Both the position numbers and the translations under genes were made by a program. The notes under the pieces are model-generated. The model was not told the origin of the DNA. It searched no databases and saw only the letters and a list, made by a program, of their open reading frames with translations. Positions 1 to 64,000 of a DNA stretch of 64,000 nt are shown here, piece after piece (position 1 is the stretch's first letter; every line of letters begins with the position of its first letter). Source of the DNA: Xenophilus sp. Marseille-Q4582 (GTDB lineage Bacteria > Pseudomonadota > Gammaproteobacteria > Burkholderiales > Burkholderiaceae_C); the NCBI RefSeq assembly GCF_916700565.1, contig NZ_CAKAKO010000006.1, positions 310,001 through 374,000 on the forward strand, in the 5' to 3' direction.

Positions 1-2
1 CG

Positions 3-54
3 AAAAAGGGCGGGGGCGGGAACGCGTCCCGGACGCGTCCACACCTCCCGCCCC
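3..54 (-). terminator. Terminator after tsf
   Basis: Read leftward, GGGGCGGGA (complement of 46-54) pairs with TCCCGCCCC (complement of 13-21) around an inner GACGCGTC hairpin. A short GC run and five U residues follow (complement of 3-7). It lies just past the tsf stop codon and fits a Rho-independent terminator of the rpsB-tsf unit. Confidence 0.6.
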
Positions 55-63
55 TGGCGGCGA

Positions 64-987
64 TCAGGCCGCGGCCTTGGCGGCAGCCACCTGTGCAGCC
101 ACTTCGGCAGCGAAGTCGTCGGCCTTCTTCTCGATGCCTTCGCCCACCACGTACAGGGTGAAGCTCTTCACCGTCGTGCCCTTTTCCTTGAGCATCTGCT
201 CCACGGTCTGCTTGTCGTTCTTCACGAAGGCCTGGTTGAACAGCGAAACTTCCTTGAGGAACTTCTGCACGCCGCCTTCGATGCGCTTGGCGACGATGTC
301 GGCAGGCTGGGCCGGCTTGCCGGCCGCTTCGGCGGCCTTGCGGTCTTCCTCGGCCTTGCCGGCGGCCACGGCGCGTTCCTTCTCGATCAGCTCGGCCGGC
401 ACGTCCGCCGCCGTGAGCGCCGCGGGCTTCATGGCGGCCACGTGCATGGCCACGTCCTTGGCGGCCACGTCGTCGCCCTCGAACTCGACGATCACGCCGA
501 TGCGCGTGCCGTGCAGGTACGAAGCCAGCTTGGCGCCGCCGTCGAAGCGCTTGAAGCGGCGGAAGCTCATGTTCTCGCCGATCTTGCCGATCAGGCCCTT
601 GCGCACGTCTTCCAGCGTGGGGCCGAAGCCGTCCTGGTTGTAGGGCAGCGCGCCCAGCGCGGCCAGATCGGCCGGATTGTTCTTGGCGATCAGTTCGGCC
701 GCGGCCTGGGCCAGGGCGATGAACGAATCGTTCTTGCTGACGAAGTCGGTTTCGCTGTTGACTTCGATGATCGCGCCGGTGTTGCCTTCGATGAAGGCAG
801 CCACCACACCTTCAGCCGTGATGCGGGCGGCGGCCTTGCCGGCCTTGTTGCCCAGCTTGACGCGCAGCAGTTCCTCGGCCTTTTCCAGGTCGCCGCCGGC
901 CTCGGTCAGGGCCTTCTTGCACTCCATCATCGGGGCGTCGGTCTTGGCGCGCAGCTCGGCGACCATCTTTGCGGTGATTTCAGCCAT
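64..987 (-). CDS. tsf: Translation elongation factor Ts
   Basis: EF-Ts, 307 residues, the guanine-nucleotide exchange factor that recycles EF-Tu from the GDP to the GTP form in the cytoplasm. The N-terminal UBA-like segment is clear ([18 protein letters not shown]), followed by the conserved core with [10 protein letters not shown] near residue 78. The length is normal for the family. It lies 82 bases downstream of rpsB on the same strand, the usual order, with a hairpin terminator or attenuator between them. The ATG at 987 gives the canonical MAEITAKMV start. Confidence 0.98.
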
Positions 988-1019
988 TTGAATACTCCGT
1001 CTGTCTTCAGAATTTGGTT

Positions 1020-1043
1020 AAAAAAAAGGGGCAACGAAGCCCC
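1020..1043 (-). terminator. rpsB-tsf intergenic terminator/attenuator
   Basis: On the leftward strand GGGGC-TTCGTT-GCCCC is followed by eight U residues (complement of 1020-1027). It sits between the rpsB stop and the tsf start. It is probably a partial terminator that lowers tsf expression relative to rpsB. Confidence 0.75.
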
Positions 1044-1069
1044 TTCTTCAGGCGTGCGTCCGGCCGCAA

Positions 1070-1825
1070 TCAGGCCGAAGCGCCCTCTTCGACTTCCACG
1101 AACTCGTCGTCGCCGCCTTCGGACACGGCCTTGACCACGTCGTTCACGGCGTTGGCACGGCCTTCGAGGATCGCATCAGCGATGCCGCGCGCATACAGCG
1201 CCACAGCCTTGGACGAGTCGTCGTTGCCGGGGATCACGTAGTCGATGCCTTCGGGCGAGTGGTTGGAGTCCACCACGCCGATCAGCGGAATGCCCAGCTT
1301 CTTGGCTTCGGACACGGCGATCTTGTGGAAGCCCACGTCGATCACGAAGATCGCGTCGGGCAGCGCGCCCATGTCCTGGATGCCGCCGATGTCCTTCTCG
1401 AGCTTCTCGATCTCGCGCGTGAAGGTCAGCTGTTCCTTCTTGGACAGGCCTTCCAGGCCAGCTTCCTGCTGCGCCTTCATGTCCTTCAGGCGCTTGATGG
1501 AGGTCTTGACGGTCTTGAAGTTGGTCAGCATGCCGCCGAGCCAGCGGGTCTCGACGTAGGGCATGCCGGCACGGCGGGCCTCGTCGGCCACCAGTTCACG
1601 CGCCTGGCGCTTGGTGCCCACGAACAGGATGGTGCCGCGGTTGGCCGCCAGCTGCTTGGCGTACTTCTGCGCTTCCTGGAACAGCGGCAGCGACTTTTCC
1701 AGGTTGATGATGTGGATCTTGTTGCGATGGCCGAAGATGTACGGGGCCATCTTGGGGTTCCAGAAGCGGGTCTGGTGACCGAAGTGGACACCGGCTTCCA
1801 GCATTTCGCGCATGGTGGTCGACAT
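1070..1825 (-). CDS. rpsB: 30S ribosomal protein S2
   Basis: Ribosomal protein S2, 251 residues, needed for S1 binding and translation initiation on the 30S subunit. The start [20 protein letters not shown] is the S2 signature, and later segments ([38 protein letters not shown]) are conserved. The frame stays open upstream to 1975, but ATG at 1825 has a good SD (GGAG, 8 nt upstream) and matches the family start. The 3' end is acid-rich. An extended -10 promoter lies about 175 bases upstream, leaving a long leader that could hold an autoregulatory structure. Confidence 0.98.
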
Positions 1826-1996
1826 TGAATTTCTCCAAAGGTTGGGTCTTGAAGCCCGCCCGTTTTCGTGGCGGCATCCGGCCGGGGCCGGATGGCAACG
1901 AACACCTTGAGGGGGCGGGTTCGCGGATGGATTCCGCCGCGGCGCATGGCTTGCATCGTCAAAAATGCAGCGCACGGCGCTCGGCGAAACCCGCGG

Positions 1997-2005
1997 AGTA
2001 TAGCA
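1997..2005 (-). promoter_or_regulatory. Extended -10 promoter candidate for rpsB
   Basis: Read leftward the bases are TGCTATACT, an extended -10 (TGn + TATACT). There is no clear -35, which such promoters can lack. It points toward rpsB with a leader of about 170 nt. Divergent from it lies the amidase gene, which starts at 2081. Confidence 0.45.
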
Positions 2006-2080
2006 TCCGGGGCTGGGCCGGCCGCCCCGCGCCCTTCCCTCCTTTTCCGTCTTCGCTTTCCACCTTCACATTCGCGCACC

Positions 2081-3421
2081 GTGTCCCCCCTCGATCTTCA
2101 TGCCACCCGCGAGGCCCTGCGGGCCGGCCGCACCGATGCGGTGCAATGCCTGGACGCCGCCATCGCCAGCGCCCAGTCGCCCGCCAATGCCCACACCTTC
2201 GTGCGCACCTGTTTCGACAGTGCCCGGCGCGAGGCCTTCGCCGCGCGGCCGGGCCAGCCGCTGGCCGGCCTCGCGTTCTCGGTCAAGGACCTGTTCGACG
2301 TGCAGGGCCAGCCGACGCCGGCGGGCTCCCAGGTGCTGGCCCACGCGGCGCCGGCCGAGCGCGACGCCGTCGCCGTCGCCCGGCTGCGCGCCGCCGGCGG
2401 CGTGCTCATCGGCCGCACGAACATGACCGAGTTCGCGTTCTCGGGGGTGGGCGTGAACCCGCACCACGGCACGCCCGCCAACGCCGCCGATGCGCAGACG
2501 GTGCGCGTGCCCGGCGGCTCCTCGTCCGGCGCGGGCATTTCGGTCGCCACGGGCGCGGCCTTCGTCGGCCTGGGCTCGGACACGGGCGGCTCCATCCGCA
2601 TCCCGGCCGCGCTCAACGGCATCGTGGGCTTCAAGAGCACGGCCCGCCTGGTGCCCACCGACGGCGCCCTGCCCTTGTCGACCACGCTCGACACCGCCTG
2701 CGCGATGACGCGCTCGGTGCGCGACGCGATCCTGGTGCACGAGATCCTGGCCGATCGCCGCGTGCGGCGCGAAGGCCCGGCGCTGGCTGCGCTGCGCCTG
2801 GCCGTGGTGCAGCCGCTCTTCCTGGACGAAGCGGACGCGACCGTGCGCGGGGCCTTCGAGCGCACGCTGGCGCGGCTGCGTGCGCACGGCGCGCGCATCG
2901 ACACGATCGAGTTGCCGCCGCTGGCCGAGCTGCCCGGCCTCAATGCGACCGGCGGCTTCTCGGCCGCCGAAAGCTACGCCTGGCACCGCCTGCTGCTCGA
3001 GCGCAGCGGCGCCGGCTACGACCCCCGCGTGGCGCAGCGCATCCTCAAGGGCGCGACCATGAAGACCTGGGAATACCTGGACCTGGTGCGCGCGCGGGCG
3101 GCCTGGATCGCGCGCATGACGCAGGCCCTGGCGCCCTACGACGCCGTGCTGTCGCCCACCGTGCCCATCACCGCGCCTGCGCTGGCCGGCGTGGCTCCGG
3201 GCGAGGAACGCGACGCCGAGTTCTTCCGCATCAACGCGCTGCTGCTGCGCAATCCGTCCGTGGTCAACATGCTGGACGGCTGCGCGATCTCCCTTCCCTG
3301 CCATGTCGCCGGCGAGCTGCCGGTGGGCCTGATGATTTGGCACGCCGCTCTGCATGATGAGGCGGTGCTGCGCATCGCGCTGCAGGTCGAAGCGCTGCTG
3401 GCCGGGCCGCAAGGCGCCTGA
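2081..3421 (+). CDS. Amidase-signature family hydrolase
   Basis: Amidase of the AS family (AtzF/GatA-like fold), 446 residues, hydrolysing an unknown amide. The Ser-cisSer-Lys triad is visible: Lys in FSVKDLFDV (about residue 68), the Gly/Ser-rich PGGSSSGAGISVATG (about 145) and GSDTGGSIRIPAALNGIVG (about 166). The frame is open back to 1868, but GTG at 2081 gives a start just before the conserved ATREAL-type helix and avoids a long low-complexity extension. No GatB or GatC neighbour exists, so it is not a tRNA amidotransferase subunit here. Next downstream is an amino-acid dehydrogenase. Confidence 0.88.
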   Translation: MSPLDLHATREALRAGRTDAVQCLDAAIASAQSPANAHTFVRTCFDSARREAFAARPGQPLAGLAFSVKDLFDVQGQPTPAGSQVLAHAAPAERDAVAVARLRAAGGVLIGRTNMTEFAFSGVGVNPHHGTPANAADAQTVRVPGGSSSGAGISVATGAAFVGLGSDTGGSIRIPAALNGIVGFKSTARLVPTDGALPLSTTLDTACAMTRSVRDAILVHEILADRRVRREGPALAALRLAVVQPLFLDEADATVRGAFERTLARLRAHGARIDTIELPPLAELPGLNATGGFSAAESYAWHRLLLERSGAGYDPRVAQRILKGATMKTWEYLDLVRARAAWIARMTQALAPYDAVLSPTVPITAPALAGVAPGEERDAEFFRINALLLRNPSVVNMLDGCAISLPCHVAGELPVGLMIWHAALHDEAVLRIALQVEALLAGPQGA

Positions 3422-3543
3422 GTCCCCGGCCGGCGCCGGCCGGGCCGCCGCCTCGACTATGCTCGCCGTCCCGGCACGCATGGGCGTGCCTTTGAGCGCC
3501 CCGTCCTGCCGCAGCACGGCGCTGCGCTGCTTTCCCCACCATC

Positions 3544-4800
3544 ATGAAGATCGCCATCGTGGGCGCCGGCATCGTCGGTGTCACCACCGCCTGGGAACTG
3601 GCCTGCGACGGCCACGAGGTCCAGGTCTTCGACCGCCGCAGCGCCGCGGCCGAAGCCTCCAGCTTTGCCAATGCCGGCGTGGTCGCGCCCGGCTACGTCA
3701 CGCCCTGGGCCGCTCCGGGCATGCAGCGCAAGGTGCTGCAGTCGCTGCTGTCCGGTCATGGCGCGATCAAGCTGCGCTGGCCGCTTGCGGGCCAGCACCT
3801 GCGCTGGATCCAGCAGTGGCGGCGCGCCTGCAGGCTGGAGAACTACCTGGCCAACCGCGCGCGCCTGCAGCGCCTGGCCTTCTACAGCCGGTCGCGCCTG
3901 CACGACATCGTGGCGCAGCGCGAGCTGGCCTACGAGCGCAGCGACGGCTACCTGGTGCTGCTGCGCGACAGGCGCGAGCAGAAGCTGGTGCGCCCGGGGC
4001 TGGACGTGCTGCGCGAAGCGGGCGCGGTCTTCCGCGAGATCGACGCCGACGAGGCCCGCCGGCTGGAGCCCGCCCTGTCCACGCACACCTCCCTGCTCGG
4101 CGCCATCCACCTGCCCGAGGACGAGGTGGGCAACTGCCGCCAGTTCGCGCTGCTGCTCAAGCGCGAAGCCGAGGCGCTGGGGGTGCAATTCTTCTTCGAT
4201 TCGCACATCGCGCCGCTGAGCCCGGCCGAGCCGCGCTCGCTGCGCCTGGCGGCCGGCTCCGACGCCGTGCCCTACGACGCCGTGATCGTCTGCGCGGGCG
4301 TGGAATCGCCGGCGCTGCTGCGCCCGTTGGGCCTGCAGCTGCCCGTGGTGCCGGTCTACGGCTATTCCATCACCGCCACCATCCGCGAGCCGCTCAATGC
4401 GCCGCGCAGCGCCATCATGGACGAGCGCTTCAAGGTCGCCATCTCGCGCCTGGGCCTGCGGGTGCGCGTGGCCGGCAGCGCGGAACTGGGCGGTGACGCC
4501 GCCACCCAGCATCCGGCCGCGGTCCAGACGCTCTACAAGGTGCTGCACGACTGGTTCCCAGGCGCCGCGCAGCTCGATTCGGGCGTGCAGCACTGGAAAG
4601 GCGCGCGCCCCATGCTGCCCGACGGCCCGCCGCTGATCGGCGCGAGCGGCGTGCCCGGCGTGTGGCTGAACCTGGGCCATGGCTCCAGCGGCTGGGCGCT
4701 GTCCTGCGGCAGCGCGCGCGTGCTGGCCGACCTGGTGGCCGGCCGCGCGCCGGAGATCGATCTCGAAGGACTGGGCCTGGAGCGCTTCCAAGGGCGCTGA
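3544..4800 (+). CDS. FAD-dependent D-amino acid dehydrogenase (DadA-like)
   Basis: Flavoprotein of the DadA/DAO family, 418 residues. It would oxidise D-amino acids to 2-oxo acids and pass electrons to the respiratory chain at the inner membrane. The N-terminal Rossmann motif GAGIVGVTTAWEL binds FAD and is followed by the acidic strand end (VFDRR). The C-terminal NLGHGSSGWALSCGSARVLADLV is the closing FAD-binding segment typical of DadA. It lies 122 bases after the amidase and 28 bases before the nnr gene, so the three may be cotranscribed. Substrate preference cannot be read from sequence. Confidence 0.85.
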   Translation: MKIAIVGAGIVGVTTAWELACDGHEVQVFDRRSAAAEASSFANAGVVAPGYVTPWAAPGMQRKVLQSLLSGHGAIKLRWPLAGQHLRWIQQWRRACRLENYLANRARLQRLAFYSRSRLHDIVAQRELAYERSDGYLVLLRDRREQKLVRPGLDVLREAGAVFREIDADEARRLEPALSTHTSLLGAIHLPEDEVGNCRQFALLLKREAEALGVQFFFDSHIAPLSPAEPRSLRLAAGSDAVPYDAVIVCAGVESPALLRPLGLQLPVVPVYGYSITATIREPLNAPRSAIMDERFKVAISRLGLRVRVAGSAELGGDAATQHPAAVQTLYKVLHDWFPGAAQLDSGVQHWKGARPMLPDGPPLIGASGVPGVWLNLGHGSSGWALSCGSARVLADLVAGRAPEIDLEGLGLERFQGR

Positions 4801-4828
4801 GGCCCCAGCTGCGCCGCACAATGCGGCC

Positions 4829-6298
4829 ATGCAACGCATCACCGCCCACACGGCCGCCCCGCTGCTCGGCACGGCCGCCACGCGCCAGCTGGAAGCCCAG
4901 GCCGCCGCTGCCCTGCCGCCGCACACGCTGATGCGGCGCGCCGGACTGGCCGTGGCGCGCCTGGCGATGGCCCTGGCGCCGCATGCGCGCACGGTGTGGG
5001 TGGCGTGCGGCCCGGGCAACAACGGCGGCGACGGTTTCGAGGCGGCCCTGCAGCTGCTGCGGCGCGGCTTCGCGCCCCTCGTCAGTTGGCGCGGCGACGC
5101 CGCGCGGCTGCCGCAGGATGCGCGCGCCTCCCTTGAGCGTGCGCAATCGGCGGGGGTGGTTTTCAGCGACACGCCGCCGGCCCGGTGGGACTTGGCCATC
5201 GACGCGCTGCTCGGGCTGGGCGGGCGCCGCGCGCCGCAGGGGCACCTGGCCGACTGGCTGCAGCGCATGCATGCAGCCGACGCGCCCGTGCTGGCGGTCG
5301 ACCTGCCCAGCGGGCTGGACGCCGACACCGGCGGCAGCCGGGCCCCCGCCCTGCCCCAGGCGGCGCAGCGCCACTGCCTGAGCCTGCTGAGCCTCAAGCC
5401 GGGCCAGTTCACGCACCAGGGCCGCGACCGCTGCGGCGCCCTCTGGTTCGACGACCTGGGCGCCGGCCGCGAGGCCGCGCTTGCGCTGGCCGACGCCCGG
5501 CTGGCCGGCGCGCCCGCCGTCCGCCCCCGCATGCATGGCTCGCACAAGGGCAGCTATGGCGACGTGGCCGTGATCGGCGGCGCGCCCGGCATGGCCGGAG
5601 CGGCCTTGCTGGCCGCCATGGCCGCACTGCACGCGGGCGCCGGGCGCGTGTTCATCGGCGCGCTCGATGCGGCTGCGCCAGCGTTGGACCCCGTCCTGCC
5701 CGAGCTGATGTTCCGCAGCGCCGACGCGCTGCCGCTGCCCGGGCAGACGGTCGTGTGCGGCTGCGGGGGCGGCACGGCGGTCGCCGGGCACCTGCCCCGG
5801 CTGCTGCAGCACGCGGGCCCCCTGGTGCTCGACGCCGACGCGCTGAACGCGCTGGCGGCCGAGCCGGCGCTTCAGGCCGCCTTGCACCAGCGCCAAGCGC
5901 CCACCGTGCTCACCCCGCACCCGCTGGAAGCGGCCCGGCTGCTGGGCAGTGACACGCCTCAGGTGCAGGCCGATCGTCTGCAGGCCGCGCGCACGCTGGC
6001 CCGGCAGTTCGAGAGCGCGGTCGTCCTCAAGGGCTCCGGCAGCGTGATCGCGGCCCCCGACGGCCTGCCCGTGCTCAACCCCACGGGCAACGCGCGCCTG
6101 GCCAGCGCCGGCACCGGCGACGTGCTGGCCGGCTTCATCGGCGCCCTGCTGGCCCAAGGGCGGGATGCGCAGGACGCCGCCTGCGAGGCCGCATGGCGCC
6201 ACGGCGCGCTGGCCGACCATTGGCCCGCCGGCACGGCGCTCACCGCCTCGGCGCTGGCGCAACGCTGGCCGGGCTCCGAGGTCGCTGCGCCGGCCTGA
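4829..6298 (+). CDS. nnr: Bifunctional NAD(P)HX epimerase / ADP-dependent dehydratase
   Basis: Metabolite-repair enzyme, 489 residues, that rescues hydrated NADH/NADPH. The N-terminal YjeF_N epimerase domain (about 1-210) carries ACGPGNNGGDGFEAAL. The C-terminal YjeF/ribokinase-like dehydratase domain (about 225-489) carries TVLTPHPLEAARLLG and GTGDVLAGFIGALL. ATG at 4829 gives a start before the ATRQLEAQA helix; upstream codons in this frame overlap the previous gene. It stands 71 bases from the convergent SDR gene, with a GCGGGCC/GGCCCGC inverted repeat in the gap. Confidence 0.93.
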   Translation: MQRITAHTAAPLLGTAATRQLEAQAAAALPPHTLMRRAGLAVARLAMALAPHARTVWVACGPGNNGGDGFEAALQLLRRGFAPLVSWRGDAARLPQDARASLERAQSAGVVFSDTPPARWDLAIDALLGLGGRRAPQGHLADWLQRMHAADAPVLAVDLPSGLDADTGGSRAPALPQAAQRHCLSLLSLKPGQFTHQGRDRCGALWFDDLGAGREAALALADARLAGAPAVRPRMHGSHKGSYGDVAVIGGAPGMAGAALLAAMAALHAGAGRVFIGALDAAAPALDPVLPELMFRSADALPLPGQTVVCGCGGGTAVAGHLPRLLQHAGPLVLDADALNALAAEPALQAALHQRQAPTVLTPHPLEAARLLGSDTPQVQADRLQAARTLARQFESAVVLKGSGSVIAAPDGLPVLNPTGNARLASAGTGDVLAGFIGALLAQGRDAQDAACEAAWRHGALADHWPAGTALTASALAQRWPGSEVAAPA

Positions 6299-6369
6299 AA
6301 GGCAGAGCGGGCCTGCAAGGCGCCGATGGCCCGGCCCGCCGGGGCATGACTGCAGCGCCCGGCGCGCGC

Positions 6370-7128
6370 TCAGCCACGCCCCACGAAGGGCATCTTGGTC
6401 GCCATCACCGTGTGGAAGAGCACGTTGGCTTCCAGCGGCAGGTTGGCCATGTAGAGCACCGACTGGCCCACGATCTTCACGTCCATCATGGGCTCGATGG
6501 CGATCTCGCCGTTGGCCTGCGGCACCCCCTTGGCCATGCGCGCAGCCAGCTCGGTCATCGCGTTGCCCACGTCGATCTGGCCCACCGCGATGTCCCACTT
6601 GCGGCCATCGAGCGATGCGGTCTTGGTCAGCCCCGCCACGGCATGCTTGGTGGCCGTGTAGGCCTCGGAATTGGGGCGCGGCGTGGTGGCCGAGATCGAG
6701 CCATTGTTGATGATGCGCCCGCCGCGCGGCGACTGCTCCTTCATGGTGCGGAAGGCCTGCTGCAGGCAATAGAACATGCCGTTGAGGTTGATGTCGACCA
6801 CGCCTTTCCACTGCTCGGCCGTCCAGTCCTCGAAAGGCCCGGGCGGGTTGCTCACGCCGGCATTGTTGAACAGCAGGTCGACGCGGCCACAGCGCTCCAC
6901 CACGGCGGTGAACAGCGCCTGCACCGAAGGCTGGTGGGCCACGTCGGTGGGCACCGCGAAGGCGCGCGCACCGGCGCCCGATTCGTCGGCCACCGCCTCC
7001 AGCGGCTCGGGCCGGCGACCCGCCAGGGCCACGGTCCAGCCGTCGTCCAGCAAAGCCAGCGCCGCGGCGCGGCCGATGCCCGTGCCCGCGCCGGTGACGA
7101 TGGCCACGCGGGAAGTCTTCTCACTCAT
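6370..7128 (-). CDS. SDR family NAD(P)-dependent oxidoreductase
   Basis: Classical short-chain dehydrogenase/reductase, 252 residues. Cofactor motif TGAGTGIG lies near residue 12, NNAG near 90, catalytic Ser in NNGSISATT and the Tyr-xxx-Lys pair in EAYTATKHA. The residue after strand beta-2 is Arg-Arg (AGRRPEP), which favours NADP over NAD. The substrate is not readable. It lies 35 bases upstream of rnr start-to-stop on the same strand order (rnr then SDR) and may be read from the rnr transcript. Confidence 0.88.
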
Positions 7129-7163
7129 GCCGATCTCCTGCTTGCTTGTTGCGCACCGCCCGC

Positions 7164-9464
7164 TCAGGCGCGCGGACCCTTGCGCTTGTTCTTGACCTTG
7201 CCGGCGGCCGACTTGACCGCGGCTTTCAGTGCCTGCACGGGCGACACCGCGCGGCCGCCGGCCGCGTCGCGTCCGTCGCGACCCTCGCGGCCGTCCCGCG
7301 CCTTGCTGCGCGACTGCCGCTTCTTGTCCGAGGCCTTGGCCGGCACACCGGAAGGCGGCGCGACGCCCTTGTCGCGCAGCGCGCGCGCGGCCAGCTCCTC
7401 GCCATCGCGCACCAGCCGGAAATCGATCTTGCGCCCGTCCAGGTCGACGCGGCTGACCTGCACCCGCACGCGCGTGCCGATGGCATAGCGGATGCCGGTG
7501 CGCTCGCCGCGCAGTTCCTGCCGCGCCTCATCGAACTTGAAGTATTCGCCGCCGAGCTCGGTGATGTGCACCAGGCCCTCGACGTACATGGCGTCCAGTG
7601 TGACGAAGATGCCGAAGGTGGTCGCGGCCGTGACCACGCCGCCGTACTCCTCGCCCAGGTGCTCGCGCATGTACTTGCACTTGAGCCAGGCCTCCACGTC
7701 GCGGCTGGCCTCGTCGGCGCGGCGCTCGTTGGCGCTGCAGTGCAGGCCCGCGGCTTCCCAGCCCTGGATGTCCTTGGGCGTGTCGCCCGCCGGCTTGGCC
7801 AGGCGCGCCGTGGGCGCCTTCACGCGCGCGGCCAGGCGCTTGGCCAGCTTGGCATGCGCCTCGCCCGGCGTGGGCAGCAGCGGCAGCTGGTAGCGCGTCT
7901 TGCTCAGGATGGCCTTGATCACGCGGTGCACGAGCAGATCCGGGTAGCGCCGGATCGGGCTCGTGAAGTGCGTGTAGGCCTCGTACGCCAGCCCGAAGTG
8001 TCCGCTGTTGATGGGCGTGTAGATGGCCTGCTGCATGGAGCGCAGCAGCATGGTGTGGATCTGCTGCGCGTCGGGCCGCTCCTTGGTCGCTTCGGCGATG
8101 GCCTGGAACTCGGAGGGGCGCGGCTCGTCGCTGATGGACATGCCCACACCCATGGCGCGCAGGTAGTTGCGCAGGATCTCCTTCTTCTCGGGCGTCGGGC
8201 CTTCGTGCACGCGGAACAGGCCCGGGTGCTTGCCCTGCGCGATGAAGTCGGCGCTGCACACGTTGGCCGCGAGCATGGCCTCCTCGATCAGCCGGTGCGC
8301 CTCGGTGCGCACGCGCGGCACGATCTTCTCGATGCGGCCGGCCTCGTCGCAGACGATCTGCGTCTCGGTGGTCTCGAAGTCCACCGCGCCGCGCTTGCCG
8401 CGCTGCTTGAGCAGCGCGCGGTACACGTCCGCGAGGTTCAGCAAGTCCTGCACGCGCTCCTTGCGCTTGGCGGCCTCGGGGCCGCGCGTGTTGGCCAGGA
8501 TGGCCGCGACCTCCGTATAGGTGAAGCGCGCATGGCTCCACATCACGGCCGGGTAGAACTGGTAGGCCTCGATCTCGCCCTCGGCATTGACCACCATGTC
8601 GCAGACCATGCACAGGCGGTCCACCTCGGGGTTCAGCGAGCACAGGCCATTCGACAGCTTCTCCGGCAGCATGGGAATGACACGGCGCGGGAAGTACACG
8701 CTGGTCGCGCGGTCGTACGCATCGATGTCGATGGGCGAACCCGTCTTCACGTAGGCGCTGACGTCCGCGATCGCCACCAGCAGGCGCCAGCCATTCCTGG
8801 CCGACTTGCCGCGGCCGATCTTCATCGGCTCGCAGTACACCGCATCGTCGAAGTCACGCGCGTCCTCGCCGTCGATGGTGACCAGCGGCACGTCCGTGAG
8901 GTCCACGCGGTGGCGCTTGTCGGCGGCGCGCACCTTGTCGGGCAGCGCCCTCGCCTCGGCCAGGCAGGCTTCGGAGAATTCGTGGGGCACGCCGTACTTG
9001 CGCACCGCGATCTCGATCTCCATGCCCGGGTCGTCGATCTCGCCCAGCACCTCGGTCACGCGCCCCACCGGCTGGCCGAAGAGCGCCGGCGGCTCGGTCA
9101 GCTGCACCACCACGACTTGGCCGGTCTTGGCCGTGCCGGTCGCCCCCTTGGGGATGAGCACGTCCTGCCCGTAGCGCTTGTCCTCGGGCGCCACCAGCCA
9201 GATGCCGCCTTCATGCAGCAGGCGGCCGATCAGCGGCTGCTCGGGGCGCTCCACGATTTCGACCACGCGCCCCTCGGGACGGCCGCGCCGGTCCGTGCGC
9301 ACCACGCGCGCCTTCACGCGGTCCTTGTGCAGGACGGCGCGCATCTCATTGGGGGGGAGGTAGACATCGGCCTCGCCATCGTCACGCTGCACGAAACCGT
9401 GGCCGTCACGATGACCCAGGACCGTTCCTTCGAATTCTTCCAGCAGACTGCCGGAGGGGGCCAA
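7164..9464 (-). CDS. rnr: Ribonuclease R
   Basis: 3'-5' exoribonuclease of the RNB family, 766 residues. It degrades structured RNA and takes part in rRNA and tmRNA quality control. An N-terminal cold-shock/OB segment ([13 protein letters not shown]) is followed by the RNB core with the metal-binding [16 protein letters not shown] segment, then [30 protein letters not shown], and a C-terminal S1 domain plus basic tail ([12 protein letters not shown]). No ATG is available; the start is a TTG at 9464 with an AGAAGGTG about 13 nt upstream, so the exact start is uncertain. The winged-helix N-terminus of longer RNase R proteins appears absent. Confidence 0.93.
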
Positions 9465-9469
9465 ACTTT

Positions 9470-9478
9470 TGATATGAT
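9470..9478 (+). promoter_or_regulatory. Extended -10 of the first tRNA-Leu gene
   Basis: TGATATGAT is an extended -10, followed by a leader containing CTGAAACACAGAA. The same pair of elements precedes the second tRNA-Leu at 9813-9821, which supports both. It lies back to back with the rnr start region. Confidence 0.45.
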
Positions 9479-9561
9479 CACCTTCTGTTCTGAAACACAG
9501 AACATAACTGAAAAACCAGGCGAATGAATCCTCAGGAGCAACGGTCTTTCAGTTGTGTGAG

Positions 9562-9646
<85 letters not shown>

Positions 9647-9658
9647 GACAAGACAAGA

Positions 9659-9685
9659 GCCACCGGCATGTGCGGTGGCTTTTTT
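9659..9685 (+). terminator. Terminator after first tRNA-Leu
   Basis: GCCACC-GGCATGTGC-GGTGGC followed by six T residues, 12 nt after the tRNA CCA end. A standard Rho-independent terminator. Confidence 0.85.
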
Positions 9686-9812
9686 AACGGCTCCAGCGCC
9701 GCGGCTTCGCGGCAAGGCGCATTCAGAACAGACGCGTGAGAACGCAAGCAGGGCCTGATCGGGGGCACATTGCTCAAGCCGCAAGGAAAATTTCTCAAAC
9801 TGATTTTTCTTG

Positions 9813-9821
9813 TGCTATGAT
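9813..9821 (+). promoter_or_regulatory. Extended -10 of the second tRNA-Leu gene
   Basis: TGCTATGAT, an extended -10, followed by CTGAAACACAGAA at about 9830. It matches the arrangement before the first tRNA-Leu, showing that promoter, leader and gene were duplicated together. Confidence 0.5.
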
Positions 9822-9872
9822 CTAAGGCTTGCTGAAACACAGAAGATGAGAAGCGAAGCTTCTTGACTTCAT

Positions 9873-9957
<85 letters not shown>

Positions 9958-9967
9958 AAAAGAGAAA

Positions 9968-9995
9968 GCCACTGACTTCGGTCAGTGGCTTTTTT
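9968..9995 (+). terminator. Terminator after second tRNA-Leu
   Basis: GCCACTGAC-TTCG-GTCAGTGGC followed by six T. The stable UUCG tetraloop and A-rich 5' flank mean it can also stop leftward transcription from rimO. Confidence 0.88.
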
Positions 9996-10099
9996 CTTGC
10001 CTGCTGTCTTTGCGCGCAGACCGCTGCGGGCGAAACCGGCGGCCTCGGCAACCAACCGCGACGGCCCGTCGGGCCGCCGTGAATCCCTTGCCTCTCGAA

Positions 10100-11488
10100 T
10101 CAGACCGGCACGGCCACCAGGTCGTGCCCTTGCGTGCCCACGATGCGCGCCCGCGTGAACTCCCCCACGCGCAGTTGCTTGCTGATCTTCTCGGGCGGCA
10201 GCAGGCGCACGATGCCGTCGATCTCCGGCGCATCCGCATAGCTGCGCCCCACCCCTCCCTTGCGGCCCAGCGCAGGCGCCGAATCCACCAGCACCTGCAT
10301 CTGCGCGCCAATGCGCCGCTTGAGCCGCTCGGTCGACACGGCTTCGGCCACCGCCATGAAGCGCGCGCGGCGCGCCTCGCGTTCGGCCTCGGGCAGCATG
10401 CCCGGCAGTTCGTTGGCCGTGGCACCCTGCACCGGGCTGTAGGCGAAGCATCCCGCGCGGTCGATGCCGGCCTCGCGGATGAAATCGAGCAGGTGCTCGA
10501 ACTCGGCCTCGGTCTCGCCGGGGAAGCCGGCGATGAAGGTGCTGCGGATCACCAGTTCCGGGCACTGCTCGCGCCAGCGAAGGATGCGCTCGAGGTTCTT
10601 CTCGCCACTCGCGGGGCGCTTCATGCGGCGCAGCACGTCGGGATGGCTGTGCTGCAGCGGCACGTCCAGGTACGGCAGCACGCGGCCCTCGGCCATGAGG
10701 GGAAGGATCTCGTCGACGCTGGGATAGGGATAGACGTAATGCAGCCGCACCCAGGCGCCGTACGGCTCGGCGATCTCGCCCAGCGTGCGCACCAGTTCCA
10801 GCATGCGCGTCTTGACGGGCTTGCCCTCCCAGAATCCGGTGCGGTACTTCACGTCCACGCCATAGGCCGAGGTGTCCTGGCTGATGACGAGCAGTTCCTT
10901 CACGCCGCCTTCGAAGAGTGCGTGCGCCTCCTTGAGCACGTCGCCCACGGGCCTGGACACCAGGTCGCCGCGCATCGACGGAATGATGCAGAAGGTGCAG
11001 CGGTGGTTGCAGCCCTCGCTGATCTTCAGATAGGCATAGTGCTTGGGCGTGAGCTTGATGCCCATGGGGGGCACGAGGTCCACGAAGGGATCGTGCGGTT
11101 TCGGCAGGTTGGCATGGACGGCATCCATCACTTCCTGCGTGGCGTGCGGACCGGTCACGGCCAGCACGCTCGGGTGCATCTGGCGCACCAGGTTGCCGCC
11201 GTCCTCGCCGGCCTTGGCCCCCAGGCAGCCCGTGACGATCACGCGGCCGTTCTCGGCCAGCGCCTCGCCGATCGTGTCCAGGCTCTCGCGCACGGCGTCG
11301 TCGATGAAGCCGCAGGTGTTGACGATCACCAGATCGGCGCCTTCGAAGGTCTTGGAGGTCTGGTAGCCCTCGGCGCTCAGCTGCGTGAGGATCAGTTCGG
11401 AATCGGTCAGAGCCTTGGGGCATCCAAGGCTCACGAAGCCCACGCGTGGGGCGGCTTGGCTTCGTTCAGGGGTGGCTACTTCGCTCAT
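10100..11488 (-). CDS. rimO: Ribosomal protein S12 methylthiotransferase RimO
   Basis: Radical-SAM methylthiotransferase, 462 residues, adding a methylthio group to the conserved Asp of ribosomal protein S12. The N-terminal UPF0004 domain has its three cluster Cys (SLGCPKA, NTCGF, GCLGAK), the radical-SAM CxxxCxxC is in [11 protein letters not shown], and a C-terminal TRAM domain ends the protein. The frame is open back to 11695, but ATG at 11488 gives the family start just before [29 protein letters not shown] and PALGRKGG favour RimO over MiaB. Confidence 0.95.
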
Positions 11489-11541
11489 CCCCTGATTGTC
11501 CCAGTTCCGCCCATGGAGCGGGCGGCGGCGTTGCGCGCGAC

Positions 11542-12075
11542 TCAGGGCCGCTTGATGCCGAACGCGCCAAGCATCTGATCGGCGTTCTTCTGCATCTGCT
11601 CCTGCAGCTGCGTGAACATGCTCTTGGACTGCTCGACATAGGTGCCCAGCGCCCCCTGCAATGCCGGCGACTGCAGCGTCATGAACTGCGCCCATATCTC
11701 GGGCGTCAGCGGCTGGGCGTTCTGCGCCAGCTGCTTCTGCACCTCGGCCATAGCCTGGATGTTCTTCTCCAGGTACGGTCCCATGAAGCTCTGCATGGCA
11801 TGGCCGTAGAAGCGGATGATGCCGGCCAGCGCCTGCTCGGTGAACATCGGCGCACCGCCGGCCTCTTCCTCCAGGATGATCTGCAGCAGGATGCTGCGCG
11901 TCAGGTCATCGCCGCTCTTCGCGTCGCGCACCACGAAAGGCGCCTGGTCCATGACCAGTTGCTTGACTTCGGCGAGCGTGATGTAGGCAGAGGAATCGGT
12001 GTCGTAGAGCCGGCGGTTCGGGTACTTCTTGATCACGCGAATCGGCGATTTGGAAGCGGCCTTCTTGCTCTGCAC
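11542..12075 (-). CDS. phaR: Polyhydroxyalkanoate synthesis repressor PhaR
   Basis: PHA-responsive repressor, 177 residues. It binds PHA granules and represses phasin genes when no polymer is present. The N-terminal DNA-binding PHB_acc_N domain has the hallmark [15 protein letters not shown], followed by the PHB_acc repeat region (about 75-125) and a Gln/Met-rich C-terminus ([19 protein letters not shown]). The phasin and synthase genes are not in the window. It lies 53 bases from rimO on the same strand. Confidence 0.95.
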
Positions 12076-12169
12076 TTACGACACTCCTGCACCGGGGTTG
12101 GGCTCGATTCATTCTAGGAAGCGGCATTGCTGCACTGCGCCAAGGTTTACCCTGAGCGCGCGAACCGCT

Positions 12170-12553
12170 TCAAGGCGCGTTCACGTATTCCGCCGCGCAG
12201 TGCGGGCAGCGCGCTGTCTGCAGCCCTTCCTCCTGGCGCACCACGGTCATTTGCAGCAGGTTCTTGGCGCCGCCGAGCACCCAGCAGCGCGGGCAGTGCT
12301 CATGCCCCGCCACCGGCAGATACGCCCGCGCGCGCTGCTCTGCGCGTTCGCGCGTCACCTTCAGGCCTTGCTGCTGCGCGCGCTGCACGGCCGCTGCCGC
12401 CGCCGTTCCCGTGCGGCCATGCGCGCGGTCACCCAGCCCGTAGACCACGCGCGCAAACTCCAGCGGCGCCTGGCGCATCAGCGCCGCCACCCAGCGCTCT
12501 CGGGCCTGCGCAGGGGCCGCTGACACGCCGGGCTCTTCTTCATCAGGACCCAT
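12170..12553 (-). CDS. Small protein with C-terminal zinc-ribbon-like Cys pairs
   Basis: A 127-residue protein not assigned to a named family. The C-terminal part has CPRCWVLGG and, 24 residues later, ARCPHCAAEY, two CxxC pairs able to bind one zinc. The N-terminal half is acidic then Arg/Ala-rich. ATG at 12553 is preferred over the longer open frame. It sits between phaR and a small lipoprotein gene in host DNA. Confidence 0.6.
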   Translation of the reverse strand: MGPDEEEPGVSAAPAQARERWVAALMRQAPLEFARVVYGLGDRAHGRTGTAAAAAVQRAQQQGLKVTRERAEQRARAYLPVAGHEHCPRCWVLGGAKNLLQMTVVRQEEGLQTARCPHCAAEYVNAP

Positions 12554-12632
12554 GAACGGCTTCCTGCTCAAGAAAAACGATAGCGGTTCACAAGCTACCA
12601 CAGAGTCCACGCCGCCCGGCGCCGCCTTGCGT

Positions 12633-12776
12633 TCAGCAGTTGCCTTTCTTGGCCTGTCCCGGCGGGCAACCGTGCGGATGGGGCTTGGAAGGTCCATAGC
12701 CGCCAGGACCTTCATGCACATGCACACATCCCCCTATCAGCAAGACAGCGGAAATCAGCGCAAGGACTCTTTTCAT
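12633..12776 (-). CDS. Small lipoprotein
   Basis: A 47-residue protein with a short signal peptide (MKRVLALISAVLLIGGC) ending in a lipobox LIGGC at residue 17. The remainder is His/Gly/Pro-rich (HVHEG, HPHGCPPGQAKKGNC), which suggests metal or surface interaction. It starts at ATG 12776; longer upstream starts would bury the signal peptide. No function can be assigned. Confidence 0.7.
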   Translation of the reverse strand: MKRVLALISAVLLIGGCVHVHEGPGGYGPSKPHPHGCPPGQAKKGNC

Positions 12777-12908
12777 GGAATGCTCCTTTGTCCATACAGA
12801 CCTGCAGTATGGAGCGCCTTGAACGGTTGCGCTGTCGGCGCATATCCGGCATCCGCACACCGATCGCACGCATGCCAAGAATTGCGCATGCCACTCGGAC
12901 CTCCAATG

Positions 12909-12935
12909 AAAAAGCCGCCCCGTGAGGGCGGCTTT
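12909..12935 (-). terminator. Terminator beside the attachment-site tRNA
   Basis: Read leftward GCCGCCC-TCACG-GGGCGGC is followed by five U. It lies about 80 bases past the tRNA 3' end at 13011 and was probably the terminator of the tRNA gene used for integration. It can also act rightward. Confidence 0.7.
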
Positions 12936-13010
12936 ATCTGCAGTCGAACTTTTCAGTTCTTCAAGACTTCCTGCAGCGTCTGAATCTGGTCAGTTTCAGA
13001 ACGGAAATCT

Positions 13011-13040
13011 TGGTAGGCGCGATTGGACTCGAACCAACGA
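13011..13040 (-). other. tRNA 3' end; probable prophage attachment site
   Basis: Read leftward the 30 nt hold a T arm (GTTGG-TTCGAGT-CCAAT), acceptor 3' half CGCGCCT and ACCA. The sequence further 5' does not form the D arm or the pairing acceptor half AGGCGCG of a normal tRNA, so this is a 3' fragment next to host DNA. This fits integration into a tRNA gene, with the intact tRNA rebuilt at the far, integrase end beyond the window. The 3' end resembles betaproteobacterial tRNA-Val(GAC); that identity is an inference. A degenerate tRNA-like fold extending to about 13,100 is an alternative. Confidence 0.6.
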
Positions 13041-13157
13041 GACACCCGTTGCGCATCAACGCCTTACAGGGAGGCAAGGCCACTTCGACCCCCTGAGATA
13101 CCCCTGAATACTCGCCAATCTCCCGCCGAAATCTCCCACGGCGTGCACCCTTCCGCA

Positions 13158-13502
13158 TCAGAAGGGCACGCTGTCCGGGTCGAACGAGCCCCGCCACCGG
13201 TCGACAGTCGGCCCCACTTCGAACGGCTCCAACTGGCCGCGCCAGTGACCCGAACCTGCCTGCTCCGGCAATGCGGTGTCGACCGCGATGCGGCCGGCCT
13301 CTGCAAAGATGGCTCGGATGTCCTCGCCCTCCTTGGGCGGCCGGTCGCTCCGCTTCCGGGCCCCCGTGACCCAGTTCTCGTAGATCGCCCAGGCCTCGCA
13401 CACTTGCTCCAGCGTCACGCCCTGGGCGTCGAGATAGGCACGGGCCGCGGCTTCGCCTGCGGCCAGTTGTTCAGGCGTCGCACCTGGCGCGGTCAGCCGC
13501 AT
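13158..13502 (-). CDS. Phage protein of unknown function
   Basis: A 114-residue protein, the last leftward prophage gene before the attachment site. The N-terminal helical part (PEQLAAGEAAARAYLDAQGV) leads to EAWAIYENWVTG, and the end is acidic (SFDPDSVPF). No family is recognised. ATG at 13502 overlaps the end of a gene remnant upstream. It lies downstream of the Rz gene but is separated from it by a rightward insert. Confidence 0.6.
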   Translation of the reverse strand: MRLTAPGATPEQLAAGEAAARAYLDAQGVTLEQVCEAWAIYENWVTGARKRSDRPPKEGEDIRAIFAEAGRIAVDTALPEQAGSGHWRGQLEPFEVGPTVDRWRGSFDPDSVPF

Positions 13503-13606
13503 GGTCGTGCCTCCACAGGTTTGAGCCACCGCGCAACCGCGTCCGCAGGCGGCAGCTCGGCCAGGTCGGGCTTGCGCTGCAGCTCGCGCGCCGCGGCGAA
13601 GCAGGC
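13493..13606 (-). pseudogene. Possible 3' remnant of a phage gene
   Basis: A leftward frame ending at 13493 reads FAAARELQRKPDLAELPPAD then AVARWLKPVEARPCG, a natural-looking C-terminus. It overlaps the next start by the usual few bases. Upstream of about 13606 the DNA becomes AT-richer and belongs to a rightward gene, so the 5' part seems to have been replaced. The identity of the lost gene is unknown. Confidence 0.35.
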
Positions 13607-13628
13607 TAATTTTCTGACTGCAGTCGTA

Positions 13629-13934
13629 ATGGCAAGGGACAGCGAGCGCTTCGTTGTGCTCCTCGGCATTATCGAAACCCGAAATCGACACGCGTCGCAT
13701 GCTCTGGCAATCGGGGGCTTGGTATCGCTCGTGGCGAGCCTGGCCTTCGGGAGAATGCCGCTGGAAGGATGGGGGCTCTTTGGCGCGCCAACTTTTGCGG
13801 TGTTGACCGTGCTGTCTTTTATCGCCTCAAGGTCTTGCGCCGTCTCTGCAAGGCGCGTTGCTGACATAGTTGATGCGGCCCTTCAGGTCGAGATCGCGAA
13901 AAGCGGTCACGATGTCAACATCCTTGATCTCTGA
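13629..13934 (+). CDS. Rightward two-TM membrane protein (moron candidate)
   Basis: A 101-residue protein read against the direction of the phage genes. Two hydrophobic stretches, HALAIGGLVSLVASLAF (about 26-42) and WGLFGAPTFAVLTVLSFIA (about 49-67), flank a short loop; the tail (VADIVDAALQVEIAKSGHDV) is soluble. The DNA from about 13606 to 13940 is visibly lower in GC than both flanks. Strand, position between lysis genes and the end, and base composition fit a lysogenic-conversion gene. Superinfection exclusion is one possibility but nothing in the sequence proves it. Confidence 0.55.
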   Translation: MARDSERFVVLLGIIETRNRHASHALAIGGLVSLVASLAFGRMPLEGWGLFGAPTFAVLTVLSFIASRSCAVSARRVADIVDAALQVEIAKSGHDVNILDL

Positions 13935-13948
13935 TGGCGGCCTTTGTC

Positions 13949-14491
13949 TTACCGATCAGCAAGTTGCATGACCCGAACGCGGCACGACCGATAGGCCTCG
14001 TTCAGTTCGTCGGCGTCGTAGGCGTCGCGCTCTTCCGCCTCTGCAGCAGTCTCGTCTGGAAGTGGCCCACCGGCTTGGGCTGCACCTGCTGCACCAGCGT
14101 GGGCACCGGCGCCGGCTTGGCCTGGGGCGCCACCACCACCATCCCCACGTCCGGCTGCTTCGGCGCCACGTTGCATGCGCTCGCGGCGCAGCTGATCGCG
14201 CAGAGCGCCAACAGTCGCAAGGTTCTGGGCATCGTTCTTCTCCTGAGCCGCGTGCGCGGCGTCGATTCGCTTCTGCTGCGCCAGCACGCTGGCGTTCAGG
14301 GTGCGCAGCGTGGCTGCCGCCTCGGCCTTCTGGGCATCGATGGCGCCGCGCAGGCCCTTGGCCTCTTCGCGCGCATCGTTGCGCTGCTTCGTCACCACGC
14401 CCGCGCGCGTGCGCTCAGCGCAGGCCCCGCCCCAGCCGGCCACGGCCAGCGCGAGCAGGATCCAGATGGCCAGGTTGCGGATGTCAGGCAT
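13949..14491 (-). CDS. i-spanin (Rz-like)
   Basis: A 180-residue inner-membrane spanin subunit. An N-terminal transmembrane anchor (LAIWILLALAVAGWGGAC, about 7-24) is followed by a long charged coiled coil (TKQRNDAREEAKGLRGAIDA onward to about residue 105) and a Gly/Ala-rich linker. With the o-spanin encoded inside it in another frame it would fuse inner and outer membranes at the last step of lysis. It follows the endolysin gene with a few bases of overlap. Confidence 0.85.
   Translation of the reverse strand: MPDIRNLAIWILLALAVAGWGGACAERTRAGVVTKQRNDAREEAKGLRGAIDAQKAEAAATLRTLNASVLAQQKRIDAAHAAQEKNDAQNLATVGALRDQLRRERMQRGAEAAGRGDGGGGAPGQAGAGAHAGAAGAAQAGGPLPDETAAEAEERDAYDADELNEAYRSCRVRVMQLADR
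14002..14232 (-). CDS. o-spanin lipoprotein (Rz1-like), embedded in Rz
   Basis: A 76-residue lipoprotein lying wholly inside the Rz gene in another frame, the classical nested Rz1 arrangement. Signal peptide MPRTLRLLALCAISCAASAC ends in the lipobox ASAC; the mature part is rich in Pro, Val and Gln (PAPVPTLVQQVQPKPVG), typical of o-spanins. It would sit on the inner face of the outer membrane and bind the Rz periplasmic domain. Confidence 0.88.
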   Translation of the reverse strand: MPRTLRLLALCAISCAASACNVAPKQPDVGMVVVAPQAKPAPVPTLVQQVQPKPVGHFQTRLLQRRKSATPTTPTN

Positions 14492-15053
14492 GGCCCAAGC
14501 CGCCCAAGCAGTGCGCCGTCTCGTCGTCGCGCCGCAGGCCCAGCCCGCGCACCTCGCGGTACTCCGGCTTGCCATTGGTCAGGCGCTTGCCGGTCTTCAC
14601 CGAAGCCCACACGCGCGTTCCGTTGGGCGCGCGGCTCAATGCGAGGCAGCCCTCCCGCCAGCGGCCTTCGTTGAACAGCCCCATCGCGCGGCTCGCGCAG
14701 GTATTGGCCATCCCCACGTTGTGGGCGTGCGAGCTGGCCGCGTCGAAGACCGACTGGGGCGGCAGGCGCTTGAAGCACCACGCCAGCGCCACCTGGCCTT
14801 TCTCGATCGCCCGGCCCTCCACCTCGGCGCAGCGCTCCGCGCTCCAGACGTCGCCCAGGATCAGCGGCTCGTCCGTGACGTGTTTGGTGATGCCGTTGCA
14901 GACGGTCGGCAGGCCGCCGGCCAGCGTGTCCGGGTAGACGAGGCCGGGGTTCTCGTGGTCGGGCTCCCACTTGTTCAGCAGGCCCAGCACTCCGGCCCCG
15001 ACCAGAACAAGGGAGCCGGCCAGGTGCGGGAAATAACGCAGCTTGCCGCTCAT
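14484..15053 (-). CDS. SAR endolysin (GH24-type lysozyme)
   Basis: A 189-residue muramidase. The N-terminal weakly hydrophobic segment AGSLVLVGAGVLGLL (about 12-26) has many Gly/Ala, as in signal-arrest-release domains, and there is no cleavage site. After it come the Glu, Asp and Thr of the lysozyme triad in order (WEPDHE, YPDT, LPTVCNGIT near 30-56), with spacing slightly different from P21 lysozyme. Cys residues beyond the SAR segment (TVCNG, AERCAEV, LAWCFK, TCASRA) could control activation by disulfide exchange. ATGA overlap with the holin gene. Confidence 0.85.
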   Translation of the reverse strand: MSGKLRYFPHLAGSLVLVGAGVLGLLNKWEPDHENPGLVYPDTLAGGLPTVCNGITKHVTDEPLILGDVWSAERCAEVEGRAIEKGQVALAWCFKRLPPQSVFDAASSHAHNVGMANTCASRAMGLFNEGRWREGCLALSRAPNGTRVWASVKTGKRLTNGKPEYREVRGLGLRRDDETAHCLGGLGHA

Positions 15054-15367
15054 CGCAGCCCACCGCCCTTCGCCGCCGTCCAGAGCCCGGCCACGGCGGC
15101 CAGCAGCGCGACGATGGCGCCCAACGGCTTTGCCAGCTTGCCGAAGTACTGCAGAACGCGGAACGCGCCCTGGAAGGCCTTGAACATCTCCACCAGTTCG
15201 GCGGTGCTCTCGGCATTGGCGCGAGCAGCAGCAGCTTGCTCGTCGATGCGTTCCTCGATGCGCTGCATGCGGCTGTCGCCGGCATCCAGTCGCTCATGGA
15301 TCACCGCCAACTCAGTAGCGGTGATGGATTTGCCGGGTCCGGCCGGCGCCGTCGATTGGGTGGGCAT
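15050..15367 (-). CDS. Probable holin or pinholin
   Basis: A 105-residue protein placed directly before the SAR endolysin (ATGA overlap). The middle is a charged helix (ERLDAGDSRMQRIEERIDEQ) and a single C-terminal transmembrane segment (LGAIVALLAAVAGLWTA, about 83-99) ends in a short basic tail. Position and topology argue for a holin that depolarises the membrane and frees the SAR endolysin. No named holin family is recognised. A motif-type promoter lies about 40-80 bases upstream. Confidence 0.6.
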   Translation of the reverse strand: MPTQSTAPAGPGKSITATELAVIHERLDAGDSRMQRIEERIDEQAAAARANAESTAELVEMFKAFQGAFRVLQYFGKLAKPLGAIVALLAAVAGLWTAAKGGGLR

Positions 15368-15408
15368 GGGGTTCCTTGGGGAACCGCGAGCCCGGTGTGT
15401 GCGAGCGG

Positions 15409-15448
15409 AATTGTCCGGGCCGCCCCGCATAGGCGGCAAGGGGGGTCA
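15409..15448 (-). promoter_or_regulatory. Phage promoter-like element a (before holin)
   Basis: Leftward TGACCCCCCTTGCC with ACAATT 19 nt after the TTG hexamer. It is the most diverged of six copies of the motif. It overlaps the rha stop codon and is followed by a GCCGCC/GGCGGC hairpin, then the holin gene. Confidence 0.4.
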
Positions 15449-16051
15449 AGCCTGCTGGTCCTTCTCCGCGTCGTTGGCCGCTGCGCGTTCGTGGCCCAGG
15501 CGCTCCAGGTCAGGAGCCGGGGCCAGCCCCTGCAAGGCCGGCTGTGCCTGCGCCTTGAGCATCGCCTCCTCGAGGTCCAAGCCCTTCTTTTCCTTTCGGC
15601 GCTCGTGCATCAGGCGCGAGCCGATCTTTCCCTTGGCCGCTGAAGGGATGGCGCGACGCTCAAACTCGTGCAGGCGTTCGGTGAGCGTCTGTTCGGCTCG
15701 GGCCAAACGGTTCGCCACCTCTTCGAAGGCGTTCACGAACCGGATGCGCACCACGCGCGCCTCGTCGCCCGTGAAGCTCATCGCCAGTTCGGACATGCCC
15801 TTGGCGGTCATCCGATACATGGGCTCCACGCGAACGCCGCCCTTGGGCCCGGGGACCGAAAAGGATGTGGGCTGAAAATTCAGCCGGTAATGCTCCGCGA
15901 TCTCAGGATGCTCGCTGGCGCGCATCCGGTCGATGGTCTGCAGCACGTTTTTGTGTCGCTTCTTGAACGCCAGTGCCACGGCGCGCGAATCGGTAATGAG
16001 GTCCGCGCCATCGCGCGTGATGAACATCGTCAAGTCTTCGATCTGGTCCAA
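15446..16051 (-). CDS. Rha family phage antirepressor/regulatory protein
   Basis: A 201-residue protein with the pRha domain in its N-terminal half: VALAFKKRHKNVLQTIDRM, PMYRMTAKGMSELAMSFTGDEA and the aromatic/basic RIRFVNAFEEV. Rha proteins interfere with lysogeny control or growth in IHF-defective hosts; DNA binding is assumed. The C-terminal half is a charged helix rich in Ala/Glu. It is preceded by a long leader with a 22-bp hairpin and the motif-type promoter b, so it seems to have its own transcription unit. Confidence 0.8.
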   Translation of the reverse strand: MDQIEDLTMFITRDGADLITDSRAVALAFKKRHKNVLQTIDRMRASEHPEIAEHYRLNFQPTSFSVPGPKGGVRVEPMYRMTAKGMSELAMSFTGDEARVVRIRFVNAFEEVANRLARAEQTLTERLHEFERRAIPSAAKGKIGSRLMHERRKEKKGLDLEEAMLKAQAQPALQGLAPAPDLERLGHERAAANDAEKDQQA

Positions 16052-16118
16052 AGCCGTTCCTTCGCGCCGACAGGCGCATCACCCCGCGAGCGCCGCGGGC
16101 AGCGGCCAGGAACGACAA

Positions 16119-16210
16119 AGCCCTCAAGGTCTTGCAGTTCCGGGGTCGCGGTCGGCATGACGGAAAGCCATGACCCCCTTTCGGGGCAGAACTGCAAGAG
16201 CTTGAGGGCT
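16119..16210 (-). promoter_or_regulatory. Leader hairpin upstream of rha
   Basis: Arms 16189-16210 and 16119-16140 are inverted repeats matching at 21 of 22 positions. Inside the loop a second pair (GGGGTC/GACCCC) brings together an AAAGGGGG ribosome-binding-like run and a 15-codon frame starting ATGGCTTTCCGTC. Read leftward the outer stem ends in GAGGGCTTTG, a weak terminator-like tail. It lies between promoter element b and rha, so it may act as an attenuator or leader-peptide control. Confidence 0.5.
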
Positions 16211-16252
16211 CTGATCCGTCAAAAGCCGTGGTGCGACCCGTGGCGGAGACCC

Positions 16253-16289
16253 ATTATGTTGCGAGGTGCGGCTGGTTCAAGGGGGGTCG
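16253..16289 (-). promoter_or_regulatory. Phage promoter-like element b (before rha)
   Basis: Leftward CGACCCCCCTTGAAC, then CATAAT 16 nt after the TTGAAC hexamer. This is a good sigma70-like -10. It points to the leader hairpin and rha. Confidence 0.55.
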
Positions 16290-16323
16290 CGTAGTTGCCC
16301 GCAAAAACCTGCATACTGGGTGC

Positions 16324-16884
16324 ATGACGCTTATCGCCAAACCGATTCAGAACGGCTATTCCTTTACGCTAACCACTCGGCTGGGGCATATGCTGAGGCT
16401 TGCAGAGCAAGCGCATGGAGCGCGCGACATGAGCTATACGATCCTGGGAATCGAATTCGAGGCATCAGGCCCTAAGCTTTGGTTTCCTGGAAATTGCAAT
16501 TTCATCGCGATCCAACTCAGCTTCGATGCCGCAAACGACATGGTTCTGGGCTGCTACCAGTTGGCGCACGAGTGCATTCATCTCTTGTCGCCCACCGGAA
16601 GTTCTCAAGCGAACGTGCTTGAAGAAGGGTTGGCTACGTGCTTCGCGCGCAATTACGTTTCCGAAGTGTTTGGTGCCAAGATAAACACCACGATAGCAAG
16701 CTATCAGCACGCAGCCGAACTCGCGGACGAGCTGTTGGCAATAGACCCAAACGCTATTCGAGAGCTGAGAATGATTGAGCCGGTGATTTCGAGAATCACT
16801 GCAAGACAGATGATCGAGCGCTACCCATCCCTGGAAACGGCAACAGCGGCCGCCCTTGAGGCGCAATTTGTGCGCGGCATCTGA
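16324..16884 (+). CDS. Rightward HExxH putative zinc metallopeptidase (cargo gene)
   Basis: A 186-residue protein with HECIH at about residue 79 (QLAHECIHLLSP) and a downstream LEEGLATCFA, a spacing and sequence like ImmA/IrrE or related gluzincins (HExxH plus Glu). No helix-turn-helix is visible. ATG at 16324 is chosen; codons upstream overlap the promoter element of rha. The gene is on the opposite strand to the phage operons and AT-richer than its flanks. A role in lysogen regulation or phage defence is possible, but its substrate is unknown. Confidence 0.6.
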   Translation: MTLIAKPIQNGYSFTLTTRLGHMLRLAEQAHGARDMSYTILGIEFEASGPKLWFPGNCNFIAIQLSFDAANDMVLGCYQLAHECIHLLSPTGSSQANVLEEGLATCFARNYVSEVFGAKINTTIASYQHAAELADELLAIDPNAIRELRMIEPVISRITARQMIERYPSLETATAAALEAQFVRGI

Positions 16885-16957
16885 GCCCGCGGTTCGCGGT
16901 CGGGAGCTTTTTCGCCTATCGCGGTGGGCCAGTTGTCTGGCGGGCGACAATCGTCAA

Positions 16958-17158
16958 ATGGATCTCTTCGGCACAGCCACCCTCCGCCACCCCACCTGGT
17001 ACAGCGACAGCGTTTTTGAAGAACGCGCCCTCCCCCTGAGCGTCGGCGACTACAAGGTCACTCCCGGCGTCGGCCGCGACGGGCGATGGACCGTCACCGA
17101 CTCCAAGGGCGCGACCGTCTACAGCGGCATCGGGCCCGTCACCGTGGTGCCCGCCTGA
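16958..17158 (+). CDS. Small phage protein, unknown
   Basis: A 66-residue protein (MDLFGTATLRHPTWYSDSV then a compact beta-rich part with GDYKVTPGVGRDGRWTVTDS). No family is recognised. Its stop overlaps the next start (TGATG), so the two rightward genes form a small unit opposite the SRAP gene. Confidence 0.55.
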   Translation: MDLFGTATLRHPTWYSDSVFEERALPLSVGDYKVTPGVGRDGRWTVTDSKGATVYSGIGPVTVVPA

Positions 17159-17412
17159 TGTCGGCCGGCACTCATCACGTCCTGACCCAGGCCATCCGCG
17201 CGCACTGGCAGGCGCACGACGGCCAATACCCGCAGCGCATCGTGCTGACGCCGGCCCAGCATGACGACCTGGTGCGGCTCGTGACCATCGGGCGCGCGGG
17301 CATGGAGCCGGTGAACCCCGGCATCTTTCTCGGCTGCAAGATCGAGCGCCAGGAAGGCGCTGCGCCCGCGCTGGTCAGCGTCGATGGCACGGAAGTGCCG
17401 CTGGACCTCTAG
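17158..17412 (+). CDS. Small phage protein, unknown
   Basis: An 84-residue protein. The sequence LTQAIRAHWQAHDGQYPQRI then VLTPAQHDDLVRLVTIGR looks like a compact alpha/beta domain, and MEPVNPGIFLGCKIE resembles segments seen in small phage proteins. It is translationally coupled to the upstream gene and ends tail to tail with the SRAP gene, overlapping it by four bases. Function unknown. Confidence 0.55.
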   Translation: MSAGTHHVLTQAIRAHWQAHDGQYPQRIVLTPAQHDDLVRLVTIGRAGMEPVNPGIFLGCKIERQEGAAPALVSVDGTEVPLDL

Positions 17413-18122
17413 AACAGCTGCGGCTCGTCGTCGTCCGAGATCTTGTCCACGGGCGGCGGCTCGTCGTTGGCCGCCTTCGTGCGGGGTGCTCGCGGCGGAA
17501 GCGGCGCAGGAAACGTGTCGAGCGGGCCCATCCACTGCTTGAAATACCTCGGCGCCTCGTCGACTGCGCATGTGAGCCAGTCGTCGTAGTCCTCGGGGTG
17601 CAGGATCACGACCATGCGCTTCTCGTCGCCGGGCTTGTGGAAGCGCTGCATGACCGGGTGCCCGTCGGCGTTGACGGTGAGCATGGAGAAACTGAATTCC
17701 TCCTGCTGCGTCTGGGTGTTCTTCCAGCTCTCGTAGATGCCGGCGATGCCCAAAGGCACCTGGCCGGGCTGCTGGATGCCCCAGCGGACGGCCCTGCCCG
17801 TCTCGTAGCTGGGCTCGAAGATGGTCTCGGCCGGCACGATGCACCGCTGGCCCTTCTTCCACGCGGCCCGATAGCTCGGCAGTGTGGCCACCGTCTCCGA
17901 TCGGGCGTTGTAGGTACGGCGGCCGTAGGCCACCTCCTTAGCCCAGTACGGCAGCAAGCCGAACCGACCATCCAGCGCCTCGCGGTGGCCGAGCGCCGAA
18001 AGCCGGATGAACGGCGCCAGCCCTGTCGGAAACGCCACGATGCTGGGCGAATCCTTGTGCAGCACGTCGAAGAACGACAACAGGCGGTCGGCGCGGGTGA
18101 CGGGCTCGTAGTTGCTGCACAT
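17409..18122 (-). CDS. SOS response-associated peptidase (SRAP/HMCES-YedK family)
   Basis: A 237-residue SRAP protein that would crosslink to abasic sites in single-stranded DNA through Cys2 (start MCSNYEP) and so shield them. Family motifs present: TYNARSETV (about 75), RCIVPAETIFEPS (about 96) and RFHKPGDEKRMVVIL with the His near 162. The tail from about 210 is acidic and disordered. Phages carry it probably to protect replicating DNA. It is separated from the giant gene by two very small genes. Confidence 0.92.
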   Translation of the reverse strand: MCSNYEPVTRADRLLSFFDVLHKDSPSIVAFPTGLAPFIRLSALGHREALDGRFGLLPYWAKEVAYGRRTYNARSETVATLPSYRAAWKKGQRCIVPAETIFEPSYETGRAVRWGIQQPGQVPLGIAGIYESWKNTQTQQEEFSFSMLTVNADGHPVMQRFHKPGDEKRMVVILHPEDYDDWLTCAVDEAPRYFKQWMGPLDTFPAPLPPRAPRTKAANDEPPPVDKISDDDEPQLF

Positions 18123-18172
18123 GGGCGGATACTACGCCGCCTCAATTGGACAAACTCCTTTCCTCAAAGGGC

Positions 18173-18298
18173 TCAGTGGCAGTGGCGTACCCCCGTCCGA
18201 CTGTCGACGTGGCAACCTTGCCTGTCAGTGCCGCCAGAGTGAGCCAGCGCCGCCCCGCACGCCATCGCCAGAGCCAAGTAAAGCGCAACCTTCTTCAT
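18173..18298 (-). CDS. YHYH-like small secreted protein
   Basis: A 41-codon gene. Signal peptide MKKVALYLALAMACGAALA is followed by SGGTDRQGCHVDSRTGVRHC and a final His, which matches the YHYH/excalibur-type motif (GGTDxxGCHxDxxTGxxHCH). SD GGAG lies 6 nt before ATG 18298. The mature periplasmic peptide would be about 22 residues with two Cys and three His. It lies between SRAP and a small membrane protein, right after a 30-nt palindrome. The role in a phage is unknown. Confidence 0.65.
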   Translation of the reverse strand: MKKVALYLALAMACGAALAHSGGTDRQGCHVDSRTGVRHCH

Positions 18299-18314
18299 GG
18301 AGTTCTCCAGTAGT

Positions 18315-18344
18315 GAAGACACAACTGTGACAGTTTGTGTCTTC
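18315..18344. repeat. 30-nt near-perfect palindrome before the YHYH gene
   Basis: GAAGACACAACTG-TGA-CAGTTTGTGTCTTC on the plus strand, perfect but for one extra T in the right arm. There is no U-run on either side, so it is not an intrinsic terminator. It sits just upstream of the SD of the YHYH gene and could be an operator or a translation-controlling hairpin. Confidence 0.5.
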
Positions 18345-18379
18345 GATTGGTACGGGGTAACCCCGGCTTCGCAAAAAGG

Positions 18380-18502
18380 CTACTGTCGGCGCAGCCAGGC
18401 CCAGACCCCTACCCCGATGGCCGCCAGTGCCAGCGCGGCGCGCCAGTCGGCCAGCGCCACGGTTGCCAACCCCAGCGCCACGAACGCTCCACTCAATCTC
18501 AT
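18380..18502 (-). CDS. Small membrane protein overlapping the giant gene's stop
   Basis: A 40-codon gene starting at ATG 18502, whose ATGA overlaps the TGA of the giant gene. The product is hydrophobic: AFVALGLATVALA (about 6-18) and ALALAAIGVGVWAWL (about 23-37) with a basic end LRRQ, so one or two membrane helices. The ATGA overlap and a GGAG in the end of the giant gene (CTGCAGGAGAGC) support translation. No function assigned. Confidence 0.55.
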   Translation of the reverse strand: MRLSGAFVALGLATVALADWRAALALAAIGVGVWAWLRRQ

Positions 18503-21500
18503 GACCCGCTCTCCTGCAGCTGCTTGCGCACTTCCGCACGGATCGCCTTCGGCGCTGCCTGTTCGACCCGTGTAGCCTTGTCCGCCCGCATCGCGACGAC
18601 GCGGCGCCGGACGGCCGCCATGTCAATGGTGATGGGAGAGTGGGGATTCCGACGGTTCCACTCGCGCACGGATTCGCGCACCTTCTGCTGCTTGGCGTAG
18701 TCCCGGTCGTAGACAGCCTTGGCCATCTCGTCCGCGAACTCCTGCTTGGCCAGCCTATTTTGCGACACCATGCGCTGGGTCTGGAAGGTCGCCTCTTGGA
18801 CCTTCGACACATCAGTGGGCTGGAACCCGATCATTTTGGTGATGGCTTCCGACAGCGTCGTGTCGACCACCTTGCGCCCGCGGGTGTCCTTGTACTCCCC
18901 GTCGATCATCATTTCGACGCCCTTACGCAGGTTCTCGGCGGCGCGCGGGGCCATCATCTGTGCGCCTTGGAGCGGGCTGCCCTGCAGCGCCTTGTCCGCG
19001 CCCTGGAACATCCGCTGCGCCAGGTCGGCCGAGGGGCCGACGAACTCGGCCACGTCGCGGCTGTAGTCCTCCTTCTTGGTCAGCAGGCCCGTGCCGGGCA
19101 GCAGGTCGCCCATCCCCAGGCGGCCCGCAACGTCGATCGGCACGCCCGGCAGGCCGGACACGCCGCGCTCCACGAACGCGCCCGCGCTCTCGCCCAGTAC
19201 GCTGGCCAAGAACTGCCGGCGCGCCTGCTTCGAACTGAACGAGTAGCCCAGGCGCTGGGCGATCCCGTCCAGAAGATCCTCGGCGTCCTCCACGAACGGC
19301 AGGCCGCCGGCCCCACCCATCAGGAACAGCATCGCCAGCATGAACGCCGCCGCGCGCTTGCCCTCGGGCCCGCCGCGCGTGGCCAGCCGGTGCAGCAGCT
19401 CCGTGTAGCTGATGCTGTACTGCTTGAAGGTGAAGGCCAGTGCGCCCACCGGGCCGCGTGCCCACTGCGGCTTGTTGCCCTTGTTGTAGACGAATTGCGT
19501 GTCGGCGATCGCCTTCTCTGCGAACTGTGCCGGCTCGGCGATTCCGCTCGCAACGGCCGTGCGGTAGGCCGCGATGAAGGTGACCCGCCGGTTGAACTGC
19601 TCGGCCAGGCTGAACGGTTTGCCCCACGCCAGCGCCAGCTTGCTCAGCGCATTGGACGCTGCGGCCCGGGCGTTGCCGGTCGTGGTCCCATCGCCGGATT
19701 TCAGCGCAGCCTGCCCGCGCGCCTGCGCCAGCAGCTGGTGCACCTCCTGCGGCGCAACGATGCCTTCGCCTTCTGCCTTCTTCAGCGCCGCGTCCAGCTT
19801 CGCGTCCCCGGTGCTCGCGCGCATCACGTCGCGCAGCGCGTCTTTCATCTGGGTGGCCGCGCCACGCACGCCGGCCCACTGGGACAGGTAGGGCATGGTG
19901 ACTGCGAAGGGCTGGGTCATGTTGACCATGGCCGATGCCAGCGAGCCGCCCAGGTATTGCGTGAACAGCAGGCCGCGCAGCGCCTGCGCCTCCTCCTGCG
20001 GGTTGCGCACGTAGTCGGTGAGCCGCACGGCCATGTCTTTCAGCTGACCGTCGCTCTTCGGGATGTCATTGGTCGCCCGGGTGATCTCGCCCTGGTGCAG
20101 GTTCTGCGACGACAGCCGCGCGTTCGAGTAGACGAAGCCAGCCAGCACGCGGCCGGCGTCCTCGCTGAACCCGGCGATGCCCTTGCGCTGGATCAGCCGC
20201 TTCATCGCGCTGCGGTTCGACTTGGCCAGCTTCAGGTACTGCTGGAACATCTGGTGCTGGGCGTCGTCGCCCTCGGCCTCCAGGCCCACCATCTCGCCAA
20301 ACAGTTCCAGCGTCTCCGGCGTGATCCCGTTGAAGAGCTTGTAGGACTGCTCGGAGTTCGTGCCCATCGTCACCGTCGCGCCCGGGAAGTTCTGGCGCAT
20401 GCGGCGCGCCATAGCTCCACGCTCCAGCCGGCCTTCGAACATCCCGAAGTACACACGCTCGCCGTTGGCGTCCACCACGTCGAGCGTGTAGGAGCCGAAG
20501 CGAGACAGCGGGGCGTAGCCGCGCCGCACCAAGTCGTTGATCCGATCGCCCTTCTCGATGATCTTGTTCGCGGTGTCCAGCAGCACGTCGCGCCGCTGCG
20601 GCTGGTCGTCGGCCATGCGATGCAGGTGATCTCGCAGGATCTCGGCTGCGTCGTAGGCGCTGGCGGCGTCCATGACCATGTCGCGCAGCTCGGCCACATC
20701 CTTGCCACCGAAGCGCAGCATCTCGGCCTGGCCCAGGCGGTTCAGGCTCTTGTCGGCCGCCGCGCGAAACTCGCGGTACAGGCTGATGTGGTGCGGTGTC
20801 GCGCCGAATTCCTGGCGCAGCTCGGCATCGGTGAACACCACGCCGGCCTGCAGGAATTCGGCTTCGAAACGGTTGCGTACCGCGCCCTCGTAGACGTCCA
20901 GCTTAGAAGCCTGCCAGCGCTGCAGCTGCTCAGGCGTCACGCGGCGCCGGCGCAGCAGCATCTGCGCCTTGTCTTGGGTCGACAGTTGCGCGTAGCGCGC
21001 CTCCAAGTCCGCCAGTTTGGTGAGCTTGCCGCTCTCGTCGCGTGCCCAGATCAGCGTGCCCTCGAACACTGGGCGGCTCAGTGCCTTGGTGTCCTCAGCC
21101 GACAGCGCCGTCTTTTTCAGGTCAGCGATGCTGTCGAGCTTGGGCAGGATGCGCGGCGCCAGGTCGGCGGCCTCGGTGGCGTAAAAGCTCACGTCCTGCA
21201 GGAAGTCCTGCACGGCGTCGTACACCCGCTTGAACGCCGGCGCGCGCTGCGCCAGATCGTGCATGGTGCCGACGGACTTGTGCCACCAGGAAACAACCCC
21301 GGGGGAGCGAAACAGGTCATTGACCGCGTCCTGCGCCTTGGCGCGGAAGTCGCGGGGATCGTTCAGGCCGGCAGTGCGCTCTGTTCCTGCTCGATCAGCT
21401 GCTGCAGCAGAGCGGGAATAGAAAATCCGGCCGGAGCGGTCAGGGGAACTGAGTTGGGGTGCATTTGCGAGTAGCCCACCCAGTAGTGCAGCGGGTCGCC

Positions 21501-24500
21501 CGTCCTGGCCTCGGCTTCCGCCGCTTCCTTCGCGAAGAAGGGCTCGGAAGACAGCTGTGCGCGCCACAGTTCGCCAACCAGCCTGTGCCGCTTGCGCAGA
21601 GCGGCTTCGAGTGGATCGTTCTCGCGCGCCGTTCCCACCAAGCTGTCCAAGCGAGACTGCAGCTCCAGTGTCCGAGCGGTGGAAACGTCCATTGGCGAGG
21701 TCGAAAGTGATGTTGCGCGAGGCGGGGAAGGCATTATCCATAGCCGCCACCGACGCAGCAATCATGCGCCTCACGTTGCCAACGTGGTCACCGTAGATCC
21801 AGGTCAGCGGCGGCACTCCCTCGCCGCCGCGGATTTGGTCGGGGTGTGGGGCCAGGTGCGCCGTGGTGCCGAACTTCAGCGCGCTGGAGATCATCTGCTC
21901 CAGCCGGCGGCGCAGCGCAACCGTGCTCAGGCCCGCCGGATCGCCGATGAAGATGCGGCCCGTGTTGTGCGCGAAAGCCGCAGCCATCTGGTAGACCTCG
22001 GCGCCGTACTGGCCCTCGCTCATCAACGACACATCGATCCACACGTCGCCCGTCGGCTCAACATCTTCCGGGTTCAGCCCTGGTCGCTGCGTGACCTGGC
22101 CCGACATGTCCCCGTCCACCACGTCGTAGCCGTAGAGCTGGGGGCCGTAGGGATTGGGCGCGCGGACCATCAGCCGGGCCGTCATGCCGTCCGGCGCGGT
22201 GATCTGGTAGTCCGTGCGGCCGGCGAACGCTGGCATCTTGCGCACCTTGAAGGCTGGGTTCACCTCGGCGACGATCTCCTCCAGCGTCGTCCCTGCCGGC
22301 TTGGGCAGCGCGAAGAAGTCGTCCACCTCGGCCAGCGCGCGCAGCGCGCCCGCTTCGCCGTCTTCCGCCATGCTGAATGCTGGCACGCCCCCGCGCGGTC
22401 CGCCGCCTGGGCCGCCGCGCTGCACGAACCGCCGCGCCGGCAGGATGAAGTTGCGCACGATCTCTTCATCGGTCATGCGCATGCCGCGCAAGGCCGGCAC
22501 ACGCTCGCGCAGCCAGGTGCGCACTGCCGCAATTGCCCGCTTCACAAAGCCCAGTTCCGGCGCGGTCTGCGCCATCTCGGCCAGCACCTCTTCCGCGGCC
22601 ATCAGTCGCTGAGCATCGTTGTCCATGTCCAGGCCGTACTGACGTGCCTTCGCGGCCACCTCGCCGCGCCGAACGGTGGCCAGCTGCGCAAGGATGGCCT
22701 GCAGGTCCGCGCCGAAGACGTGGCGCAGGCCGTAGTGCCCCAGAACCTCATGGAACAGCACCCGCGTCACGTCCTCGGTGCTGTTCATCTGGTCGGCCAC
22801 GATGAACACCTCGCCACGGTAGAAGAAGCCTTCCGGCTCCCCCTCTGCGCCCTGGGCCTTCTGCCCCTCGTTGTGCGCGCGGACGCGCTCGGGCACTTTG
22901 GGGTCGGACATCGAAGCCACGACCGTGATCTTGGGCGCGTTGGCCCAGTCCTTCACCAGCGACTGGACGGCCTTCGCCACCTGCTCGACGCCGATGCCGG
23001 CGCCCGCGCCGCGGCTGAATGCCGGGTCAGTACCAGCTGCTGCATCCTTCGCGCCCTTCCCAGCCAGGCGCGCCAGCACCGCCTTGTGCTTGCCCCGGGC
23101 GTCCTCCAGCTTCGCCATGTCGGGCCAATCGCCGGCCGCCTCGGTTTTGTCCAGGTCAGCCTGCTCCTTCTGGGCGCGCTGGAGGCGTGCGCTCAGGTAG
23201 CTGTGCTCCGACACCAGGCCGTTCAGCATTGCGTCCACCCAGCGGACCACGGTGGCCGGCGCCTGCATGGAGTCGAGGATCTCGCCATCGCGCGACGCGA
23301 CGACCTTGCCGCTCTGCGACAGCGTCACTTCCAGGCGATTCGAGCCATCGCGGCCCACATTGCCCTCCGCCGTCACCTCGAAGCCGCCGATGGTTCCCAG
23401 CGGCTTCTGCGTCTGGTCGGCGATCGCGTCGACAACCGGCTGTCGGATGGCGGTCTGAATGCGAGCACGGCGGCGGTACTCCTCGCCGCCCACAGTCCAG
23501 ACGATCGGGTCCACGTCGCCGCGCAGGTCGGAGAAGGCCTCCGCCATGGGCGCGCGCGCCGTGTAGCGCTCCCCGTCGATCGTTACATCGATGGGAGCGG
23601 CCCGCTCAACCTCCTTGCCGTCCTTGTCCTGCGTCGTGACCTTGCGGGAATCGATTTCGTGCAGGTAGGTCTGAGCCTCGCGCCAGTTCGTGAACTCGCG
23701 GCCATCGATCGTTGCGCTGAAAGCCTCCAGGCGTTCCTGGGCGTCCTGCTGGTACTGGCGAACTTGCTCAACGAGCGGCGCGGCGGCCTCGATCTCCGCC
23801 GGCAGGCGCTGCAGCACTTCGGCGGCGCGTCGGCGGCGCGATTCCAGTTCGTTGCGGCTGGCATCGAAAGCGCGCTTGCGCTGCTCGAGCTTCTTCACGT
23901 CCGTGCGCAGCTGGATCTCGTGCAGCAGGTCGATGTTGCCCGTCGCTGCGGCCTGCATCTCGCCGGCCGACAGTTCCAGATCCTCGAAGGCGTTGTCCAC
24001 CTCGCGGCCCACCTTGCGGGCACGAAGCTGGTTGATCATCTTGAGCTTCGTCTCCTGGACCTGCCACATGCGCATGTCCAGCGTGTCCTTGGTGACGTAG
24101 GCAAGCACCTCGACCTCAAAGTCGGGCAGCGCGGCCGGGCCGTGCGCCAGGACGTTGCCCTGCCGGATGATGCGGCCCTCGCGCTGCTCCACATCCGACG
24201 GCTTCCATGGCACGTCCAGGTGGTGCAGCGCCACTAGGCGCTCCTGCACGTTGGTGCCGGCGCCCATCTTCGGGGTGGAGCCCATCACCACGCGGATGTC
24301 GCCCGCGTTGACCTTGCGGAACAGCGCGGCCTTCTGTTCGTCGGTGTTGAAGTCGTGGATGAAGGCGATTTCTTCGGCGGGCACGCCCTTTTCGATGAGC
24401 GCCGCCCGCAGGTCGTCGTACACGCTGAACCCACGCTCGGCCGCGCGCACCGCATCCAGCCAGTCGGCGCCCTTGGCGTCCATCTCCTGCTGTGCCGCCT

Positions 24501-27500
24501 CGGCGTCTTCCGCGATCGCCTGCGCCGCCTCGTTGCCGAGAGTTGCGCTGGCCAGGATGTCCTCGCTGGCCGCCGTGATGCGGCCCTGCAGCGCCTCGTA
24601 CTCCTTGAGCTCGGCCTTGGCGTGCTTCACGGGCGTGCCCAGATCGGAGAACACCAACTGCGTGCCCTTGACGTGGGCAAACCGCTGGTAGCGCGCCACG
24701 ATTTCATCGCTGGCACGGTCGATGCGTCCGCCGGGCTCGCGCTCGATCGCCTTCGGGTCCACCAGTCGGATGTCCATCGCCGCCTTGCGGCCGTCGCCCA
24801 TGATGACCAGCACGTTGTCCTCGCCCTTCTTCGGCGGGCCCTTCCTGGCCTCCAGCACCTGGGCGCGGCGCGCGAGGTCTTCCATGTAGGCTTCCTGCGC
24901 CGGCGTCTTCTCCAGCGACACGGGCGTGCGGCGGTCGCCTTTCAGGCGCGGCAGCGGGAAGGTCGCGCCGTCGTTCTCCTCGGCATACGCCGCCTTGATG
25001 TCGTCCATGGTCACCGTGTCGCAGACCTGGTCGAACATCTTGAGCAGCTCGGGCGTGTTGACGAAGTTCGCCATCCGCGACGAGGCCTTGAATCCGTCGC
25101 CGCTGGGCTTCTGCATCCACACCTGATCGACGCTGGCGAAGGTGTTGGCCCAGGCGTCGAACGACTCGAACCCCAGCTCGCGCATCTGGGTCGGCATCAG
25201 GTACCGCATCATGTGGTACATCTCGGCCAACGAGTTGGACACCGGCGTGCCGGTGGCCGCCACGAAGCCCTGGTCGCGGCCGTTCTTTGCGAAGATCTGG
25301 TTGATCTTCACCAGCATGTCGTAGGCACGCTGGCTGCCCTGGCTGTCGCCCAGGCCCTGCACGTTCTGCATCTTCGTGCTGAACATCAGGTTCTTGAACA
25401 GGTGGAACTCGTCCACGAAGAGCTGGTCGACGCCGATCTGCTCGAAGTCCAGCAGGTCATCCATCGGCTTGTCGCGCAGCGCCTTGATGCGGTTCTCCAG
25501 CCGCTCTTTCAGGCCCTCCAGCTGCTTGACCGTGCGCTTCTTCTGGCCCGCATCGCCCGTGCCGCCGCCCACCTGCTCGATGGTGCGGGTGATCTTTGCA
25601 ATCTCCTGGCGATTGAACGCGGCCTCGAACTCGGGCGCCGGCTTGATGAAGCCGAACGACGAGTGGGCGATGACCACGGCGTCCCAGTCGCCGGTGGCGA
25701 TCTTGGCCAGGAAGCGGCGGCGGTTCGCCCGCTCAAAGTCCTTCTTGGTGGCGGTCAGGATGTTCGCGCCGGGGTACAGGCGGTAGAAGTCAGCCGCCCA
25801 CTGTTTCACCAAGTGATTCGGGACGGCAACCATCGGCTTGCGCGCCAGACCGGTGCGCTTCAACTCCATCGCGCTGGCCACCACGGTGAAGGTCTTGCCG
25901 GCCCCGACGACGTGGTCGTAGAGCACAGTCCGGTCCTGCACCGTGCGGGCGATGGCGTTGCGCTGGTGGCGGCGGAACTTGATGATCTCGTCCGGCACCT
26001 TGCCGGGGAAGTCCATCAGGCTGCCGTCGTACACCCGGGTCACATAGTTGTTGTTCGTGTCGTTGTAAGCACGCACCAACATTTCGGAGCGGTCGCTGTC
26101 CGCGAAAAGCCAGTCGCTGAACTTCTCCTTGATCTCCTGCGCCTTGTTGTTCGCCTGCTCGGTGGCCTCGGCGTTGACGTGTGTCTTTCCCTCAGAATCC
26201 TTGTAGGTGACCTTGATGGGGCGGTTGTTCAGCAACGCGGCCAGCAGCGCCTCGCCGTCTACAGCGGCAGTACCGAAGGTGGAGGTGAACGCCACGTTGT
26301 TGCCCGGCTTCACGCTTACCTGGAAGCTGCTGTTCAGCGGCACGTACGTGATCCGGGCCTCGGTGCCGTCGCCGAACAACTGGCTCGCGAAGTCCTCGTA
26401 CACCTTCGTGGGCACCCACGGCGAACCCACGCGGGCGACGATCTGGTCGGCGCCGACATCCTCCGGCTGGACCTCTTCGAGGGCGCGGATGTTAGCCATG
26501 ACGCCAGCCGCGCGGGCCTGGGCGAGCTTTGCGCGCACGTTACCCGAGAGGTAGGCGTCGCGCAGCACGTACTCATCGGTGGCGGGGTCGCGGAACAGGG
26601 CGGGCTTGTCGCCGCTGGCCAGTTCGCGCAGCACATCGTCGGGGTCGCGGCCCAGCAGCTTGCCGATGTACGAGGCGTCGAGCTTGCCGCGCTCGGCCAT
26701 CGAAACGGCCAGCGCATCGGCCGGCGAGTCGACCTTGCGCACGGGCTTGCGCGCAGCCACCACGCGGCGATCAAAGATAGGCGCCTTCTTCGCGCTGCTC
26801 TTCGTGGGCTTGATGCCCTGTCGCTTCGCTGCGGCGGGTCCGACGCCCGGCGTGTAGCCGTGCTCCAGTGAGGCCAGCAGGGGGTAATCGGGGTCGTCCT
26901 CGAACACCCGCAGGGTGCTCGGGTCGTTGATGAGCCCGTGCTCCTTTCGGTAGCCGTCGTACTGCTCGTTGAGCCGTGCACGCAGTTGGCCCATGCCCTT
27001 GTCGTCGTCGGCCATCTCTGCCGCGATCAGCCCGCGCAACGTGGCGCGCATGGAGGACAGCGCTTTGATGCGCGCGAAGCCGGTGTCGCCGAGCGTCGTC
27101 TTCTCGGTCCACTGGGTGGCCGGCGTGATCTCCTGCGCCCGCGCCTCGCCGCCCAGGTCGGGCAGGCGCTGCATCAGCTTGCCGTCCTCGGCTGTGTAGT
27201 AGCCGCCCTCCTGCACCGTCGGATTGCGCAGCGCCACGATGGCCGCCTGCTGCTGGCCCGTGCTTGCAGTGTCGGCGATTGATGTGTAGACGCCCTCCGG
27301 CAGTCGCTGGACCGCTTCGCGGAGCAGCGCAGCCGTATCCTGCCCCTCGCGGGCCACCAGCGCAGGCATGTCGCCCCGGTACATGGTCCCGTAGGCGCCG
27401 AACTCGCCCAGCATCATGTCCGGGTTGTCGATGAAGTACTGGTTGAGGGCCACCTCGCGGCCCTTCGCATCCGTGTGGGTGCCGACGTTCAGCCACCTCT

Positions 27501-30500
27501 TGGCGTCCTGCTTCGCGGCTCGGCCGCCGATCTCGCCGTCGGGGCGCTTCTGCAGGAAGATGATGTCCGTCGTCACTTCGGTGCCGGCGTTCTTGGAGAA
27601 GGCGTTGTTCGGCAGCCGGATGGCGCCCAGGAACACCGTGCGGTCAGCGATGTAGCGCCGCGCGGCGTCCGCCTTGGCGTCGAGGAAGCTGTTCGTCACC
27701 ACCTGCGCCAGCACGCCGCCCTCGCGCAGCATGTCCACCGCCTTGGCGAAGAAGTAGTTGTGCAGGCTCAGGCCGGACAGGTGCTTCCGGCCGCTCGTGT
27801 CCGTCTGCGGGTCGCTGGCGAACGGCGGGTTTCCCACCGCGGCGTCGAAGTAGGCGTCGGTGCCCTTGAACTCGGTGAAGTCCGCGCGCTGAACGTTCTG
27901 CTTGGGGTACAGCTGGCGCGCGATGGTGCTGGAAAGGCGGTCCCGCTCGATGGCGGTGAACCGCGTGGCGCTGCGCATGTCGGCCGGCATCAAGCCCAGG
28001 AAGTTGCCCACGCCGGCGCCGGCCTCGAGGATCTTGCCGCCGGCGAAACCGAAGCGGCGCAGCGCGGCGTAGATGCCGTCCACGATCACCTCGCGGCTCG
28101 TGTAGTGGGCGTAGCGCGTGGAGCGGGCCGCGTCGGCGTATTCCTCAGGCGTGAGCAGTTCCTTGAGCTCGGCGTGCTCCCGTGCCCAGTCGGCATTGTT
28201 CGCGTCGAAGGCTTGCGCCAGGCCGCCCCAGCCGACGTAGCGCGCCAGGGTGCGCTGCTCTTCCGGCGTGGCCCAGCGGTCGGGGTCGGCGTCGAACGCC
28301 TTGGCCAGGCGGATCGCCGCCAGGTTGTTCTTGAACTTGGTCTTCTGCCCGCCCTCGCCGAGTGCGAAGTCGGCGTCGATGGTGAAGTCGGTCGCCTGCG
28401 GCGCAGGGATGACGGGCGCATTCGGGGCCGGATTGGGCCCACCCTCGGGGATCAGTCCTTGCTGTTGGGGTCGAAGTCCGACAGCCCCTGCATCAGGTCG
28501 GCGTGCGCGCGGAACCCGGCGCTCTTTCGCATCCGCGGCGTCTGCGCGGGCTCCTCCGGCAGGAACAGGTACTGCTCGCGCACTTGCTCCCACGCTTCCT
28601 GCCAGGTCGCCCCCTGCGTCGTCAGCGCTCGCACGCCCGCGCTGGTCGCCTCCGCGGCCTCCGTCAGCGCCTTGTCCAGCGCTCCGGCCTTCTCCAGCCG
28701 GGCGTACATCTTCGGCAGGTGCTCCTTCCAGTGGGCGCGCGCCTGCGCGATCCAGTTGGCGTGCTGCATCATTGCTCTCCTTCGATTCGGCCTGAGTATC
28801 CGCCGGCTCAGCTTCCGAGGGTTGTTCTTCGACTGCGACGGCCTCGTGCCGCTCGATCTCCGACTTCTCCTCCACGTCGATGACCGCGCGCTTGGTGTCC
28901 GCGCCCTGCTTGCCGCCGGCCATGGCGATGTAGGCGCCTTGCAGGTGGTCCAGTGTCAGCGCCTCGGCCGCATCATCGCCCAGGTGCTGGCGGATCTGGT
29001 CCAGGGCGAACTTCGCCGAGTCCTTGAACTTGTGGTAGCCCAGGCGAAAAGCCGCGTCCAGCACGCGCGTGAGCACGGGCAGCAGCTTCTGCTCCTGCTC
29101 CGGCACGATGTTCATGCGGGTGGACTTGCCCAGGATGTCGCCCAGGTCGGCCAGCGCGTTCATCAAGTCAGCTTTGGCGCGGGTTTCTTCGGCGCTGGGC
29201 TTCTTCTTGGTGGCAGGCTTCTTGGCCGGCATCAGCGCCTGCACCGCCTCGGCTGCGGAAGGGAACAGGTCGGCGAACTCGGCGAATGCCTGCGCATCCT
29301 TGTCGGCCACCGCCTTGACGGCCGCGTCCTCGGCGTCGAAGCGCTTGGTGCGCATCACGCGCAGCGTCGTCTCCGCTGCCGTCACCTTGAGTTGGGCGGC
29401 CTTCTTCTCATCCAGGGTCAGGCCGTCGGCCGCTGCGGCTGTGCGCAGGCGCTTCACGCGCGCCTGCTGCTTTTCCATGTCGGCGGTCAGGGCCGCGTCC
29501 ACGGCAGGCGGAACGCTCACCGTGCCAGGCTTGGCCTGCGGCTGGTCGGCCTTGGCCTCGTAGCTGCGCATCTCGGCGTCCAGCTCGTCGTTCTGCCCAG
29601 ACTCGGCCAACTCCTGGGCCGTCATGAATTCCGGCTTCAGTTCGCCGCGCACGATCTGGATGCCTTCGCGCGTCGGGCGCGTGCTCACCGTCTCGCTGAT
29701 GCGCACGCCGTCCTTCGCGTACCAGCGCACGCCGCGCGCGTCCTGGCGGATCATCACGCCGTCGGCGCGCCGCCCGACGATGGTGTTGCCGTCCTTGTCG
29801 GGTGCCGGCGCTGCTGGCGCTTCCTTCGCTGGGGCTGAGGCGACATCCGGCCGGCGCAGGTTGCTGATGAGCACGTCCAGCTTCTTGCCGTCCGCCCCCA
29901 CCACCCGCGCCATGTCCACCATGCCGATGCCCTTCATGGCCCGGCGGAAGACCGCCTCGATGGTGCTGCGGCCGATGGTGCGGCCCTCCACATCCACCGC
30001 GTCGCCCGGCTGGAAGCCCTCCAGCTCGGCCATGGCCCCACTGTTGTCCGGGTCGGGCTTGCCGGTATGCAGCGAGGTGACGGGCTCAACGACCGCCGCC
30101 GGCGGGGCGCTGGATTCGGCGGGCGCCGCGGCCGGCTCCGCATTGGCTTGTGCCGCGGTCGACGATTGGGGCGGATTTGGGCCTGATTCGGGCTCGCTGT
30201 TGGCGGGCGCTTCGCTTGTAGGCCGCGCCGGCTCTTGCGTCACCTGCTGCGCATTGGTGCTCGGATTGGTCGACGATTGGGGTTCATTGGCTGGCGCGTG
30301 CGCCATCTCCACCGGCCCGGCCGTCAGTTCGCGGGCGCTCGGCTCGGTGCCATGCGTGCGCGGCCGGCTGCCCGCAACCTCGCGCCAGCCGTCGCCATCG
30401 CGCTCCACCGCCTGCACCTGCACGGACCAGCGGCCCTCGGCATCTGGCGGGGTGAACGCCAATACCCGGTCATGCCCGCCGCCGTAGCTGCGCACGATGT

Positions 30501-33318
30501 TGCCGGGGGCGTAGTGGTCTGCGATGGCCTGCTGCTTCGCCTGCGCACGCTGCTTCGGCGTGTCCTTCTTCACGGCCGGCTGCGGCGCTGCGGGCGCTGC
30601 CGCGGGCAGTTGGCCCTTGTCACCCATGTCCGCCAGCTCCTGCCGGCGCTTCTCGATGGCCGCGGGTCGCAGCGCGGCGGTCACGCCGCCATTGTTCGTC
30701 TCTCCCGTGGCGATTTCGCGCTCCAGCCGAGAGCGGCGGCGCTGGTTGGGCGTCATGCCCTCCCATCCAACCTCTTCGACCTGCGCAGAGGACGCCTGCG
30801 CGGGCCGCTCGCCCATCGGCTCCTGCTCAACAGCAGCGCCGGCTTCGCCCAGGTGCTTCTCGCGAATGAACCAGCCACCGTCCTTCTTGAAGGTGTAGGG
30901 GTCGATCGCCTTGGCAGCGGGCTCATCCAGGTCAGTGCGCACCACGCCGCGCAGCACCTTGCCGCGGCCCGTGGTGTGCTCAACGATCGCCGGCGGCTGC
31001 TCTCCCTCCTGCCCGGCGCTTGCTGCATCGGTCGTGGAACTGGGGAACTCCCGAGCCAGCGTCAGCAAGTCCTGCACGGGGGCGTCAAGCCGGATGACCC
31101 GCACCGGCTGTGCAGCCTCGCGTGCGGCCATCCACTGGTGATGCCCATCGAGGACATGGCCGTCCCGGGAGACCAGGATCGCACGATTCCCGCCCGTGAA
31201 CGCCTTGGCCTTCTCCACCTTTTCGCGGCTGAACTCGGCCTGAGTCGGCTTGAGGCTGTCCGCTGCGACTTCCTCCTCCGCGTGCGCCACGCCGCGGGCG
31301 TTCATGAAGTTGGCCATGGCGCCGCGATGCTCGGCCTTGATCTGCGGCATCTCGGCGCGGGGCACGCCCAACGTGCCGGACTCCTTGGCGAAGGCCGTCC
31401 AGCCGTCGCCACGGTCCTCGCCTTCAATCGCAGGTGCTGCGGCAGACGCTGGCTTGCGCACCACGAACCCGCCCTCCACCGCAACAACCTCGTGACCGGG
31501 GCCTGCGGCCTTCGCGGCATTGATGGCCGGCAGGCGCACCGTGAAGGGTTTGCCCTTCTTGTTGGTGATGTCCCCCTCCTGGGCGCCGCCAACGGCTGCG
31601 GTAGGCGCTACAGAACCTGCACCAGGTTCAGGGGCTCGCTTGGGCTCGGCTCGGGCGGCAGGACCGCTTCGGGCGGCTGGTTCTGCAATGGCCGGTTCTG
31701 GCTCAGTACGTTGGCTCGCGCCAGCGGTGACATTCGTTTGAGTCGCAGCATCGCCTGCAGCACCTTGGATCGCTCCGTCGGGTCTTGCGGAAGCTGAAAG
31801 GGCATCTTTAATCTCCTGTTCGCTCGCGCCCAAAGCGCGCAAAAAGTCTTCTTCGGACACGTTGCTGGCCGCGCCGAAGTCGGGGATGTCGGCATCGCTC
31901 AGTGCGTCGCCCAGCGAAGCGGCCGTCTGGTCGTCCAGCAGCCGGTAGTAGTCATCGACTGCCGAGCGGTCTTCGTCGCTCAGGTCGGCATAGTCAAGAA
32001 CCGGCGGTTCCGGGTCGGCCATCACTTCGGCAGGCTCTGTGACCTGACCGGCCAAGGGATCTGCCGCTGCAAAGCCCGTATCGGTGGCCGCAGCGGCGAC
32101 AGCAGCGCTCGCTGGCTTCAAGGCCACGTCCGTCACGCCTCCGGCGCCGAGCGCCGCTGCCGTGGCGCGCGACAGCGGCCCACGCTCGACGATCTGACCT
32201 TGACGCGCCGCAAGTTCATTGCGCGCCTGCTGCCGCTGATCGGCGGTGGCCGCCACGCCGTCCGGCCCGACCGCAATGGTTGGTGCTGGAAGCGCAAGCG
32301 TGGGAACCGCAGGGTCGTTCGCGGCAGGAATGGTGGTATCGCTCGGATCATTCGCCGCTGCTGGCCGGCCGCTGCCCGCCAGCGCGTTCGCGCCGCCGCC
32401 CATGGCCGCGCCGGTCAGCAGGCCCAGCACTGCAGCCTGGTCAACGCCCTCATCGAGGGGGCGGCCAAGCGCCGCGTTCTGCATCACTTGCTCGTGGATC
32501 GACTGCGGCAGCTCCTCCAGCAGACCCTCGGCAACAGCGCCCTCCAGCACGCGGCGCACCACGCCCTTGCCGGTGGCCTGGCTCCGCCCGGCCTGGACGA
32601 TCATGGTGTCCACGTCGGCGATGCCCAGCGAGCGCGCGATCTTGCCGCCCAACGCCCCGAAAGCAGCAGTGCCGGCGCCGCTGGCCAGCGCGGCGCCGAC
32701 CTGGCCACCCGTCAACGTGCCATCAGGCGTTTCCTGCCGGATCTGCTCGGCGGCCGAGCCCGCACCCACGACCCCCTCGCCTGCGGCAGCCGCTGCCCAC
32801 GGCGCCACGCGAGGGGAAAGTGCCGCGACACCGCGGCCCACCACCCCGCCTGCGCCCATCAGCGGCAGGGACTCGACGGCGGCATGCCCGATCACGGACG
32901 GGTTCTGCAGAGCGGCGGCGAACTTGCCGCCGAAGCCCTCAGCCTCGTTCAACCGCTGATTGGCTGCCTGCTGCGCACCGCTGTACTGTTCGTCGAGGAA
33001 AGCCTTGGCCTCCTTCGGCCGGAACCCCAGCGCCTCGGCGCCCTTGCCGGCGAGGCCCATGGTCGGGATGTCCATCAGCCCGATGGCCGCCTCAGGCACG
33101 CTGATCGCGCCCTTGACCAGCGACAGGCCCACATCGCCGGCAGTGCCAAGCGCCGTCCGCTCAGGCGCGGGTGCTTTAGGGGCTTGAACTCCGATCGCCT
33201 TTGCGATGTCGGCGTCTGCCATGTCGGGGTAGTACACCTGCCGCAGCACGCTCACGACCTGGGTGTCGTCGAGGTCGCTCCACTCGGGCTTCTGCTGGCG
33301 GATCTGATTGATGTCCAT
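18499..33318 (-). CDS. Giant polyvalent phage protein (ParB-like, DNA methyltransferase, helicase, HExxH, PLxRFG)
   Basis: One open frame of 4,939 codons from ATG 33318 (a TTG at 33339 overlaps the previous stop). Segments in order: Ala/Gly-rich membrane-like region (about 50-330); ParB/Srx-like part with VLDGHHQWMAA (about 720); LPD-type linkers; N6-adenine methyltransferase with YVGWGG, GAGVGNF and NPPF (about 1,690-1,910); SF2 helicase with VGAGKT, VDEFH, ATGTPVSN and QREGRIIRQGN (about 2,470-3,060); coiled coil; HEVLGH metalloprotease-like site (about 3,525); PLSRFG domain (about 4,270). Such proteins, about 4,600 residues in Bcep22-like phages, are virion-borne and thought to enter the host with the DNA, with DarB-like protection against restriction. 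Three small out-of-frame genes lie inside at module borders. Confidence 0.9.
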   Translation of the reverse strand: MDINQIRQQKPEWSDLDDTQVVSVLRQVYYPDMADADIAKAIGVQAPKAPAPERTALGTAGDVGLSLVKGAISVPEAAIGLMDIPTMGLAGKGAEALGFRPKEAKAFLDEQYSGAQQAANQRLNEAEGFGGKFAAALQNPSVIGHAAVESLPLMGAGGVVGRGVAALSPRVAPWAAAAAGEGVVGAGSAAEQIRQETPDGTLTGGQVGAALASGAGTAAFGALGGKIARSLGIADVDTMIVQAGRSQATGKGVVRRVLEGAVAEGLLEELPQSIHEQVMQNAALGRPLDEGVDQAAVLGLLTGAAMGGGANALAGSGRPAAANDPSDTTIPAANDPAVPTLALPAPTIAVGPDGVAATADQRQQARNELAARQGQIVERGPLSRATAAALGAGGVTDVALKPASAAVAAAATDTGFAAADPLAGQVTEPAEVMADPEPPVLDYADLSDEDRSAVDDYYRLLDDQTAASLGDALSDADIPDFGAASNVSEEDFLRALGASEQEIKDALSASARPDGAIQGAAGDAATQTNVTAGASQRTEPEPAIAEPAARSGPAARAEPKRAPEPGAGSVAPTAAVGGAQEGDITNKKGKPFTVRLPAINAAKAAGPGHEVVAVEGGFVVRKPASAAAPAIEGEDRGDGWTAFAKESGTLGVPRAEMPQIKAEHRGAMANFMNARGVAHAEEEVAADSLKPTQAEFSREKVEKAKAFTGGNRAILVSRDGHVLDGHHQWMAAREAAQPVRVIRLDAPVQDLLTLAREFPSSTTDAASAGQEGEQPPAIVEHTTGRGKVLRGVVRTDLDEPAAKAIDPYTFKKDGGWFIREKHLGEAGAAVEQEPMGERPAQASSAQVEEVGWEGMTPNQRRRSRLEREIATGETNNGGVTAALRPAAIEKRRQELADMGDKGQLPAAAPAAPQPAVKKDTPKQRAQAKQQAIADHYAPGNIVRSYGGGHDRVLAFTPPDAEGRWSVQVQAVERDGDGWREVAGSRPRTHGTEPSARELTAGPVEMAHAPANEPQSSTNPSTNAQQVTQEPARPTSEAPANSEPESGPNPPQSSTAAQANAEPAAAPAESSAPPAAVVEPVTSLHTGKPDPDNSGAMAELEGFQPGDAVDVEGRTIGRSTIEAVFRRAMKGIGMVDMARVVGADGKKLDVLISNLRRPDVASAPAKEAPAAPAPDKDGNTIVGRRADGVMIRQDARGVRWYAKDGVRISETVSTRPTREGIQIVRGELKPEFMTAQELAESGQNDELDAEMRSYEAKADQPQAKPGTVSVPPAVDAALTADMEKQQARVKRLRTAAAADGLTLDEKKAAQLKVTAAETTLRVMRTKRFDAEDAAVKAVADKDAQAFAEFADLFPSAAEAVQALMPAKKPATKKKPSAEETRAKADLMNALADLGDILGKSTRMNIVPEQEQKLLPVLTRVLDAAFRLGYHKFKDSAKFALDQIRQHLGDDAAEALTLDHLQGAYIAMAGGKQGADTKRAVIDVEEKSEIERHEAVAVEEQPSEAEPADTQAESKESNDAARQLDRAGARPLEGAPAEDVRPAGEGRSAGQGADGGRGGDQRGRASADDAGGDLAGSVGASARAVPVPAGGARADAADAKERRVPRARRPDAGAVGLRPQQQGLIPEGGPNPAPNAPVIPAPQATDFTIDADFALGEGGQKTKFKNNLAAIRLAKAFDADPDRWATPEEQRTLARYVGWGGLAQAFDANNADWAREHAELKELLTPEEYADAARSTRYAHYTSREVIVDGIYAALRRFGFAGGKILEAGAGVGNFLGLMPADMRSATRFTAIERDRLSSTIARQLYPKQNVQRADFTEFKGTDAYFDAAVGNPPFASDPQTDTSGRKHLSGLSLHNYFFAKAVDMLREGGVLAQVVTNSFLDAKADAARRYIADRTVFLGAIRLPNNAFSKNAGTEVTTDIIFLQKRPDGEIGGRAAKQDAKRWLNVGTHTDAKGREVALNQYFIDNPDMMLGEFGAYGTMYRGDMPALVAREGQDTAALLREAVQRLPEGVYTSIADTASTGQQQAAIVALRNPTVQEGGYYTAEDGKLMQRLPDLGGEARAQEITPATQWTEKTTLGDTGFARIKALSSMRATLRGLIAAEMADDDKGMGQLRARLNEQYDGYRKEHGLINDPSTLRVFEDDPDYPLLASLEHGYTPGVGPAAAKRQGIKPTKSSAKKAPIFDRRVVAARKPVRKVDSPADALAVSMAERGKLDASYIGKLLGRDPDDVLRELASGDKPALFRDPATDEYVLRDAYLSGNVRAKLAQARAAGVMANIRALEEVQPEDVGADQIVARVGSPWVPTKVYEDFASQLFGDGTEARITYVPLNSSFQVSVKPGNNVAFTSTFGTAAVDGEALLAALLNNRPIKVTYKDSEGKTHVNAEATEQANNKAQEIKEKFSDWLFADSDRSEMLVRAYNDTNNNYVTRVYDGSLMDFPGKVPDEIIKFRRHQRNAIARTVQDRTVLYDHVVGAGKTFTVVASAMELKRTGLARKPMVAVPNHLVKQWAADFYRLYPGANILTATKKDFERANRRRFLAKIATGDWDAVVIAHSSFGFIKPAPEFEAAFNRQEIAKITRTIEQVGGGTGDAGQKKRTVKQLEGLKERLENRIKALRDKPMDDLLDFEQIGVDQLFVDEFHLFKNLMFSTKMQNVQGLGDSQGSQRAYDMLVKINQIFAKNGRDQGFVAATGTPVSNSLAEMYHMMRYLMPTQMRELGFESFDAWANTFASVDQVWMQKPSGDGFKASSRMANFVNTPELLKMFDQVCDTVTMDDIKAAYAEENDGATFPLPRLKGDRRTPVSLEKTPAQEAYMEDLARRAQVLEARKGPPKKGEDNVLVIMGDGRKAAMDIRLVDPKAIEREPGGRIDRASDEIVARYQRFAHVKGTQLVFSDLGTPVKHAKAELKEYEALQGRITAASEDILASATLGNEAAQAIAEDAEAAQQEMDAKGADWLDAVRAAERGFSVYDDLRAALIEKGVPAEEIAFIHDFNTDEQKAALFRKVNAGDIRVVMGSTPKMGAGTNVQERLVALHHLDVPWKPSDVEQREGRIIRQGNVLAHGPAALPDFEVEVLAYVTKDTLDMRMWQVQETKLKMINQLRARKVGREVDNAFEDLELSAGEMQAAATGNIDLLHEIQLRTDVKKLEQRKRAFDASRNELESRRRRAAEVLQRLPAEIEAAAPLVEQVRQYQQDAQERLEAFSATIDGREFTNWREAQTYLHEIDSRKVTTQDKDGKEVERAAPIDVTIDGERYTARAPMAEAFSDLRGDVDPIVWTVGGEEYRRRARIQTAIRQPVVDAIADQTQKPLGTIGGFEVTAEGNVGRDGSNRLEVTLSQSGKVVASRDGEILDSMQAPATVVRWVDAMLNGLVSEHSYLSARLQRAQKEQADLDKTEAAGDWPDMAKLEDARGKHKAVLARLAGKGAKDAAAGTDPAFSRGAGAGIGVEQVAKAVQSLVKDWANAPKITVVASMSDPKVPERVRAHNEGQKAQGAEGEPEGFFYRGEVFIVADQMNSTEDVTRVLFHEVLGHYGLRHVFGADLQAILAQLATVRRGEVAAKARQYGLDMDNDAQRLMAAEEVLAEMAQTAPELGFVKRAIAAVRTWLRERVPALRGMRMTDEEIVRNFILPARRFVQRGGPGGGPRGGVPAFSMAEDGEAGALRALAEVDDFFALPKPAGTTLEEIVAEVNPAFKVRKMPAFAGRTDYQITAPDGMTARLMVRAPNPYGPQLYGYDVVDGDMSGQVTQRPGLNPEDVEPTGDVWIDVSLMSEGQYGAEVYQMAAAFAHNTGRIFIGDPAGLSTVALRRRLEQMISSALKFGTTAHLAPHPDQIRGGEGVPPLTWIYGDHVGNVRRMIAASVAAMDNAFPASRNITFDLANGRFHRSDTGAAVSLGQLGGNGARERSTRSRSAQAAQAGWRTVARTAVFRALLREGSGGSRGQDGRPAALLGGLLANAPQLSSPDRSGRIFYSRSAAAADRAGTERTAGLNDPRDFRAKAQDAVNDLFRSPGVVSWWHKSVGTMHDLAQRAPAFKRVYDAVQDFLQDVSFYATEAADLAPRILPKLDSIADLKKTALSAEDTKALSRPVFEGTLIWARDESGKLTKLADLEARYAQLSTQDKAQMLLRRRRVTPEQLQRWQASKLDVYEGAVRNRFEAEFLQAGVVFTDAELRQEFGATPHHISLYREFRAAADKSLNRLGQAEMLRFGGKDVAELRDMVMDAASAYDAAEILRDHLHRMADDQPQRRDVLLDTANKIIEKGDRINDLVRRGYAPLSRFGSYTLDVVDANGERVYFGMFEGRLERGAMARRMRQNFPGATVTMGTNSEQSYKLFNGITPETLELFGEMVGLEAEGDDAQHQMFQQYLKLAKSNRSAMKRLIQRKGIAGFSEDAGRVLAGFVYSNARLSSQNLHQGEITRATNDIPKSDGQLKDMAVRLTDYVRNPQEEAQALRGLLFTQYLGGSLASAMVNMTQPFAVTMPYLSQWAGVRGAATQMKDALRDVMRASTGDAKLDAALKKAEGEGIVAPQEVHQLLAQARGQAALKSGDGTTTGNARAAASNALSKLALAWGKPFSLAEQFNRRVTFIAAYRTAVASGIAEPAQFAEKAIADTQFVYNKGNKPQWARGPVGALAFTFKQYSISYTELLHRLATRGGPEGKRAAAFMLAMLFLMGGAGGLPFVEDAEDLLDGIAQRLGYSFSSKQARRQFLASVLGESAGAFVERGVSGLPGVPIDVAGRLGMGDLLPGTGLLTKKEDYSRDVAEFVGPSADLAQRMFQGADKALQGSPLQGAQMMAPRAAENLRKGVEMMIDGEYKDTRGRKVVDTTLSEAITKMIGFQPTDVSKVQEATFQTQRMVSQNRLAKQEFADEMAKAVYDRDYAKQQKVRESVREWNRRNPHSPITIDMAAVRRRVVAMRADKATRVEQAAPKAIRAEVRKQLQESGS
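21363..21692 (-). CDS. Embedded out-of-frame gene 3 (within giant gene)
   Basis: A 109-residue frame with natural protein composition: TLELQSRLDSLVGTAREN, RKRHRLVGELWRAQL, GDPLHYWVGYSQMHPNSV and a C-terminal SIPALLQQLIEQEQSALPA. The giant frame over the same bases is Ala/Arg/Gly-rich and featureless (QAAQAGWRTVART). It has no good SD at ATG 21692; a TTG a little further in, after CTGGAG, is another possible start. Its TGA overlaps a CTG codon where the giant frame resumes as LNDPRDFRAKAQDAV. Confidence 0.45.
   Translation of the reverse strand: MDVSTARTLELQSRLDSLVGTARENDPLEAALRKRHRLVGELWRAQLSSEPFFAKEAAEAEARTGDPLHYWVGYSQMHPNSVPLTAPAGFSIPALLQQLIEQEQSALPA
28452..28772 (-). CDS. Embedded out-of-frame gene 2 (within giant gene)
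   Basis: A 106-residue frame starting ATGATG at 28772 with SD GAAGGAG 5 to 8 nt upstream. The product is soluble and helical with ordinary composition: HANWIAQARAHWKEHLPKMY, ALDKALTEAAEATSAGVRAL, TWQEAWEQVREQYLFLPEEP, ending FDPNSKD. The giant frame over these bases is a Gly/Ala/Arg linker (GADGGRGGDQRGRASADD). It sits just before the methyltransferase module. No family is recognised. Confidence 0.6.
   Translation of the reverse strand: MMQHANWIAQARAHWKEHLPKMYARLEKAGALDKALTEAAEATSAGVRALTTQGATWQEAWEQVREQYLFLPEEPAQTPRMRKSAGFRAHADLMQGLSDFDPNSKD
31608..31805 (-). CDS. Embedded out-of-frame gene 1 (within giant gene)
   Basis: A 65-residue frame starting at ATG 31805 with a strong SD (CAGGAG, 7 nt upstream). 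The product reads MPFQLPQDPTERSKVLQAML then RLKRMSPLARANVL and a Pro/Gln-rich tail, while the giant frame here is an Ala/Pro/Glu linker. Soon after its TAG stop lies AGGAGGGGGAC-ATC in the giant frame, resembling a lost start codon of a separate cistron. Confidence 0.55.
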   Translation of the reverse strand: MPFQLPQDPTERSKVLQAMLRLKRMSPLARANVLSQNRPLQNQPPEAVLPPEPSPSEPLNLVQVL

Positions 33319-33335
33319 GTGCGTGCGGGTCTGGT

Positions 33336-35153
33336 TCAAGAACGGGCCTGGGCAGCCAGGGCCTTGGATTCGCGCTGTGCACGCTCCTTCTCCTGCTGGA
33401 GATAGGCGGCCTGTGCGGCGCTGAAGCGCTGCTTCTTGTCGTCGTCGCGGCGCCTCATCCAGTCCTTCACGTCGCTGCTCAGGTCCACGCGCGTGCCCTT
33501 GTTGAGCTCGTCGACCTGCTTCCGGTAGACGGCCTCCATCGGGTCTGCGGCCGTTGCTGCGGCGGCAAGTGCGGCGCTCGTTCGCGCGGAGTAGTTGCGG
33601 TTCTCGGCCGTTGGATTCGTGCCCCGCTCCCCGCTGATGCCGCCGTTGTAGCCAGCCATCGCCTTGTCCCAGGAGCCGGTGCGGTCAAAGCTCTCTTTCA
33701 GGTGGTAGGCCGCGGCAAGTGCTTGCTCGTTGGGGTCGTCGGAATAGGCGTCGACGCCGTATTTCTTCTGGAAGGCCTCTCGGGTGGCGGGGATGAACTG
33801 GTAGACGCCGCGTGCGCCCTTGGGCGACACCTGGTCACCGTTGCTCCGCTCTCCCACGGTTCGGATCGTGCGCAGCACCTCGGCCGGCACGCCGACCTTC
33901 TTCGCAGCTGCAGCCTCCGCCCCGTCCCACGCCGGCGAATTGAAGGGGATTGCCTTGCCTGGCGCGCCGCCCTTGCGCAACAGGAACGGGTCGTCGTCCT
34001 CGCCCTTCTTCTCGGGCATGTAAGGCGCCAGCGCCTGGTTAATCTGCTCGGTGATGACAGCGCGGCGCTCCAGTAGCTGGCGAGCGCCCGGGGCTTCGGC
34101 AGACCAAGAGCCCTCCGCCTGCGCTTTCACGATCGCAGCGCCGATGGTGTCGGCTTCTTTGCGCAGACCATCGACGCGGGTCTTGACGGCGGCAGGGATC
34201 TTGGCGTTGTTCTGCGCCTCAGAGAGGGCGAGCTCAGCCGTCTTGATCTGGGTGTCCGCCAGCCGGTCCTGGCGGTCTGCCGTGCGGTTCGCACGATCGT
34301 TGCTGATGTTGAACTGCCGCACGCCCTCATAGAAGCTGCGGTCGGCATTGGCCTGCTGCCGCCCCGTCTCTGCCGCTCGCGCCTGCTGCGCCATCACCTG
34401 CTCGTACGGCATCATGGCCATGGTCGCCTGGTGCGCATTCAGCTTGATGGGCACGACCTTGTCGCCGTCCTTCATGCCGAAGGAAGCCTCATAGGTCTTG
34501 ATCTTGCCCAGGCCGGGAACGTCAAGCTCCACAGGCGCGACGCTCACCTCCCCGTCGATCTGGAATCCAGCGCCGGCCAACGCCTTGGTCGCAGAAGCCG
34601 CATCGCCGGTTGCTCGGAACTGCGCCAGCGCATCCATCACGCCGTTCTTCTTCAGGGTGCGTGCCGTCTCTTCGATCTGCATCTTCTGAAGTTCGGCCTG
34701 GCGCTGGTTGGACTCCAGGGCTGCGGCCTTGTCCAACTGGCCGTGCTGACGGTAGACCTGCGCCGCGCGCGCTGCCACCGCCTCCGGAGCATTCGCCTTG
34801 GTAGCGGCGCCATCGGCCGCTGCGCGATCCGCGTAGGTCTGGCCAGCCACCGAGAAGCCCACGGGCTTGTCGACGAGGCCTGCGTTTGGCAGCGCCTGCA
34901 TTTCTGCGGATCCTGCGTCCCGGCTGTCCGCCCAGTCCGGCAGTTGGTTTGGCCCACCCGTCTCTTGTACCTGCACAGGCTGGGCTGCGTCCTTGAGACC
35001 CTGCTTCAGTGCGTCAGCCTCCGCCTGCTCTTTGGTAAGCCGCTGGCGTTGCTGCAATTGGTATTCGCGATCAGCCTGAGCATCGACGATGCGTTGCCCT
35101 CGCATGTACCCGTCCACCGCGCTCTGCAGCGCAAAGCCCCATCCCTTTGCCAT
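33336..35153 (-). CDS. Virion-associated lytic transglycosylase
   Basis: A 605-residue protein whose last third has a goose-lysozyme/SLT-type domain (about 415-520): the catalytic Glu in VGERSNG, then SPKGARGVYQFIPATREAF and AMAGYNGGISGERG. The first 400 residues are helical, Gln/Ala-rich and coiled-coil-like, as in internal ejection proteins of podoviruses. It would cut peptidoglycan locally during DNA entry. The ATG at 35153 overlaps the preceding stop; the giant gene follows with overlapping ends. Confidence 0.85.
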   Translation of the reverse strand: MAKGWGFALQSAVDGYMRGQRIVDAQADREYQLQQRQRLTKEQAEADALKQGLKDAAQPVQVQETGGPNQLPDWADSRDAGSAEMQALPNAGLVDKPVGFSVAGQTYADRAAADGAATKANAPEAVAARAAQVYRQHGQLDKAAALESNQRQAELQKMQIEETARTLKKNGVMDALAQFRATGDAASATKALAGAGFQIDGEVSVAPVELDVPGLGKIKTYEASFGMKDGDKVVPIKLNAHQATMAMMPYEQVMAQQARAAETGRQQANADRSFYEGVRQFNISNDRANRTADRQDRLADTQIKTAELALSEAQNNAKIPAAVKTRVDGLRKEADTIGAAIVKAQAEGSWSAEAPGARQLLERRAVITEQINQALAPYMPEKKGEDDDPFLLRKGGAPGKAIPFNSPAWDGAEAAAAKKVGVPAEVLRTIRTVGERSNGDQVSPKGARGVYQFIPATREAFQKKYGVDAYSDDPNEQALAAAYHLKESFDRTGSWDKAMAGYNGGISGERGTNPTAENRNYSARTSAALAAAATAADPMEAVYRKQVDELNKGTRVDLSSDVKDWMRRRDDDKKQRFSAAQAAYLQQEKERAQRESKALAAQARS

Positions 35154-35154
35154 G

Positions 35155-36567
35155 TCAGGCCTCCATCTCGTGCTTGAGCCAGTGAACCGCCCGGCCCACC
35201 TCGTCGTTGATCGTCTCCAGGCGCTCAACCACGGAGCCCCAGTGCTTCGGATGGTGGTCGCGCATGTAGCGCAGCCGCCCCTCATCAAGCCAGGCCGTGC
35301 AGCCCATGCACTCCGGCGCCCGCGTCAGCCCGCGCGCGTAGTACGGGGCCACCGGTAGGCCTTCGGCGGCCAGGTACGCATCCACCTGCGCTGCGGTCCA
35401 GCCGCCGATGGGGTAATGCGCCTCCACGCCATCGGCCACGTCGCCGTCGCGCAGCACCGGGGCGGCAAACTCGTCGTCGCGCGTTCCGCGAACCAGCAGC
35501 GTGATGCCGTCGGCGCGCATGCGCTCGTACATCGGCCACATCAGGTTGTCCCAGCAGCACTGGTAGCGGTCCACCAGCGGCTGCGCCTCACCGCTCACGC
35601 GCCGTCCCAGCGGGGTGTTGAAGGTCGGTACGATGTCGCTGGGCCAGCCCACGGTGGCGCGGTAGGCCTTCACGTCGGTCGTCACGGTGATGAACGCGCC
35701 GCCGGCAGCCTCGACGTCCTCGCGCACGCGGCGCACTATGTCGCCCGTCTCGGGGAACTGGTCGCCGGTGTCCAGGTGGTAGACCGTCATGTCGGGCCAG
35801 CGCGCGCGCAGCAGGTACAGGGCGGCGGTGCTGTCGCGCCCGCCGCTGAACTGGAAGCCCACGCGGCCGCGGTGTCGCAGCCAGCGCGCCTCATCCGCCG
35901 GCACAGCGATGAAGCGCCACACCATCGGCACGCAGTCGTCCAGCATCGACGGCGACACGCCGTCCTGCACCAGCACGTCGGCGAGCCGGTCGACCACCGC
36001 GACCGGGGCCTGGGCCGAGTCCAGCCGGAAGCCGGCGCGCGCCGCCCAATCGATCACATCCTCCGGTGCCTGGGCGCGCGCACCCAGCACGCGCTCCAGC
36101 TCGGCGTTGTCACCGGCCACGCGCGCCATGTCGTTCACCAGCAGCACGCCGCCGTCACGAAGCACGCGCCGCGCTTCGCGCAGCGCCGCCGGCCAGTCGG
36201 GCGAGTGGCATAGCGAGTAGCTGAACACGATGGCGTCAGCACAGCCGTCGACCAAGGGCATGTCGTGGAAGTCGCAGCGCAGGCGGTCGAACTGCGCGGG
36301 GCACAGGTCCAGTTGCGCCTGGCTGCTGTTGACCAGCAGGAAGTCCAGGTCCGGCCGGGCCTGCGCCATCAGTCGAGCCATCTCGCCCAAGCCGCAGCCG
36401 GCGTCGATGACGCGCGCGCCCTGCTGCGGCGCCAGCGCGGCCAGCAGTACCGCCACATGGCCGGCCTCGTCGGGCGCGTAGAGTGAGCCGTTCAGCACGC
36501 GGATGTCTTGGGCCAGCACCTGCTCGGTGGCCGCGTCCACGGCGGCGGGGTTCATGAGGGTCTTCAT
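35155..36567 (-). CDS. Fusion of SAM methyltransferase and PAPS-reductase/PP-loop domain
   Basis: A 470-residue protein. Residues about 40-160 form a class I SAM methyltransferase (VIDAGCGLGEMARL motif I, LLVNSS, FSYSLCHSPDWPAALREARRV). Residues about 230-440 form a PAPS reductase/PP-loop domain with FQFSGGRDSTAALYLL, VYHLDTGDQFPET and a C-terminal ECMGCTAWL. PP-loop PAPS-reductase relatives (for example DndC) take part in sulfur modification, but here the partner is a methyltransferase and the gene sits among ejection-protein genes. Substrate unknown: DNA, tRNA or small molecule. GTG at 36570 is an alternative start. Confidence 0.75.
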   Translation of the reverse strand: MKTLMNPAAVDAATEQVLAQDIRVLNGSLYAPDEAGHVAVLLAALAPQQGARVIDAGCGLGEMARLMAQARPDLDFLLVNSSQAQLDLCPAQFDRLRCDFHDMPLVDGCADAIVFSYSLCHSPDWPAALREARRVLRDGGVLLVNDMARVAGDNAELERVLGARAQAPEDVIDWAARAGFRLDSAQAPVAVVDRLADVLVQDGVSPSMLDDCVPMVWRFIAVPADEARWLRHRGRVGFQFSGGRDSTAALYLLRARWPDMTVYHLDTGDQFPETGDIVRRVREDVEAAGGAFITVTTDVKAYRATVGWPSDIVPTFNTPLGRRVSGEAQPLVDRYQCCWDNLMWPMYERMRADGITLLVRGTRDDEFAAPVLRDGDVADGVEAHYPIGGWTAAQVDAYLAAEGLPVAPYYARGLTRAPECMGCTAWLDEGRLRYMRDHHPKHWGSVVERLETINDEVGRAVHWLKHEMEA

Positions 36568-36572
36568 CACGT

Positions 36573-37460
36573 TCAGATGGCGATGGCAGCCACGGACGCC
36601 ACAGCGCCCACTCCCGCCGCGGTGTTCGCGCCCTTTTGCGCCGATGCAGCGCCCTGCGCCGCCGAGATGTTCCCGAAGGCATTGCCCGCGGCGCCCATCC
36701 CCTGGATGGCCGTGCCGTAGGCGCCCTGCACGAGGCCGGCGCCTGATTGGCCTGCCGCCAGCGCCGCCGAGGCGTTGCCCACAGCCGAATTGCCTTGCTG
36801 CAGCGCCAGCGATGCGTTGGTGGCTTGGCTCGATGCGATGCCTCGGCCGAGGTTGGCAGCGTCGGCCATCTTGGCGGCGCCCACGGTTTCGACCTGTCGG
36901 CGGGCGGTGTTCGCAGCCGCGGTGCGCGCCAGCGCCTCCTGCGCGACCAGCGCCTGCCGGGCCCCGAGCATCTTGCCGTCACTGGGATTCACGCCCGAGC
37001 GCTGCATGTCTCGGATGGCTGCCTCGCCGGCGGCCGTGAACTGCTGCGACACGTCCGCCATGGCCCGGCCCGCCTCGGCTTCCCGGCGGTCCTCGGTGTC
37101 GTAGCTGCGCGCGTCCTGGATCAGCTGCTGTTCGAGCGGCTGGTAGTTCGTCTTGTAGTCCTGGTAGGCCTCTTCGGCCATCCGGGTCTGAGACTGCGAT
37201 TGCGCCAGTTGAGCCGCGGATACTTGGTTGGCAAGATCCGTCGCATAGTCCCGTGCCGGCGCCTCGGCGGCGTACAACTCCTTGGCCCAGGCCAACTGCT
37301 CGGCAGAAAGCTTCGCCTGGCTCATGGCGGTCATGATGGACATCTGGTCCATCGCGCTGCTGCCGCCTCCCCCGCCCTCGAGCGTCATGCCGCCTCCTGC
37401 GCGCGGCTGAAAGGCCCGCTCGGGCAGCATGTCGAACTCGGTCTTGTGCCATCGGCTCAT
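36573..37460 (-). CDS. Internal virion/ejection-type protein
   Basis: A 295-residue Ala/Gln-rich helical protein (AEQLAWAKELYAAEAPARDY, NYQPLEQQLIQDARSYDTED) with a Gly/Ala-rich C-terminus of small residues (about 215-295) that could enter membranes. This composition and the position before the transglycosylase match internal core proteins of podoviruses that form a DNA-ejection channel. ATG at 37460 overlaps the stop of the acetyltransferase-like gene (ATGA). The assignment comes from context. Confidence 0.55.
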   Translation of the reverse strand: MSRWHKTEFDMLPERAFQPRAGGGMTLEGGGGGSSAMDQMSIMTAMSQAKLSAEQLAWAKELYAAEAPARDYATDLANQVSAAQLAQSQSQTRMAEEAYQDYKTNYQPLEQQLIQDARSYDTEDRREAEAGRAMADVSQQFTAAGEAAIRDMQRSGVNPSDGKMLGARQALVAQEALARTAAANTARRQVETVGAAKMADAANLGRGIASSQATNASLALQQGNSAVGNASAALAAGQSGAGLVQGAYGTAIQGMGAAGNAFGNISAAQGAASAQKGANTAAGVGAVASVAAIAI

Positions 37461-38077
37461 GGCTTGCTCCTTTCGGGGCCGCAAGCGTCCTGCGCAGCCG
37501 TTTTCACATACTTGGTGGCCACGCGGCGGTAGCCCATGAACTCGGCCATGCGGCCCGCGCCATTCGCGTCACGAGACTCGATCCAGCCTTCGCGGATGCC
37601 CAGCGCCAGCACCACGCGTTCAACGAAACGCCACACCCTCACCGCGAGCATGCCGCCGCGGTGCTCGGGGTCGATCCAGAATCGGTCGTCCTGGGTGATG
37701 GCGGTGCGGGTGTCAATGCGCTGGCCGACGAACACCAGCAGGCTCGCCACCATGGCGCCGTCGGCTCGCGCTGTCACCAGGAATGCTCGGCCCGCACGCC
37801 AGATGTCCAGCAGCCGGGGATAGTCGTAGTCGAGAGGCGGGCCGTCGGCGTTCACCTCGGCGTGGTAGGCGGCGTGGTGGCGCGCCAGCTCGGGCAGCAC
37901 CTGGTCGATGGCCTCGCACTGCACGAGGTAGTGGCCCCACGGCTCGGCTGGGACCACCGATGGCGAGATCGAACGGTCGTCCCCGTTCAGCACCTCCCGC
38001 ATGATCTGGCGGGCGGCCTCAAGCGTGAGCACCTGCCCGACTCGTTGCGCCAGCGATGCAGCAAGGGCTCCGCGCAT
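37457..38077 (-). CDS. GNAT-like acetyltransferase-fold phage protein
   Basis: A 206-residue protein. The segment from about 115 to 190 looks like a GNAT core: VASLLVFVGQRIDTRTAITQ, FWIDPEHRGGMLAVRVWRFV as motif A and GAGRMAEFMGYRRVATKYVK as the closing strand. Acceptor unknown. If promoter element c is used, the transcript would begin at or next to this ATG (leaderless), or start instead at Met26. It heads the unit of ejection proteins that continues to the giant gene. Confidence 0.6.
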   Translation of the reverse strand: MRGALAASLAQRVGQVLTLEAARQIMREVLNGDDRSISPSVVPAEPWGHYLVQCEAIDQVLPELARHHAAYHAEVNADGPPLDYDYPRLLDIWRAGRAFLVTARADGAMVASLLVFVGQRIDTRTAITQDDRFWIDPEHRGGMLAVRVWRFVERVVLALGIREGWIESRDANGAGRMAEFMGYRRVATKYVKTAAQDACGPERSKP

Positions 38078-38083
38078 CCGGCA

Positions 38084-38121
38084 AGCCTACGGGCGCCCGA
38101 TCCCCGGTTCAAGGGGGGTCG
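38084..38121 (-). promoter_or_regulatory. Phage promoter-like element c (ejection-gene unit)
   Basis: Leftward CGACCCCCCTTGAAC then TAGGCT after 17 nt. It lies between the tail tip stop codon and the acetyltransferase-like gene. The predicted start point falls close to that gene's ATG. Confidence 0.5.
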
Positions 38122-38123
38122 GG

Positions 38124-40913
38124 TCAGCCGCAGAGGTAGATGCAGGGCACCAGCAGCACCTGATCGGGCGATGCGAAGCGCACGGCCATGCGCGCCTTGG
38201 CGACCGTGCGCGAGCGCACGATGTCGTCATCCTGGCGCATGCCGATGCCGCGCATGTCGCTGGCCACGATCAGGTCGCCGCGCTCGATGTCGCCGCCCTG
38301 CCCGCACACCAGCACCTGCCCTTCGCCCACCGCGTTCACCACAGCCGCCCGGCCATCGCAGTGCTGCCACCAGCACTCGTAGGGAAGGTCGGTCAGCCCG
38401 GCCATGTCCTCAAAGCGCGCCAGCACACCCACGGCGCCGCGCTCGTTGGCGGCGCTGCTGGGCTTGTAGGTGAAGGTGGTGTTGCTGATGTCCGTCGCGG
38501 CCACCAGTTCATCGTCCACCACGATCATGCCGACTTGCCACTCGGCGCCCGCCGGCGCAATGCCGATGTGCGACCCCGTGAAGGGCAGGTATCCGTCGGG
38601 GATGTAGGCTGCACCCTCTGTAGCGACGTTCTCCAGCGCTCGGCCATTGGTTGCAACACGCAACTGCCGCAGCGTCCCGGTTCCAAGCTGACCTGTAGAG
38701 CTTCCCTGAAACAGACCCGCCTCGCCATAGCGCCCTAGCTCTGCGCCCGTGCGAAATGCCGTGAAGGTGCTGTTGTTTGACGCAACGGCGATGAGCGCGC
38801 CAACTGGCGCTCCAGCCGACGGGAGATTGGCCGCAGCCACACCGTACCCCTGTTGCCGGTTCAGACCCATCAAGCCGATGGCAGCGCCAGAGTTTGCCCG
38901 GAAGCTGGCGCCCGCCTTGTAGCCATACAGGCCAGCACCATCGCCCAGCGTCATCTCCACACCTTCCAGAGTCCCCGTGGTGCCGGCTCGGAAGGTGTCA
39001 GCGCTCACAGTGCCCTTCACCAGCAGGTTGCCGTCGATCACCACGCCAGGATCGAGCCAAACTCCACCGCCTCCGTAGTAGCCAGTGACCGAGACGGTCC
39101 CCGCCCCGTTGGACAAGGTCACTTCATCGCCGATGCGCAGATGGTCGTTGTTCGAAGGCGTGCCGGTATTGCCCAACGCTGTCCACACCAGATTGCGAGC
39201 TGTGTTGTCGGCCGCAGTGGCGCCGCCAGAGCTCGCCGTCGTGCTAGCCCACTTCGCCAGCCCGGATGGCCGCGCCGGGTAGTTGATGAGCGTGGCCAGC
39301 ACGCCATACGTGTTCAGCGAGCCGCGCTGCCCTTCTGCCCCGGCCGCCCCAGTCAAGGCCTTTGTGAGCGTGAAAATCTTGTCGTACTGCACGCCGCCGA
39401 CAGTCGCCCGAAGCGTGATAGCGGTGGTGTTTGACGATGCTGCCCAGGTGCCCGCAGCAGTCGCAGAGTAGGCCCCGCTGCTCGCGTTGATGCTGATCGT
39501 CACACCATCAGGATTCGATGCGACAGAGTAGGCCACGCCAGTGTTGAGCAGCGTTGTCCCACGGTACACCCGCATGTTGCCGCTGGCCCCTGTGAAGCTG
39601 CTGGGCACGCCGGCAGCAGATGCTGGCACGGTGTGTGTCTCGTTCGTGAGTAGGGCGGTAATTGCGCTGACACCATCTCTCAGCCGCGGGATGGTGATTG
39701 TGTCGGTGTAGGTCACACCGCCCGACACCAGAGTGGCCGTGTAGCTCACCACGTCGGTGAGCTGAGAGGAGGCGTAGATGTCCCAGCTATTCGTCGTCCC
39801 GGCGCCCGGCACGCTGCCCGTGTAGCTGCCGCCGCTGTAGCTCCACGTCACATTCCCAGTCAGGCCCGCCGCGAGATTCGCGGTCAGCACGATGGCCGTG
39901 TTAATGTTGGCGCCGGTCTGGTCGACCCGCCACGCCTCGGCCGTGCCCGTGATGGAAATGCCAGCCTCTGCGGCGAGGTCCACCAGGCGCGGACCATTCG
40001 CATTCACGCGCAACTGGCCGTTGACGTAGACCACGCCGTTGACGGTGTCCACGCCGAAGGGGATGCGGCCGGCGCCTGGATTTTGAGGGTCGACCTGGCC
40101 GGGCCCTGTGCCGATCGTCTCGCCGGGGCCGACAAACGCGATGCTGTCGGCCGCAACGATGAATTTGCTGGTGGTGTTGCCCGCCAGGTCATCCTCGGCC
40201 GCCAGCCCGATGCCGGCCACCGCCCCACCCGCGTTGATCTTGAGCGTCCACTGCCCGAGCACGCCCGCGTTGTCGGCGTAGCCCAGCATGACCTCTTCCA
40301 GCGTCACATTCGCGCCGCCGAACTCGTCCAGCCGCACGCGGATCTGGTTCACGATCGCGGCGCTGGCCATGCCAGGGGCGGCGTAGGCGTAGATCAGCTG
40401 CTGCACGGCCGCGTTGGCGCCGTCCACGGCCGCCGTCACCTGCTCGGACAGGATGGCCAGCGACTTGCTGGCGCTCTGCTCCAGCGACTCGATGCGGCGG
40501 ATGTCTGCGCCGCGCTTCGCCGCCTCCGATGCCCAGTCGATCTTCAGGAGCTTCTGCACCTCCTCGGGCATCAGATCGAAGCGCGTGGGGTCGTCCAGCC
40601 GCTTCATCAGGTCGCGGAAGAGCCGCGAGTTCATGATGCCCTTGGCGAATTCGTCCGGGTCGGAGAGCCGGTACCGGCCGTCGGGCTGCAGTGTCAGCAC
40701 GCCCGTGGCGCCGGGAGCCAGCTTTCCGATGCGCATGAGGCCTGCGTCGGTCAGGTCGCGCACGGTCAGCACGCGCTCGTAAGGGTCGCCGCGCGCGCCC
40801 TGCCGCGCTTCGGCATGCTCGCGCAGCGCCTCGATGGCGCGCAAAGCGGACGGCAGGTCGCGCGCCGGCGGAATGCCGGGAAGGCGTGCGGGTCCGCGAG
40901 ATGGGCTCACCAT
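38124..40913 (-). CDS. Tail tip / host-specificity protein
   Basis: A 929-residue structural protein. The N-terminal third has helices and heptads (IESLEQSASKSLAILSEQV, about 125-145) followed by the DUF1983-like TTSKFIVAADSIAFVG segment seen in lambda J-type tail tip proteins. The middle is Thr/Ser/Gly/Val-rich with Ig-like beta repeats (SYSGGSYTGSVPGAGTTN, DTITIPRL). The C-terminal part (about 740-929) is beta-rich and Cys-containing (PYECWWQHCDG) and is the probable receptor-binding region. ATG 40913 lies two bases after the nozzle-like gene stop. Confidence 0.7.
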   Translation of the reverse strand: MVSPSRGPARLPGIPPARDLPSALRAIEALREHAEARQGARGDPYERVLTVRDLTDAGLMRIGKLAPGATGVLTLQPDGRYRLSDPDEFAKGIMNSRLFRDLMKRLDDPTRFDLMPEEVQKLLKIDWASEAAKRGADIRRIESLEQSASKSLAILSEQVTAAVDGANAAVQQLIYAYAAPGMASAAIVNQIRVRLDEFGGANVTLEEVMLGYADNAGVLGQWTLKINAGGAVAGIGLAAEDDLAGNTTSKFIVAADSIAFVGPGETIGTGPGQVDPQNPGAGRIPFGVDTVNGVVYVNGQLRVNANGPRLVDLAAEAGISITGTAEAWRVDQTGANINTAIVLTANLAAGLTGNVTWSYSGGSYTGSVPGAGTTNSWDIYASSQLTDVVSYTATLVSGGVTYTDTITIPRLRDGVSAITALLTNETHTVPASAAGVPSSFTGASGNMRVYRGTTLLNTGVAYSVASNPDGVTISINASSGAYSATAAGTWAASSNTTAITLRATVGGVQYDKIFTLTKALTGAAGAEGQRGSLNTYGVLATLINYPARPSGLAKWASTTASSGGATAADNTARNLVWTALGNTGTPSNNDHLRIGDEVTLSNGAGTVSVTGYYGGGGVWLDPGVVIDGNLLVKGTVSADTFRAGTTGTLEGVEMTLGDGAGLYGYKAGASFRANSGAAIGLMGLNRQQGYGVAAANLPSAGAPVGALIAVASNNSTFTAFRTGAELGRYGEAGLFQGSSTGQLGTGTLRQLRVATNGRALENVATEGAAYIPDGYLPFTGSHIGIAPAGAEWQVGMIVVDDELVAATDISNTTFTYKPSSAANERGAVGVLARFEDMAGLTDLPYECWWQHCDGRAAVVNAVGEGQVLVCGQGGDIERGDLIVASDMRGIGMRQDDDIVRSRTVAKARMAVRFASPDQVLLVPCIYLCG

Positions 40914-42203
40914 GCTCACACCGCCTGCAGTTCGCGCGTGCTGCTGGCCAGGAACACCAGCGTGACGCGGGATTGCGACTCGACCTCCACCTGGTGCTCC
41001 AGCCACCGCCCCGGCGGCAGCCGTTGCGGCTCGATGCTCGTGAAGGTCGCCGTGTACCGCAACACGCCGTCACCGAACCAGCGCACGGTGACGGGGCCAG
41101 CCTCGAAGTTGCTCGCCACGGTGATCCAGGCGAGCGGCGCCTGCGCGGGCAGCGTGGCGAGCTTGCTTCGCCATTTCCCCGTGCGCTTTCCGGCTCCGAT
41201 GAAGAGGCCGTGGATGCGGTTGCCGACCGCGGCGCACAGGGTGTCCGTCACCTTGTCCGTCCAGGCGGCCGTGGCGATCACCCCGACGTTCATGAGCTGG
41301 TTGGACGCCAGGTCGAACACCCAGCAGCCCGTGGCCGAGAAGATGAAGTAGCAGCCCTCGTGCTCCACAGCGAATGCAGCGGGGTCGGATAGGCCCAGCG
41401 CGCGCCAGTCCTCGCGCGTGATGTGCTGCTCGGTCAGCAGACGCACGCTGGTGCCCTCGCAGAAGCACAGGCCGTCAGGGGTCGCGAAGATCACGCCGGC
41501 ATCCATCGAAACGATCGTGCGCGGGTTCACGCAGGCTTGACCCGAATCGATCTCCTGAGCCGTCATCTGGGACGAGTCAGCCCCGGTCAGCAGGTACACG
41601 CCGCCGCGCGTCAGCGCCAGCACGCCCTGGCCGATCACGCCCAGGCCGACCACAGGGTATGGAAGCGTCACCTGAAACTCGATGGGCCAGGCGTAGGGGT
41701 GGTAAGGGTCGCTGAAACAGACCGTGTTCCCGACGAAGCCCGCCATGATGCCGTTCGGCACGGCTACCAGGCCCGCCAGGCCGGCCGGCGGCTCAAACCA
41801 TCCTTCCGTCTTCAGCACATCGCCCAGTTGCTCCCCCTTCTTCGAGTCGGTCACGCTCAGCGTGCCAATGTCGTACTCGGCCACGAACTGGTAGGCGGCG
41901 GACGCGGTGCCCGTGTTGCTGCGGTATAGGCGCCACTTCGTGATGTTGCGGCCCGCCGGGGGCGCTGGGATGGAGATGGTGACGGTGTCGTTCTGATCGA
42001 CGTTCACCAGCACCGACACATCGCTCGGGGCCGATTCCTCGCCCCAGTCGGTGACGTAGGTTGCCCGGTAGACGCGCGAGTCCACCAGACGGTCCACACC
42101 ATCGGGCATGCGCTTCTCGGTGCTGTTGAGCACCGCGAAGCGGCGCACCTCCTGCCCGAGGATGCGCAGCAGGCCGTCGTAGTGCGCTGTGATGCCCTCG
42201 CTA

Positions 42204-42227
42204 TTGATCCGGCCTCAATGAACTTGA
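42204..42227 (+). repeat. IS630 left terminal inverted repeat
   Basis: 24-nt end matching the right end at 18 of 24 positions, with a conserved outer 11 bp (one mismatch) and an inner ACTTGA block. Confidence 0.8.
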
Positions 42228-42228
42228 C

Positions 42229-43263
42229 TCAAGCCGCATAGCGTACCGTGGCGTGCTCGAAGTACTTGCGGATGCGCTCGGGCTGGCGTTGCACGCTGCG
42301 AAGGTGCTTGGCTGTGGCTTTGGCCAGTTGCAGCTTCGTTCGCGCCGGTGCCAGCTTCGTGACCGCCTGCTTGATATCCGCATTGGCCATCTCATCCGGG
42401 TTCAACTCCGGGCTATAGCTCGGTAGGTAGAACACCTCGATGGCATCGGCATGCTCGGCCAGCCAGGCCTTGACCGGTTTGGCATGATGCACCCGCAGGT
42501 TGTCCAGGATCAGGAACACCTTCTTGGTCTGTCCCTTGATCAGCCGGCGCAGGAAGTCGATCAGGATTGTGGTGTTGAGCGCCCCGTCAAAGATGCGCCA
42601 GCGCATCTGCCCTTTGTTGGTCACGGTGGAGATGACCGACAGGTTGTGGCGCTTGTTGTTGACCCGCACCACCGGCGTCTGGCCCTTGGGCGCAAAACCA
42701 CGGCCGCGTACATCGTCGCTGCGCAGTCCACTCTCGTCGCCCCAGTGAATTTCGGCTCCCTCGGCCTTGGCCCGCGCGGCAATGGCGGGGTAGTCCTCGT
42801 CGAGCCACTTCTTGACCGCCGCCGGTGACTGCTCGTAGGCCTTCTTCATCGGCTTTTGCGGCGTGAAGCCCCAGCGCGCCAGGTACTTGCCCATGGTGCG
42901 CACTTGCAGTCGCAGCCCAAAGCGCTGTTCGATGAGTTGGGCCACAGCGGCGCGGGTCCACAGCGCGTAGGGCATCTTGAGCTGATCGGGCGTCTTGTCG
43001 GCGATGAGCTTGCGCACCAGGGCCTCCTGGGCGGGGTCGAGCAAGCGGTTTTCGCCGAGCTTGCGCCCGCCAATGGCGTCGTGCAGCGCCTTGGCACCGA
43101 GCGCCTCATGGCGTTTGCAGATGTTGAAGACGCCTGTGCGACTCAGGCCGGTGAGCGCGGCGATCTTGTCGTAGGTGTTGCCGGCCTTGCGTAGCCGGAT
43201 GACCTGAACCCGGCGCTCATGCCGCGCTTCGTGGCTCAACGATCTCATGTCAGTTGCTTGCAT
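42229..43263 (-). CDS. IS630 family transposase
   Basis: A 344-residue DDE transposase. An N-terminal helix-turn-helix (RLRKAGNTYDKIAALTGLSR) and a winged region are followed by the catalytic acids: first Asp in IHWGDESGLR (about 174), second in FLILDNLRVHHAK (about 253), and the Glu of SYSPELNPDEM (about 288). The sequence is complete and appears active. ATG 43263 or ATG 43248 could be the start; the upstream phage gene fragment runs into the first. Confidence 0.93.
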   Translation of the reverse strand: MQATDMRSLSHEARHERRVQVIRLRKAGNTYDKIAALTGLSRTGVFNICKRHEALGAKALHDAIGGRKLGENRLLDPAQEALVRKLIADKTPDQLKMPYALWTRAAVAQLIEQRFGLRLQVRTMGKYLARWGFTPQKPMKKAYEQSPAAVKKWLDEDYPAIAARAKAEGAEIHWGDESGLRSDDVRGRGFAPKGQTPVVRVNNKRHNLSVISTVTNKGQMRWRIFDGALNTTILIDFLRRLIKGQTKKVFLILDNLRVHHAKPVKAWLAEHADAIEVFYLPSYSPELNPDEMANADIKQAVTKLAPARTKLQLAKATAKHLRSVQRQPERIRKYFEHATVRYAA

Positions 43264-43293
43264 GAATCCGAGTTGGGGGCGGTGCAGATAAAT

Positions 43294-43317
43294 TCAAGTG
43301 CACAAGGGCCGAATCAA
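43294..43317 (-). repeat. IS630 right terminal inverted repeat
   Basis: 24-nt end, complement reading TTGATTCGGCC then CTTG and TGCACTTGA; partner of 42204-42227. Confidence 0.8.
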
Positions 43318-43662
43318 TAATGCGCTGCAGCTCTGCTTGGCCGTCGCGGGTCGCTGTCAGCAGTGCGGTGCCGGTGAGGATCTCGGCCGCCTTGGGGTAG
43401 TCGGCGCGGCCCTCGAAGGCCTCCTTGCGGATCGCGTTCCACAGGTTATTGACGAGCGCCCGCGTTGGCACCCGCGTGTAGGCGTCCGGGCTGTCCGTTT
43501 CATCGTCCGGGTACATCTTGGCGAACTCGGTGTTCAGCCATGCCACCAGGCCTTCGACGTCCAGCGTCTTCGATCCATCGGCATCCGTGGTGATGCGTGC
43601 CAGCGCGGCGGCCTTGATCGCGGCCCGCGCCACCGCCTGATTCCCCCCTGCGTATACGTCGC

Positions 43663-44820
43663 TCACGGCGCCCCTCCCGGGTCATAAACCGGCGTCGGCG
43701 GGGTGCTCCACACTTGCACGGCCTGCTTGTAGACCTCGCTGGTGAAGGTATCCAGCGCACTATTGATCGCCCCCGCCACGTCGCCTTTCGCGTAGAACTC
43801 TGCCGTCGCGGCGATGAGGTTGGACCGGGCGCCGCCCGCGAGCAGGCCCAGCACCTCGTTCATCTTGTTGGTGATCGCGTCCTTGCTGGAGCGCACCGTG
43901 CCCTGGTTGTCGTCCAGCACGGACTCGATGCCGTTCACGATGGTGGCGATCTGGTCAGGCGGGAACATCGTCTCCCCGCCCGGAAGCGTGATGGTGGCCA
44001 GCGCGGCGGCGGCGGCCGGCTTGTCGATGCTGTAGGCCCGGCCGTAGGCGTACAGGCCCAGGCCGTAGTGCGGGCTCGATCCGGCCCACGCCGGCGGGCT
44101 GGTCAACACGCCCACGTTCAAGCCCTTGAGCATCGGATCCATCACCCAAGACATCACCGTGGGATCCGCGCCGGTGTACGCGTCGCTGATCTGGCCGTCG
44201 CTGCTCGCCAGCCGGTAGAGCCGGCCGACCATGAACGGAACCGCCTCCGGGAAGTGCGTCAGGCTCACGTCCACCACGCCGGGCGTGCCCACGCCGGGCC
44301 GCGGAATGCCCACCCATTTCTCAGAGAGATTGGCGCGGATTGCCTGCTCCGCCGCGGTCAGCGCCGTCTCGTACCCGCTGTTGCGCTCCTCCCAGGTGAG
44401 CTCGTCGACGACATTGACTGTGGCCGCGGGAATGCCGGCCGGCGCAGGCACCCCGACCAGCCGGAACGCGCCGGCCGCCGTGATGACGCTCGTTGGCTCG
44501 GACCCGTCCATGGCCGTCATGTACAGCCGGTCCTCGGTGTTGTCGTTGATCTGGCCCTTGGCGATGTTCATCGCCTTGCCGTTCGTGCGCCATCCGGTCG
44601 TCAGGTCCGCATGGAAGCCGCCCGACGCTGTCCGCGAGTGGCGGTAGATCGTCTTCGCTCCCAACAGGCCCGCGGCGAGATCCTGGTCAGTGCCGCGCGG
44701 CAGGAACTCGCCCACGCGCGAGCTGATGTTCTCGGCCACCATCGCCGCGTCGTCGGGCAACGCACGCGGCGACACGGAGGGGAAAATGCCCTTGAACGCG
44801 GTGATGCGCAGCACGGCCAT
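43663..44820 (-). CDS. Tail structural protein (nozzle N-terminal-like)
   Basis: A 385-residue protein. Its N-terminus (FKGIFPSVSPRALPDDAAMV then AENISSRVGEFLPR) is the pattern at the start of T7 gp12-type nozzle proteins, which otherwise continue into the YRATYVTDWGEES type sequence of the next gene. Here a stop (TGA) overlaps the next GTG start. The nozzle therefore seems to be encoded as two polypeptides, with long helical inserts. ATG 44820 overlaps the stop of the hydrolase gene. Confidence 0.65.
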   Translation of the reverse strand: MAVLRITAFKGIFPSVSPRALPDDAAMVAENISSRVGEFLPRGTDQDLAAGLLGAKTIYRHSRTASGGFHADLTTGWRTNGKAMNIAKGQINDNTEDRLYMTAMDGSEPTSVITAAGAFRLVGVPAPAGIPAATVNVVDELTWEERNSGYETALTAAEQAIRANLSEKWVGIPRPGVGTPGVVDVSLTHFPEAVPFMVGRLYRLASSDGQISDAYTGADPTVMSWVMDPMLKGLNVGVLTSPPAWAGSSPHYGLGLYAYGRAYSIDKPAAAAALATITLPGGETMFPPDQIATIVNGIESVLDDNQGTVRSSKDAITNKMNEVLGLLAGGARSNLIAATAEFYAKGDVAGAINSALDTFTSEVYKQAVQVWSTPPTPVYDPGGAP

Positions 44821-45527
44821 CAGTGGCTCCGCGGAGGAAGTAGCGAGACGAGTTGCCGCGCGATGTGCCGAGCATGCCGCTCCTGCGCCGCAGCGCCTGG
44901 ATGCACCGTGTCGTACATGTCTTCGGGCGGTACGGGGATGCTGAGCAACTCCACGAAGGTGATGGCGCGCTCGGCGGCCAGCACGCGCAGCCGCTCATCG
45001 ACCTCCATGTAGAGCGCCCGGATCTCCGGCGTGATGGCGTCGGTCAGCGGCGCGTCGAACGCGCCCACCAGCGCCACGCGCTTGCCGGCCGCCAGGGCGA
45101 TGTCCACCATGACGGACACGTCCGCGACGATGTCGACCGGCAGGCGCAACGGCCCGACCTCGCCGCCCCAGCGCATCACGATCCAGTCCGCACCATCACG
45201 CTGGATCGCCTGTGCGAACGGCTCGCGCGCCCAGGGCTCGCGCCCGTCGAGCACATAGCGGACCATCGTGCCGCCATACGAGCGATCGATGTGAAACGTG
45301 CCCGGCATGTGGGACTGAATCCGCGGCACGGTGCCGCCAGCGGTGAGGCTGTCGCCGTAATGGGCATAGACCACCTCGCGCGGCTCAGGTGCCGGCGGCA
45401 GCGCGGGCTCTGGCGTGGGAACAGGCAGCACGGGGGCCATGCCCGGCGAGCCACCGCCACCGCCACAGGCAGCAAGCGCGGCAGAGGCGAGGAGCCACAC
45501 GCGGCGGGTCAACAGGAGCGCGATCAC
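44820..45527 (-). CDS. SGNH/GDSL hydrolase lipoprotein
   Basis: A 235-residue protein starting at GTG 45527. Signal peptide LLLTRRVWLLASAALAAC has a lipobox (ALAAC) followed by a Gly run and a Pro-rich linker. The hydrolase part has block I HYGDSLTAGG and block V DTVHPGAAAQ, the Ser and Asp-x-x-His of SGNH esterases, with GGEV between. It would be an outer-membrane or periplasmic esterase or deacetylase. It is unusual to find it inside a tail operon between fibre-type and nozzle genes; removal of acetyl groups from surface glycans is a plausible but unproven role. Confidence 0.75.
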   Translation of the reverse strand: MIALLLTRRVWLLASAALAACGGGGGSPGMAPVLPVPTPEPALPPAPEPREVVYAHYGDSLTAGGTVPRIQSHMPGTFHIDRSYGGTMVRYVLDGREPWAREPFAQAIQRDGADWIVMRWGGEVGPLRLPVDIVADVSVMVDIALAAGKRVALVGAFDAPLTDAITPEIRALYMEVDERLRVLAAERAITFVELLSIPVPPEDMYDTVHPGAAAQERHARHIARQLVSLLPPRSH

Positions 45528-45943
45528 AGAACGATCTCCACAGCAGAGATGAACAGCGCGTCGAGCTGGGCCGATGTCAGGCCCAGGCCAGCAGCCGCTG
45601 CCGCGAGGAATGGCGAGTCGCGGCGCCACTCCAGCGTGTCGTGCAACGCGATCTCGGCCAGGGCCTGCTGCGTGGGGTCAGCGATGCCCGCGACGTAGGC
45701 AAGCACGCCCGCCCACAGGCCCGCCTGCACGAGCGCCGCCTTACCCTGCGCCCGGGTGACGCTCTCGGGCACCACGGGCTCAGCCTCGGGCTGAGGTGGG
45801 CGCACGAAGCCGGAGCCGTCCCAGGTGTCGCCGATGGCCCCACCCTCGCCCGGCACCGAACCCGGCACCTCTGCGGGATCGGCCACGATGATGTTGATCA
45901 CGACGCCAGCGGCGTCAAGGATTGCTGCTGTGGTCATGGTCAT
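45524..45943 (-). CDS. Tail fibre assembly-chaperone-like protein
   Basis: A 139-residue acidic protein. The N-terminal part (ILDAAGVVINIIVADPAEVP, GDTWDGSGFVRPPQPE) and C-terminal VTRAQGKAALVQAGLWAGVL resemble the small chaperone/cap proteins that follow tail fibre genes. It lies directly downstream of the Gly-rich fibre gene with overlapping start and stop codons. Met at 45937 is an alternative start. Confidence 0.6.
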   Translation of the reverse strand: MTMTTAAILDAAGVVINIIVADPAEVPGSVPGEGGAIGDTWDGSGFVRPPQPEAEPVVPESVTRAQGKAALVQAGLWAGVLAYVAGIADPTQQALAEIALHDTLEWRRDSPFLAAAAAGLGLTSAQLDALFISAVEIVL

Positions 45944-46695
45944 GCCGCCAGGAAAGTGAGCTTGATTGCGCCGTTGGTGCCGTTGGCACCCGCAAGAGTC
46001 GTCGTGCCGGCGTGGCCGCCGGCCCCGGGGCCACCGTTACGCGGCGTGGCATCGCCCCACGGCCCAGCGCACCACCCACCCAGATGCCCGTACACATTCG
46101 CAGCCCCGCCATTGGCGGCCGACCCACCGAAAAGGCCATTCGGCCCGGGCAAATTGATGTCCCCACCCGTGGCGGTGCCGCCGGGGCCGTTGCCGTTGTT
46201 GCTGCTGGACGAGTTCCGTTTGCCGCCACCCGCAATTGCCGTGTCGCCGCCGATGGTCAGTGTGGTGTCTCCGCCGTCGCTGCCGTTCGCAGCCGTGCCG
46301 AGAGGCACTCCGGCCGCCCCGGCCCCGATGCTGTAGTTCAGCACCTGCCCAGGAGTGACCTCACGACGGATCAGGAAGTACGCCCCGAAGCCCCCGCCGC
46401 CGCCGCCGTTGGTGTTGTTGTTGTTGCGTCCCGATGCACCACCCCCGACCCCCTCGGCCACGATCTCCGTGCAGCCAGGCGGGACCACCCAAGTCGTGCC
46501 GCTGGTCAGCCAGACGGTGTAGAGGCGCTTTGCCACCTCAGCAATCTCATCCCACGCCCCATCCTTTCTCGCGTACTGCTTGCCGTCTGAGGGGGCGTCT
46601 TCGATCTTGGCGCTGTTCAGGTTGGTGAAGTTGGCATCCACCTCGGAGTTGCTCAGAGGCGAGCCCTTCTCAGCGCGCGTGAGGATAGTCGCCAT
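45940..46695 (-). CDS. Glycine-rich tail fibre / adhesin
   Basis: A 251-residue protein. The N-terminal ILTRAEKGSPLSNSEVDANF then TNLNS is the typical attachment end of phage fibres. From about residue 90 the protein is made of Gly/Asn-rich stretches (GGGGGGFGAYF, GGGKRNSSSSNNGNGPGG, GGAANVYGHLGG), similar to polyglycine-loop receptor-binding tips such as T-even gp38. It is a likely receptor-binding protein. Confidence 0.75.
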   Translation of the reverse strand: MATILTRAEKGSPLSNSEVDANFTNLNSAKIEDAPSDGKQYARKDGAWDEIAEVAKRLYTVWLTSGTTWVVPPGCTEIVAEGVGGGASGRNNNNTNGGGGGGFGAYFLIRREVTPGQVLNYSIGAGAAGVPLGTAANGSDGGDTTLTIGGDTAIAGGGKRNSSSSNNGNGPGGTATGGDINLPGPNGLFGGSAANGGAANVYGHLGGWCAGPWGDATPRNGGPGAGGHAGTTTLAGANGTNGAIKLTFLAA

Positions 46696-46699
46696 GGGA

Positions 46700-47146
46700 T
46701 CAGCCGTTGATCGTCACGGTCCAGGTCAGCACGATGGTGTCGTCGGCAGCCTTGTTGACCACGCTGAACACCGTGCGCGCGAGCATGTCGCCCGCGGCGC
46801 CCGCGTTGAAAACGCCGGCCTCGGCGACGGCGCCTGTACCCACGCCCGGGCCGAAGGTGGCGGTGTAGATCACCTGGTTGCCCGTGCCGCCCGTGCTGTC
46901 CAACGCCGCGCGTCCCAGTTCGGCGACCAACGCGGTATTCCCTGCGGCTGCAGCAGTGTTGCCCGAACCCAGGGCCATGTGGCTCATCACGGCAGGCGTG
47001 GCGCCGCGCATGCGGCTGGCGATGAAGTTGCGACCAACGGTGACCACGAGATTCTTGATCTCGCGACGCTCCTTCAGCTTGCCGTCTGCACCGATGACGG
47101 TCAGCAGCACGTCGCCGGTGGCCTTGATGGGATCTTTGATGGTCAT
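46700..47146 (-). CDS. Phage structural protein of the fibre module
   Basis: A 148-residue protein, beta-rich with ordered segments (GDVLLTVIGADGKLKERREI, NLVVTVGRNFIASRM, TVFSVVNKAADDTIVLTWTV). Similar proteins occur near tail fibres of podoviruses and siphoviruses; the role is not known. ATG 47146 is favoured over a longer low-complexity extension. Confidence 0.55.
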   Translation of the reverse strand: MTIKDPIKATGDVLLTVIGADGKLKERREIKNLVVTVGRNFIASRMRGATPAVMSHMALGSGNTAAAAGNTALVAELGRAALDSTGGTGNQVIYTATFGPGVGTGAVAEAGVFNAGAAGDMLARTVFSVVNKAADDTIVLTWTVTING

Positions 47147-47156
47147 GGGTTGGTCC

Positions 47157-48050
47157 TCAGAAGGTTTCGGAGTAGCCGACGTAGTTCTCGGCGAAGTAGC
47201 TGAAATCGGAGTAGCCCTGCCCGCGGAGTTGGCCGGCATCAGCAGCGGCGGCAGAGTTGGAGACGGGCCGCGCGGTCAGCCGGGCCAGGGAAGCGTTGGC
47301 TGTGCTCGCGTCGGCCAAGGCGCGCTGCAGCAGCTTGGCAATCGCGTCCGTTGCGGTGGCGGCATCGCTCAAGCTGCGGGCCACGGCGATCGAGGCGGCG
47401 TCTGCGGCGGCTGCCACGTCCGCCAGGGATCGGTGCAGCAGCAGCGCCAGCGAGTCGCTGGCTCCAGCCTCGTCGGCCTCGCCCATGTTCGTGAGGTCGC
47501 CAAAGGACAGCGCATCCGTTGCGGTCACGGCATCCCGCACGACCTTGCGGAACACCCGGGCAACTGCATCCAGAGCCTGCGCCTCTTCCGCCACACCTCG
47601 CTGCAGGGCGATGTCGATGGCGTCGGCCGCCGCCGAGGCCTCGTTCACGGTGCGCTCCAACACGAAGGCCACCGAATCGTCGGCTGCCACCGCTTCGGCA
47701 ACCGCCTTGTGCATGGCGATGCTGGTGGCATCGACCGCGGCTGCGCTGTCGCCCAGACCTCGAGCCAGCAGCAGGGCCAGCGCATCGGATGCACCAGCGG
47801 CATCGCCCACGTCGCGGCTTCGCGCCATGGCCAGGGCATCGACGACGACGGCTGCGTCCTGCGCGGACAGGCCCAGGCTCTTGGCCAGTACATCGGTCAC
47901 CATCACGGCGTCCTCGATGCGCAGCAACCGCAGGAACAGGCCCGCCTCAACGGCGGCCCGGATCGGGGCGGCATTGACTCCCGCGCGCAGGGCGGCCGCG
48001 TCAATGCTCGCCTGGATGGCGCTGGCCATGATCGTGCCGCGCACGCTCAT
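47157..48050 (-). CDS. Fibre-type protein with 18-residue repeats
   Basis: A 297-residue Ala/Asp-rich protein. From about residue 70 to 280 it is built of about eleven repeats of 18 residues with the pattern xDAAxAxDAxxxxLxRxL: for example GDAAGASDALALLLARGL, AEAVAADDSVAFVLERTV and ADVAAAADAASIAVARSL. The C-terminal tail YSDFSYFAENYVGYSETF is aromatic. Regular short repeats of this sort make fibre shafts; it may be a stalk or spacer. The start ATGA-overlaps the previous gene. Confidence 0.7.
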   Translation of the reverse strand: MSVRGTIMASAIQASIDAAALRAGVNAAPIRAAVEAGLFLRLLRIEDAVMVTDVLAKSLGLSAQDAAVVVDALAMARSRDVGDAAGASDALALLLARGLGDSAAAVDATSIAMHKAVAEAVAADDSVAFVLERTVNEASAAADAIDIALQRGVAEEAQALDAVARVFRKVVRDAVTATDALSFGDLTNMGEADEAGASDSLALLLHRSLADVAAAADAASIAVARSLSDAATATDAIAKLLQRALADASTANASLARLTARPVSNSAAAADAGQLRGQGYSDFSYFAENYVGYSETF

Positions 48051-48391
48051 GGCGCGTCGAACTCCCCGCGCACCGCGAACTTCAGGATGTCGTAGACCGT
48101 CTGACGACCGCCGTCGGCGAACGTCACCTCAATCTGCCCTTCGTAGGCGCCTGGCGCAACGTCCAGCGTGGACGGGCCCCAGTCGAACACGACGATTCCA
48201 GCCGGGCCGTTCAGCACCGTGCCCACCAACGTGTCCAGCAGGGCCGTCTCGCCGGCACGACGGAAGTACAGACGCGGCGTACCGCCGGTGATGTCTACCG
48301 GCACTGCGGGGTCCGCATCACCTTCGTAGGTCAGCGTTGCCCTGAGCTGGGGCCGCGTGTCGCGCTGGACGAGCTTGATCTTGTCGGCCAT
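48047..48391 (-). CDS. BppU-N-like structural protein
   Basis: A 114-residue beta-sandwich-like protein: KLVQRDTRPQLRATLTYEGD, PVDITGGTPRLYFRR, GIVVFDWGPSTLDVAPGAYE then GQIEVTFADGG. This is the Ig-like pattern of BppU N-terminal domains that join baseplate or fibre parts. It lies between the adaptor gene and the repeat fibre. Confidence 0.6.
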   Translation of the reverse strand: MADKIKLVQRDTRPQLRATLTYEGDADPAVPVDITGGTPRLYFRRAGETALLDTLVGTVLNGPAGIVVFDWGPSTLDVAPGAYEGQIEVTFADGGRQTVYDILKFAVRGEFDAP

Positions 48392-48393
48392 GG

Positions 48394-48957
48394 TCAGAAC
48401 CATTGCGCGCGCACGCGCGGATTGATGGGGGCGTTGCCACGCCAGAGTGCAACTTTGATGCGATCGCACTCGCCCTCGAAGGACTGCTGCAGAATGGGGT
48501 CGCCCTTGAGCCGCGCCACCGCGCCGCGTGCGATGGCCTCGCTGTAGCGCTCTGCCAATGCGTCCTCAATGCCCGTAGCGCTGTCGGCGGGGCGCAATGA
48601 TGCGGTCAGCACCAACTGCTGACCCTGCCCTGGCTGTTCGCTGAACGCCACTGTGCGCCCATCGGACGTGAATACGAAGCGACCGCGGCCATCCCGGTCC
48701 CGCCAAACCGCGATGCGGTGACCGTCAAGTGCGGCGGACTCCAGGCGCACCAGTTCCGAGCGGGGCTCCAGTTCGATGTCGTACTCTCGTCCGCTCGCGC
48801 TGGTGTAGACCGCATCCAGCGTCACGCGCCACGCGCGCGTGCGACGGCAGAACTCCTGCGCAGCGCGCTTGATCTGGTGTTCCACGGTCGGCTCGGGCAG
48901 GCCCAGGCCCACGACTGCAGGCAGCACGTCCGGGAAGAAGGTGCTCCAAGGCTTCAC
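48394..48957 (-). CDS. Head-tail adaptor-type protein 2
   Basis: A 187-residue protein (WSTFFPDVLPAVVGLGLPEP; IKRAAQEFCRRTRAWRVTLD; LVRLESAALDGHRIAVWRD). The alternating helix and strand layout and position directly after another adaptor gene match phage adaptor/tail-completion proteins that close the portal. Coupled to the previous gene by ATGA. Confidence 0.6.
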   Translation of the reverse strand: MKPWSTFFPDVLPAVVGLGLPEPTVEHQIKRAAQEFCRRTRAWRVTLDAVYTSASGREYDIELEPRSELVRLESAALDGHRIAVWRDRDGRGRFVFTSDGRTVAFSEQPGQGQQLVLTASLRPADSATGIEDALAERYSEAIARGAVARLKGDPILQQSFEGECDRIKVALWRGNAPINPRVRAQWF

Positions 48958-49640
48958 TGGGATTGCGCCGCTGCGGCGTTCGGGTTGTTGCGCGAGCGCG
49001 GCGCCACGCCCACCGTGCGCTGCAGTTCGATGCCCAGCGCGTTCGCGAACACCGTGTAGTGCGCGACGGCGCGCTCAGCGTTGCCCGCATACTCAGCATC
49101 CTTGCTGTAGGCGCGATACAGCACGTAGTCCGTGAGAGCGTTGCCGTAAACGTCGTCGCACGGGATGTCTCCGGTGACCGCCGAAAGCTCTGCGCCCTCG
49201 GCCGGAACCGTGGCCAGTGCCGGCTCGGCCGCGTAGTTGATGATCAGGGACGCGGTCGAGGTCGCTGGCGGGTACACCCAGAAGGACCGGGGCTCACGCT
49301 CGTCGTACATGAAATGCACGATCTCGGCCTTCTGGGGCAGCGAGTGCCATGCCGGGATCTGCGCATCCAGGATCTCGCGGTTGCACAAACGCACGGCCTT
49401 GCCGCTGGAGTTGCGCTGCACGTCGATCAACTTCACGCCGTCTTCCGGCAGAAGTTGCTTCGTGCCGGCCACGCAAACCATCGTGGCCGACTTGTTGAAT
49501 GCATCCGGTCGATGCAGCATCACCTCGTTGAGCGCAGCGTTGTACCAGCGCACAAGCTCAGGCACCGGCCAGCGGATGCTGGTGGTGTCCTGCAGGATGT
49601 CGATAGCGCGCCGCAGCACGAGGGACACTGGCGTCGCCAC
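48954..49640 (-). CDS. Head-tail adaptor-type protein 1
   Basis: A 228-residue protein with the pattern RRAIDILQDTTSIRWPVPEL then VRWYNAALNEVMLHRPDAF. The end TDYVLYRAYSKDAEYAGNA then ERAVAHYTVFANALG is common in podovirus adaptor proteins (DUF6682 type). These form the ring below the portal. The last 20 residues are Asn/Ala/Gln-rich. Confidence 0.65.
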   Translation of the reverse strand: MATPVSLVLRRAIDILQDTTSIRWPVPELVRWYNAALNEVMLHRPDAFNKSATMVCVAGTKQLLPEDGVKLIDVQRNSSGKAVRLCNREILDAQIPAWHSLPQKAEIVHFMYDEREPRSFWVYPPATSTASLIINYAAEPALATVPAEGAELSAVTGDIPCDDVYGNALTDYVLYRAYSKDAEYAGNAERAVAHYTVFANALGIELQRTVGVAPRSRNNPNAAAAQSQ

Positions 49641-49643
49641 GGC

Positions 49644-50357
49644 TTACTCTCCGCGCAGGCCCTTGGCCAGCAGGAGGCGCAACTCGCCAACCGGGGTGCT
49701 GTTGCCCTTGGGCAGGTCAACGCCGTTCGAGGCGGCGAAGTCGCGTACCTGCTTGGCCGTCCAATTGGACAGGTCGATGGTCTGGTCGCCGTTGGTCAGG
49801 ATCAGCGGGTTCTCGGGCTCCGCCGGGGCTGCGGCTGCTTCGGCGTCCTTCTTCGCCTGCTCGGCTTCGATGACGCGGCGCGTGATCTCGCCTTGGATCA
49901 GGGCTTCGCGGTCGTCATCGTCGTTGTCGTTCCACTCGGCGATCTTGAGGCCCGAGCGCTTGAAGGCCTCGGCCACGATCTCGCCCAGCGGCACCGGATC
50001 GGCGCCTTCGGTGATCGTCACATGCGGCGGCTGCACATCCGAGCCCTTGAGCAGCTCGTCGGCGTCGTCTTCATCGTCCGCCTGGGCTTGCGCCTGCACC
50101 TTGACGCCTGCTATCGAAGTGCTCCCATCCGGGTTGACCGTCACTGGCAAGGTGTGCGACTGGGGCGCCGAGTGCCCCGCCGCCGGCGCGCCGGAGTATT
50201 CGCGATAGGCCTCCGGGATCGCCAGGAGACGTGCAACAGCGCGCTCGTCTTCCACGGTCGCCACGCAGTGGCCCTGTGCGTTGGGGGCGAACACGTAGTT
50301 CAGCCCGAACAGTTCGACGGGGGTCGGCTCCTTGCGGCGGTAGGCGTGGATCTGCAT
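49644..50357 (-). CDS. Structural protein with C-terminal HeH/LEM-like domain
   Basis: A 237-residue protein. The N-terminal part (YRRKEPTPVELFGLNYVFAP; DERAVARLLAIPEAYREYSG) is folded, the middle is acidic and Ala-rich, and the end (LSNWTAKQVRDFAASNGVDL, TPVGELRLLLAKGL) looks like a helix-extended-loop-helix domain. The gene follows a terminator hairpin after the head gene, so it may have its own promoter. Function unknown. Confidence 0.55.
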   Translation of the reverse strand: MQIHAYRRKEPTPVELFGLNYVFAPNAQGHCVATVEDERAVARLLAIPEAYREYSGAPAAGHSAPQSHTLPVTVNPDGSTSIAGVKVQAQAQADDEDDADELLKGSDVQPPHVTITEGADPVPLGEIVAEAFKRSGLKIAEWNDNDDDDREALIQGEITRRVIEAEQAKKDAEAAAAPAEPENPLILTNGDQTIDLSNWTAKQVRDFAASNGVDLPKGNSTPVGELRLLLAKGLRGE

Positions 50358-50390
50358 CTTGCGCTCCTGGGGGATGGGGCTGTTGGGGTA

Positions 50391-50426
50391 AGAAAAGAGG
50401 GGCGCCACCTCGCAGCAGCGCCCCTC
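50391..50426 (-). terminator. Terminator after the head genes
   Basis: Leftward GAGGGGCGC-TGCTGCGAGGTG-GCGCCCCTC followed by TTTTCT. It lies between the decoration-type gene and the next structural gene and would end or reduce the capsid transcript. Confidence 0.75.
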
Positions 50427-50449
50427 GCACACACCGGGGCCGCGGTTGG

Positions 50450-50896
50450 TCAGCCTTTGAGGTGCAGGACAGCCAGCAGGGTCTTGCCCGAGCCGGCGTA
50501 GGTGGCGAAGGCCGCGGTCACCTTGAGGGCGATGCGGCGGGCCGTGGTGGCATCAGCAGCGGCAGCTGCGCCGGCCGTCGCGCGAGCGATCGAGCCGCCC
50601 GCCGTGCGGCCGAACTCCAGGCCGGCTTCGTAGACCGTGGCCAGGTCGGTGCCGGCGGCGTTCTCGACGCCCAGGCTGAACGTGGCCGTGGGCGTGGCGT
50701 TGCTGTCCAGCTGCGGCGCGATCAGGTCGTAGTCGACCAGCTCGACACCGGGCGGCAGTTCATGCAGCGCGATGATGTCGTTCAGCGCCACCGCGGCGGG
50801 CAGCACGACCGTGATGGGCACGAGCGTGATGCACGCGCTGGCCGGTTGCGGGACCGACTTCTTGCCGGTCCATTGTTCGGAGAGGATGCGGGCCAT
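50450..50896 (-). CDS. Head decoration/minor capsid-type protein
   Basis: A 148-residue protein directly downstream of the major capsid gene (66-base gap). It is beta-rich (ITVVLPAAVALNDIIALHEL, TPTATFSLGVENAAGTDL) with an Ala-rich loop and LKVTAAFATYAGSGKTLLAV at the end. Position and size fit a head decoration or stabilisation protein; no family name is certain. Confidence 0.55.
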   Translation of the reverse strand: MARILSEQWTGKKSVPQPASACITLVPITVVLPAAVALNDIIALHELPPGVELVDYDLIAPQLDSNATPTATFSLGVENAAGTDLATVYEAGLEFGRTAGGSIARATAGAAAAADATTARRIALKVTAAFATYAGSGKTLLAVLHLKG

Positions 50897-50961
50897 GAGG
50901 GGACTCCTTGAGGTTGAGCGTTGAACCGGAGATGCGCCCGGCCGAAGCCGGGCGCGCCTCA

Positions 50962-52086
50962 TCAGGCATTCGGGTCAGCGCAGTAGGTGTCCATCGCGAC
51001 CACGCCGAAGTCGCGCACGGTCTGGCCGTCCTTGGACTTGTAGGTGGCCTTCTTCACGCCCAGGATGGAGTGAGTGCCGATGGCGACGCTGTTGCCGTGG
51101 TCCTTGGTTTCTTCGGTCCAGCGGTAGCGGGTGCCGCTCTCGTTGTCGCCGTAGGCCACGAAGGCGGCTTGCGAGCCCAGGAACAGGGCACGGGCGGCAG
51201 GCAGGTTCGAGCCGGCGCCGTAGTTGTTGAAGCGCACGACGTTGCGGTGCTTGTGCAGGATCACGTCGTTGTACATACCCATGGCGCCGGTGAAGATGGG
51301 GTTCTTCGCGCCCTCGGCAGCAGCGGCGGCCTTCTGGATGTCCAGCCAGCCGCCGGTGCCCGCATCCTGGCGCAGCGAGTCGGCCTGGAACGTGTGCATC
51401 AGGGCGACGTAGTGGTCGCCGCCCTCGATGTTGATCGGGATCATCGACAGCTCGTCGGTGCCGTCCCCGCCCATCGTTTCGGACTTGGCCACGGCCTTGT
51501 CGATGAGCCGCAGCTTGAAGCTGTCGGCCGCCGTGATGGAGGCCGCCGACGTGGCAGTGCCGCCGTACATCTGGTGCATGGCGTCCGGGGCGGTCAGGGG
51601 GTTGACGGTGAAGAACGGGTTGTTCGCGCTCCACACGTAGCCGCCCTGGGTGCCGCGTGAGCCCGACAGGTAGATGAAATAGAGCTCATCCATGAGGCGC
51701 TTCCACCAGTCGGTGTGAGCGCGCTTGGCGTCCGAGCGCAGGTTGCGCAGGGTGCGCTTCTTGGACATGCGCGAGCCCAGGTCCGCGCCGCCGCGCACTT
51801 GGTCGATGCGCAGCCGGTCGGTGAAGTACTTGAGCGGCTGTTCCTTGCCGTCGAGGGTCTGGTCGCCGATCAGCGGCTCCATGTTCATCGGCATCAGCAG
51901 GTCAACGGTGACCTCGTCGCCGGCGCCCGATTCGAGATCGTCGATGCGCTGGATGGGCAAGCGGGAATCCTTGCCCTCGCCGATGAACTTCTTGGCCCAG
52001 TAGCTGGCCTTGTTGATGGCCACCGCCATCAGCGAGGACCACTTCTTCACTGCTTGGGGATCGTTGACCCCGATGAACGTCCGCAT
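50962..52086 (-). CDS. Major capsid protein
   Basis: A 374-residue capsid protein of the N4 gp56/DUF4043-like group. Visible hallmarks are an early W/K-rich helix (KKWSSLMAVAINKASYWAKK), GADLGSRMSKKRTLRNLRSD and DWWKRLMDELYFIYLSGSRG, and a beta-rich C-terminus. ATG 52086 has SD AAGGAG 8 nt upstream. It is preceded by promoter element d and a hairpin in the leader, fitting high late expression. Confidence 0.85.
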   Translation of the reverse strand: MRTFIGVNDPQAVKKWSSLMAVAINKASYWAKKFIGEGKDSRLPIQRIDDLESGAGDEVTVDLLMPMNMEPLIGDQTLDGKEQPLKYFTDRLRIDQVRGGADLGSRMSKKRTLRNLRSDAKRAHTDWWKRLMDELYFIYLSGSRGTQGGYVWSANNPFFTVNPLTAPDAMHQMYGGTATSAASITAADSFKLRLIDKAVAKSETMGGDGTDELSMIPINIEGGDHYVALMHTFQADSLRQDAGTGGWLDIQKAAAAAEGAKNPIFTGAMGMYNDVILHKHRNVVRFNNYGAGSNLPAARALFLGSQAAFVAYGDNESGTRYRWTEETKDHGNSVAIGTHSILGVKKATYKSKDGQTVRDFGVVAMDTYCADPNA

Positions 52087-52129
52087 AGACGCACTCCTTC
52101 GCCTTTCGGCATGGAGCACGTCTTGCGCT

Positions 52130-52153
52130 CATAAACCGGGTGTGGCCCCCGGT
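52130..52153 (-). terminator. Hairpin in the capsid-gene leader
   Basis: Leftward ACCGGG-GGCCACA-CCCGGT followed by TTAT. A weak terminator-like hairpin between promoter element d and the capsid start; it may stop upstream readthrough or stabilise the mRNA. Confidence 0.35.
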
Positions 52154-52206
52154 GGCCCTGGCTCCGCTCCCAACGTCGTGCGCGCGTCTGCGGAATCAGT
52201 GGAGGA

Positions 52207-52243
52207 AGCCTATATCACGATTGCGGGATTTCAAGGGGGGTCG
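52207..52243 (-). promoter_or_regulatory. Phage promoter-like element d (capsid)
   Basis: Leftward CGACCCCCCTTGAAA with TAGGCT after 16 nt (the overlapping GATATA is an alternative -10). It lies over the last codons of the small gene before it and about 120 bases before the capsid ATG. Confidence 0.55.
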
Positions 52244-52427
52244 GTGCCGGCCCCTCGTCGTTCGCGGCCTGGCGCGGCTTGTCGATGACCACCGCCTCCT
52301 GCAGCGTGAACTTGAGGCGCGCGCTGCGGCCGCTCTTCTCGCGCAGGCACACGGTCAGCCGGCCGCCATCGAACGAGATGCACTCGTTCACCTTGAGGTC
52401 ACGGATCAGGTTGATGGTCTTCGACAT
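52215..52427 (-). CDS. Small protein resembling the CsrA fold
   Basis: A 70-residue protein. NECISFDGGRLTVCLREKSG then RSARLKFTLQEAVVIDKP follows the CsrA strand pattern (ExIxI, I-T-V-x-V, GxxxRLG, APxxVxVxR), although the consensus is loose and the N-terminus differs (MSKTINLIRDLKV). If true it could bind mRNA and tune translation of the capsid genes next to it. A small structural helper is equally possible. Confidence 0.4.
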   Translation of the reverse strand: MSKTINLIRDLKVNECISFDGGRLTVCLREKSGRSARLKFTLQEAVVIDKPRQAANDEGPAPTPLEIPQS

Positions 52428-52429
52428 GC

Positions 52430-53416
52430 TCAGGCGCCCAGGTATTCCTCTTGCTCGGCGGGCGTCAGGCGCGCGAGGGCGCGCTCCAGCTCGGCCGGGT
52501 TCTCGATCGCGTCGAGATGCGCGAACTTGTTGCCAGCCACCGAAGCGTCGGCTGCCGCGGGCGTGTTGGCCAGCGTCGTCGGCAGTTCGCTGCGGTTCAC
52601 CGGCGGGCGCGGGCCCTTCGCCGGAACGGGCGCAGCCGCAGGCGCGGCCGGCGCTGCAGAGGCGGCCTTGCCGTGGCGCATCAGCATGACTTGGTGGGCC
52701 TGGCGCAGCGCCTCCTTGCTGTTGGCGAGGTTGCCCGGCGTGTCGGCGATGCCGCGGCCCAGCAGCTCCTTGCTGAACATCGCCACCAGGCCATCGAACT
52801 CCTTGCCCGCGTCGCTGGTCGGCGAGTAGTCCAGGCCGGCCGCCTTGGCATCCTTTGCGGTGCTGGCCCGGTCGGTCGCGTACTGGCGCACCATGACGCG
52901 CATGTCCGCCTCGGCCGCGGCGCGGTCCGTCGCCTCGGCCAGCAGCAGCTTGTCCAGGCCGGCGCGCACCTCGGCCTTCACCTTCCCGTGCTCCTCGGGC
53001 GTGATCTCGCCGTCCATGAGCTTCTGCAGCGATTCGTCCTCGCGGGCGTTCAGGGCTTTGCGCTGGTCCTCGATGTCGTCGGGCGTGGCGCGCGGCGCGG
53101 TGGGCGCCGGCTCTTCGGGCGCCTCGGGCGCGGGCGCCGGGGCGGGCTCGGCTGCCGGCGCAAGAGCGGGCGCAGCAGGAGCCGCCGTCGCCGCTGTGGC
53201 CGCTGCCGCCGCCGCAGCGGCATCCTCTTCCGCGTCGGTCTCGGCCTCGTCGCCGCCCGGCGCTGCGGGCGCTGGTGCTTCTGCCGCTGTGCCCGCGGTC
53301 TTGCCGAAGGCCTCGGCGATGTCGCCGTCGGCGTCGTCTTCGGCTGCCTGCAGCAGGGCTTCGCGCTCCGCGGCGCTCAGGCCGCGCAGGTCGTCGTCGT
53401 TCAGGTCGATGGTCAT
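52430..53416 (-). CDS. Scaffolding protein
   Basis: A 328-residue acidic protein. The middle of the N-terminal half (about 40-115) is a nearly pure Ala/Pro/Glu stretch, then helices (EDQRKALNAREDESLQKLMD, RAGLDKLLLAEATDRAAAEA) and a conserved end (HLDAIENPAELERALARL then TPAEQEEYLGA). Location between portal and capsid genes, acidic helices and low complexity match scaffolding proteins. Confidence 0.75.
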   Translation of the reverse strand: MTIDLNDDDLRGLSAAEREALLQAAEDDADGDIAEAFGKTAGTAAEAPAPAAPGGDEAETDAEEDAAAAAAAATAATAAPAAPALAPAAEPAPAPAPEAPEEPAPTAPRATPDDIEDQRKALNAREDESLQKLMDGEITPEEHGKVKAEVRAGLDKLLLAEATDRAAAEADMRVMVRQYATDRASTAKDAKAAGLDYSPTSDAGKEFDGLVAMFSKELLGRGIADTPGNLANSKEALRQAHQVMLMRHGKAASAAPAAPAAAPVPAKGPRPPVNRSELPTTLANTPAAADASVAGNKFAHLDAIENPAELERALARLTPAEQEEYLGA

Positions 53417-53441
53417 GAGATGGGCTCCTGGTTCGAATGGC

Positions 53442-53690
53442 TTACGAGCTGTGCACAGGTGTCAGCTGCTGCGTGGTGAGGCGGTTGAGGTCCACCGTCA
53501 CCCGGACGGCGTTGTGATCCATCCGGTGGTCGATCACTCGCCCGGGCTGGATCGTCCCGTTGCGGAACTCAATGCGATTGGTCAACTCCTGCAGCACGTC
53601 GTTCACGACATCGGCCTTGTATCGGTCGCCGAGGCCCGTCACGGTGATGTCGATGCTGAGCTTGAACTCGGAAGCGTTGTCTTGCGTCAT
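53442..53690 (-). CDS. Small phage protein, unknown
   Basis: An 82-residue protein (FKLSIDITVTGLGDRYKADV, VNDVLQELTNRIEFRNGTIQ, RMDHNAVRVTVDLNRLT) with alternating strands and one helix, suggesting a small alpha/beta fold. It lies between portal and scaffold genes. Role unknown. Confidence 0.6.
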   Translation of the reverse strand: MTQDNASEFKLSIDITVTGLGDRYKADVVNDVLQELTNRIEFRNGTIQPGRVIDHRMDHNAVRVTVDLNRLTTQQLTPVHSS

Positions 53691-53709
53691 GGCGTCTTGC
53701 CTTTCGTGG

Positions 53710-56046
53710 TCACTGAGGGATGGCCGGATCGGCCGGGGGGATAGGTTCGGCGGGGAGCGCCGGCTCTGCGTCCGGCGGCGCCTCTGGCGGCACCTCGGCT
53801 GCGGGCGCCGCGGGCGGCATGGGGGGCATGCCTCCGGGGTTCTTGTCCACGCCGCCCGCGCTCTTGCTGATCTCGTCGGCGGCGGGCGTCAGGCCCGGCG
53901 TGGTGGCGGCGGCCTGGGCGGTCTGCAGCGACTGGAACATCACCTCGACGCGCTTGAGCACTTCCTCGGCGTCCAGCTTGCCCATCTGCTGGCGCATCAA
54001 GTCGATGTTGGTCTGGATCTGCGCGAGTTGAGCCTTCGCCGTGTCTACCTGCAGTTGCTCGGCCTCGGCCTGCTTCGCCGCGGCTTCCTGCTCGGCCTGC
54101 AGCTCCTCGGGCGTGGGCGGCTTCGTGGGGTCGCGTTGGCCGTTCAGCTTGCGGATGCGGCTGACCCACTCCTCCTTGTTCTTGATCTCGGCCGAGTCCA
54201 CCACCAGGTCCAGCACCGCCAACACCACCTGCGGCGCGAAGGTGGCGATCTGGCCCAGCAGCGCGAACATCTGCTCCAGGGCGGCCTGCGCCAGCGTGGA
54301 GCGGTAGTCCTGCGTGTCGACGATGAAGTCCGCCTCGCGCGCCGTGATGTCGTTCAGGATCTGGCCCGTGGCCGGGTCGAACTTGTTGATCTCCAGCCAC
54401 TCGATCGGCTTGTTTTCGCCAGCGATGCGGATGGCCTTTTCCTCGGTCCAGAACTGCTCGATGTGGGAGAGGCGCAGCCGGCCGGTCTGGCGGATTGCCA
54501 GCAGCAGGTTGTCGAACAGCTCGCCCGTGGTGAGCGAGCCCTGGTCCTGCTTGGCGATGATGGCCTTGCCCGACTGTGCGCGCGTGTCGTAGCCCAGGTT
54601 CTCCCCGGTGACGCCGCCGACCTCGCGCAGCTGCTGCACGTTCTGCGCTGCCAGCTCAAGGTTGCCTTGGTAGTCGCCCACCGGCTTCTCGAACTCAACC
54701 TTGTGCCCACGCTTGTACATCAGCAGCATGTCCGGTCGGGCGGCCTCGTCGCGCGCCTCTTCCGGGTCTTCAAACGCGCCCTCCTCAGCCTTGACCCGGT
54801 TGGACGACAGCGCGAACAGCGCCTTGCTGCGGCGCTTGTTCAGGTCGTCCTGGATGTCGCGCATGCCGCGCATCACGCCGTAGGCGGCGCCGTCCCGGGC
54901 CCGGCGGTAGCCATAGAGCGGCACCAGCAGGAAGCGGCCATGGCGGAACGGGCTGGGTTGGTCCCTGAGCGCCGCGTACTTCGTGGCGATCATGACGCGC
55001 ATGCGCATCTTCACGGCCTCGTAGACCGGCTGATGGTCGTTCAGGGCCTGCTGGTGCCCGGTGACCATGGGGTTGACGATGCGCCCCTGGAACGGTCCGC
55101 CCGCGAAAACCTTCACGCGCTCCGGCACGCGGTACCAGCACTCGATCAGGCGCACGCTGCGCCGCCGGGAGAAGTCGTAGTAGCCGTTGCGGCCCATGTA
55201 AGCCGCGCGCTCGCTCATGCTCGACAGGCTGGTGAGACCGCCCCACTCCGTCTCGCTCGCGCCGGTCAGCTTCTGCCCCATGTACCAGATGTCGTCGCCC
55301 TCGGCGTCCTCGTCCATGCGGCCGGCGACGGCGTTCAGGTGCTCATCGTTGCCCGGCAGCAGCGCCTTGGCATAGTCCAGGTCCAGCACGCGGGCCCGGA
55401 ACAGGTAGCGCGCATCCACGTTCATGTCGATGTTGCGGCTGTGGCTGTCGCGGTAGACGTTGCGCCAGTCCTCCCAGCCGCTGTAGACGATCTCGGCCTC
55501 GGGGTCCGGGTTGACGCCCTCCTCCAGCCAGGACAGGCCGGCCGTGGCCGCCTGCTTGAACGCGCGGCTGCGGTGCCATTGCGTGAGGTTCGCGTCGTCG
55601 GTGTACTTCACGAGCTTCGTCTTCAGCTCGGCGCCGGCCTCGTCGCCCGGCTCGCGCGGCAGGATCTTGAAGTCCTTGCGCATGCGCTTCTCGGTGCCCG
55701 ACAGCCAGTCGATGGTCTGGCGCGACTGGTTGAACACCAAAGGGGCCTGCCCGCGCCGGATCAGCTCCTGTGCATCCTCGGGCCGCCACTGCAGATGGTC
55801 GTAGTAGTCCTCGTCGATCTGCGCCTGCATGCGCTCCTCGGCCTGGCGCTCGGCCTCGTAGTCCAGCAGGTCCATGAGGACGTGATGGCGGTGCATCTTC
55901 GCTTCCTCGGCGCTGGCGTCCTTGGCGCTGGGGCCATGCACCTGCATGACCGTGGGGTCGTTGGCCAGCGCCGCAGGATCGTGGATGTCCTGCTGCTTCG
56001 GCCGGTCCTTGGGGGGCGCGATGGTGGTGTGCCCGTCGTCGAACAT
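53710..56046 (-). CDS. Portal protein (P22-like)
   Basis: A 778-residue portal subunit. Features: RRGQAPLVFNQSRQTIDWLS then GTEKRMRKDFKILPRE, DWRNVYRDSHSRNIDMNVDA, VRLIECWYRVPERVKVFAGG and GGVTGENLGYDTRAQSGKAI (then IAKQDQGSLTTGELFDN). These are the wing, stem and crown parts of large P22-type portals. A C-terminal coiled coil and Pro/Ala-rich tail follow (about 650-778), as in barrel-forming portals. It would form the 12-subunit packaging ring. ATG 56046 overlaps the previous stop. Confidence 0.9.
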   Translation of the reverse strand: MFDDGHTTIAPPKDRPKQQDIHDPAALANDPTVMQVHGPSAKDASAEEAKMHRHHVLMDLLDYEAERQAEERMQAQIDEDYYDHLQWRPEDAQELIRRGQAPLVFNQSRQTIDWLSGTEKRMRKDFKILPREPGDEAGAELKTKLVKYTDDANLTQWHRSRAFKQAATAGLSWLEEGVNPDPEAEIVYSGWEDWRNVYRDSHSRNIDMNVDARYLFRARVLDLDYAKALLPGNDEHLNAVAGRMDEDAEGDDIWYMGQKLTGASETEWGGLTSLSSMSERAAYMGRNGYYDFSRRRSVRLIECWYRVPERVKVFAGGPFQGRIVNPMVTGHQQALNDHQPVYEAVKMRMRVMIATKYAALRDQPSPFRHGRFLLVPLYGYRRARDGAAYGVMRGMRDIQDDLNKRRSKALFALSSNRVKAEEGAFEDPEEARDEAARPDMLLMYKRGHKVEFEKPVGDYQGNLELAAQNVQQLREVGGVTGENLGYDTRAQSGKAIIAKQDQGSLTTGELFDNLLLAIRQTGRLRLSHIEQFWTEEKAIRIAGENKPIEWLEINKFDPATGQILNDITAREADFIVDTQDYRSTLAQAALEQMFALLGQIATFAPQVVLAVLDLVVDSAEIKNKEEWVSRIRKLNGQRDPTKPPTPEELQAEQEAAAKQAEAEQLQVDTAKAQLAQIQTNIDLMRQQMGKLDAEEVLKRVEVMFQSLQTAQAAATTPGLTPAADEISKSAGGVDKNPGGMPPMPPAAPAAEVPPEAPPDAEPALPAEPIPPADPAIPQ

Positions 56047-56534
56047 CACATCACCTCCGTGTGCATGGTCTGGCCGGCGGCCTTGACGCTGACCTCGATG
56101 CCCAGCTTGTGGCGCTGCACCTCGAGCGCGCTGGGTTGCTCGGACGGCATCAGGATCAGGTCGGGCATGGCCTCGATCACCAGGTCCATCATGCGGTGTT
56201 GGGCCGCCTTGTCGTTGCGGTCGAAGCCCAGCGTCTCGCAGGCGTCGCACACGCCGCGGAAGAAGTGGAAGGTCGGCTTGCCTTCGCGCGCGCCGTACAG
56301 GTAGGCGTAGTGCTGAGGGATGACGTGTGCGCCGGTTTCCACGCGTCGGAATGCGTGGTACAGCACCATGCAGGGCACCGGGCCGGCCTCGGGGAACTCG
56401 GGATCGTGGGCCTGCAGGTCCAGCCATTGCAAACTACACACCATGTCGCCCTTGGTGAAGCTGCGCCAGGCGCGCTCGCCGCCCAGTTCCACCAGGGGCG
56501 TGCCGCGCGGGCCGAGTAGGGAAATTTCGCTCAT
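56046..56534 (-). CDS. Phage protein between TerL and portal, unknown
   Basis: A 162-residue protein with overlapping junctions to both TerL (ATGA) and portal. It contains SLQWLDLQAHDPEFPEAGPV, HVIPQHYAYLYGAREGKPTF and HFFRGVCDACETLGFDRN; His and Cys are frequent. The product has no recognised family. Its tight coupling suggests a head-assembly or packaging helper. Confidence 0.6.
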   Translation of the reverse strand: MSEISLLGPRGTPLVELGGERAWRSFTKGDMVCSLQWLDLQAHDPEFPEAGPVPCMVLYHAFRRVETGAHVIPQHYAYLYGAREGKPTFHFFRGVCDACETLGFDRNDKAAQHRMMDLVIEAMPDLILMPSEQPSALEVQRHKLGIEVSVKAAGQTMHTEVM

Positions 56535-58054
56535 GCAACTCTCCAAGAGCCTGTGCGGCCCCGGTTGGACCGCTCGCGCGGCTTGACGCGGGCGATGTAG
56601 ATGCCCGTCTTCACGAGGTAGCGGGTCGCGTCCATCAGGTGGTCGCGCTCCTTGACGATCCGGCCCTTGTCGTCGCGCCGGTAGATGCGGTATTCGTCGA
56701 CCCAGTTGCGGCAACTGCGGAACACCTTGAGGCGGCCGGTGGACATGCGCTCCCACACGTCGTAGATCCCGCTCTCCACGCCGTTGTCGGCCTCGTTCAC
56801 GTCGAGGCCCAGATCGCGGTAGTTCTGCAGCAACTGCTCGCCGTCCTTCTGGCTGCGGCCCCGGCTGGCCGGGTCGATCGCGCCGGCTATCCAGTCGCCG
56901 CGGCCCTTGATGGCGGCGGCGTGGATGCTGGGCTCGGCCTGGCCGCGGTAGTGCTCGGCGTAGAGGTAGAGCACGTCCGTGTCGCGGTCCAGGGCGCCCC
57001 ACACGGCAGCAGTGCGGTTCCAGCCCACGTCGAGGCCGTAGGCGCGCACCCAGTGATCGGGGATGGGGAAGTCGTCAACGACGATGTCGCCCTCGGGCAC
57101 GGGGTAGATGGCGCCAGAGCCCAGCGCCGGAACGCCTTTGGTCCGCGCCTCGCGCTGGTGCGGCGCCAGCTTGGCCAACAACTTCGCCTTGGCCTCGGCG
57201 GACAGGTGGGGCACGTCCTCCCAGCCGCACTGCACGATCAGGCGGTCGGCCGCGGCAAGGCGCTTGAGCCCGTCCGGGTCGTCCTCGTCGGTGTAGGCCT
57301 CGGCGGGCTTCGTCAGCTCCTGCACCAGCGGCGTCAGGCCGTTCAGCGGCGTGAAGGTGAGGATGGACAGGCCGTTGCGCGTCATGAGGCGCACCAGCGC
57401 CTCCTCGTACACGTCCTGCGGGCATTCCTCGTCCGCCCAGAAGAGGTCCAGCTCGAAGCCCTGGAAGATCTCGCGGCCCTGCTCGTAGCTGCGCAACCAG
57501 AGCTCGCTCTCGCCGCCGCTGACGTGGCGCACGACGATCTTCTCGACGGCGCCCTTGACGTGCGAGCGGGGCACCACGCCCAGGATGGACTCGCCGGGGA
57601 TCAGGCCGGTGCCGTAGGCCTCGGGCCGGTCCGTCGTGGCCCCCAGCATCTTCAGCTGGATGATGTCCCGTGTCGTCTCGTGCGTGTCGCCGCTGGCCAG
57701 CGCGCGGATGGGCTTGTCGAAGCGGTGGCCGTCCCACCATTCCGGGTACTGGCCGGTCAGGTGGTAGGCGATCTCCGTGCCGGCCGCCATGGTCTTGCCC
57801 ACGCGGTTGCCGGCCATAAACACGCGCTCGCTGGCCCGGGCCACGCCGGTCTTCTGCCCGGGCGGGGTGCCCAGCGCCTTCGGGGCCAGCGAGCGGAAGA
57901 ACTCCAGGTGCTTCGGGTACAGCTCGCGGCGCAGCGGGCCGCGGTCCGGGAACATCGTCTGCAGCATGCGCTGCTTGCGCCGGCGCTCCAGCTCAGCCAG
58001 CAGGCCGGTCAGCTCCACGCGCTGATCGTGGGTCAGGGTGGCGAGGTCAAGCAT
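56531..58054 (-). CDS. Terminase large subunit
   Basis: A 507-residue DNA-packaging ATPase-nuclease. Walker A in MAGNRVGKTMAAG (about 85), Walker B in LDLFWADEECP (about 205), coupling segment ILTFTPLNGLTPLV, and RNase H-like nuclease acids in YGLDVGWNRTAAVWG (about 345), AIDPASRGRSQ and ERDHLMDATRY. It fits headful packaging terminases of P22/Bcep22-like podoviruses. It overlaps TerS by eight bases. Confidence 0.95.
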   Translation of the reverse strand: MLDLATLTHDQRVELTGLLAELERRRKQRMLQTMFPDRGPLRRELYPKHLEFFRSLAPKALGTPPGQKTGVARASERVFMAGNRVGKTMAAGTEIAYHLTGQYPEWWDGHRFDKPIRALASGDTHETTRDIIQLKMLGATTDRPEAYGTGLIPGESILGVVPRSHVKGAVEKIVVRHVSGGESELWLRSYEQGREIFQGFELDLFWADEECPQDVYEEALVRLMTRNGLSILTFTPLNGLTPLVQELTKPAEAYTDEDDPDGLKRLAAADRLIVQCGWEDVPHLSAEAKAKLLAKLAPHQREARTKGVPALGSGAIYPVPEGDIVVDDFPIPDHWVRAYGLDVGWNRTAAVWGALDRDTDVLYLYAEHYRGQAEPSIHAAAIKGRGDWIAGAIDPASRGRSQKDGEQLLQNYRDLGLDVNEADNGVESGIYDVWERMSTGRLKVFRSCRNWVDEYRIYRRDDKGRIVKERDHLMDATRYLVKTGIYIARVKPRERSNRGRTGSWRVA

Positions 58055-58781
58055 TGCCGCCCTCCCCGCCCTGCTGCGGCATCACGCTCGGCAGCACCAC
58101 GCCCAGCGCAGCTAGGCGCGCCAGCAGCTCGTCATCGGGCACGGCCTTGTGGTTGACGGTGCTCTCGACCTCCAGCTTGTCGCCGTACACGCGCGGGCGC
58201 AGCTTCGCGGCCACCCACTTGCGGGCTTCGACCCGCAAGCGATTCCGGGCGACTGCGGTCTTGTCGAATACCGCAACCTTCACGCCCGGCGCCAACTCCT
58301 TGACTTCCAACGTGTCTTCGTCGCTGATCGCCACGATCTCGTCGGCCAAGACGTCGGCCCGGTCCTCGCGCGCGCGCAGGTACATCTCGGAACGGCGCGG
58401 GTCGGAGCTGATGAACGTCAGCATCGTGGTGTACGGAATCCCACGCTCGCCGCACCAAGCGGCCATGTGTCCGCCGCGCACAATGAAGCCGAGGAAGTCA
58501 CTCAAGGAATCAGGGAGGCCGGCCTTGAACTCTTGCCACGGCGTCTTTGGGGGCGGCGGCTCAGGCTGCGGGATCACCATGAGTGCGCGGCCAGGCTCTG
58601 GCGCCTTCTCGGGCTCAGGCTTGACCGTGCGCCATGGAGAGGCGCCTGTCTTCTTCGGGGGTGTGGGGGGATTGGCCTTGGCCTTCTTCGCGGCCGGCGG
58701 CGTCTTCTTTGCGGCGGCCTTGCCCTTCGGCGTCGGTGCCTTTTGCTCGTTCTCTGCGCGCGACGTCTTGCGTGCTGCCAA
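58047..58781 (-). CDS. Terminase small subunit
   Basis: A 244-residue DNA-recognition subunit. The first 75 residues are Lys/Ala/Pro-rich and disordered. A helix-turn-helix-like FLGFIVRGGHMAAWCGERGI (about 90) is followed by the long MYLRAREDRADVLADEIVAI then SDED and RLRVEARKWVAAKLRPRVYG typical of such TerS. The start is TTG 58781 because no ATG is available; a terminator-like hairpin and promoter element e lie just upstream. Confidence 0.85.
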   Translation of the reverse strand: MAARKTSRAENEQKAPTPKGKAAAKKTPPAAKKAKANPPTPPKKTGASPWRTVKPEPEKAPEPGRALMVIPQPEPPPPKTPWQEFKAGLPDSLSDFLGFIVRGGHMAAWCGERGIPYTTMLTFISSDPRRSEMYLRAREDRADVLADEIVAISDEDTLEVKELAPGVKVAVFDKTAVARNRLRVEARKWVAAKLRPRVYGDKLEVESTVNHKAVPDDELLARLAALGVVLPSVMPQQGGEGGNA

Positions 58782-58791
58782 TCCCGGAATG

Positions 58792-58819
58792 AAAAGCCCC
58801 CAGGGGAGCGCCCTGGGGG
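58792..58819 (-). terminator. Terminator-like hairpin before the terminase genes
   Basis: Leftward CCCCCAGGG-CGCTC-CCCTGGGGG followed by CTTTT. It lies between promoter element e and the TerS start, 11 bases before the TTG. It either ends transcription from the upstream gene or forces regulated readthrough into terminase. Confidence 0.65.
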
Positions 58820-58867
58820 AAAGCTGGGTACGCGGTGGTCGTGCTTCCCAACCGTTGGAGACGGTGG

Positions 58868-58906
58868 GATTTAGCCCGTGTGGAGGCTCGGATTCAAGGG
58901 GGGTCG
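58868..58906 (-). promoter_or_regulatory. Phage promoter-like element e (terminase)
   Basis: Leftward CGACCCCCCTTGAAT, 18 nt, TAAATC. It overlaps the stop codon of the preceding gene and points to TerS/TerL. Confidence 0.55.
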
Positions 58907-59193
58907 GGTATCTCGCGGCCGTAGCGCGCAGCGACGATGGCCCGGCCTACCGCGATGCGGATGGTCTGGCCTTCGATCCATGGGCCGGCCTCGATGCCGG
59001 TACCGGGCTTGCCGACCACCACCGCACACCAGATCCAGTTCTTGCCAGCCATCGGCGCGACCTGGATGGCGAACCGCTCCAGCACCTGGTCCATGTCGGG
59101 CCAGCGGGTGAGGTACTGGCTGCCAGGGGGATCGCCCAGCGCCTGGGCGATCAGGGCCTCGAGGGCCTTTCCGGAAAGTTCAGAGGTGCGCAC
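58894..59193 (-). CDS. Small phage protein, unknown
   Basis: A 99-residue protein. It begins with a helix (SGKALEALIAQALGDP) and continues with SQYLTRWPDMDQVLERFAIQ, then VGKPGTGIEAGPWIEGQTI; the end IVAARYGREIPDPP is coded by the promoter motif itself. The gene starts 24 bases after the tRNA-Thr 3' end. Role unknown. Confidence 0.55.
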   Translation of the reverse strand: MRTSELSGKALEALIAQALGDPPGSQYLTRWPDMDQVLERFAIQVAPMAGKNWIWCAVVVGKPGTGIEAGPWIEGQTIRIAVGRAIVAARYGREIPDPP

Positions 59194-59216
59194 GCCGGGA
59201 TTCTCTCCCGGGTGTC

Positions 59217-59293
59217 TGGTGCCGCCAGCATGGATTCGAACCCGCGACCTGTCCCTTACAGGGGGAATGCTCTGCCTGCTGAGCTATGGCGGC
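59217..59293 (-). tRNA. Phage tRNA, probably Thr (anticodon TGT)
   Basis: 77 nt with encoded CCA. Acceptor GCCGCCA pairs fully with TGGCGGC; D arm GCTC...GAGC; the anticodon region TTCCC-CCTGTAA-GGGAC gives TGT if a four-pair stem is used, leaving C at position 33 instead of U. T arm GCGGG-TTCGAAT-CC(A)TGC needs one bulged A. Anticodon GTA (Tyr) would restore U33 but breaks the stem. Some decay or an odd decoding role is possible. Confidence 0.7.
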
Positions 59294-59690
59294 GATGACC
59301 TGATGGTGGCCGGCACTGATCTCCGGCATATGGGCTACGGCTTTGACCCGCCCGTAGAAAGGTCGCGGCCCACGTACGTGTTGCGCATCAGCCTGCGCAT
59401 TCACCATCACGGCTGGCGACGGAATGGGCAGGAACGCCCAACTCCCTTTTGCGGCCATCGCCATGCGTGATGGGCCCCTCCCGGGGGTTTCCTCGGGCCG
59501 GCGCCTGCTCGCCGGCTTTCCCTGTTCCTTCCTCCGGTCCCTTCACCCGTTGCCCGGGTCGAATGCAGGTAGGTGCGGCAGTTCCGCTCTACGAGTTTTG
59601 GTGCCGGTTGCCGCCCGGCGCCGCCGAAGGTGTCCACGTTGGGGCCTTCGGCGGCGGCTTGCCCTCTCGGGAACTCTCTCTACGGTTGTC
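59294..59690. other. Region between the two tRNA genes, no convincing gene
   Basis: About 400 bases. The main structure is a hairpin of 10-bp arms, CCGCCGAAGG (59621-59630) and CCTTCGGCGG (59645-59654), with a 14-nt loop but no U-run. A second GCCGGCG/CGCCGGC hairpin lies near 59500. Short leftward frames exist but none has natural composition along its length. Confidence 0.5.
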
Positions 59691-59766
59691 TGGTTGCGGT
59701 GGAGGTGCTCGCACCCTCGTCGGTCGGGTTATGAGCCCGGTGCTCGTCTGTCTGAGCTACACCGCG
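59691..59766 (-). tRNA. Phage tRNA-Met (CAT) with initiator-tRNA hallmarks
   Basis: 76 nt with encoded CCA. Acceptor CGCGGTG faces CACCGCA, leaving the C1 x A72 mismatch that marks bacterial initiator tRNA; the 3' end is GCAACCA as in tRNA-fMet. The anticodon arm is CCGGG-CTCATAA-CCCGA with the three consecutive G:C pairs required for P-site entry. Less regular parts: D loop AGACAGAC lacks GG, and the T loop TGCGAGC has G at position 55. It starts six bases after the -10 of promoter element f. Confidence 0.7.
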
Positions 59767-59771
59767 TCTGG

Positions 59772-59809
59772 AATATTGCCAGCGAATTCAGGGAGTGCAA
59801 GGGGGGTCG
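59772..59809 (-). promoter_or_regulatory. Phage promoter-like element f (tRNA genes)
   Basis: Leftward CGACCCCCCTTGCAC, 17 nt, AATATT. It lies over the 3' end of the YbcO-like gene and directly before the tRNA-Met 5' end, which gives this motif a clear RNA gene target. Confidence 0.55.
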
Positions 59810-60282
59810 ATGCGATCCAGCGCCCATCGCGCAGCAGCCCGGTCTCGCTCAGGCCGGCCGGCGTCCGCCGCCACCTTCCGCCAGGCATGCACCTGCCGGG
59901 CGTGCCCCATCAGGAAGGCCTCGCGCTTCTGCTCGAGCGTCGCGCTGTAGCTGCCGTCCAGCCACGAATGGCAGCGCGCACACGCAAAAACGGAGTACTG
60001 ATCGTCCGCCTTGCGCGCACCGGCCTTGCCGTGCTGACCCAGGTTGCTGTGCGCGGCCACGGTCGTCTCCCGGTCGTCGTTGCACACGCGGGGGATGCGC
60101 AGCAGGCAGGGAGCGCCGCGCGCGAGGTCGAGCAGCGCGCGGTTGCGCTGGGGCTCGGTCTTGGGGATGGCGTGCACCGGCTCATTGGCGGGGTGCCAGT
60201 ACACCGGCGGGCGCGTGAGCGGCACGGCCACGGGCTTGATGCGCTCGGGGCGCTGCTCGCCGACGGGTTGCGCGCGCTGCAT
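59788..60282 (-). CDS. YbcO-like (DUF1364) putative nuclease
   Basis: A 164-residue protein. The core GAPCLLRIPRVCNDDRETTV then AAHSNLGQHGKAGARKADD and FACARCHSWLDG holds paired Cys (C59-like/C67-like and CARC) and His residues as in DUF1364/YbcO phage proteins, which have an HNH-like zinc fold. In lambdoid phages this gene sits in the nin region, as here beside a NinI-like phosphatase and DUF1367. It is probably a DNA-processing nuclease. Confidence 0.75.
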   Translation of the reverse strand: MQRAQPVGEQRPERIKPVAVPLTRPPVYWHPANEPVHAIPKTEPQRNRALLDLARGAPCLLRIPRVCNDDRETTVAAHSNLGQHGKAGARKADDQYSVFACARCHSWLDGSYSATLEQKREAFLMGHARQVHAWRKVAADAGRPERDRAAARWALDRIDPPCTP

Positions 60283-60310
60283 AGGCGTGCGCTTCAGGGG
60301 GCACTGCGCT

Positions 60311-60763
60311 TCATGCCCAGCCTTCCACGATCATGCCCATGAGCCGGTCCGCCGTGGCCCGGTCCATCGTTGGCAGGATCACCTGCAGCACGCCATCCAG
60401 CGCGGCGCTGTAGAAGCGCTCGAAGTCCTCCTGCCCCATCTTCTCGTAGCTGATGCTGTGCAGGTTGGGCACGATCTCGCCGGTTCGCGGGTCCACGATG
60501 GGGTCGTAGAAGCCGGCGGCCAGCTTCACCGCCACGAGCGCCTTCTCCGGCGTCTCGTACAGCTCGCTGTTCTCGGCCACGAGCTGCAGCAGGGCGAACA
60601 TCTTGCGATGGTGCGCGCCGTTGCGCGGGCTGGCCCACTCGAAGCGCAGCCACTTGCCCGGCGCCATCGTCTCCAGCCGGCGGCGGAACTTGGCCCAGGC
60701 GTCTTGGTCGGCCGGCGTGGCGCCGCGCAGGCCGGTGGGCGTCTTGATGAGCATGGCCTTCAT
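60311..60763 (-). CDS. DUF1367 family phage protein
   Basis: A 150-residue protein with KFRRRLETMAPGKWLRFEWA then SPRNGAHHRKMFALLQLVAE (first residues shown), YDPIVDPRTGEIVPNLHSIS and YEKMGQEDFERFYSAALDGV, the DUF1367 pattern. These occur in recombination/nin regions of temperate phages; the biochemical role is unknown. The ATG at 60763 overlaps the phosphatase stop (ATGA). Confidence 0.75.
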   Translation of the reverse strand: MKAMLIKTPTGLRGATPADQDAWAKFRRRLETMAPGKWLRFEWASPRNGAHHRKMFALLQLVAENSELYETPEKALVAVKLAAGFYDPIVDPRTGEIVPNLHSISYEKMGQEDFERFYSAALDGVLQVILPTMDRATADRLMGMIVEGWA

Positions 60764-61530
60764 CCTGCAGCCTCCCACAGCACGGCGCCGTCGTTCGCCG
60801 CCACGCGGCCCCGCTCGGGCTGCAGCGTCTCGGCGTTGAGCACGGTGAAGTGCCCGTCCTGGTGAACAGGCAGCCAGCCGCCCGTGTCGATGTAGTGCAC
60901 GTTGCCCAAGCTGGTGACGCGTTCAACGGGGGTGTGGCCGACCACCACGGCGTGCACTCCCTCGATGGCGTCCGTCACGCCCTCCTCGATGCGTGCCCGG
61001 TTCCAGATCGCCATTTCGATGACGTGCTGCCGTTCGTAGTCGCCCTGCCCCGTCGGCCCCTCCAGCTCTGCGACGAACTCGGGCCACGAGCGGCACGGGC
61101 AGTCGGCATGCACGATGCCCACCGTGCCGGCCGCCGTCTGCAACTCCATGGCGATGGGGAGCATCCGGAATGTCGCGGCGATGGCTGCAGTCTCTGCTGA
61201 CGTCGCATCCAGGTTCCAAGCGCCGCCGTTCGCCGCGTACAGGCGCCCGTCCATGACCCCGTCGTCGTAGGCGATGGCCATGTCCTCGTGGTTGCCGCGC
61301 ACTGCGAAGAACCACGGCTGCGCCAGCCACTCGAGCGCCTGTGCGGACTCGGGCCCACGGTCGACCAAGTCGCCCACGGAAAAGATGCGATCACCGCCCG
61401 CAGGATCGAAGGCCACCGCGTCCAGCGCGGCACGCAGCTTCGTGAAGTGGCCATGGACGTCCCCGATGATCAGGTCTCGCCCTTGGGTGTTGCGCTCAAA
61501 GCGCCGGACAGTCGTGCTATGGGTGCTCAT
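60760..61530 (-). CDS. Serine/threonine protein phosphatase (NinI/lambda PP-like)
   Basis: A 256-residue metallophosphatase. Metal-binding motifs are complete: LIIGDVHGHF (about 21), FSVGDLVDRGPES (about 50), VRGNHEDMA (about 79), later GIVHADCP and VVVGHTP (about 205). It matches the PPP family phosphatases of lambdoid nin regions and bacterial PrpA/B. Targets unknown. Genes on either side are coupled by short overlaps. Confidence 0.92.
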   Translation of the reverse strand: MSTHSTTVRRFERNTQGRDLIIGDVHGHFTKLRAALDAVAFDPAGGDRIFSVGDLVDRGPESAQALEWLAQPWFFAVRGNHEDMAIAYDDGVMDGRLYAANGGAWNLDATSAETAAIAATFRMLPIAMELQTAAGTVGIVHADCPCRSWPEFVAELEGPTGQGDYERQHVIEMAIWNRARIEEGVTDAIEGVHAVVVGHTPVERVTSLGNVHYIDTGGWLPVHQDGHFTVLNAETLQPERGRVAANDGAVLWEAAG

Positions 61531-61894
61531 CTGCTCTCTCCGTGATGTGGATCTCCACCGCCCACTCGCCCCGCGCACCCTGGCGCTGGCCGTAGTCCCA
61601 GGTGATGGATGGGTCGGCGTCGTCGCGGCGCAGCCACTCGGCCACAGCGTCGACGGGCGCCTTGAGCGCGCCGCGCAGGTTGTCGTGCGCGTCCAGCGGC
61701 TGCCAGCGGCCGGTGGCGCTGGGCGGCGACACGCGCACTAGCAGCACGCGCACGGGCCCGGCCGGCGGACGCGTGGGCGCCAGGCGCCAGAGCACGGCCT
61801 CGCGCTCCTTCTTCACGCGCCGTGCGCGGGTGAAGTGGTGCTCACGCACGTTCTGGCCGTTGGTGGTGCGCAGGGGCACGCTGGCGGCGATCAC
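61517..61894 (-). CDS. RusA-like protein (putative Holliday junction resolvase)
   Basis: A 125-residue protein from GTG 61894 (GTGA overlap with the gene upstream). The layout QPLDAHDNLRGALKAPVDAV then AEWLRRDDADPSITWDYGQ and WAVEIHITE follows RusA (D-x-DN-xxK, later DD), although the first Lys/Arg region (NVREHHFTRARRVKKEREAV) is longer than usual. RusA enzymes cut branched DNA for packaging in related phages. Fairly confident on fold, less on activity. Confidence 0.55.
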   Translation of the reverse strand: MIAASVPLRTTNGQNVREHHFTRARRVKKEREAVLWRLAPTRPPAGPVRVLLVRVSPPSATGRWQPLDAHDNLRGALKAPVDAVAEWLRRDDADPSITWDYGQRQGARGEWAVEIHITERADEHP

Positions 61895-62109
61895 GATGCG
61901 GACCCCTGCGCGGCCAGCGCCTTGACGCGGTTGTCGATCGCGCGCTGCGTCGCCGGCTTGAAGCGGTCCAGGCGGCACACGTTCTGCGCGCTGGTCGTCT
62001 TCGCCTTGCGCAGCAGGTCGTTCGGTTCCACCTTGCAGTGCCCGAAGCCCTCGCTACGAAGCGGCGAGCCCTTCAAATCCCAGTGGTCGCAGTTGATGCA
62101 GGTGCTCAT
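61891..62109 (-). CDS. Small Cys-rich phage protein
   Basis: A 72-residue protein with MSTCINCDHWDLKGSP, FGHCKVEP and NVCRLDRF: four Cys in a spacing that can bind zinc (C-x2-C ... C ... C). Widespread in temperate phages near nin-type genes, with no known role. Coupled to both neighbours by overlaps. Confidence 0.65.
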   Translation of the reverse strand: MSTCINCDHWDLKGSPLRSEGFGHCKVEPNDLLRKAKTTSAQNVCRLDRFKPATQRAIDNRVKALAAQGSAS

Positions 62110-62564
62110 GCCGGCGCGCCCTCCATCACCTGCTGGAAGTCGCTCCAGTTCACATGGCCGAAGCGCAGCTTGAGCTTGAGGTCACAGGCGGCCTCGATCA
62201 GGCTGCCGCGGCGCAGCGCGGGCAGAAGCCGCTCGGCGGCCTGCAGGCCAGAGTTGATGGCCGCGCGGCGCGCGTCGTCGATCTCGGGACGGCCTGCCTG
62301 CTCGTACAGCGCGTTGCACGCGCCGCGGATGATGCGGCCCTCCGGCACCTCACCATCCACCTCGCCGGCGGCCAGCGCGCCCAGCACCACGTAGAGCACG
62401 CGGCCGGCAGCGTTCACGAACTGGTGGCCGTCGTCGCCCAGGATCGCGTGGATCTGAGCGCGCACGGCGGTGTCGTGCCATTCCTTCTCGATCAGCGCGC
62501 GCTCGATCAGGCTCAGGCGCTGCGGGCGGTGGCGGCGCGCGGCCGCGCGTTTGCGATCAGCCAT
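62106..62564 (-). CDS. Phage protein, unknown
   Basis: A 152-residue mostly helical protein: a basic start (ADRKRAAARRHRPQRL), then IERALIEKEWHDTAVRAQIH, NAAGRVLYVVLGALAAGEVD and LQAAERLLPALRRGSL. It ends FGHVNWSDFQQVMEGAPA. No known family. Starts at ATG 62564 within the end of the preceding small regulator gene. Confidence 0.6.
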   Translation of the reverse strand: MADRKRAAARRHRPQRLSLIERALIEKEWHDTAVRAQIHAILGDDGHQFVNAAGRVLYVVLGALAAGEVDGEVPEGRIIRGACNALYEQAGRPEIDDARRAAINSGLQAAERLLPALRRGSLIEAACDLKLKLRFGHVNWSDFQQVMEGAPA

Positions 62565-62745
62565 GGGCGGGCACTTCATAGACGCCGCGCTGGGTGTTGC
62601 CACGGTAGACGACCTGCCCGGCCTCCACCAACGCGGCCAGGGTCTTGCGCGCGGCGGCGATGGGCCAGCCTGTGCAGGTGACGAACTCACCCAGCGTCAG
62701 CGGTCCCAGGCGAAGCAACTGGCGTGCAGCGTATGCGCGGGTCAT
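62557..62745 (-). CDS. Small winged-helix-like DNA-binding protein
   Basis: A 62-residue protein: LRLGPLTLGEFVTCTGWPIA then AARKTLAALVEAGQVVYRGN and TQRGVYEVP form a helix-turn-helix with a beta wing. It may regulate the replication or nin operon. ATG 62745 overlaps the preceding stop; a longer upstream frame has low-complexity content and is rejected. Confidence 0.6.
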   Translation of the reverse strand: MTRAYAARQLLRLGPLTLGEFVTCTGWPIAAARKTLAALVEAGQVVYRGNTQRGVYEVPAHG

Positions 62746-62957
62746 GCTGGTACCGCCTCCATCGCGGGATCGTTGGCGGGCTGCAGCGCGGCGAAATGCT
62801 CGGCGCACACCGCGAGCCTGGCGCGCTGCACCGCCGCATACCGGGCCAGCGTTTGGCGCGGGCCCGCCGGCACCTGCGGCGAGCGGGCGACATCGTTGGC
62901 CTGCATCAGCTCGCGCTGAGCATCGACGGCCACGTCGGCGATCTGTCGGATCAGCAT
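62742..62957 (-). CDS. Small phage protein, unknown
   Basis: A 71-residue helical protein (IRQIADVAVDAQRELMQAND; RQTLARYAAVQRARLAVCAE then HFAALQPANDPAMEAVPA). ATG 62957 overlaps the end of the P-like gene. No family recognised. Confidence 0.5.
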   Translation of the reverse strand: MLIRQIADVAVDAQRELMQANDVARSPQVPAGPRQTLARYAAVQRARLAVCAEHFAALQPANDPAMEAVPA

Positions 62958-63406
62958 GCTGCGCCTCCCCTGCCGGCCGCGTCGCGCGCCATCTCCAGCA
63001 CCGCGGGCGTGATGCGTGCGCCGCCCTCGTGGCGCGACAGGATCCGGTGCGCCCACGCGCGGTTGTTCGCACTGGCCGGCGGCCGTGCCAGCGTCGGGCC
63101 CAGCTTGCGCAGCTCAGCGGCCACGCGCTCCGGGCTCGCCGGCTGGTGCTCGATGCGCGGCGCGTCCTCCACCGGCGCGCGGCGGCAGAGGTTGCGAAAC
63201 ACGATCACGTTGGGCACCTGCTCGGGCAGGTTCTCCAGCGCCCAGGCGATCAGACCCAGCCGATCCGAGAAGCCGGCCAGCTCGTGTGCCCACGCGGCTT
63301 TCACGTCGCCGAGCGGCGCAGCGCCGAGGCTGCGGTCCCACGCGGCGCCGTAGGTGGCGGCCATGCGGATGAAGATGCGGTCGACGGCTTGGATGGGCAG
63401 GCTCAT
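62951..63406 (-). CDS. Replication protein P-like helicase loader
   Basis: A 151-residue protein with the layout of phage P-type loaders: IFIRMAATYGAAWDRSL, KAAWAHELAGFSDRLGLIAW and LPEQVPNVIVFRNLCRRAP. In lambdoid phages P brings host DnaB to the origin bound by O. It follows an O-like gene with overlapping ends, which supports the pair. It is shorter than lambda P, and sequence similarity is moderate. Confidence 0.6.
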   Translation of the reverse strand: MSLPIQAVDRIFIRMAATYGAAWDRSLGAAPLGDVKAAWAHELAGFSDRLGLIAWALENLPEQVPNVIVFRNLCRRAPVEDAPRIEHQPASPERVAAELRKLGPTLARPPASANNRAWAHRILSRHEGGARITPAVLEMARDAAGRGGAAC

Positions 63407-64000
63407 GGGGCCTCCAGGCGTTGGTGTGTGGGGGTGATGTCGATGACGGCGGCGCCGCCCGGCTGACGGTCGGGGTGTACGCGGCCCGTCATCTCCTCCC
63501 AGCGGGCCATGCTGGCGTCGCGGTCACGCTCGGCAAAGGACTGCGCGTTGGCCGCCGAGCGGCGGGCGGCGGGCAGAGGCGCCACGGCGGCGTCGCGTCG
63601 GCGGCCCTCGGCTGTCGCCAGGGCGTAGGCGAACGGTTTGCCGATGGCCACCGCATCGCGGGCCGCGTCGACCAGTTCCGGCAGGGTGATGCCGGCCTCC
63701 AGCAGCGCCAGCAGCTTCGGGCTCGATGGGCTGACCACGGCCATGCCCGCGCCCTTCATCGCGATGCAGGCCTCACCCGGCGTCGGGCGCGCGCTACCTT
63801 CCGCACGAAGTGTGGAAGGTAAGGTTCCGGTTCCGGTTCCGGTGTCGGGCGTACCGGTGGTGTCCGGTGCATCTCCCGCGTTTGTCCCGCGGGACATTGG
63901 CGGGACAGGCGATGGCTTCACGCGGTTCCGATTGCGGCGTTCCGCCTCCTTCCGGCGGTACTCCAGCATCTCGCCCACGCGCTTCACGATGGTGTCGTGG
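63403..64000 (-). CDS. Replication initiator O-like protein, C-terminal part
   Basis: The frame is open to the window edge (HDTIVKRVGEMLEYRRKE then AERRNRNR), so the N-terminus is missing. A basic stretch (EAERRNRNRVKPSPVPPMSR) and a Thr/Gly/Asp-rich linker with a GGTTCC-type repeat come before a helical end (LLALLEAGITLPELVDAARD; ERDRDASMARWEEMTGRVHP). This linker-plus-tail layout and the adjacent P-like gene suggest an O/DnaD-type initiator. The start is out of view. Confidence 0.55.
   Translation of the reverse strand, partial: HDTIVKRVGEMLEYRRKEAERRNRNRVKPSPVPPMSRGTNAGDAPDTTGTPDTGTGTGTLPSTLRAEGSARPTPGEACIAMKGAGMAVVSPSSPKLLALLEAGITLPELVDAARDAVAIGKPFAYALATAEGRRRDAAVAPLPAARRSAANAQSFAERDRDASMARWEEMTGRVHPDRQPGGAAVIDITPTHQRLEAP

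Follow-up and report, generated by a model that had tools for sequence, protein, structure and literature searches.

The window, the 64,000-nucleotide stretch of DNA analysed here, belongs to a bacterial contig and carries a prophage in which a single giant gene of the polyvalent, DarB-like type occupies positions 18499-33318 of the minus strand (ATG at 33318, 4939 codons). Counted from the first TTG, the ORF spans 18499-33339 and consists of 4946 codons in one uninterrupted frame. Terminase, portal and internal virion proteins, found among ten proteins scanned, are encoded on the same strand. Pfam matches place a DNA methyltransferase (MTase) domain of the giant protein at 27637..28041 (Eco57I/MTS), an SF2/SNF2-like helicase region at 24157..25983 (ResIII and SNF2-rel_dom; Helicase_C reached 23.1 bits, slightly below its cut-off of 23.5) and an LPD37 domain at 21529..22056, all read from the minus strand. 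The fusion of an MTase to an SF2/SNF2 helicase is the one that characterizes DarB-like polyvalent proteins, and relatives of the giant carry DarB-like annotation. A PAPS reductase-like gene is located nearby (35155-36570, minus strand), as is also the case near the giants of Bcep22-like phages. Long open frames of 787-944 aa run antisense to the giant (18640-29838, plus strand) and are most likely high-GC artefacts.

Three complete ORFs are contained within the giant ORF, all in the +1 frame relative to it, so that the arrangement is one of nested overlapping genes: ORF1 (31608..31805, 65 aa), ORF2 (28452..28772, 106 aa) and ORF3 (21363..21692, 109 aa, start uncertain), each on the minus strand. 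The ATG of ORF1 is preceded by the Shine-Dalgarno (SD) sequence CAGGAG (31813..31818) and that of ORF2 by GAAGGAG (28777..28783), both on the minus strand and both as described in an earlier note on this DNA; no convincing SD precedes the ORF3 start in the window. A codon-usage frame scan that was trained on the giant itself and received no input on the small ORFs found another frame to be coding-like at exactly three stretches, which are ORF1, ORF2 and ORF3. The segments that had been singled out as resembling real proteins were therefore returned by a procedure blind to them, and their proposed position at the borders of the giant's modules is supported as well. The margins of the +1 frame over the giant frame were 15.4 for ORF1, 30.6 for ORF2 and 28.3 for ORF3, with no value above -1.7 elsewhere in the giant. 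When the giant was resampled synonymously 200 times, the observed margin was not reached once at any of the three ORFs. Among all 60-codon windows of the giant, GC3 was lower than GC2 (giant positions) solely over these ORFs. In their own frame, GC at codon positions 1/2/3 was.73/.41/.79 for ORF1,.68/.48/.94 for ORF2 and.69/.48/.75 for ORF3.

On the sequence evidence, we regard ORF2 as a certain case of a genuine nested +1 gene. A tblastn search with ORF2 retrieved 21 phage records, and in those opened its place lies inside a single long annotated gene, the exceptions being Sinorhizobium phage PBC5 (two genes) and Pseudomonas phage Itty13 (genes on the opposite strand). The Itty13 record (L003, MW460249.1) has three long CDSs on the strand opposite a giant frame of at least 4112 open codons, which looks like a mis-annotation of the giant gene. 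Of 100 ORF2 loci, collected from GTDB genomes, IMG/VR and phage records, 90 have an open giant frame with the homologue in its +1 phase, two (both phage PBC5) carry the homologue in fused form, and in eight it lies under no long giant frame. At one of these eight loci (L064) the giant is rearranged; at the other seven (L081, L086, L088, L092, L093, L095 and L101) no giant gene was found within flanks of 0.5 to 10 kb, the single match in the flank search of L081 being located on ORF2 itself. Among the free-standing homologues, those of L086, L088 and L095 are preceded by a good SD. In L086 (7946-10306, a Proteobacteria MAG), the homologue adjoins genes that by eye are integrase-like and HigA antitoxin-like. 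In L101 (9971-10762, Pseudidiomarina sediminum), a 263-codon frame with hydrophobic stretches begins with the ORF2-like domain, and its C-terminal half appears by eye to be membrane-spanning; the flanks contain no giant.

Over ORF2, conservation follows the small frame. Among pairs of the 73 distinct sequences, small-frame identity exceeded giant-frame identity in 2599 of 2628, and identity in the giant frame (.328) was not above that in the third frame (.339). Between the window and one of its nearest relatives, L016, substitutions at giant positions 1/2/3 amounted to.28/.15/.12 over ORF2 and.09/.07/.32 downstream, and windows in which position 1 exceeded position 3 were confined to ORF2. The comparison with the other nearest relative, L012, gave.34/.13/.14 over ORF2; there, two windows outside ORF2 also passed, in a gapped and poorly aligned stretch, and in the L012-L016 pair two windows near codon 3352-3421 passed too.

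The AlphaFold model of ORF2 is an all-helical small domain with a mean pLDDT of 83, for which a comparison with PDB folds gave no significant match. Searched as a profile against PDB sequences, ORF2 had a designed helical repeat protein as its best hit (E 6e-4 over 42 positions), which we take as a coincidence of helices. Foldseek against BFVD returned one match below 0.001, the 1093-residue model Q8W6J4, presumably orf33 of PBC5. An NCBIfam scan of five proteins gave no match. The family has a distant similarity to TnpV (PF14198): 25 of 59 ORF2 members match this profile weakly at E<=0.01 (best E 3.6e-5), a hand-made ORF2 consensus scored 21.3 bits against the curated cut-off of 27, and ORF2 of the window had no Pfam match to TnpV. 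A TnpV search of the window's own genome was negative, with the controls equally silent. A role of TnpV in excision has been postulated from homology with lambda Xis (PMC3158075).

ORF3 is well supported by sequence comparison as a second nested gene family that would be partly dual-coding with the LPD37 tail. As a single protein, it had no match in phages or IMG/VR, and a query built from the family found none in phage records and a single plasmid. Its homologues are few: two of 250 genomes by genome search and five of 349 through LPD37 loci (the window's own genome included in both counts), and among 15 genomes of the genus only that genome. The homologue in a genome of the same family also lies in +1 at the end of LPD37, within a giant frame of 2913 codons. 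A small family alignment (A2) retrieved six viral loci, five of them distinct, and ORF3, whose family has the core QRLKERLSSIPFYAKKA..YW, is nested in +1 at each of them; it is also nested in L104 and, with a strong SD, in L105. A free-standing copy, annotated as a hypothetical protein, is present on a Sphingomonas plasmid, where the remaining two frames are open for 112 and 89 codons only. In L012 and L016, the stretch with LPD37 and ORF3 is absent as one unit. In the window, the last part of the LPD37 match (21529-21692) coincides with nested ORF3; part of the conservation in the Pfam model may therefore stem from the other frame. Most ORF3 pairs conserve the small and giant frames about equally, with the small frame favored in L117-L116 (.45 versus.20 for the giant) and the giant frame in L118-L104 (small.34 versus giant.46), and such similar conservation is what dual coding with the LPD37 tail would lead one to expect. 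Purifying selection on the small frames, proposed earlier as a check, is thus clear for ORF2 and less clean for ORF3. The view that the giant frame over the small genes is linker only likewise holds for ORF2, where it is an unconstrained spacer, but not for ORF3, about 54 codons of which are overlapped by the LPD37 match.

ORF1 has moderate support. Its codon usage and SD make it probably a nested gene, with somewhat better than even odds. No homologue was found in phages or IMG/VR, and the genome search (1 of 250) recovered the window's own genome only, so of the non-embedded homologues that had been sought for the small proteins, free-standing copies exist for ORF2 and ORF3 but not for ORF1. 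The slot of ORF1 contains a different SD-led nested ORF in L012 and L016, common to both. The suggestion of a lost ATG start at 31590 gains no support from the same comparison, since the AGGAGG there is not kept in these two relatives.

Comparable linker slots of the relatives repeatedly contain nested +1 genes, as judged by a frame scan of 79 distinct giants of 91, the window included, at a margin threshold of 8. Some entries in the collection are not independent: L046 repeats PBC5, L117 repeats PEp14, and L113 and L114 are alike. The scan recovered ORF2 in 76 of the 79 giants and missed it in three. It also detected 47 extra nested runs, every one of them in +1 under a scan that left out the first 70 codons, where several +2 runs lie; a +2 run in L001 had a margin of 6.5, below the threshold. 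Relative to ORF2, 20 extra runs were upstream (in 16 giants) and 27 downstream (in 26 giants). In 790 resampled genes, the same scan produced two runs at the ORF2 place and none elsewhere. An SD-led ATG was present near the start of 27 of 41 distinct extra runs, compared with 14.5% at random places, a rough yardstick whose null is not matched for ATG density. One extra family occurs in Agrobacterium and Sinorhizobium phages. In the slot upstream of ORF2 in L019, the nested product matches phrog_16759 (58 positions, E 2.9e-19). The Bcep22-like phages BcepIL02, DC1 and JC1, which were not reached by the ORF2 tblastn search, have an SD-led nested +1 gene directly ahead of the MTase. Between BcepIL02 and JC1, substitutions at giant positions 1/2/3 were.222/.120/.148 in the nested gene and.122/.089/.255 outside it, and the other two pairs agree. 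An hhalign probability of 35% is suggestive only of the BcepIL02 nested protein being a distant relative of ORF2. A nested +1 gene was also detected in Pseudomonas phage 8P; the frame scan found none in phage Y7, whose GC of.48 is in a range where scan margins run lower.

Two observations bear on which of the two readings of ORF2 came first. Homologues occur free-standing and the giant linker is unconstrained, which points to the small frame as the older one; for ORF2 the small gene is likely the original reading, with the giant linker printed over it. The earlier proposal that the small genes were kept as overprinted genes is therefore retained as to their being kept, and is turned around for ORF2, where the linker looks like the newer, overprinted reading. 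The opposite order, in which the small genes were born de novo within existing giant linkers, is the most durable of the alternatives, although an improbable one. It would account for the lack of an ORF1 homologue and for the products of the first slot, which look unrelated between the window and its close relatives L012 and L016. It is at odds with the free-standing copies of ORF2 and ORF3, with the weak TnpV matches within the ORF2 family and with a linker over ORF2 in which no constraint is detectable.

The linker over ORF2 is free in sequence but never interrupted. In 73 distinct sequences, the giant frame contained 0 stops, whereas the expectation given the small proteins and codon usage was 283.8 (log10 P summing to -127, with each P capped at 1/400). 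Its composition is 65% Ala/Gly/Arg/Pro/Ser/Thr, with Ile, Met, Phe, Tyr and Trp each under 1%. Giants with a GC of only 46-51% also nest ORF2, and about 4 to 11 giant-phase stops are expected there. Absence of stops so far beyond chance argues that the giant frame is read through as a spacer; judging from these alignments, it would have to stay open while its residues hardly matter. The same absence disfavors production of the giant as separate pieces, a possibility raised in the earlier note, with the ORFs marking the borders of separately translated products. The giants of L029 (3078-20205) and L075 (5061-16692) are indeed split; against frames free of stops in 73 of 73 sequences, separate pieces are very unlikely. 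A further point against them is that a DarB-like protein (gp69) counts among the structural proteins of phage JC1, with no implication that it is full length (PMC9144972). In both split giants the break is upstream of ORF2, which consequently lies inside the downstream cistron and not between cistrons. This lends no support to the specific idea of four ancestral cistrons fused with the small genes between them; cistron fusion as such is a plausible and natural route to the giant.

The constancy of the +1 phase was not explained by avoidance of stops. In the MTase-helicase stretches of 86 giants, the used phase would give 4.04 stops per 100 codons and the other phase 2.83 (2.33 versus 2.51 at GC>.60, and 9.83 versus 3.57 at GC<.53). 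The used phase gives the less hydrophobic linker for 68 of 73 ORF2s and for 86 of 86 control stretches. Lower linker hydrophobicity may thus fit the constant phase, short of proof.

Judging from the start sites, ORF2 would be translated from an initiation site of its own. Of 88 starts in its homologues, 84 are ATG and 86 have an SD core, compared with 1419 of 9131 (15.5%) +1-frame ATGs of the same giants; three of the 91 giants were omitted from this count because the search motif was absent, and their starts look normal by eye. A stop of the small frame is located only two codons ahead of the start in 11 of 88, and elsewhere the frame is open for up to 123 codons. These features speak against a programmed +1 frameshift, by which ribosomes on the giant frame would end in the small frame and yield a shortened product that terminates in the small domain: free-standing copies also have starts of their own, and the 11 nearby stops leave no open small frame upstream for a shift site. 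In PBC5, ORF2 shares the frame of the giant's upstream half, which would fit a frameshift, but an indel or sequencing error could account for the frame change in this phage, and we consider frameshifting highly improbable. The change in PBC5 (L008) occurs shortly before 12001, right after the conserved motif SSAAEVE.

The distribution of ORF2 is tied to that of the MTase. When 95 MTase matches are ranked, the 21 phage records with ORF2 take the top 21 places, and in 69 sequences ORF2 distances track those of the MTase-helicase (Mantel r.84, 0 of 999 permutations). The Spearman correlation of ORF2 is.73 with the MTase-helicase and.48 with the C-terminal 600 residues of the giant. ORF2 would thus travel with the methyltransferase-helicase module, and ORF3 apparently with the LPD37 module. 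The nearest precedent we found is the hidden HNH endonuclease gene of phage ShiLan (PMC11855218). An insert in a phage methylase gene contains this entire gene out of frame; the host frame remains open there, and the insert is a predicted loop. The geometry is the same and would favor selfish homing insertions here as well. However, the ShiLan gene encodes a homing endonuclease, has a disjunct distribution and is described as having no detectable ribosome site. The small proteins described here number up to three per gene, ORF1 and ORF2 are SD-led, and no endonuclease was matched by Pfam in the three window ORFs and 59 ORF2 alignment members or by PDB fold comparison for ORF2. As ORF2 follows its MTase-helicase module and is conserved with it, with no sign of a disjunct distribution, homing is scarcely probable.

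That the three ORFs are chance open frames of a GC-rich gene, without a product, is no likelier: given the giant protein, the +1 frame would be open with P.22 over ORF1,.91 over ORF2 and.41 over ORF3, so openness by itself is unremarkable at 68% GC, but the signal lies in codon choice, and ORF2 is nested also in the giants of 46-51% GC. For ORF1 taken alone, which lacks a homologue, a chance open frame is unlikely yet carries considerably more weight.

Other known systems resemble the locus in part. In JC1 (PMC9144972) and lambda (PMC9409062), an entire Rz1 gene is embedded out of frame in Rz; these spanins are one pair of lysis partners, whereas several unrelated small families are found here in the linkers of a giant. 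The polyvalent proteins described by Iyer (2017, PMC5512222) are of the same kind as the giant, combining MTase, SF2/SNF2 helicase and LPD domains in phages, and the nested genes are an extra layer relative to that account, in whose main text the words 'overlapping' and 'linker' are absent. No account of nested genes in DarB-like giants was present among the literature matches listed, in a coverage that mostly excludes subscription journals.

We favor, with a probability of roughly 0.82, the reading in which the giant gene is a platform for independently initiated small +1 genes located in its inter-module linkers. Ribosomes on the giant frame would run straight through the small-gene stretches, and over ORF2 they would produce a hydrophilic spacer rich in Gly, Ala, Arg, Glu, Ser, Asp and Pro, with a nearly free sequence from which stops are barred. 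Separate ribosomes would initiate at the internal ATG, led by the SD in ORF1 and ORF2, and synthesize the small protein, so that giant and small products would both be made. From their linkage, the small proteins most likely help the adjoining module, whether the giant virion protein is being assembled, packaged or controlled; on the same grounds, our best guess for ORF2 is that it partners the MTase-helicase module in assembling the virion or in control. More tentatively, and with a little less than even odds, the locus can be viewed as layered gene islands, in which the giant frame was threaded as disordered spacer through pre-existing small +1 genes whose products are dedicated partners of the modules.

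If the layered arrangement is correct, modules can fuse into one polypeptide while the genes between them are retained, which suggests a route to giant multi-domain proteins with persistence of the intervening genes, and the long frame, not the short one, is apparently the overprinted newcomer. The nested-gene reading also predicts specific peptides for virion proteomic data. None of the phage records examined lists these small ORFs as separate genes, and the occurrence of ORF2 at the same place and in the same frame in many related viruses implies that standard annotation misses a gene layer there. Some of the largest phage genes, among them those of PEp14, Pavtok, BcepIL02, JC1, SopranoGao and VvAW1, would therefore contain a conserved layer of small proteins that annotation has passed over.
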